Virus record (IMG/VR): IMGVR_UViG_3300042465_004901
Coordinates: 1-22,437 of that record
DNA from: a virus
Length of the DNA stretch: 22,437 bases
Strand: one strand, 5' to 3'
A program made the translations under genes and the position numbers. Of the stretch, positions 1 to 22,437 are shown piece after piece (the stretch's first letter is position 1; each line of letters opens with the position of its first letter). The notes beneath the pieces were generated by a model. The model ran no database searches. It was not told the DNA's origin and worked only from the letters and a program-made list of their open reading frames with translations.

Positions 1-2
1 GT

Positions 3-953
3 AGATTTAGGATTACATTTAATGACTCGACTACAGTTAATATTACAGAAAACTCTCGCCTTCTTGTGGACGACTTTGTGTATGATGGGGGAGGGAAGAC
101 GAAGGGCAAACTTGGACTTCGGGTCGCCCTTGGCACCGTCAGATACGCATCGGGCAAAGTCGCGAAAACAAACCCACGAGGCGTAAACATTCGCACACCA
201 ACTGCTACCATTGCAGTTCGTGGCACAGACTTCGTTATGTCGGTTGATGAAGCAGGTCGTTCTACGGTCGTGCTGGTTCCCGAATGCTATAACGAATTAG
301 ACATTACAAAACAAACTGCCGAATGTCCAACAGGCATGATCGAAGTTATCACCGCATCTGGTGTAGTTACGTTAAACCAACCATTCCAAGCAACAGTTGT
401 AGAAAACAACTTTGCTCCTCCTGCTCCACCAGTAATCGTTAATCCTTTGATGAAGGCATTGGACAACAACGTTCAACTTGTTTCGCTGGAAACAGATGAC
501 GGTCAAAGTTTGCTTCAACTTGCTAGAGATAGTTTAAAGAAATTTACCAATCCTTCTAAAGCAGCATCGGATGACAATAAAGATCCAGATGGTGGCACAA
601 ATGATAACGTCGAACAAGTCGCTGCGACAATGCGTCGACCAGCAACACCGCAAGAACTACTAGACGTTTTTGCTGAATTTAATGAAGGCAACATTCCAGC
701 AGAAACTTACTACACTAATGTTTCCCCGATATTCAAAAAGAATGTTCAGGTCGGATGGGTGTATACTCGTTTATCTGAGGACAGACAACAGGCAGTTACT
801 ATCTGGTTAGAGAAGGGTAACGAAGCGCAAGTCGTTTCGGTGCAAAATGGACTAGTTGATGTCTATAACTTTATGGATGATAAGTGGACAACATCGGGAA
901 CTGGTAGACCACAGGGTAACATTACTGTGATACAAGAATCGGGTGCGAGATGA
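3..953 (+). CDS. FecR-domain protein, 5' end outside the window
   Basis: The frame stays open to the window edge (first complete codon at 3), so the N-terminus, probably with a signal peptide, is missing; the GTG at 66 is only an internal codon. The visible start reads as beta-strands ending in a KTNPRGVNIRTPTATIAVRGT stretch, typical of the FecR domain (periplasmic, ligand- or glycan-associated beta domain). After about residue 120 (counted from the GTG) comes a less conserved region with a polar linker rich in D, N and K, then an apparently globular C-terminus. The stop codon overlaps the next start as ATGA (950-953), implying translational coupling. In Alphaproteobacteria, FecR proteins are often encoded beside CHASE2-cyclases, as here. 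Inference: periplasmic partner or sensor of the cyclase two genes downstream. The FecR call is fairly sure; the function is not. Confidence 0.8.
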   Translation, partial: RFRITFNDSTTVNITENSRLLVDDFVYDGGGKTKGKLGLRVALGTVRYASGKVAKTNPRGVNIRTPTATIAVRGTDFVMSVDEAGRSTVVLVPECYNELDITKQTAECPTGMIEVITASGVVTLNQPFQATVVENNFAPPAPPVIVNPLMKALDNNVQLVSLETDDGQSLLQLARDSLKKFTNPSKAASDDNKDPDGGTNDNVEQVAATMRRPATPQELLDVFAEFNEGNIPAETYYTNVSPIFKKNVQVGWVYTRLSEDRQQAVTIWLEKGNEAQVVSVQNGLVDVYNFMDDKWTTSGTGRPQGNITVIQESGAR

Positions 954-2404
954 AAAAACTAATTGCTCTCTTCCTCCTGTTCTTTACGATGCCTGCATTC
1001 GCGCAAGTTACGAACTATGGTTTCGAGAATGGTAACTATACTGGTTGGACGGTGAGTAACGGTTCAACTGCCGCAAGAACTTCGTGGAGTGATAGTGGTT
1101 CTGGCGCACAAGTTACAACTGGTATGACTAACTACTGTCCAGGTGATGGTAAATGCTGGACTGTTACGCCATATGGTTCATATATGATTTCACTTCAAGC
1201 AGGTGGTGGTTCTCCTGGATTTGACGGTGCTATGACTACTTTGGGGTTGACAGGTTCTACAATTACTTCGATTAGAAATACCATCTATGCAAATGGTAAT
1301 ATGAATCCTACGAATGCCACATCTATCAGTAGAACAATATTTCTACAAGCAGGCACGACATACAGTTATGCTTGGCAGTATGTTTCTACCGATTATGTTC
1401 CATACAATGATGGTTCTATGATTACATTGACTGGTGGCCCAGGAACCCCAACGATTAATGGACAAACCCAAAACTTTGCGCTTCTTGGATTTACAAACGA
1501 AGGCACTGGTAACTATTCAGTTGGATCTTACGGTGCTACTGGTTGGCAAGTCGCCGTATTCACAGTTCCTACTGATGGAAACTATCTGTTAGGATTTGCC
1601 TCATTCAATCTAGGTGATACCGCATTGTCGCCAATTCTGTTTATCGATCAGATGCAGGGTACAACTTCACTCAATGGAACAACCTTTGCGCCAGTTCAAC
1701 CTAATGCTGGTTCTTCTGCGCCTCCACCTCCTGCGCCTGAACCTCCTGCTCCAACATTTCCATTAGCAACAATTAGTGCTAATCAATCATTGAAGATTAA
1801 TCAAACAAATGCGATTACACAAAACTCCATCTATATCAATGCAACGGGTTCTAACAATTCAGTTTACATTGAACAGTTCTCTAAGCAGAACCAAATCCGT
1901 GGTGTCAATGGCGCACAAGCAATGACTATCAATGGTAGTGGCAACAGCGTTACTATCAACCAAGGAACGACAACAACTCCAATTGGTAAGAACTTGGCAG
2001 AAGTTTCTGTTACTGGTAACAACAACATCGTATCACTGACACAACAATATGCAGGCAAATACGCCGAGATTGTCACCAATGGTCTTGGCAATCAAATCTC
2101 CGCACAACAAAAAGATGCTGGAGGAAAATCGTTGTTTATCAGTGTTTTAGGAAACTCTAATAATATCAGCACCTTACAACAGGGAACTGCTAACCATTTT
2201 CTAGATATCAGCGCACCGTTTGGTGGAGTTACTGCATCTGTTACTCAATTGGGTTCTTCTATGAAGCAATTTCAACTTTTACTAAATAGTCCTGGAATTG
2301 GTGTAACTGTCACGCAAAATAACTTGACTGCCGCCGACTCTGCGAAAATGGAAATAACATGCACGACTGGACCATGTAATGGATACTCTTATACAAAAAA
2401 CTAA
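950..2404 (+). CDS. Secreted protein with N-terminal beta-rich domain and curlin-like repeats
   Basis: 484 residues. Residues 1-18 form a classic Sec signal peptide (basic MKK, hydrophobic core, AFA cleavage site). Residues about 20-245 resemble a jelly-roll or carbohydrate-binding type domain opening with NYGFENGNYTGW. A proline-rich linker spans about 254-271. From about 272 to 458 there are roughly seven imperfect units of 20-26 residues with the pattern hydrophobic-x-hydrophobic-xxx-G-xx-N-x-hydrophobic-x-hydrophobic-x-Q, for example near 292-309, 324-339, 350-366, 372-388 and 394-412. This resembles the curlin (CsgA/CsgB) repeat, which builds amyloid beta-solenoids, though the first Gln of the canonical repeat is usually replaced. 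Cys63/Cys69 and Cys471/Cys476 could form disulphides. It overlaps the FecR gene by 4 bp and the cyclase gene by 26 bp. Inference: secreted surface fibre or adhesin. No curli secretion gene (csgG) is visible in the window. Confidence 0.72.
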   Translation: MKKLIALFLLFFTMPAFAQVTNYGFENGNYTGWTVSNGSTAARTSWSDSGSGAQVTTGMTNYCPGDGKCWTVTPYGSYMISLQAGGGSPGFDGAMTTLGLTGSTITSIRNTIYANGNMNPTNATSISRTIFLQAGTTYSYAWQYVSTDYVPYNDGSMITLTGGPGTPTINGQTQNFALLGFTNEGTGNYSVGSYGATGWQVAVFTVPTDGNYLLGFASFNLGDTALSPILFIDQMQGTTSLNGTTFAPVQPNAGSSAPPPPAPEPPAPTFPLATISANQSLKINQTNAITQNSIYINATGSNNSVYIEQFSKQNQIRGVNGAQAMTINGSGNSVTINQGTTTTPIGKNLAEVSVTGNNNIVSLTQQYAGKYAEIVTNGLGNQISAQQKDAGGKSLFISVLGNSNNISTLQQGTANHFLDISAPFGGVTASVTQLGSSMKQFQLLLNSPGIGVTVTQNNLTAADSAKMEITCTTGPCNGYSYTKN

Positions 2405-4469
2405 GAAAGCTCTTCTTTCGCCTTGGTTGGCACTGATTACTTTTGCGTTATTGTTAGTAGTAAAATTATCAAACCCTTACTTGGTTGAATCCGCGAGATT
2501 GAAGTTTTATGATTATTTGATGCTCGGTTCACCGACGCAATCTGAACAAATTGTAACCGTCAATATCGGGGAGAAAGCAATTGAGAAATATGGTCAGTGG
2601 CCATTTCCACGTGAGGTCCATGCTCAAATTATTAATGACCTTTATAGTCGAGGGGCTGCTCTTGTTGGCAGCACTATACTTTATTCTGAGTCTGATCGGA
2701 TGGGGACTGATCGAGTTCTTGCGGATACCCTAAGTCAGTATCCAGTAGTCCTGAGTCAGACTGTTTCCGCTGACTGTATTGCTGGATCGATATCTGGCCA
2801 AGGTTCACCTCAGGCAAGTGCGACAATTCGGAGAACAGGCGTTGCCGTAATCGGCGATGGAGAAGCAACTGAATTTCTTCCTCAATATCCATGCGTTCTA
2901 AGTAATATCGCACCTCTTCAAGAAGCCGCAGTCGGTGTTGGGATAACGTCAACCCTACCCGAGCCTGATGGGGTTGTAAGGCGAGTTCCTCTTCTATCTG
3001 GGTCATCAGGCGAATACTATCCCGCATTTGCGATAGAGATGCTGCGTGTAGCTGCAGGAGACTCTTCGTATCAAGCCAAGATAAATCAGACTGGGGTTGA
3101 AGCATTACGAATTCCTTCTTTTGAAACAATTAAAACAGACGAATATGGTAGAGTATTTGTTAATCCCAATTACGTATTTCCATCTGTTGAAGTAGGTGAC
3201 GATATTCCTCGTCTTGATGGGAAAATTGTAATTGTTGGCGTAACTGCTGCTGGTATAGCGAACCCTGTAGCGACTCCTTCAGGTGCCCAACATCCCCATC
3301 AGTTACAGGCCAGTCTACTAGAAACTCTCCTGAATGGTGACTCTGTGTCGATTCCGAATTGGTCAGAAATTGCGGATCTTGCGGCTTTTCTGGGTCTTGC
3401 TCTGGCATTGATTGTTCTTTCTCGTTTTAGATTCTCAATAGTATATATTGTAATTCTACTGGGCGGATATCTATACTTACCGACATATTTATTTCAAACG
3501 CAGAATATTCTATTCGATGTTTCGTTTAATTTGTTTGCCATTGCATTAATCTATATGCATATCTACACTGCTAAGTTTATCAGTGAGTTCCTACAGAAAC
3601 AACAGATTAAGAAACAGTTTGGCACATATCTGAGTCCAGATCTGGTTGCGAGATTGCAAAGACAACCAGACCTCTTGAAACTCGGCGGAGAATCAAGAGA
3701 GCTTTCGATTATGTTCACTGACGTTCGAGGCTTTACTACAATTTCTGAACACTACGGAGAAGATGTCCAAGGTCTAACGTCAATCATGAATCGTTACATG
3801 ACGGTTATGACAAAAGCAATTCTTGAAAATAACGGCACACTGGATAAGTATATCGGTGATGCACAGATGGCATTCTGGAATGCGCCTCTTGATAACAATA
3901 AACATGCGTTGGATGCAGTTCAAACGGCCTTCCAGATGCTAAAAGATTTGGAGACTTTCAATGAAGAAGTTCAAAGAGAAGGCATTCCCGCTTTTGGGAT
4001 GGGTCTTGGTATTAACACTGCCACTGTGGTTGTTGGTAATATGGGCAGCACTCAGCGTTTTGACTATACTTGCTTGGGGGATGGCGTTAATCTGGCTGCT
4101 CGTCTGGAAGGTCAAACCAAGTCTTATGGCGTCAAACTCATCGTCGGACCACAAACGGCCGAACTGGTTAGGGATGTATACCAAGTAGTTGAACTTGATT
4201 TGATTGCAGTTAAAGGTAAGACCCTGCCAGCTAAGATTTTTACAGTTTTGGAAACCTTTGACCATCCAGGCGAGAAACAACATGAGAAGTTCCTTACATT
4301 TTATCGCGAAGGTAATTGGGAAGTTGCCAAAAAATTTGCCAGCGACTTAAAGAAGTGCTGGCAAGGTAATCTATCTGATTATTACGACTCGATGATTAGC
4401 CGTATTGAAGAGTTTCAGGTATCACCTCCGAAAGATTGGGACGGCGTGTATCGGGCGACTTCGAAGTAA
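2379..4469 (+). CDS. CHASE2 sensor - three TM helices - class III adenylate/guanylate cyclase
   Basis: 696 residues. One N-terminal transmembrane helix (about 15-31) leads into an extracytoplasmic CHASE2 domain (about 35-325). Three transmembrane helices follow (about 331-350, 353-372, 378-397) and then a cytoplasmic class III cyclase domain (about 435-625). Catalytic residues look intact: metal aspartates D448 (FTDVRGF) and D494 (YIGDA), purine-specifying K490 and T564 (a Lys/Thr pair typical of class IIIb adenylate cyclases), and transition-state N571 and R575 in NLAAR. The architecture is the standard bacterial CHASE2-cyclase. The last 70 residues form a helical tail. The start overlaps the curlin-like gene by 26 bp and has no clear Shine-Dalgarno, so it is probably coupled. 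Inference: produces cAMP in the infected cell in response to a periplasmic signal, possibly via FecR. A signalling receptor of this kind is not a usual phage gene. Confidence 0.93.
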   Translation: MDTLIQKTKKALLSPWLALITFALLLVVKLSNPYLVESARLKFYDYLMLGSPTQSEQIVTVNIGEKAIEKYGQWPFPREVHAQIINDLYSRGAALVGSTILYSESDRMGTDRVLADTLSQYPVVLSQTVSADCIAGSISGQGSPQASATIRRTGVAVIGDGEATEFLPQYPCVLSNIAPLQEAAVGVGITSTLPEPDGVVRRVPLLSGSSGEYYPAFAIEMLRVAAGDSSYQAKINQTGVEALRIPSFETIKTDEYGRVFVNPNYVFPSVEVGDDIPRLDGKIVIVGVTAAGIANPVATPSGAQHPHQLQASLLETLLNGDSVSIPNWSEIADLAAFLGLALALIVLSRFRFSIVYIVILLGGYLYLPTYLFQTQNILFDVSFNLFAIALIYMHIYTAKFISEFLQKQQIKKQFGTYLSPDLVARLQRQPDLLKLGGESRELSIMFTDVRGFTTISEHYGEDVQGLTSIMNRYMTVMTKAILENNGTLDKYIGDAQMAFWNAPLDNNKHALDAVQTAFQMLKDLETFNEEVQREGIPAFGMGLGINTATVVVGNMGSTQRFDYTCLGDGVNLAARLEGQTKSYGVKLIVGPQTAELVRDVYQVVELDLIAVKGKTLPAKIFTVLETFDHPGEKQHEKFLTFYREGNWEVAKKFASDLKKCWQGNLSDYYDSMISRIEEFQVSPPKDWDGVYRATSK

Positions 4470-4533
4470 CTTCTTGTTCGAATAGTTCCTTCTCCATCTG
4501 ACGGAAGTGTTGCTCTAGTTCTTCGGGGTTCAT
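4396..4533 (-). CDS. Small acidic protein, 45 residues
   Basis: Begins MNPEELEQHFRQMEKELFEQ and ends at a TAA at 4396-4398. Its ATG shares one base with the stop of the preceding minus-strand gene (TAATG, 4531-4535), a typical coupling arrangement. It is strongly acidic in its first half, with a likely amphipathic helix. It overlaps the 3' end of the cyclase gene, on the opposite strand, by 74 bp, so the two messages could pair. I recognise no family. Confidence is moderate: the support is the coupled start, plausible composition and the upstream promoter, not homology. Confidence 0.5.
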   Translation of the reverse strand: MNPEELEQHFRQMEKELFEQEVTSKSPDTRRPNLSEVIPETLQYG

Positions 4534-4724
4534 TATGCAACCTTCCTTTTATATGCCACACGGCCTTCAAGATACTCTTCAAAAGACGAATATGTAGGAA
4601 TACCATTCGCTTCGAGTTCAAAATTAATTTCGAGAAACTCGGCATGTTCATACTGCCAGCCGTTCCATGCAACACCCAACTCTTTAAGTAGGATTTCTTC
4701 ATTTCTAGATATTTCAAGAATCAT
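4533..4724 (-). CDS. Small hypothetical protein, 63 residues
   Basis: I chose the ATG at 4724 (MILEISRNEEILLKEL) because GAGGTG lies a few bases upstream; an in-frame ATG at 4736 would add four residues but has no ribosome site. The protein is acidic with hydrophobic and aromatic residues spread evenly (ELGVAWNGWQYEHAEF), and the C-terminus is basic. A near-consensus promoter on the same strand (4750-4778) gives a start point near 4743, just upstream. It looks like one of the small early accessory proteins common in T4-like phages. No family recognised. Confidence 0.65.
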   Translation of the reverse strand: MILEISRNEEILLKELGVAWNGWQYEHAEFLEINFELEANGIPTYSSFEEYLEGRVAYKRKVA

Positions 4725-4749
4725 CACACACCTCATTGTTTACATTATA

Positions 4750-4778
4750 GTTATAGACGATTCGCTACCAAAAGTCAA
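4750..4778 (-). promoter_or_regulatory. Sigma70-type promoter, minus strand
   Basis: Read on the minus strand: TTGACT (4778-4773), a 17-nt spacer, TATAAC (4755-4750). The predicted start is near 4743, about 19 nt before the 63-residue gene. It stands back to back with the plus-strand promoter at 4792, making a compact divergent control region. Confidence 0.75.
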
Positions 4779-4791
4779 GCGGTTTTTTCTA

Positions 4792-4820
4792 TTGACATTA
4801 AAACAAATATGTTGTATTGT
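4792..4820 (+). promoter_or_regulatory. Sigma70-type promoter, plus strand
   Basis: TTGACA (4792-4797), a 17-nt spacer and TATTGT (4815-4820), in an AT-rich intergenic stretch. The predicted start is near 4827, just before AGGAG (4831-4835) and the ATG at 4842. It probably drives the long block of plus-strand genes that follows. Confidence 0.8.
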
Positions 4821-4841
4821 GAAAGTCATAAGGAGATTGTT

Positions 4842-5243
4842 ATGACTATGCATTTGTTGGGTCCAGCTTACACTACGACAAATACTAAAAAGCGCAAAAC
4901 TACAAACAAAGGCGTGACTAGTAGATATGCGCAAGATTGGGTAGATTACAATAAGCAGATGAAACGCCTTGGTTCTTCGACTAAGACCTTTGACGAGTAT
5001 GTGCAATATCGGCAAGGTAGATTTAAACCTAACTTGCGTGGCACACCTCTACCTAAATATGAAGTCAGTGACCATCGACAAAAATATCCTTCTGGAGATG
5101 GTATTGGTGTAAACTATACTCGTAAAGAAAAAGTCTATACGGGCACACTTATTAAGGGTATCAGCGTTCTACATAAGAGTAATGCTGTACCTGTTATCAA
5201 TGACGAACAAATTTTGGAGATTGCGAAAATGCGCCGTGGTTAA
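4842..5243 (+). CDS. Conserved phage protein of unknown function
   Basis: 133 residues from the ATG at 4842, chosen because AGGAG lies 6 nt upstream and the protein then starts MTMHLLGP; a longer frame from 4809 would begin upstream of the predicted transcription start. The N-terminal HLLGPAYTTTNTKKRKT and the C-terminal YTGTLIKGISVLHKSNAVPV followed by AKMRRG match, from memory, a small protein widespread in tailed phages without assigned role. It is basic, with no membrane segment. First gene of the plus-strand block after a strong promoter; its stop lies 13 bp before the chosen start of the methyltransferase gene. Confidence 0.8.
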   Translation: MTMHLLGPAYTTTNTKKRKTTNKGVTSRYAQDWVDYNKQMKRLGSSTKTFDEYVQYRQGRFKPNLRGTPLPKYEVSDHRQKYPSGDGIGVNYTRKEKVYTGTLIKGISVLHKSNAVPVINDEQILEIAKMRRG

Positions 5244-5256
5244 TTTTGATGTTGTA

Positions 5257-5820
5257 ATGAATTGGATGGAATACATCCGTAATAATCCAGAGAATGCATA
5301 CAGATTCTCTGAGAACTTTTGGCCAAGTCAGATAGAGAGTAAGAAATGGTTACTGGAACATGTAACTCCTCTTGATAGATCTATCGTAATTTTTGGTGGA
5401 TGGTATGGAGTTCTTGCGCAGTTTATTGCCCACAAGTTTCCTGATGCACGAATACTAACTACTGACATGGACTCTGAATGTAAGAAGGTGTTTGCTGCTA
5501 TCGATGAGTATTATCACGATATCACATTTCGTCAGCACAACATGCAAAATGGTATGCCACTCAATCATCCACACCCTGATCTAGTTATCAACACCAGTTC
5601 CGAGCATGTGACGCAAGAAGTTTATGATGCTTGGTGGAACTCTATTCCTAGTGGTACTAAATATATCGTCCAAGGAAATAATCTAGTTAATCCTGAGCAT
5701 GTTCGTCTTGCTGATGATCTAGCACATTTTTTGACAATCAACAATATCAAAGAACCACAGTATGCAGGAATGTTGAAATGTGGACATTTTTATAGATACA
5801 TGGCAGTGGGTTATAAATGA
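5257..5820 (+). CDS. Class I SAM-dependent methyltransferase-like protein
   Basis: 187 residues from the ATG at 5257 (MNWMEYIRNN). Alternative starts are GTG at 5236 and ATG at 5266; none has a convincing ribosome site, so the start is uncertain. The glycine motif IFGGWYGVLA (about 45-54) is motif I of the Rossmann fold, followed by the acidic end of strand two (TTDMD, about 68-72) and PDLVINTSSEH (about 107-116). The WW pair and the TKYIVQGNN strand also fit class I methyltransferases. Target unknown: small molecule, peptide or sugar. It directly precedes the radical SAM genes and may belong to the same pathway. Confidence 0.7.
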   Translation: MNWMEYIRNNPENAYRFSENFWPSQIESKKWLLEHVTPLDRSIVIFGGWYGVLAQFIAHKFPDARILTTDMDSECKKVFAAIDEYYHDITFRQHNMQNGMPLNHPHPDLVINTSSEHVTQEVYDAWWNSIPSGTKYIVQGNNLVNPEHVRLADDLAHFLTINNIKEPQYAGMLKCGHFYRYMAVGYK

Positions 5821-5860
5821 ATAGAGACTTTGAACAATTTATCAACTAATCGGAACCACC

Positions 5861-7150
5861 ATGTTCGAAAATAATAAAAGTATGTGCGCAATACCTTTTG
5901 TAAGCACAATGATTAACACAGACACTACTGTGCGGTATTGTTGTATGGTCAAAGGTCGTGCAAATGTTGTTTCAAAAGATACAGGTGAGGCATATACATG
6001 TCGAGATAATTTTATTGAAGATGCTTGGAACTCAGAAAGTATTCGAGATATTCGAAGAAAAATGATTAATGCTGAATCTATTCCTGGATGTGCAGTTTGT
6101 TATCAGCAAGAAGACGATAATAAGATGAGTAATCGCCAGCATAGTTTGCGGGAATGGTCACAACGTCTTGGCACAGAAGAACTGAAGCAGATTATTGAAT
6201 CTGCAGGAGAAGCAGATGGGTTTGTTGAAACTGCTCCCGTATATCTCGACCTGCGTTTAGGTAATTTGTGTAATTTAAAGTGTAGAATGTGTAACCCCTG
6301 GAATAGCAGTCAGATCGTAAAAGAGCATACTGATTTAGTTACTCGCCGACCCGATTATGCTGATGTGTGGCAAAAGACCTTTGGTAAATTCCCAGAAAAA
6401 GTTATGGAGGACCAACCTTGGTTTGATCACAATATTCTTTGGGATCAAGTTATTTCGCTGATTCCAACATTGAAAAAAGTTTACATGACAGGTGGCGAAC
6501 CCACTCTAATTAAAAATAACTATAAGTTTATGGAAGAGTGCATTCGTCAGGGTCGCAGAGATATAACTCTATTCTTTAATACTAATTGCACAAATATTAA
6601 TCCAAAGTTCTTTGAACTAATCTCACAATTTGATGCCGTTAATATTAATGCCAGCATTGATGGTATTGGGGCAGTGACCGAGTATATTAGAGCGCCAAGT
6701 AAATGGTCGCAAGTTTCTAAGAATATTGAAAAATTTGCACAAATGTCAAATGTTCATCTTGGTATCACGCCAACAATTCAAGTATACAATGCATTTGATG
6801 TTGTAAATATCCTTACTTGGGTAGACGATTTACGTGAGAAATATTCTAAGGATATTTTTATTGATTTTCTAATCAACCATCACCCGGTGCATCTAAGCGC
6901 ATTAATCTTACCCGACGATTTACGCAAAGAAGCTGTGGAACTCATTGAAGATTATTGTGAAGTAAATACCATTCAGAATGAAATGACTAAAAATTCTCTT
7001 CAAGGCATCGTAGGGTTTTTTAAGAATTCTCGTCTTAAAGATTGGGAAATTATGGTAAATAGATTTCGTATATATACTAACGCACTTGATGAAGAGCGCA
7101 AAGAAAGTATATCAGTTTTAGATACACGTTTGGCAAAATTATATGATTGA
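5861..7150 (+). CDS. Radical SAM protein with N-terminal cysteine (twitch/SPASM-like) domain, paralog 1
   Basis: 429 residues. The radical SAM signature CxxxCxxC is C137-NLK-C141-RM-C144 (CNLKCRMC), followed by MTGGEP, the SAM-binding GGE motif. Unlike most SPASM/twitch enzymes, the extra cysteines are N-terminal (C9, C27, C28, C47, C77, C80), with a CAVCYQQE motif likely to bind an auxiliary iron-sulphur cluster. Marine phages and bacteria have a family annotated as twitch-domain radical SAM proteins with this order. It is a paralog of the next gene (same N-terminal pattern, LDLRxGNxCNLxCxMC core). The last 8 bp overlap the next gene (ATGATTGA, 7143-7150). Substrate unknown; maturases of this class act on peptides, proteins or sugars. 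Confidence 0.88.
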   Translation: MFENNKSMCAIPFVSTMINTDTTVRYCCMVKGRANVVSKDTGEAYTCRDNFIEDAWNSESIRDIRRKMINAESIPGCAVCYQQEDDNKMSNRQHSLREWSQRLGTEELKQIIESAGEADGFVETAPVYLDLRLGNLCNLKCRMCNPWNSSQIVKEHTDLVTRRPDYADVWQKTFGKFPEKVMEDQPWFDHNILWDQVISLIPTLKKVYMTGGEPTLIKNNYKFMEECIRQGRRDITLFFNTNCTNINPKFFELISQFDAVNINASIDGIGAVTEYIRAPSKWSQVSKNIEKFAQMSNVHLGITPTIQVYNAFDVVNILTWVDDLREKYSKDIFIDFLINHHPVHLSALILPDDLRKEAVELIEDYCEVNTIQNEMTKNSLQGIVGFFKNSRLKDWEIMVNRFRIYTNALDEERKESISVLDTRLAKLYD

Positions 7151-8405
7151 TAATAAAAATTTCTGTATCCAGCCATGGATACATCTTGCAAGTTGGAATG
7201 ACGGCAAGGTTCCACTTTGCTGTGTTGCTTCACCTGAGGCAAATTTAAACTTCAATGACTCAACTCCCCAAGAAATTTGGAACAGTGAGCAGTTTAAACG
7301 GGCAAGACTGAAGTTTATCAACGGAGAACAACCTCCTCAATGCAATGCTTGTTGGAAAGAAGAAGCAAGTGGAATCAAGAGTCACCGTGTAATCGAGAAT
7401 GATATGTGGAAGCGCAAGTTGGGCGCAGAAAAAATTAATCGCATAATCTCTCTTACAAATCCAGATGGTAGCGTAGACTTTAACCCAATTACTTTGGATT
7501 TGCGCATTGGTAATACATGCAATCTTCAATGTGTTATGTGTCGTCCTCGTGATAGCAGTAAGTGGTTGAATGATAGTAAGAAACTTGCACAAACCCTGAC
7601 TAGTCCTGGTGCAAAAAGTGATTGGGATTTTAAATCAAAAAGTATTGCTAATACCGATTGTTTTGACTGGTTTGAGAAACTAGAAACCCAAGACGCACTA
7701 GATGAGTTTATGGGTGATATTCGCCACATTATTTTTGGTGGGGGAGAACCTCTACTAATCAAGGGGCATGAACGTTTCATCACAAAACTTGTAGAAAGCG
7801 GTCATAGTAAGAATATTGAACTGCGCTATCATACAAACGGAACTCAACTAAGCGAAAAGTTTATTGATCTCTGGAGTCAATTCAAATTAGTTGAATTGAT
7901 GGTAAGTCTTGATGATTGGGGATCTAGAAACGAGTTTGTTCGTTGGCCAGCATCATGGGAAGTAATCTCAAAGAATCTTGATCGGTTAGACGAAACGGCA
8001 GATAATATCGTTGTTAATATTCTTGCTACTGTTCACGCAATGAACATCTACAATCTACCTGATTTTGCACAAGCAATTATAGATCGTAAATGGAAAAAAA
8101 TCTGCAAACGCAACGAGGGACTATTTTCCGTAGGTACTACTCATTGGCCCCAATATCTTAGCACAACAGTTTTACCGCGGAACGTTAAAGAGATTATTAA
8201 CAAGAGGTGGGAAGAATATCCTGATCTGGTTAATCATCCGCGATGGATTAATAGAATTAAATATCAGTTTGAATATATGACCAGTAGAGATGATTCCGAC
8301 AAGTTCCCCGATTTGATGAATTACATCGATACACTAGAACTGATGCGTCCGATTAAATTTTCAGAAGTATATGGTGATTACTACAAATTATTGAAAGGTA
8401 TTTAA
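7143..8405 (+). CDS. Radical SAM protein with N-terminal cysteine (twitch/SPASM-like) domain, paralog 2
   Basis: 420 residues, same order as its neighbour. The N-terminal FCIQPWIHLASW and VPLCCVAS segments plus CNACWKEE (C8, C26, C27, C67, C70) suggest an auxiliary cluster; the radical SAM triad is C126-C130-C133 (CNLQCVMC), with FGGGEPL downstream. It starts inside the end of paralog 1 (8-bp overlap), so the two are co-translated and may act on successive sites or form a heterodimer. The C-terminal third, rich in W, Y and R, differs from paralog 1 and may carry substrate specificity. Confidence 0.88.
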   Translation: MIDNKNFCIQPWIHLASWNDGKVPLCCVASPEANLNFNDSTPQEIWNSEQFKRARLKFINGEQPPQCNACWKEEASGIKSHRVIENDMWKRKLGAEKINRIISLTNPDGSVDFNPITLDLRIGNTCNLQCVMCRPRDSSKWLNDSKKLAQTLTSPGAKSDWDFKSKSIANTDCFDWFEKLETQDALDEFMGDIRHIIFGGGEPLLIKGHERFITKLVESGHSKNIELRYHTNGTQLSEKFIDLWSQFKLVELMVSLDDWGSRNEFVRWPASWEVISKNLDRLDETADNIVVNILATVHAMNIYNLPDFAQAIIDRKWKKICKRNEGLFSVGTTHWPQYLSTTVLPRNVKEIINKRWEEYPDLVNHPRWINRIKYQFEYMTSRDDSDKFPDLMNYIDTLELMRPIKFSEVYGDYYKLLKGI

Positions 8406-8406
8406 T

Positions 8407-9354
8407 ATGGCAACACTCTTGAGACTGGTTTTCCTAGATGATTGTGGTAAAGAACACGAATTGCATTTTGCATTGTATCCCACGGATCTTGTTAATCGAT
8501 GGGTCGAGATTACAAAGAAAAACCAACAAACTCCTGATTCTTACATTAATACTCGATTCACTAATCTCTCCTATAGTCAGATTTCTAAAGTTAGAACTAG
8601 ACTGACTGATTGTCTCAACAGAATTAATTCTGTTTACGATGAACCGCTACCATTGTATGAAGAAATCGAAGAACTTACTACACCTGAACTCAATTATTTG
8701 CATGAAGAGTTTGAGCGGTATGGCGATAGATTTGAGGATTTGATGCAAACGGCCAATTGGTGGTCGCAAGAGTTGCACGAAGACTTTTTGGAACTGAACG
8801 AACTTATCCACCTTCATGAAGATTTGCTATACATCAAGAAGGGCGACTTTCCGAATATGGCACTTCTTTATGATTATTATCCACAAGGATTGCATCTTCC
8901 TATCCTCGAGCGCGATAAACTATGGTTAACACCAACGCTACAGTGGGGAGAAGTTTATCTTGGTTATAACACCCTTGGTAAAGATTGGATGAAGGTTGTC
9001 GCCGACAAAGACTTAGAAGTAATCGAACGTGAACAAGTAAGACCCCAGGAAAGATTCGCAGCAGAAACTTGGATTAATTTTGGTCCAGATAGTGATGGTT
9101 GGGAAATAAGACAACTGGAAAAGATGTATTCTGAGTTACCAGAGAATCTACAAAAGAAAGTTCCCATTGACGATCTGAATAAACTGACTTATGGTAGATT
9201 TAAACTTGGAAAAATTATAATCGATGAATATTTTATATCTCGCTACGGCGGAACAATTGCGGATTACAGTGTAAAAGCAGGAAGCGTAAAGCGACATTGG
9301 GATGAACATGTGTTTAGCACTTTCGTAGAACTAAAAGAAATTGAATTTTTATGA
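8407..9354 (+). CDS. Unknown acidic protein within the radical SAM cluster
   Basis: 315 residues, starting one base after the stop of paralog 2 and overlapping the next radical SAM gene (ATGA at 9351-9354). I recognise no domain. It is acidic, mostly predicted helical in the middle (EELTTPELNYLHEEFERYGD and LHEDFLELNELIHLHEDLL), with a more beta-like second half (KLWLTPTLQWGEVYLGYN). It has only two cysteines, so it is not a cluster-binding protein, and no signal peptide or membrane segment. Its position between radical SAM genes suggests a partner, carrier or substrate of those enzymes; this is inference from position only. Confidence 0.72.
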   Translation: MATLLRLVFLDDCGKEHELHFALYPTDLVNRWVEITKKNQQTPDSYINTRFTNLSYSQISKVRTRLTDCLNRINSVYDEPLPLYEEIEELTTPELNYLHEEFERYGDRFEDLMQTANWWSQELHEDFLELNELIHLHEDLLYIKKGDFPNMALLYDYYPQGLHLPILERDKLWLTPTLQWGEVYLGYNTLGKDWMKVVADKDLEVIEREQVRPQERFAAETWINFGPDSDGWEIRQLEKMYSELPENLQKKVPIDDLNKLTYGRFKLGKIIIDEYFISRYGGTIADYSVKAGSVKRHWDEHVFSTFVELKEIEFL

Positions 9355-10307
9355 TGGATAAGAAATTAATAAAAATACAGCAAACAGAAAATGTAATGTT
9401 GCTTACGTGGATTATTAATAATATTTGTAATAATCGTTGCGCGTATTGTCCACCAATATTGAATTCTGGTAAGAATCACCACTATGAATGGGAGCGTGCA
9501 AAAGAATTTATCTATCGACTCATTGACCACTACCCAAAGATACATTGCACTATCAGCGGCGGTGAACCGACACTGAGTCCGTTCTTTAAAGAATTGGTAG
9601 ACATTTTCTATACGAGTAAGAATAATACTATTGGTTTAACTACAAATGGTGTAAAACCTATAAAATATTGGGAAAAAATTGCCCAAAAATTTAGTTATAT
9701 ATGCTTTAGTTATCATCCAAGTTATGAAGACCCAGAATTTTTAGAGAAGGTAAAGGTTGCATCAAAGCAAACTTTAGTAACTGTTAGAATCATGATGGAT
9801 TCTAGATATTGGGACAAAGCATATGAAATGTATCAACGTTGTTGTGAAATTCCTGAGATTGCAGTAGAAGCAGTAAGAGTTCTTCCTGAACAAGCGAGAG
9901 CAACAAACGTTGGAGAAACCTATACGCCCGAGCAGGAAAGTATTCTAATGTCAATTCCAAGAAAAGAAATGAATTATGATCCGTCGATTGTAAATCCAAA
10001 CTTCAAATACTCGTCCATGATGTCTGACTTTTATTTCGACGATGGTTCGGTAGAATATAATGGACAGTCAAATAAATATATTACTGAAGGTGATAATAAG
10101 TTTGCTGGATGGTATTGTGCAGCAGGATTGGAAAGTTTGTTTGTCTCTTGGTCTGGACATGTCCAGGTTGCGAATTGTCTTCAGGGCGGATATATGTTTC
10201 ATATCAACGACCATGCGGATTACCAACTTCCAACCAAGGGAGTTATTTGTAACCAGAAACTTTGCTTTTGTGGAACAGATTTTATGATAAGCAAAGAAAA
10301 GATATAA
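9351..10307 (+). CDS. Radical SAM protein with C-terminal SPASM/twitch-like cysteines
   Basis: 318 residues. The radical SAM motif is near the N-terminus: C26-NNR-C30-AY-C33, then TISGGEPTLSP and LTTNGVKP, standard for MoaA/SPASM relatives. The C-terminal part has cysteines in WYCAAG, VANC, VICNQKLCFCG, the arrangement of a SPASM or twitch auxiliary-cluster domain. It differs from the two upstream paralogs in that its extra cysteines are C-terminal. Two adjacent ATG codons (9351, 9354) could start it. Substrate unknown. Confidence 0.88.
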   Translation: MMDKKLIKIQQTENVMLLTWIINNICNNRCAYCPPILNSGKNHHYEWERAKEFIYRLIDHYPKIHCTISGGEPTLSPFFKELVDIFYTSKNNTIGLTTNGVKPIKYWEKIAQKFSYICFSYHPSYEDPEFLEKVKVASKQTLVTVRIMMDSRYWDKAYEMYQRCCEIPEIAVEAVRVLPEQARATNVGETYTPEQESILMSIPRKEMNYDPSIVNPNFKYSSMMSDFYFDDGSVEYNGQSNKYITEGDNKFAGWYCAAGLESLFVSWSGHVQVANCLQGGYMFHINDHADYQLPTKGVICNQKLCFCGTDFMISKEKI

Positions 10308-10309
10308 TT

Positions 10310-10987
10310 GTGTCTAACACAGAACTGATCAACTTTCTTACAGAAAACAAAAAGAAGCAATGGAATTATCCCAATACGTTTCCGAATAATCTGTGGGAAA
10401 CAGATTGGCCCTGGTCGCAAGTAAACGCAACAGGAACTCATAACTACAATGAAATTATAGCAGAGTTATCTGCTGTTAGCGAACTTTTTGTAGAACACAG
10501 AGCAAAAGATAAAATTGAAAGTTATGGTCACGAGGGTTGGTACTCGCTAACGGTGCACGGTATCGATTACGACAAAACTGAAAATTATGATCGGTATGGA
10601 TTTAGCAGCGAAGAAGAAGCAAACTATAAATGGACTTCTGTCTGTGAGAAATTACCATTGACAAAAAACCTAATTGATTCGCTACCATTTAAAGATTACG
10701 GTAGAATTCGTATCATGAGAATGAGTCCTCAGGGATATATTATGCCACATACAGATGGTATCGGAAGAATCTTCGGACCTTTTAATTTTGCGATTAATAA
10801 CCCAGAAGGTTGTGAGTTTGTGATAGAAGGACATGGCGTTGTTCCGTTTAAGCAAGGTTCTGGTTTTTTACTTGACATTGGTAAGAAACACGCTGTTATC
10901 AACGATAGCGACGAATATCGTTACCATATTATTATTCATGGTAAACTTACTACAAATCCCGCTGAACTTTTACGAGAAATACTATGA
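10310..10987 (+). CDS. Aspartyl/asparaginyl beta-hydroxylase-like Fe(II)/2-oxoglutarate oxygenase
   Basis: 225 residues from the GTG at 10310, two bases after the previous stop; an ATG at 10262 would extend it by 16 residues but overlap the previous gene. The double-stranded beta-helix motif HxD...H is visible as H147-T-D149 (MPHTDG) and H194 (GKKHAVINDS), followed by R204, as in the Asp/Asn hydroxylase family. The sequence LLDIGKKHAVINDSDEYRYH is typical of the family's C-terminal core. It needs Fe(II), 2-oxoglutarate and O2 and hydroxylates a side chain or a small molecule. It ends in ATGA overlapping the next gene. Likely acts in the same pathway as the radical SAM proteins. Confidence 0.8.
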   Translation: MSNTELINFLTENKKKQWNYPNTFPNNLWETDWPWSQVNATGTHNYNEIIAELSAVSELFVEHRAKDKIESYGHEGWYSLTVHGIDYDKTENYDRYGFSSEEEANYKWTSVCEKLPLTKNLIDSLPFKDYGRIRIMRMSPQGYIMPHTDGIGRIFGPFNFAINNPEGCEFVIEGHGVVPFKQGSGFLLDIGKKHAVINDSDEYRYHIIIHGKLTTNPAELLREIL

Positions 10988-12339
10988 ATATCGTGCAAGG
11001 TAATTTTGTCAACGATGTAGATTTAGCAATTTGCATTTTTCCGACTGAGACGATTAAAAATAAAGAACTTGCAAAAAGAATGGTTGAGTATACTAAGTTT
11101 TATGCGCTCAGGTTTAACCAACTGGCGCGGCGCGAAAATACATTATCAATTTTAGAATGTGATAGTATCGATGATGGTATGTCAAAGTATCACGGAACTT
11201 ACAAGAATATCTTGTTTATGGCAGCGGGTGTTCGCATCTATGACATGTCTATCCTCTTTGAGATCAGAGAAGAAATACTTTCCAGTCCCAACTACATGGC
11301 GTTCGGGCACATCTTAGAATGGAAAGAAGATTGGTACGAGCTACATCATCAGTTTGTGTTAGTTAATAGCCGCAACTGGATTAAATGTGGTAAACCAAGT
11401 TATGGTGCATGGGAACAGAAAATTGAAGAACTGCCGGTTGTAGAAAGAAGCGAAGAAAATTTCCATGACGATTATACACCGTTGTGGATTCGCTATACTG
11501 GTGAATATAAACCGCAGAAGCATACCAAGCAGGGATGGAATTACTTTAATGCTTCTAGTCGTGGTAATTGTGAAATCGGTAATTGGAATGACACGATACG
11601 ATCCAAGCGGACATATTATTACCCAGAGAATAACGGCAATGAACTATTACAATCACTAAAAGAATTACGAAATTGTGGAGTTACCAATCCCAATCAAATT
11701 CGTTTTATTAATACTCTTCGAAACTTTTCTGATCAAATTTGGGTTCTTAATAGTGAAGAAATAAAAATTGATTTTAATAATAAGCAATATTCTTTCGCTG
11801 CGTTTCCCGCCGCTGGGTTCAAGTTTTTAGAAATTTTACATCGGGGTAAACTGAAGCAGGATGGTAAAATTGTGATATATGACTTCAATCCAAAAAGTAT
11901 TCAGTGGATTGAAACTCTAATGCACAGTAATAAAAATCCATTGCAATTAATGCAGGAGTATCCACATAAAAAAACATTTAAATGTCTCGGTGGACAGGTT
12001 TTTACGGAATCAGGAGAATTCACTAAAGATTTTCTGGAGAGTTATCAGCGAACTGTTTCGTATTTCGGCGGAGAAGAAAACTTTAATAAATTGATTGAAG
12101 AATTTAGAAAAAGTAATGTTGTTTTTGTTCAATGTGATTTATTCAATTCTCCCGAAACTCTTTGTTCACATCTATCTGAAAATGGATTAATTAACATCTC
12201 TAATATATTTTGCACTGATTTCAGCAATGGATACTATGGTCTAAAAGAAACACAAGCTAGGTATAAAAGTTTTATTAAATTGTTACCAGAAAAAACTCGG
12301 GTCATAGGTTTTGGAGCAAACTGCGAGACATTGAATTGA
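10984..12339 (+). CDS. Large two-part protein, glycosyltransferase-like plus Rossmann-like (unassigned)
   Basis: 451 residues, overlapping the oxygenase gene by 4 bp. The N-terminal half (about 1-190) has a hydrophobic strand before FMAAGVRIYD, then FGHILEWKEDWYELHHQF and SYGAWE, a layout reminiscent of GT-A type transferases without a clear DxD. The C-terminal half (about 265-451) has FAAFPAAGFKFLEIL followed by KIVIYDFNPKSIQWI, which looks like the first two strands of a Rossmann, methyltransferase-like fold. No family can be named with certainty. The context suggests it transfers or methylates a group on the cluster's substrate. Confidence 0.68.
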   Translation: MNIVQGNFVNDVDLAICIFPTETIKNKELAKRMVEYTKFYALRFNQLARRENTLSILECDSIDDGMSKYHGTYKNILFMAAGVRIYDMSILFEIREEILSSPNYMAFGHILEWKEDWYELHHQFVLVNSRNWIKCGKPSYGAWEQKIEELPVVERSEENFHDDYTPLWIRYTGEYKPQKHTKQGWNYFNASSRGNCEIGNWNDTIRSKRTYYYPENNGNELLQSLKELRNCGVTNPNQIRFINTLRNFSDQIWVLNSEEIKIDFNNKQYSFAAFPAAGFKFLEILHRGKLKQDGKIVIYDFNPKSIQWIETLMHSNKNPLQLMQEYPHKKTFKCLGGQVFTESGEFTKDFLESYQRTVSYFGGEENFNKLIEEFRKSNVVFVQCDLFNSPETLCSHLSENGLINISNIFCTDFSNGYYGLKETQARYKSFIKLLPEKTRVIGFGANCETLN

Positions 12340-12383
12340 GATAATTTCTATTGCTACACACTTATACTTTACGGAGTTACTTT

Positions 12384-12488
12384 ATGTTAAAATGGCTGAT
12401 AAAAAAAATTAATTCATATTTTGCTAGAAGAAAGCATCTAAAACGAATTAAAGAATTACGTAAAATGGATCCGTTCATCTATGATTGA
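12384..12488 (+). CDS. 34-residue basic peptide ending in DPFIYD
   Basis: Starts at an ATG preceded by GGAG (12373-12376) at good spacing. The peptide has an amphipathic start (MLKWLIKKINSYFARR), a strongly basic middle (KHLKRIKELRK) and the ending MDPFIYD. The last 8 bp (ATGATTGA) overlap the start of the carbamoyltransferase gene, exactly as the two radical SAM paralogs overlap. Its own ribosome site and the coupling argue that it is translated. It could be a small regulator, a membrane-associated peptide, a coupling leader, or a peptide substrate of the cluster's enzymes; I cannot decide. Confidence 0.65.
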   Translation: MLKWLIKKINSYFARRKHLKRIKELRKMDPFIYD

Positions 12489-13914
12489 ATGGGGTATATC
12501 CGCAGCAGCACATGATGCATCTTTGACAGTAGTTGATGGAAGTGAAATTTTATTTGCTTCTCATGCTGAACGGTATTCGGGTATCAAAAATGACAAAGAC
12601 TTGAATGTAGATTTAATTCGCGCGGCATTGATGTTTGGTAAACCAGAAAAAATTCACTGGTATGAAAAACCTAAACTTAGAGCTATGAGACGATTGCTTG
12701 CGGGTCAGGGCATGGTTAGATTTAGCGTTAGACAATATCTTGCTGCTTTCGGACTAAAAGATATTCCGGTAGAATTTGCATTTCATCATGAATCACATGC
12801 CGCGGCTGGCTTCTATACTTCGCCGTATGATAATGCAACCGCTCTTGTTATTGATGCTATCGGTGAATTCGATACTGCGTCAATCTGGAAATGCTCTGGT
12901 AGTAAACTCAAAAAGAAATGGTCTATGGACTATCCTAAGTCTTTGGGTCTGTTCTATTCTGCTATGACAGATAGAATTGGGTTAAAGCCCAATGAAGACG
13001 AATATATCTTAATGGGAATGGTAGCATATGGTGATCCTGGAAAGTATTATGATGAAGTAAAAAATCTTTGGAAATCTGAGAACCTGCATCGTGGATGTCG
13101 CTGGTGGAGGCCAGATGACGGAGACCTGGACATTTATAGTGTCGCTGCGGCAACTCAAAAAGTCTATGAAGAAGAATTCGAAAAACTTCTGATACGAGCA
13201 AAAATGAAAGATGCCGCACAAGATAATCTTGTTCTTATGGGTGGCTGTGCGTTAAACTGTTCTGCAAATCATCTTGCTAGAAAATACTTCAAGAACGTTT
13301 GGATTATGCCAAATCCGGGTGATGCAGGAAGTTCCTTGGGTGCGATTGCAGCTAACAACAGACAAAAATTGAAATGGAAGGGTCCATATCTCGGCGCAGA
13401 TATGGGAGGAGAATATCCGGTAGAAAAACTCTTGACAGAATTGCATAAGACTGGTATAGTAGGTGTTGCAAATGGTCAAGCAGAATTCGGCCCTAGAGCA
13501 TTAGGTAATCGCAGCCTTCTAGCTGATCCAAGAGGTCATGACATTAAGGATAAAGTAAATGCTATTAAAAAGCGTCAAAAATTTCGCCCATTTGCTCCAG
13601 TCATTCTGGCAGGACGTGCGCGAGACTACTTTGAAATGTCATGGGAAGACTCCCCTTATATGCAATATACTTCAAGATGTAAATATCCTGATCAGTTTCC
13701 TGCTATTGTTCATGCTGATGGGACATCTCGCGTCCAAACTGTGACAAAAGAGCAACACCCGGGACTATATGCCCTTCTTAGTAGGTGGTATGAAGAAACT
13801 GGTTGTCCAATGCTATTGAATACAAGTCTCAATATCAAGGGTATGCCGATGGTGAATAACTTTAAAGATGCTGATGATTTTGAAGCGAAATATGGCGTGA
13901 AAGTCTTTTCATAA
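12481..13914 (+). CDS. Carbamoyltransferase, NodU/CmcH family
   Basis: 477 residues, somewhat shorter than typical bacterial members (about 550-600). The N-terminal Kae1/TobZ-like part has HHESHAAAG (from residue 102) for metal and nucleotide binding, the GISAAAHDASL opening and MGGCALNCSANH near 253-264. The C-terminal YrdC-like part has GQAEFGPRALGNRS (332-345), the family hallmark. It should form carbamoyl-adenylate from carbamoyl phosphate and ATP and move the carbamoyl group to a hydroxyl. Known family acceptors include sugars, antibiotics and 5-hydroxymethylcytosine in viral DNA; which applies here is unknown. The upstream oxygenase could supply a hydroxyl. No good ribosome site, so probably coupled to the 34-residue gene it overlaps. 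Confidence 0.93.
   Translation: MIEWGISAAAHDASLTVVDGSEILFASHAERYSGIKNDKDLNVDLIRAALMFGKPEKIHWYEKPKLRAMRRLLAGQGMVRFSVRQYLAAFGLKDIPVEFAFHHESHAAAGFYTSPYDNATALVIDAIGEFDTASIWKCSGSKLKKKWSMDYPKSLGLFYSAMTDRIGLKPNEDEYILMGMVAYGDPGKYYDEVKNLWKSENLHRGCRWWRPDDGDLDIYSVAAATQKVYEEEFEKLLIRAKMKDAAQDNLVLMGGCALNCSANHLARKYFKNVWIMPNPGDAGSSLGAIAANNRQKLKWKGPYLGADMGGEYPVEKLLTELHKTGIVGVANGQAEFGPRALGNRSLLADPRGHDIKDKVNAIKKRQKFRPFAPVILAGRARDYFEMSWEDSPYMQYTSRCKYPDQFPAIVHADGTSRVQTVTKEQHPGLYALLSRWYEETGCPMLLNTSLNIKGMPMVNNFKDADDFEAKYGVKVFS
13432..13460 (+). promoter_or_regulatory. Sigma70-type promoter inside the carbamoyltransferase gene
   Basis: TTGACA (13432-13437), 17-nt spacer, TATAGT (13455-13460), with TGG just before the -10 box (extended -10). 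It would transcribe the small genes starting at 13926. Being inside a conserved coding region it could be chance, but it matches the seven other promoters in the window. Confidence 0.5.
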
Positions 13915-13920
13915 TAAATA
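13913..13920 (+). promoter_or_regulatory. Possible T4-late-like box AATAAATA before the 90-residue gene
   Basis: AATAAATA differs by one base from the T4 late consensus TATAAATA. In T4 the box ends at -6, which here puts +1 on the A of the ATG at 13926. It overlaps the stop codon of the carbamoyltransferase gene. AT-rich octamers occur by chance, so this is tentative. Confidence 0.35.
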
Positions 13921-13925
13921 TTAAC

Positions 13926-14198
13926 ATGACTAATAATATTCTAAAGTTTCCAGACAAGTTTCGTAAGGAACCTAGACGCTATCGCATACCGTTGTATACG
14001 GATGCCGATATTGAGATTGTTTTATTTTGCGTAAATGCTTTCGGAGTTACACCAGAAAGAAACATGATGGACGATTTATTAGAAATGGACCCAATTGAAG
14101 TTATAGAATGTCTTGACATTGCGAGGGAATCTGATATAATATCAAGTGTAGCAAAAGAGCATATACGCTGCATACGTGAATCTATTGAAGAAAGTTAA
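13926..14198 (+). CDS. Small hypothetical protein, 90 residues
   Basis: Starts MTNNILKFPDKFRKEPRRYR; basic N-terminus and acidic, probably helical C-terminus (DDLLEMDPIEVIECLD). No family recognised. There is no Shine-Dalgarno; instead the ATG is preceded by AATAAATA and five bases, which resembles a T4-late promoter with the start point at the ATG. The end of the gene contains a consensus sigma70 promoter (14113-14140) for the next gene. Confidence 0.7.
   Translation: MTNNILKFPDKFRKEPRRYRIPLYTDADIEIVLFCVNAFGVTPERNMMDDLLEMDPIEVIECLDIARESDIISSVAKEHIRCIRESIEES
14113..14140 (+). promoter_or_regulatory. Consensus sigma70 promoter
   Basis: Perfect TTGACA (14113-14118) and perfect TATAAT (14135-14140) with a 16-nt spacer, inside the 3' end of the 90-residue gene. 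Predicted start near 14147, about 58 nt before the ATG at 14205. Confidence 0.75.
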
Positions 14199-14204
14199 TA
14201 TATC

Positions 14205-14753
14205 ATGAATATCTTTTATTTGGACCGTGACGTTTCCAAGTGCGCTGAATATCATAATGACAAGCATGTTGTCAAGATGATTATAGAATATGCACAACTG
14301 TTATCTACCGCTCACCGTGTAATTGACGGTGAACAATATCTGGACAAGACTGCTAATGGCCGTTCAATCAAGAGATGGCGAATGGAAGACAATACGCTAG
14401 AAACCGTTCTCTACAAAGCCACACATATCAATCATCCGAGTGCTGTCTGGGTTCGCCAGTCTAACAATAATTATACTTGGCTTATGTGTCTATTCCAATC
14501 CCTGCTTACAGAATACACTCATCGCTATGGCAGAATTCATGCCACTGACCGACTAGTTTATTTTCTTCGCAAGCCGCCCAGAAATATTCCTGTAAGTCAT
14601 TTAACACAACCGACACCTGCTATGCCAGATGAATATAAAGTATCGGGCGACTCCTTACAGTCATATCGTAACTATTATATCGGTGCGAAAAAAACTATGG
14701 CAAAATGGAAAAATCGTGATATTCCTAGCTGGTGGAAAGACGCAACACAATAA
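14205..14753 (+). CDS. Conserved phage protein, possibly pyrimidine-dimer glycosylase related
   Basis: 182 residues. The opening MNIFYLDRDVSKCAEYHNDK followed by HVVKMIIEYAQLLSTAHR, plus ATHINHPSAVWVRQS and MPDEYKVSGDSLQSYRNYY, match from memory a family widespread in tailed phages and sometimes labelled pyrimidine dimer DNA glycosylase. The label is weakly grounded: the T4 endonuclease V catalytic N-terminal Thr is not obvious here. Conserved His and Asp residues and the YRNYY end suggest a nucleic-acid-acting fold. Driven by the consensus promoter at 14113; followed by a terminator at 14819. Confidence 0.7.
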   Translation: MNIFYLDRDVSKCAEYHNDKHVVKMIIEYAQLLSTAHRVIDGEQYLDKTANGRSIKRWRMEDNTLETVLYKATHINHPSAVWVRQSNNNYTWLMCLFQSLLTEYTHRYGRIHATDRLVYFLRKPPRNIPVSHLTQPTPAMPDEYKVSGDSLQSYRNYYIGAKKTMAKWKNRDIPSWWKDATQ

Positions 14754-14756
14754 ATA
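14749..14756 (+). promoter_or_regulatory. Possible T4-late-like box AATAAATA
   Basis: Same octamer as at 13913, again overlapping the stop codon of the preceding gene and again followed by five bases and ATG (14762). The frame opened by that ATG runs through a terminator and is probably not a gene, so a late RNA from here would be short or would read into phoH. Confidence 0.25.
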
Positions 14757-14818
14757 ACTACATGAAGACAGTTATACCGATCTCACCTCCTCCAGCTATC
14801 GTGCCTCCCTTGGCACTC

Positions 14819-14850
14819 GGCGACTCTGCAATAGCAGGGTCGCCTTTTTT
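14819..14850 (+). terminator. Rho-independent terminator upstream of phoH
   Basis: An 11-bp stem (14819-14829 with 14834-14844, one U-G pair), a four-base loop AATA and six T residues. A smaller hairpin, GTGCC/GGCAC (14801-14816), lies just before it. It ends transcripts from the 14113 promoter. phoH starts 30 bp later with no obvious promoter of its own, so phoH may depend on read-through. Confidence 0.85.
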
Positions 14851-14880
14851 GTATCAACTCAAACCCCCTAAAGGACTGTC

Positions 14881-15636
14881 ATGGCAAGAAAAAAACAAAT
14901 CCCATTACAAGTTGTCTCAAATAACGATGCTCCTGTAACCTTAGAGAAGAGTAAGCTATGCAAAGTAAAATACGAAGACCTAAAAAATATTCAACCAAAA
15001 AACTTTAATCAGAGACGATTTTTTGAACTTTACGACCAACAGTCCCCAGCAATTTTATTACACGGTGTAGCAGGAACAGGGAAAACCTACATCGCGCTTT
15101 TTAAGGCACTAGAAGAAGCACTAGATCCAGAAACAGTATTTGAGCGAGTAGTAATAGTCCGCTCTGCTGTTCCATCAAGAGAAATTGGTCACCTACCGGG
15201 TGATGAAAAAGAAAAGACAGAAGTTTATCAGTTACCTTATGTAGAAATCTGCGAGGATTTGTTTAATCATATCCAGCCATTTCAGCGATTGCAAGAACAA
15301 AAGTCGGTGAACTTTATGATCACCTCGTTTGTTCGTGGTATCACTCTAGATAATTCCATCGTCATTGTTGATGAATGTCAGAATATGACGGATATGGAAC
15401 TCAATTCGATTATGACCCGAATTGGCAGAAACTCAAAGATCATCTTTTGCGGAGATTTCCGTCAAACTGATTTATATAAAAAGAACGATATGTCGGGACT
15501 TCAAAAGTTTATCGCTATCGCAGAACTAATGCCTTCGTTCAAAACACTAGAGTTTACTGTTCATGATATAGTAAGGTCCAAATTGGTTAAGGAATATATT
15601 CTAGCCAGACTAGAATATGAGGAGAGATACGCATAA
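14881..15636 (+). CDS. phoH: PhoH-like ATPase
   Basis: 251 residues, starting at an ATG preceded by AAGGA at suitable spacing. Walker A is GVAGTGKT (62-69), Walker B is SIVIVDECQNMT (about 158-169), followed by sensor-like FCGDFRQTD. This is the PhoH P-loop NTPase core, with little N-terminal extension. PhoH proteins are very frequent in marine tailed phages; their role is unsettled (RNA-linked or stress ATPase). It follows a strong terminator by 30 bp. Confidence 0.93.
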   Translation: MARKKQIPLQVVSNNDAPVTLEKSKLCKVKYEDLKNIQPKNFNQRRFFELYDQQSPAILLHGVAGTGKTYIALFKALEEALDPETVFERVVIVRSAVPSREIGHLPGDEKEKTEVYQLPYVEICEDLFNHIQPFQRLQEQKSVNFMITSFVRGITLDNSIVIVDECQNMTDMELNSIMTRIGRNSKIIFCGDFRQTDLYKKNDMSGLQKFIAIAELMPSFKTLEFTVHDIVRSKLVKEYILARLEYEERYA

Positions 15637-15641
15637 AAGAC

Positions 15642-15670
15642 TTGACAAACTATGAGAATCATGTTATAAG
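15642..15670 (+). promoter_or_regulatory. Sigma70-type promoter with extended -10
   Basis: TTGACA (15642-15647), 17-nt spacer, TATAAG (15665-15670), with TGT before the -10 box. The start point predicted about 6-7 nt downstream falls on or next to the ATG of the exonuclease gene at 15676, so the message would be leaderless or nearly so. Confidence 0.8.
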
Positions 15671-15675
15671 AGTAT

Positions 15676-16344
15676 ATGTTCAAAACAATCTATGATTATA
15701 CTGATTTCGCCCAAGATGAAACAAGAGAAGATGGTAGCAGAGTTTACGTCAATGCCGCAGGTGTTGGATATCCCTCTGCTACCACCGTTCTAGGGGTCTT
15801 AAACAAAGACTCAATCAACAAGTGGCGTGAGCGTGTCGGGGAAGAAGAAGCCAATCGTATTTCTAAGCAGGCTTCTACTCGTGGTACTAAAATCCACACA
15901 CTTACCGAAGCATATCTAAAGAATGAAGAAGTTGATTTTGATGGTGTAAAAGCGTCCTTGCTCGACAGGGAAATGTTCACTAAGTTTAAGTCAATTCTTG
16001 AGCCTATCGATAACATTCATTGCCAAGAGCTGGCATTATACAGCGACTTCTTACGTATGGCTGGTCGTGTTGACTGTATCGGTGAATACAACGGTACTCG
16101 GGCTGTAATCGACTTTAAGACTTCCAATCGGCCCAAGAAGAAGGAATATATCAGTTCCTACTTTATGCAGACCGCTGCATATGCAATCATGTATGAAGAA
16201 CGGACTGGTATTCCTGTTCCCTATCTCATCATCTTGATTGCCGTAGACGGTGACGAGCCTCAGGTGTTCATAGAAAAGCGTGACAACTGGGCTAAAAAAC
16301 TTATTGAAACTCGCGATTTGTTTGAAAAAGGTATTGACAAATAA
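15676..16344 (+). CDS. PD-(D/E)XK exonuclease (MGME1/RecB-like)
   Basis: 222 residues. The nuclease core is visible as H74 (RGTKIHTLTE), E118, D133 (GRVDCIG), D146-F-K148 (VIDFKTS) and Q165 (QTAAYA), the order seen in RecB/Cas4/MGME1-type nucleases. Close relatives are regular members of the replication and recombination set of marine T4-like phages. There is no Shine-Dalgarno; the start codon sits at the predicted transcription start of the upstream promoter. The 3' end overlaps the putative tmRNA promoter. Confidence 0.9.
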   Translation: MFKTIYDYTDFAQDETREDGSRVYVNAAGVGYPSATTVLGVLNKDSINKWRERVGEEEANRISKQASTRGTKIHTLTEAYLKNEEVDFDGVKASLLDREMFTKFKSILEPIDNIHCQELALYSDFLRMAGRVDCIGEYNGTRAVIDFKTSNRPKKKEYISSYFMQTAAYAIMYEERTGIPVPYLIILIAVDGDEPQVFIEKRDNWAKKLIETRDLFEKGIDK

Positions 16345-16362
16345 GGACTTATGTCTTATATA
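16334..16362 (+). promoter_or_regulatory. Putative tmRNA promoter
   Basis: TTGACA (16334-16339), 17-nt spacer, TATATA (16357-16362), overlapping the end of the exonuclease gene. Predicted start near 16369, just before the tmRNA acceptor piece. Confidence 0.6.
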
Positions 16363-16368
16363 TAGATT

Positions 16369-16680
16369 ATCAGTTGTTGACAATCAACAATAAAGGCGGA
16401 AAGACCGGGGTTCGACTCCCCGCACCTCCACCATCTATCAAGTGTTTAGTTTGCTTGGCACGGGAATTGCGTATGTAATTCGGCACTTGGTAGTTGATGG
16501 GGGTGACCTGGATATCGATTTTCGTGTAATAGGGCGGTTCGAGACTGATTGCTTGGCAAAGTGCCACAAAACGTAAATGCAAACGATAACGTTGCCTTTG
16601 CAGGATATGCGCTAGCCGCATAATCTCATTGGGTTTTTGATAGTTTTCCCTCGAAACAGAATAAAACTATTACCTGTTCT
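16369..16680 (+). ncRNA. ssrA: Circularly permuted (two-piece) tmRNA
   Basis: The 3' tRNA-like part comes first. A T-arm (CGGGG 16406-16410, loop TTCGACT, CCCCG 16418-16422), the acceptor 3' strand CACCTCC (16423-16429) and an encoded ACCA (16430-16433) precede a 65-nt intervening segment (16434-16498). The 5' part follows: GGGGGTG (16499-16505) pairs with CACCTCC in seven pairs, the third being G-U, the alanine identity element. Then come a D-arm-like segment, a pre-tag hairpin, the tag frame (16579-16623) and an H-type pseudoknot (ATAGTTTT 16640-16647 with AAAACTAT 16663-16670; AACAG 16655-16659 with CTGTT 16674-16678). The acceptor-side 5' end includes a hairpin TTGTTGA/TCAACAA (16374-16390). 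The outer ends are estimates. It should be alanylated and rescue stalled ribosomes with SmpB, which is not seen in this window. Confidence 0.93.
16579..16623 (+). other. tmRNA proteolysis-tag reading frame (ANDNVAFAGYALAA)
   Basis: Resume codon GCA at 16579, 14 codons, stop TAA at 16621. The ANDN start is common in alphaproteobacterial tags and the ALAA end is the classic ClpXP/ClpA degron. The central VAFAGY is less usual. Confidence 0.92.
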
Positions 16681-16732
16681 GTATATACGATGAAATGAGT
16701 GATGTAAGAACCTATGAATGCTAAATAGTTGT

Positions 16733-16757
16733 ATGACCCATTAATGGGTCATTTTTT
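16733..16757 (+). terminator. Rho-independent terminator after the tmRNA
   Basis: TGACCCA (16734-16740), loop TTAA, TGGGTCA (16745-16751), then six T residues. It closes the tmRNA transcription unit. Confidence 0.85.
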
Positions 16758-16828
16758 GTCTTCGGACAATCAGTGTGGGGAGTCACTGGTTAATACCCTC
16801 TCAAGTATAACAAAAAAATGGAAATAAG

Positions 16829-17434
16829 ATGACTTCCTTTAATAAGAAGTTTTTCAAGTTTCTTTCGATTATTACACTATTAAGTTATAGTTTATATGGA
16901 ATTAATTCATATGCTGAAACTGCCATCGAAAGAGAAGCAAGGGAATATTCCCTCGGCGTCGGAGAAGTAATTCAGGACATCAAAGAAGATGCCCAAGAAC
17001 AACAACGTAAAGTAACACAACAAAGAATCCAGACACAAAATATTCGTCTGGCAAATAACAGAGAATTGAAGTGTCTCGCAGACAATATCTATTATGAGGC
17101 TGGTAACCAGTCTACTCAAGGCAAATTGGCCGTTGCTGCTGTCACTATCAATCGGGTAAATAGCCCCAAGTTTCCTAAATCCGTATGCTCCGTTGTATAC
17201 CAGAGAACAAAACGTGTGTGTCAGTTCTCATGGGTATGCGAAGGAAAGAAGAGTGTCCGCAGTGCGCAACAATATGCTGAGTCAAAGAAAGTTGCTGAGA
17301 AGGTATTGTTCGCTGGGGCTAATCATGGCGTATTAGGAAAAAATGTTCTATTCTATCATGCCGACTATGTAAGTCCAGGTTGGAATCTTCGTAGAGTAGC
17401 TAAAATTGGTGATCATATATTTTATGCAGGATAA
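16829..17434 (+). CDS. SleB-type cell wall hydrolase (probable endolysin) with signal peptide
   Basis: 201 residues. An N-terminal signal peptide (basic KK, hydrophobic core about 11-24, NSYA cleavage near 29) is followed by a Gln-rich, probably coiled spacer (about 45-75) and a SleB/Hydrolase_2 domain (about 80-201). The catalytic glutamate is most likely E90 in NIYYEAGNQ; TINRV, CQFSW and FYHADYVSPGW are family motifs. The family cleaves peptidoglycan (lytic transglycosylase or amidase activity has been described). Signal peptide export means it could work without a holin for transport. GGAA lies a few bases before the ATG. It begins the block that leads to gp33, gp59 and gp32. Confidence 0.9.
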   Translation: MTSFNKKFFKFLSIITLLSYSLYGINSYAETAIEREAREYSLGVGEVIQDIKEDAQEQQRKVTQQRIQTQNIRLANNRELKCLADNIYYEAGNQSTQGKLAVAAVTINRVNSPKFPKSVCSVVYQRTKRVCQFSWVCEGKKSVRSAQQYAESKKVAEKVLFAGANHGVLGKNVLFYHADYVSPGWNLRRVAKIGDHIFYAG

Positions 17435-17437
17435 AGA

Positions 17438-17983
17438 ATGGGTAAGAGAAGTAACTTTGAACATCGTAAGAACGACTTCTATCCGACTCCGTTGGATGCA
17501 GTAAAGCCTCTCTTACCCTTTCTTCCCTCGGAGTTTACCTTCGCTGAGCCTTGTGCCGGCGACGGTAGACTCTGTAGGCATATCGACACCTTAACAGACA
17601 GTAATGCAGTAGCTACTTTGGTTTCTGATCTCGATCCCAAAGACACTTTTATTGAAAAATATGATGCATTAACTGTTGACATTCCCGCAAATACCGAGTA
17701 TATTATAACTAATCCCCCTTGGTCTAGATGGATACTACATCCATTGATTGATAGGTTTGCTAGTATTCGTCCTACGTGGCTTCTCTTTGATGCTGATTGG
17801 ATGCATACTAAACAAGCAATACCCTATCTACAATATTGTAGTAAGGTTGTGGCCATAGGTAGAGTAAAGTGGATTGAAGATAGTAAGTTTACTGGCAAGG
17901 ACAATGCTTGTTGGTATCTTTTTGATAAAAATGAAATGAGTGGAACACAATTTTATGGTCGAGGATTTTCAAGTGGTAGATGA
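17438..17983 (+). CDS. DNA adenine/cytosine-N4 methyltransferase-like protein
   Basis: 181 residues, starting 3 bp after the lysin stop, with AGGA upstream. FYPTP near 14-18, motif I EPCAGDGRL (37-45) and motif IV NPPW (92-95) are those of amino-methylating DNA methyltransferases. It is short, with no evident target-recognition domain, so its specificity is unclear. The Asp at the end of strand two (SDLDP) fits SAM binding. It may protect phage DNA or mark it for late steps. It overlaps gp33 by 29 bp if the ATG at 17955 starts gp33. Confidence 0.85.
   Translation: MGKRSNFEHRKNDFYPTPLDAVKPLLPFLPSEFTFAEPCAGDGRLCRHIDTLTDSNAVATLVSDLDPKDTFIEKYDALTVDIPANTEYIITNPPWSRWILHPLIDRFASIRPTWLLFDADWMHTKQAIPYLQYCSKVVAIGRVKWIEDSKFTGKDNACWYLFDKNEMSGTQFYGRGFSSGR
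17676..17704 (+). promoter_or_regulatory. Sigma70-type promoter inside the methyltransferase gene
   Basis: TTGACA (17676-17681), 17-nt spacer, TATATT (17699-17704). It would transcribe gp33, gp59 and gp32. Confidence 0.55.
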
Positions 17984-18230
17984 AGTCAGCAACGAATTTC
18001 TGATTACGAAGAAGTTTAGAACTTCTACTGAGTTTTCTCAATTTATTGAGAAGCAAGCATCGACAACAGGTCTACCGTGTATGGACTTGCTAGTTGATTA
18101 TTGCGTAAAGAATGATATAGAAATGGAATCAGCATCTGTTCTGTTAACTACTTCACTCAAAGAAAAGATTCGTGCGGAAGCAGAAGAACTAAATATGTTG
18201 AAGCGCAAGGATGGAAAGCTACCCTTCTAA
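17955..18230 (+). CDS. 33: Late-transcription coactivator, T4 gp33-like
   Basis: 91 residues from the ATG at 17955 (a GTG at 17940 would add five). The pattern TKKFRTSTEFSQFIEKQAS, then MDLLVDYCVKNDIEMESA and LKEKIRAEAEELNMLKRK fits gp33 of marine T4-like phages, which bridges RNA polymerase and the sliding clamp at late promoters. The C-terminal LPF ending is like the hydrophobic, acidic clamp-binding tail of gp33. The order gp33-gp59-gp32 supports the call. The stop overlaps the next start (TAATG). Confidence 0.82.
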   Translation: MVEDFQVVDEVSNEFLITKKFRTSTEFSQFIEKQASTTGLPCMDLLVDYCVKNDIEMESASVLLTTSLKEKIRAEAEELNMLKRKDGKLPF

Positions 18231-18820
18231 TGGATTCTTTCGAAGTTTATCGTGTCTACATGTCACTCAAACTTCATTTTACTTCTGATGATTACGATAT
18301 CACAAAAACGAAATCGGGCGTTAGATGTAAGAGAGAAACATTCCTTAAACGTAAGGATGTTCTGTTGTTTCGCAAGTTAGCCAAACGATTTACCTTTACT
18401 GAGATGGTAGATTATTTCGTTGCTAACTTTGTCAATGGACATAACGGTCTTTTCGATGCCGAAAGCGATAACGTGTATCGGGACTGGAAGGCTAGAAAAG
18501 AGAAGTTGACATATCTGTTCACACAAGACATCTCTACTCTGATATTAGAGGCTGAAAAAGTAAATGTTGATCCATTGATTAGTGATGGTCAACATCCCTT
18601 AGCATTAAAACTATACCTTGGTAAAAAAATTAGTCTTGAAACCCTAATTATTCTTGACAAATTGTTCAATTTTGTGTATAGTAATAATACTGTGTTAGCA
18701 AATGATTTTATATGGAAAGATGTATCTCGTTTGATAACAAAGTATCGTGTCTTTGTTAAGTTTGACAAAGACAAATTCTCTCAACTATGGATCAAGGAGA
18801 AAGGCCAAGTGGTCTATTAA
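18230..18820 (+). CDS. 59: Replicative helicase loader, T4 gp59-like
   Basis: 196 residues. The N-terminal YRVYMSLKLHFTSDDYD, then TFLKRKDVLLFRKLAKRF and MVDYFVANFV follow gp59 of T4 and relatives, which loads the gp41 helicase on forked DNA coated with gp32. The C-terminal half (ISLETLIILDKLFNFV, FIWKDVSRLITKYRVF) also matches the family. Length is close to T4 gp59 (217). Its start overlaps the gp33 stop by one base. A promoter lies inside its 3' part (18654). Confidence 0.88.
   Translation: MDSFEVYRVYMSLKLHFTSDDYDITKTKSGVRCKRETFLKRKDVLLFRKLAKRFTFTEMVDYFVANFVNGHNGLFDAESDNVYRDWKARKEKLTYLFTQDISTLILEAEKVNVDPLISDGQHPLALKLYLGKKISLETLIILDKLFNFVYSNNTVLANDFIWKDVSRLITKYRVFVKFDKDKFSQLWIKEKGQVVY
18654..18682 (+). 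promoter_or_regulatory. Sigma70-type promoter inside gp59, upstream of gp32
   Basis: TTGACA (18654-18659), 17-nt spacer, TATAGT (18677-18682). Predicted start near 18689. It would give gp32 a separate, stronger message, in keeping with the large amounts of gp32 phages need. Confidence 0.65.
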
Positions 18821-18988
18821 ATGAGTCATTCTAAGCGTAGAGACTTCGATTACGAACCTCGTGTCAAAGAAGTTCGTAAAGGTGTGGACAAATCCAACAA
18901 GCACCGCAAAAACCCGTATAAATACTCTGGTAGTCAAGAAGAAGATTTTGACGACTACGATGATTATGATACACAACGCAAATATTAA
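18821..18988 (+). CDS. Small highly charged protein, 55 residues
   Basis: Starts immediately after the gp59 stop. Basic first half (SKRRDFDYEPRVKEVRKG) and a very acidic tail (EEDFDDYDDYD), ending QRKY. No family recognised. Its place between gp59 and gp32 and the acidic tail, resembling the acidic C-terminus of ssDNA-binding proteins, suggest a link to replication, but this is a guess. It includes TATAAATA (18917-18924), identical to the T4 late consensus, though it may be chance. Confidence 0.65.
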   Translation: MSHSKRRDFDYEPRVKEVRKGVDKSNKHRKNPYKYSGSQEEDFDDYDDYDTQRKY

Positions 18989-19016
18989 CGCAATACAACG
19001 CAATACAGCGCAAAAT
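18975..19016 (+). repeat. Four approximate 10-12-nt tandem repeats upstream of gp32
   Basis: Units AACGCAAATATT, AACGCAATAC, AACGCAATAC and AGCGCAAAAT run from the end of the small gene to just before the gp32 ribosome site (AAGGA, 19017-19021). The stretch is A-rich and poorly structured, as expected for a cooperative ssDNA/RNA-binding protein's target; T4 gp32 represses its own translation by binding such a leader. Confidence 0.6.
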
Positions 19017-19029
19017 AAGGAATACAAAT

Positions 19030-19947
19030 ATGTCTTTTAATTCTCTCTCGGAACTCCGTAAGAACCGTGGCAACTTCGACTCACTTATGAAAGAAGTCGA
19101 AAAGATTGCAAATCCCACAAACGAAAAGCGCGGCGACGATGATCGCCTCTGGAAGCCTTCTGTAGATAAGGCTGGCAATGGTCAGGCTGTTCTTCGTTTT
19201 CTTCCTGCTCCTCCAGGCGAAGAACTTCCTTGGGTTCGTGTGTATGATCACGGCTTCCAGGGCCCGACTGGTAAGTGGTATATCGAAAATTCGTTGACCA
19301 CTATTAACAAGCCAGACCCTCTTGGCGAACTCAATTCAGAACTCTGGAATTCGGGTGTCGAAGCCAACAAGGAAATCGCTCGTAAGCAGAAGCGCCGCTT
19401 GTCGTATATCTCTAACGTTCTTGTGATCAAGGATCCCGCTAATCCTGAAAACGAGGGTAAGGTCTTTCTCTATAAGTTTGGTAAGAAGATTTTTGACAAG
19501 ATCAAGGACGTAATGCAGCCTACCTTTGAAGATGAAAAGCCGGTTAATCCGTTTGATCTTTGGGAAGGCGCTAACTTCAAGCTCCGTATTCGTCAGGTAG
19601 AAGGCTATCGTAACTACGATAAGTCAGAATTTGATGGTAATACGCCACTTGATGAAAATGAGGATAAGCTGGAAGCAGTCTGGAAGCAGACGCATTCACT
19701 TGCTGCCTTTCTCGATCCTTCGAACTTCAAGTCTTATGACGAACTCAAAGCCAAGCTGAATACTGTTCTAGGTAGTGGTACCCGTGTGCCCACCGCAGAG
19801 AAGGTAAATCCGCTTGATGCAGAAGATGAACTCTTCGTTGAAACCAAGATGAAGACGGCTGCTAAGGCAACCGAAGAAACTCCGCCTTGGAATGATGAAA
19901 AGAGTGATGATAATATGAGTTACTTCGCAAGTCTTGCGGACGACTAA
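19030..19947 (+). CDS. 32: Single-stranded DNA-binding protein, T4 gp32-like
   Basis: 305 residues, close to T4 gp32 (301). The N-terminal LRKNR motif resembles the LAST-type basic motif for cooperativity; the core has DRLWKPSVDKAGNGQAVLRFLP and DHGFQGPTGKWYIENSLTT; the C-terminal tail is acidic (EDELFVET and DDNMSYFASLADD), the contact site for other replication proteins. There is no cysteine in the whole protein, so the zinc site of T4 gp32 is absent, as I recall for gp32 of marine T4-like phages. AAGGA lies 8 nt before the ATG. Likely autoregulated through the upstream repeats. Transcription ends at the hairpin just after the stop. Confidence 0.92.
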   Translation: MSFNSLSELRKNRGNFDSLMKEVEKIANPTNEKRGDDDRLWKPSVDKAGNGQAVLRFLPAPPGEELPWVRVYDHGFQGPTGKWYIENSLTTINKPDPLGELNSELWNSGVEANKEIARKQKRRLSYISNVLVIKDPANPENEGKVFLYKFGKKIFDKIKDVMQPTFEDEKPVNPFDLWEGANFKLRIRQVEGYRNYDKSEFDGNTPLDENEDKLEAVWKQTHSLAAFLDPSNFKSYDELKAKLNTVLGSGTRVPTAEKVNPLDAEDELFVETKMKTAAKATEETPPWNDEKSDDNMSYFASLADD

Positions 19948-19953
19948 AAGAGA

Positions 19954-19980
19954 AAGGGGCGCTCTAAGCGCCCCTTTTTT
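19954..19980. terminator. Terminator between convergent gp32 and structural genes
   Basis: GGGGCGCT (19956-19963), loop CTA, AGCGCCCC (19967-19974), then six T on the plus strand. On the minus strand the tail is interrupted (TTTCTCTTTT), so it may work both ways but best for gp32. Confidence 0.88.
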
Positions 19981-22264
19981 ATGCCATTGCTCGTTTTAGA
20001 GCAAATCTCATCCAACTACTCTCATCATCTCTAACATAAGTTTTAGTATTTGGTACAGAGGAGCTTTCGGATGCACCGCCCCCTCCGCCACCTTGATTGA
20101 TGATTGTTGGAGGAGGAACATTCACTTTCATCTGGTCTTTAGCTTGTTCTGAACCCTTTTCTAAGATGCCGCTATCAGGATTTTGTCCTGATTGAACTTT
20201 AGCTTCTTCTCCGCCACCGCTCATGTAATCGTAAGCCTTCTTTGCACCAACAGCGGCAAGGCCGACTCCACCTAAACCAGCCGCAGTCATTAGTGGATTT
20301 CTTTTCATAAATCCAGCTGCTTTACTGAATATGCCACCGCCTGGCTTACCCTGGACTTTAGCTGTTTGTTTTGGTTGTGTTGCCGCCTTTGGTGCTTGCC
20401 CACTTTGTGCGGCTTCTGCGGCACGTGTTTCTGGTGTACCGCCCAGTGCTCCCATATCTCTAGCAGCCAGTGCAGCATCTAATCCAACAGAGGCGGCTGT
20501 TCCCACACCAGGAATAGTTCCGGCTGCTCCAGATGCTAACTCTAGTCCTGCACCGGCGAAGTCGCCTGACATAGCTCTTTGAGCAGCAAATACTCCACCG
20601 GCTATTAGACCCACTCCTGGTATTTTCTTTAGTAGTGATTTGCCAAGTGCTTTTGCACCAACTTTTGCTACTCCCTTGGAGGCAGCTTTTGTACCTACTT
20701 TCGCTGCACCCTTAGCAGCAACTTTCTCGCCTGCTTTAACCGCACCCTTTTCAGCCGTCTTTGCTGTGGGTGCAAGTTCGGCCGCCGTCATTGCGGTGTT
20801 CGCTGCCATGTTTGTGGCATTATTTCCAGCTAAGTTTTCACCGCCATCATTATCGTTACCAGCAATCATTGAACCCATGCCGATAGCACCGGCGCCAACG
20901 GCTAGGGCGCCAAGTATACCTTTTCCTTTACCGAATTTTCTACCAGCTGGAACATCGGGGGTTTTCTTGACAAATCTACCCTTGGCGTCTCTCGGTTGAC
21001 TTCTAGCTCTTTCTGATTTTGACTGCTTGCTTCCATCCGGCGCACCAGGAATATTTCCGCCACGATTTCTGCGACTAGGCAAATCGATATCGATTCCCCC
21101 ACCACCGCCACCTGATCCGTCTGAACCACCAGAACTCTCAAGCGATTGAGCAATCTTTTCTATTGTGTCTTTTATTGCAGAGAATAATTCATTTGCTTCT
21201 TTGAATGTATCAGATATTTCGTCTAGCTTTTTCGTATTTTCTTGGATAGCATCTACAACCGGGCTCTCTGACATTCCAGCCGCATCTTCTTGCAGTTCGC
21301 TAGTTGGCTGTGCTACATTAGATTCTATACCAGCCGCTACTGCTCCTGTGGTTGGCTTATCAGGTAGAATAACCGATGCGCCCTTTTTCTCATCATAATC
21401 TTTTTGAAGTTCTTGATTGATAGTATCTTTTGATACCGGTTTCCCCTCTCTACGATATGATATATCTTTTTCAGAAGCAGGCGCTATTCCTCTATCGGCC
21501 AGTAGTTTCTTCTGTTCTGTAGTCAGATCAGTTAATTTTTCCGCTTCTTGGGCCACGCCCATACTGTCTCTAGCTTCGGTTCTCTTCTTTTTATCGGAAG
21601 TGAAAAGGTCATATCTGAGATCGCCCGGCTTTCCGGTGAAGACTCTTTTTGCGCCTTCAAGTTGAGTTTTTACAAATCCTTTTGGAATTGCAGTACCCGT
21701 TGTTGTGTCTTTGCCACTAACGGCACGCTTCAAGCGATTTCTAAATGTGTCTTCTTTTCCTTTAAGACCCATATCATTCGCTTGAAAATATTGCTCTTTA
21801 GCTGCCTTTCCGGCATTCGCAAATCTAGTTGCGGCGTCTGTATTACCTGAAGCCTGTGCAACGGCTTGCCCCTTTTTAGCTAGAGCAAGCACCTCTTTGA
21901 TACCTTTATTGAATCCTTCTAAGTTCTTTTCGGTCAACTTGCCAATTTCTTTGACAAGTTCGGTCAGCATTTTACGCTCTTCGTCTGTATACTGCTCTAA
22001 GTCTTTGCTTATGTTTTCTGTGGCAGCGGACAAAATCTTGGCCGCTTTTTCGCCATCAACGGTAGTCACTGACAAAGGATTTGTAGTTTCCTTAATCTTT
22101 TCTAACTGAGTTTCTTTCCCCGCACCGGAACCAGACGAACTCAATAATTTTTTGATGTCTTTTGCTTGACCTATAACCTCATCCAGACGGTCGACAACAG
22201 GATCTGGCCCATTATTGGGGGCAGTCTGTAGTCTATCTGATAGTCCTTGTAAGTTACTGGCCAT
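19979..22264 (-). CDS. Large low-complexity phage structural protein (tail/baseplate-hub candidate)
   Basis: 761 residues. The N-terminal 400 residues are mainly helical and charged with long coiled-coil-like stretches (KILSAATENISKDLEQYTDE region; VDAIQENTKKLDEISDTFKE region). A Gly-rich linker near 380-390 precedes a basic, disordered part (RSQPRDAKGRFVKK). From about 440 there are hydrophobic Ala/Gly-rich segments (ILGALAVGAGAIGMG, KKIPGVGLIAGGVFAAQ, SGAAGTIPGVGTAASVGLD) in a KxxAKxxAKxGAK-type repeat region. The C-terminus has a VPPPTIINQGGGGGG patch and SSWMRFALKRAMA. Such Ala/Gly-rich membrane-like segments occur in large virion proteins of T4-like phages, including tail-length and hub proteins. 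The preceding gene resembles a hub gene. Exact role uncertain. Confidence 0.72.
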   Translation of the reverse strand: MASNLQGLSDRLQTAPNNGPDPVVDRLDEVIGQAKDIKKLLSSSGSGAGKETQLEKIKETTNPLSVTTVDGEKAAKILSAATENISKDLEQYTDEERKMLTELVKEIGKLTEKNLEGFNKGIKEVLALAKKGQAVAQASGNTDAATRFANAGKAAKEQYFQANDMGLKGKEDTFRNRLKRAVSGKDTTTGTAIPKGFVKTQLEGAKRVFTGKPGDLRYDLFTSDKKKRTEARDSMGVAQEAEKLTDLTTEQKKLLADRGIAPASEKDISYRREGKPVSKDTINQELQKDYDEKKGASVILPDKPTTGAVAAGIESNVAQPTSELQEDAAGMSESPVVDAIQENTKKLDEISDTFKEANELFSAIKDTIEKIAQSLESSGGSDGSGGGGGGIDIDLPSRRNRGGNIPGAPDGSKQSKSERARSQPRDAKGRFVKKTPDVPAGRKFGKGKGILGALAVGAGAIGMGSMIAGNDNDGGENLAGNNATNMAANTAMTAAELAPTAKTAEKGAVKAGEKVAAKGAAKVGTKAASKGVAKVGAKALGKSLLKKIPGVGLIAGGVFAAQRAMSGDFAGAGLELASGAAGTIPGVGTAASVGLDAALAARDMGALGGTPETRAAEAAQSGQAPKAATQPKQTAKVQGKPGGGIFSKAAGFMKRNPLMTAAGLGGVGLAAVGAKKAYDYMSGGGEEAKVQSGQNPDSGILEKGSEQAKDQMKVNVPPPTIINQGGGGGGASESSSVPNTKTYVRDDESSWMRFALKRAMA

Positions 22265-22267
22265 TTC

Positions 22268-22437
22268 TTAATAATCCTGTTGGTTCTGTTCTGCTTTTTT
22301 CTTCAAGTGAGTCATCAACAATCCAATGTAAACTTCCCTTTCCCATGGCATCATATTTTCAAGTTCTGACAGACTGTATTTGTGTTCTTGCATTAAAATA
22401 AAGTTTGTCTTATAATGATTCATCAAATTATCATGAG
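22268..22437 (-). CDS. C-terminal part of a baseplate-hub-like protein (gp26/gp51 type), cut by window edge
   Basis: The open frame enters from the window edge and stops at TAA (22268-22270), 3 bp before the start of the large structural gene. The visible end, with LMQEHKYSLSELENMMPWER followed by EVYIGLL and a charged tail, resembles from memory the C-terminus of a T4-like baseplate hub or hub-assembly protein (gp26/gp51). The ATG at 22423 is in frame but the frame is open upstream, so the true start is probably outside. Confidence 0.6.
   Translation of the reverse strand, partial: HDNLMNHYKTNFILMQEHKYSLSELENMMPWEREVYIGLLMTHLKKKAEQNQQDY

Follow-up and report, generated by a model that had tools for sequence, protein, structure and literature searches.

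A phage curli operon with a modular second curlin, a FecR-domain protein and a CHASE2 receptor cyclase: a reading from sequence

The three overlapping genes at the start of the viral DNA analysed here are best explained, by comparison with their relatives, as the 3' half of a curli operon (type VIII secretion) of phages; with it, viruses that infect aquatic bacteria appear to drive the host to secrete curli-type fibres. The window, namely the whole stretch of DNA that was analysed, is an entire IMG/VR record of 22437 b. As a whole mechanism, a late, lectin-tipped curli adhesin combined with a cAMP reporter is the best reading, with a probability of roughly 0.5. Guesses at what phage curli operons are for span lysis to nutrient import; the exchangeable heads on one subunit, together with a late-promoter motif, point to surface binding, with glycans as candidate ligands. 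The modular second curlin, the secreted-type FecR protein and the late-promoter motif before the operon seem to be new. The running text of the phage curli literature searched gave no mention of exchangeable heads, of an anchor-like FecR or of an enrichment of late promoters (here and below, statements on cited papers refer to the parts of their text available to us).

The three genes and their operon

The reading frames of the three genes are all open (Table 1) and overlap by 4 bp (950-953) and 26 bp (2379-2404), and both overlaps are repeated in L003 (6572-6575 and 8001-8026) and similar relatives. The preliminary description of this DNA had proposed a FecR-domain protein, a Sec-exported protein with curlin-like repeats and a CHASE2 receptor cyclase with these overlaps, which was confirmed by the reading frames and by profile searches. 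The dN/dS ratio was 0.05-0.17 in 15 comparisons (three genes by five relatives), and the three genes are therefore under purifying selection and not decaying. The IMG/VR record does not extend beyond the window, so that the FecR protein lacks about the first 65 residues; the missing start is supplied by L002, which is 100% identical across positions 1-12466.

Table 1. Features of the three-gene cassette (positions in the window)
Feature	Position	Strand	Evidence
FecR-domain protein, truncated 5' by the contig start, 316 of ~381 aa	3..953	+	PF04773 E=5.5e-11; phrog_37870 E=1.4e-51; 92% identity to full-length L003
FecR domain	9..278	+	Pfam residues 3-92; family profile weakly matches 5ix9_A ('Antifreeze protein') E=0.028
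FecR C-terminal curlin-like strand (GNITVIQESGAR)	915..950	+	motif in 33/33 dereplicated phage FecR
Second curlin, 484 aa: signal-peptide-like start, head, proline-rich linker, predicted curlin solenoid	950..2404	+	
N-terminal head, possibly CBM-like beta-sandwich, residues 20-265	1007..1744	+	VIA-align Z 5-6; much of model pLDDT <50
Predicted curlin repeat solenoid, residues 274-484	1769..2401	+	8c50 E=6.1e-8; pLDDT 73-93 from ~residue 291
CHASE2 receptor, putative class III adenylate cyclase, 696 aa	2379..4469	+	PF05226, PF00211; phrog_35576 E=1e-230, residues 9-696
CHASE2 sensor domain	2445..3410	+	Pfam residues 23-344
Cyclase catalytic domain with D448, D494, K490, T564, N571, R575	3696..4223	+	Pfam residues 440-615; residue tally

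In the window itself, csgF, csgG and the operon start would fall beyond the start of the contig. A relative of the cyclase is encoded by at least 588 IMG/VR stretches, and two scans, centred on the cyclase and on CsgG, were followed through their best 80 loci each, some of which are near-copies of each other. In the best 80 cyclase loci the cassette was seen as far as each locus extends, which disposes of the possibility, named at the outset as grounds for doubt, that it is absent from other phages. The order csgF-csgG-curlin-FecR-(second curlin)-cyclase was whole in 53 of the 66 cyclase loci that have 1.3 kb or more of upstream DNA (14 further loci of the 80, with short upstream DNA, were excluded from this count), and the remaining 13 begin less than 90 b from the locus end and run off it. 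The best 80 CsgG-centred loci show the same gene order as far as each extends, with L295 as the single rearranged exception. The csgG- and csgF-like genes that the preliminary description had suggested looking for upstream are accordingly present in the relatives.

The rival that the assembly joined host and phage DNA near position 4469 found no evidence in its favour, has a negligible probability and was rejected. L002 is identical across this junction, and the alignment is unbroken there in five loci from four other records (L003 and L099, which are one record; L054; L100; L101), whereas in most other compared loci it is gapped at 4469 and picks up again nearby. In 14 of 20 relatives or reference phages, moreover, a gene related to the ssb of the window is found on the same record. 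A phage-borne, non-chimeric fibre and cyclase cassette, as originally described, is thus supported.

Novelty of the combination is not supported: the cassette is already known, since the same gene order in pelagiphages was published in 2022 (PMC9599517), and CsgF/CsgG had been noted in 2020 (PMC7029224). The pelagiphage T8SS/curli module (PMC9599517; PMC7029224; phage Melnitz, PMC9004378) comprises csgF, csgG, curlin, FecR, second curlin and adenylate cyclase in equal order. The window, however, represents another lineage than the pelagiphages: its cyclase is 41% identical to those of both Melnitz and HTVC008M, and its ssb is 59% identical to that of Melnitz and 58% to that of HTVC008M.

The second curlin and its exchangeable heads

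Taken alone, the middle protein scored 13.6 bits with Curlin_rpt against a cut-off of 20.7 (E=0.066), so that its curlin identity does not come from Pfam alone and was recovered by the family profile, which matches the solved curlin 8c50 at positions 274-462 (E=6.1e-8). In addition, L066, 51% identical to the middle protein, passes Curlin_rpt (E=6.7e-8). The tail was modelled as a regular beta-solenoid over residues ~291-484 (pLDDT 73-93 per ten-residue block), with repeat motifs at ~278, 302, 331, 358, 380, 403, 426 and 449; the original count of about seven curlin-like repeats is fair given this spacing, and the profile match speaks against the repeats being unrelated to curlin. The likeness to Curlin R15.5 (8C50, PMC10192328) is that of a curlin repeat solenoid and covers the tail only, whereas the window protein has an extra large N-terminal head. 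In the VIA comparison of the tail, beta-helices led the rows (SufB, for one, with Z 17.2), which is a resemblance of fold without functional meaning; 8c50 was not among the best 50 rows. A Foldseek search of the middle protein gave no match in the PDB at E<=0.001 and nine in BFVD, some of which come from uncultured phages and are named 'Curlin associated' or 'PA14 domain-containing'. From these UniProt names, automatic annotation had already met such domains in phage proteins.

The preliminary description omitted the large head (~residues 20-265) of the middle protein. Judged from the relatives, the second curlin is built of modules, in which the curlin tail is conserved and joined to one of four unrelated N-terminal heads or to none. 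The heads are a tentative sandwich (in the window), PA14 with a sugar-binding DD motif, an alpha/beta domain and a short domain. Among 56 second-curlin clusters (90% identity), 13 had the sandwich, 11 the alpha/beta domain, 6 PA14 and 3 the short domain, and 23 were headless, a number that includes the 12 'other' proteins scored headless after inspection of length and start. These classes describe rather than test, because the head profiles were built in part from the proteins classified; the Pfam PA14 matches are independent of them. On a FecR tree of 55 rows, built by a quick method and with long branches, the head state changes at least 17 times, losses included. Shuffled head states gave a mean of 28.4 changes, and 0 of 200 shuffles were as low as 17; heads are therefore more clustered than by chance and partly inherited. 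Since 23 of 56 second curlins are headless and 25 of 53 complete operons show no second curlin, the heads are not essential.

PA14 exceeded the Pfam cut-off in L035, L081, HTVC008M and L304, and among the 25 second curlins from the CsgG scan, three matched it at E<=0.001. The adjacent-Asp sequence DDG, the Ca2+/sugar motif of PA14 lectins (PMC6650083), is kept in 6 of 6 PA14 heads. A PA14 head of this type was not found by Pfam in the window's own protein and occurs in 6 of the 56 clusters of its relatives. The window head (model residues ~22-253) had VIA-align Z values of 5-6 to sandwich domains, with a sialidase and Cry proteins at the top and carbohydrate-binding modules (alginate-binding, CBM16, CBM61) and MAM domains in lower rows; large parts of the model have pLDDT <50, and such Z values may mean just a common arrangement. 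These rows hint at a carbohydrate-binding-module-like sandwich. For the alpha/beta head, the best candidate, ThuA, reached only E=0.024, and no family is claimed. The exchangeable heads probably bind sugars. The literature search found no paper combining phage curli with PA14.

A comparable architecture is that of RTX adhesins with PA14 sugar-binding domains (PMC6650083), which have an anchor, a stalk and a Ca2+-dependent sugar-binding head. However, an RTX adhesin is a single giant polypeptide that leaves the cell by type I secretion, whereas in the phage operon the parts seem to be divided among FecR, curlin fibre and headed curlin. The diversity of the heads and their changes would also fit varied surface sugars in superinfection exclusion, as proposed in PMC9599517, where the fibre would coat the infected cell and hide or occupy glycans needed by competing phages. 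The late motif described below, however, suggests expression too late for exclusion, and this explanation is rather doubtful.

The FecR protein and the receptor cyclase

The FecR domain was confirmed (PF04773; Table 1). FecR anti-sigma regulators of iron-citrate uptake have a cytoplasmic N-terminal anti-sigma segment, a membrane span and an adjoining sigma gene. These features were not found here: in the full-length relatives the start resembles a signal peptide, directly after which comes the FecR domain (judged by eye), and no sigma gene is named within the cassette in two annotated reference operons. The protein thus looks like a secreted protein and not an anti-sigma regulator. The curlin-like end motif occurs in all 33 dereplicated phage FecR proteins against 9 of 379 control ORFs, the pattern having been written after viewing the ends and the phage rows being related; it was seen in none of the 35 bacterial FecR neighbours described below, some of which are cut by contig ends, and in only 16 of 43 curlins proper. 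An anchor-like role may be hinted at by the match to 5ix9, which is weak for the phage FecR profile (E=0.028) and reaches E=1.4e-5 for one bacterial FecR protein. We take 5ix9 to be the anchor of a Marinomonas ice-binding adhesin; no paper on 5IX9 was found in the literature search, and nothing about retention modules or antifreeze proteins turned up in the first 300,000 characters of PMC8277102. The structure model of FecR is poor (mean pLDDT 55.6).

The third protein contains CHASE2 (PF05226, E=1.1e-39), presumably periplasmic as in the family, and a Guanylate_cyc domain (PF00211, E=1.7e-17), whose best solved relatives are 6fht and CyaB 3r5g. In class III cyclases, two Asp residues bind metal, Lys and Thr/Asp recognise adenine, and Asn and Arg stabilise the transition state; K and T favour ATP over GTP. 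All six positions are kept in the window cyclase, the residues of which favour ATP over GTP by this family rule. In a tally of 15 rows, departures occurred in Melnitz at 564 (Asp) and 571 (Ser) and in HTVC008M at 564 (Ser). A cNMP-binding domain was looked for in 16 phage records, which are mostly fragments, and found in none, so that a phage-encoded cAMP receptor was set aside and any receptor would be the host's.

Pairs of FecR and CHASE2 cyclase on bacterial chromosomes, invoked in the preliminary description, were borne out by neighbour loci and by SMc02176/SMc02177 of Sinorhizobium meliloti (PMC5498481). In the latter, the CHASE2 receptor cyclase CyaD1 (SMc02176) stands beside an extracytoplasmic FecR-domain protein (SMc02177), which is dispensable for signal perception; CyaD1 differs in working with the regulator Clr in root infection, and the available text does not mention curli genes. 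The Burkholderia BiofilmReg operon (PMC5192318) likewise places an exported FecR-domain protein beside a CHASE2 sensor and is tied to biofilm, but the sensor is a histidine kinase and the FecR protein bears LysM. Among the best 80 bacterial loci nearest in cyclase, 35 had a FecR ORF within the fetched locus, counted anywhere up to ~8 kb away on either strand, many loci being short. In 27 of these 35 the FecR protein had at least 902 aa, and of four scanned with Pfam, two carried adhesin domains (cadherin/Big plus RTX or VWA), one of them being the 5ix9 match. In alphaproteobacteria, such pairs may work for surface adhesins; if so, this would offer a way to the signal that CHASE2 receptors perceive.

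The alphaproteobacteria examined keep the pair and curli apart: none of five strong CsgG loci had FecR or cyclase within ~9 kb, a sixth, weaker locus (L235) held csgG alone, and none of seven genomes with a near cyclase (six with a FecR neighbour) matched CsgG. This separation would suit a passenger pair, in which cyclase and FecR signal in a role unrelated to the fibre; given the fixed gene order in phages, the curlin-like FecR end and the adhesin domains in two of the four bacterial partners scanned, we nevertheless consider such a role improbable.

The late-promoter motif and the proposed function

Of 67 CsgG-centred loci, 45 have the T4-type late-promoter consensus NATAAATA in the last 25 b before csgF, as compared with 29 of 550 other ORFs, the rows being related; this is the fair comparison, while a count with unequal windows gave 61/76 against 33/613. 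Across all phage loci, 38 of 96 upstream regions, taken after dereplication, contained the motif within 200 b, where 0.063 were expected per region. Of 40 dereplicated cyclase-scan loci, only one (L061) had it 200 b or less before csgF. Expression of the operon probably begins late in infection, and from the presence of the motif before it in many relatives, its products are probably made with the virion genes.

In the reading that we prefer, the infected cell would open the CsgG/CsgF pore and export curlin subunits. The second curlin would insert its repeat tail into the fibre and display its exchangeable, probably glycan-binding head, and the resulting lectin-tipped amyloid adhesin may tie the infected cell or lysis debris to cells or surfaces. 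FecR would act as a secreted anchor-like protein, the curlin-resembling last strand of which docks on fibre or pore, and the neighbouring CHASE2 cyclase would sense this docking in the periplasm and raise host cAMP. More tentatively, the fibre may be a phage-encoded host-capture organ on the dying cell, with its head swapped like tail-fibre tips, and the FecR anchor and CHASE2 cyclase, derived from bacterial adhesin systems, may report export as cAMP. The absence of clumping in Melnitz-infected cells (PMC9004378) counts against an adhesin.

The CsgG pore has also been assigned to nutrient uptake (PMC7029224, PMC9599517), in which an ungated pore would admit molecules that a streamlined host cannot import. 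The annotations of the two reference operons list no CsgE gene, in keeping with this proposal, but uptake requires neither curlins nor heads and does not suit the late motif, which makes it very unlikely. A role of the CsgG pore in lysis was proposed in PMC9004378. As a rival to the adhesin, CsgG/CsgF would be a gated outer-membrane pore turned into a holin-like device for release; FecR and the cyclase would tune its opening, and the curlins would only plug or gate it. This timing of lysis would agree with the late motif and with the lack of clumping, but leaves unexplained the exchangeable heads on a secreted subunit and the purifying selection on the curlin tails. To our knowledge, moreover, an outer-membrane pore by itself does not lyse cells, and we hold this rival to be unlikely, if worth serious attention. 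A further point in its favour comes from 18 chosen cyclase-scan loci, in nine of which (L003, L005, L007, L009, L010, L013, L019, L023 and L028) the motif is followed first by the gene of a 95-aa membrane protein, 560-638 b upstream of csgF. In the other nine, the motif precedes a 3-8-codon frame in three (L012, L014, L026) and csgF in one (L061), and five gave no row. The 95-aa protein matches a holin family weakly (phrog_4898, E=0.0023) and phrog_18771, of unknown function, at E=9.7e-30.

The curli operon in relatives of the window

The cassette of the window belongs to the known phage curli operon, now extended by a late motif, by changing heads and by an adhesin-type FecR/cyclase partner. 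For pelagiphages from two families, PMC9599517 (2022) gives the genes csgF, csgG, csgA/B, FecR, a second csgA/B and adenylate cyclase and traces the module to alphaproteobacteria; CsgF and CsgG are described in PMC7029224 and PMC9004378. Since this gene order was already printed, the cassette is no discovery. The annotated reference phages, Melnitz and HTVC008M, show the same order; the window represents a separate lineage, its cyclase being 41% and its ssb 58-59% identical to theirs.

IMG/VR was scanned with the window cyclase, which gave at least 588 stretches with a relative, and the best 80 were kept. Gene maps were assessed where 1.3 kb or more of upstream DNA was available (66 loci); the other 14 were excluded as too short. 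The order csgF-csgG-curlin-FecR-curlin-cyclase was found in 28 of the 66 and the same order without the second curlin in 25, and the remaining 13 start less than 90 bases from the locus end. The genes csgF and csgG, which the preliminary description had proposed to seek upstream of the cassette, are present in the relatives, and absence of the cassette from other phages, which it had named as a refuting condition, was not borne out, with so many cyclase relatives and the order in 53 of the 66. In a second scan, centred on the HTVC008M CsgG, the operon order was unchanged over whatever part of it each of the 80 loci covers. FecR was seen in 69 of these and the cyclase in 43; the loci without either reach less than 800 b from their own ends, except L295, where the cyclase lies upstream instead.

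The operon was also seen on very large viral contigs (L048, 258859 b; L076, 360683 b; L081, 328068 b), which are possibly jumbo phages. Two further loci, L011 and L091, are one contig of 171566 b whose two ends are spanned by the operon, so this genome looks circularly complete at ~171 kb.

Features of the window
Feature	Position	Remark
FecR	3-953	left edge of window; 5' end missing
Curlin-like protein	950-2404	left edge of window; signal-peptide-like start
CHASE2 cyclase	2379-4469	left edge of window
Radical SAM cluster	5861-13914	
Stretch shared with L108	5826-9718	89%
tmRNA, permuted	16330-16714	RF04321 103 bits; RF01849 59 bits
gp32-type ssb	19030-19947	PF08804 E=6e-48
761-aa protein	19979-22264 (-)	opposite strand; adjoins ssb

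The window spans an entire IMG/VR record (22437 bases), that of a T4-like phage with a gp32-type ssb, PhoH and a cell wall hydrolase. The three cassette ORFs are open and overlap as originally described; a dN/dS of 0.05-0.17 in 15 comparisons shows purifying selection on them. A host/phage chimera near 4469 was ruled out by contiguous relatives and by ssb on their records: L002 is identical to the window across 1-12466, the alignment over 4469 is unbroken in L003 (the same record as L099), L054, L100 and L101, and the window ssb was matched on 14 of 20 records queried, 2 of the 14 being the reference phages. In many other loci a gap lies at 4469 and the order is resumed afterwards.

Late-promoter motif and heads of the second curlin

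Of 67 CsgG-centred loci, 45 have the T4-type late-promoter motif NATAAATA in the 25 b ahead of csgF; among 550 other ORFs, 29 have it in that position. Among dereplicated loci of the cyclase scan, it directly precedes csgF in only 1 of 40. In closer relatives of the window (9 of the 18 loci chosen), the motif instead precedes a membrane protein of 95 aa, 560-638 b upstream of csgF, with 12-16 b from the first base of the motif to the start codon. This protein is phrog_18771, with a weak holin match (L003 copy at 2796-3083). Early and late promoters are listed for Melnitz in PMC9004378, where the passages concerned assign none to the curli genes. Lysis timing is a less likely alternative for the role of the operon.

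The 15 second curlins that were aligned share their tail and differ at the N-terminus. This tail is curlin, as indicated by a profile match to the solved curlin 8c50 (E=6.1e-8) and a solenoid model. The window head aligned structurally (Z 5-6) with beta-sandwiches, several of which are carbohydrate-binding modules; this modelled likeness to such modules is suggestive only. PA14 was detected in the second curlins of L035 (E=6.1e-14), L081 (4.6e-7), HTVC008M (2.7e-6) and L304 (3.6e-7), and in 3 of 25 from the CsgG-centred scan. All six PA14 heads retain the adjacent-Asp motif, through which PA14 adhesins bind Ca2+ and sugar (PMC6650083).

Over 56 clusters, 13 heads were sandwich, 11 alpha/beta, 6 PA14 and 3 short, and 23 curlins were headless. 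On the FecR tree (55 rows), the five head states need 17 changes against a minimum possible of 4, a count that is approximate because this is a quick tree with some long branches. Shuffled states needed a mean of 28.4, and 0 of 200 shuffles were as low as 17, so the heads are partly inherited. Even so, the 6 PA14 rows call for 6 changes, a minimum of 8 fall to the alpha/beta head (starred branches), and close sisters carry unlike heads (L255 PA14, L258 alpha/beta; L290 alpha/beta, L291 none). We read this pattern as domain exchange and loss. An adhesin is the best fit to the operon as a whole; superinfection exclusion, like lysis timing, is a less likely alternative.

The FecR/cyclase pair and its possible bacterial source

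Of 15 cyclase rows, 13 retain D448, D494, K490, T564, N571 and R575; the two that depart are HTVC008M (Ser at 564) and Melnitz (Asp at 564, Ser at 571). No cNMP-binding protein was found in 16 phage records, mostly fragments, so any cAMP made would act via a host receptor. The L066 cyclase is 84% identical to that of the window in the catalytic half and 44% in CHASE2; across L066, L080 and L081, the values are 77-84% and 43-44%, respectively, which looks like sensor exchange.

In full-length FecR relatives, a signal-peptide-like segment is followed at once by the FecR domain, with no anti-sigma part seen, and the name "iron-dependent regulator" is probably misleading for the phage protein. Its C-terminal half is poorly conserved. 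A curlin-like C-terminal strand (loosely G-x-I-x-V-x-Q), defined after the ends were viewed and counted over related rows, was present in all 33 dereplicated phage FecR. The count was 9 of 379 for control ORFs, 16 of 43 for curlins and 0 of 35 for FecR neighbours in bacteria, some of which are truncated where their contig stops. The curlin-like FecR end may be taken as a lead. One giant bacterial FecR protein matched PDB chain 5ix9 ("Antifreeze protein"; E=1.4e-5), and the phage FecR profile matched the same chain weakly (E=0.028); this chain is the region by which a marine ice-binding adhesin is anchored.

The nearest bacterial cyclases (best 80) are 32-37% identical, with mostly alphaproteobacterial titles. 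The pairing of FecR with CHASE2-cyclase on bacterial chromosomes, mentioned in the preliminary description, was supported by a FecR match in 35 of these 80 loci, 27 of the 35 having a FecR ORF of at least 902 aa. In a domain scan of four such proteins, cadherin/Big together with RTX or VWA turned up in two, and FecR alone in the other two. Known relatives of the pair are CyaD1/SMc02177 of S. meliloti (PMC5498481) and a Burkholderia FecR/CHASE2-kinase biofilm operon (PMC5192318). The phage csgG, csgF and curlin profiles gave no match at E<=1e-3 in the 80 bacterial loci, and CsgG was matched in 0 of 7 genomes with a near cyclase, 6 of which have a FecR neighbour. In the class of the Bradyrhizobium locus L127, CsgG matches occurred in 34 of 385 genomes; all 5 strong ones (E<=1e-79) are accompanied by csgF and curlin, and none by FecR or cyclase within ~9 kb. 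As far as these samples go, pair and curli operon lie apart in bacteria, and the phage operon unites two separate bacterial cassettes.

Other features of the window

The 761-aa protein partially matches phage peptidase/endolysin families; a long minus-strand gene also stands beside the module in Melnitz and HTVC008M (tape measure in the latter). The radical SAM cluster comprises three radical SAM proteins, an Asp/Arg beta-hydroxylase and a carbamoyltransferase, with a SPASM match above cut-off in one protein and slightly below in another; its product or target may be a peptide or surface sugar. The phage-encoded tmRNA is of alphaproteobacterial type (tag ANDNVAFAGYALAA) and shares a 34-base identical stretch with Ruegeria phage RpAliso, a possible sign that the host or the ancestry is alphaproteobacterial.
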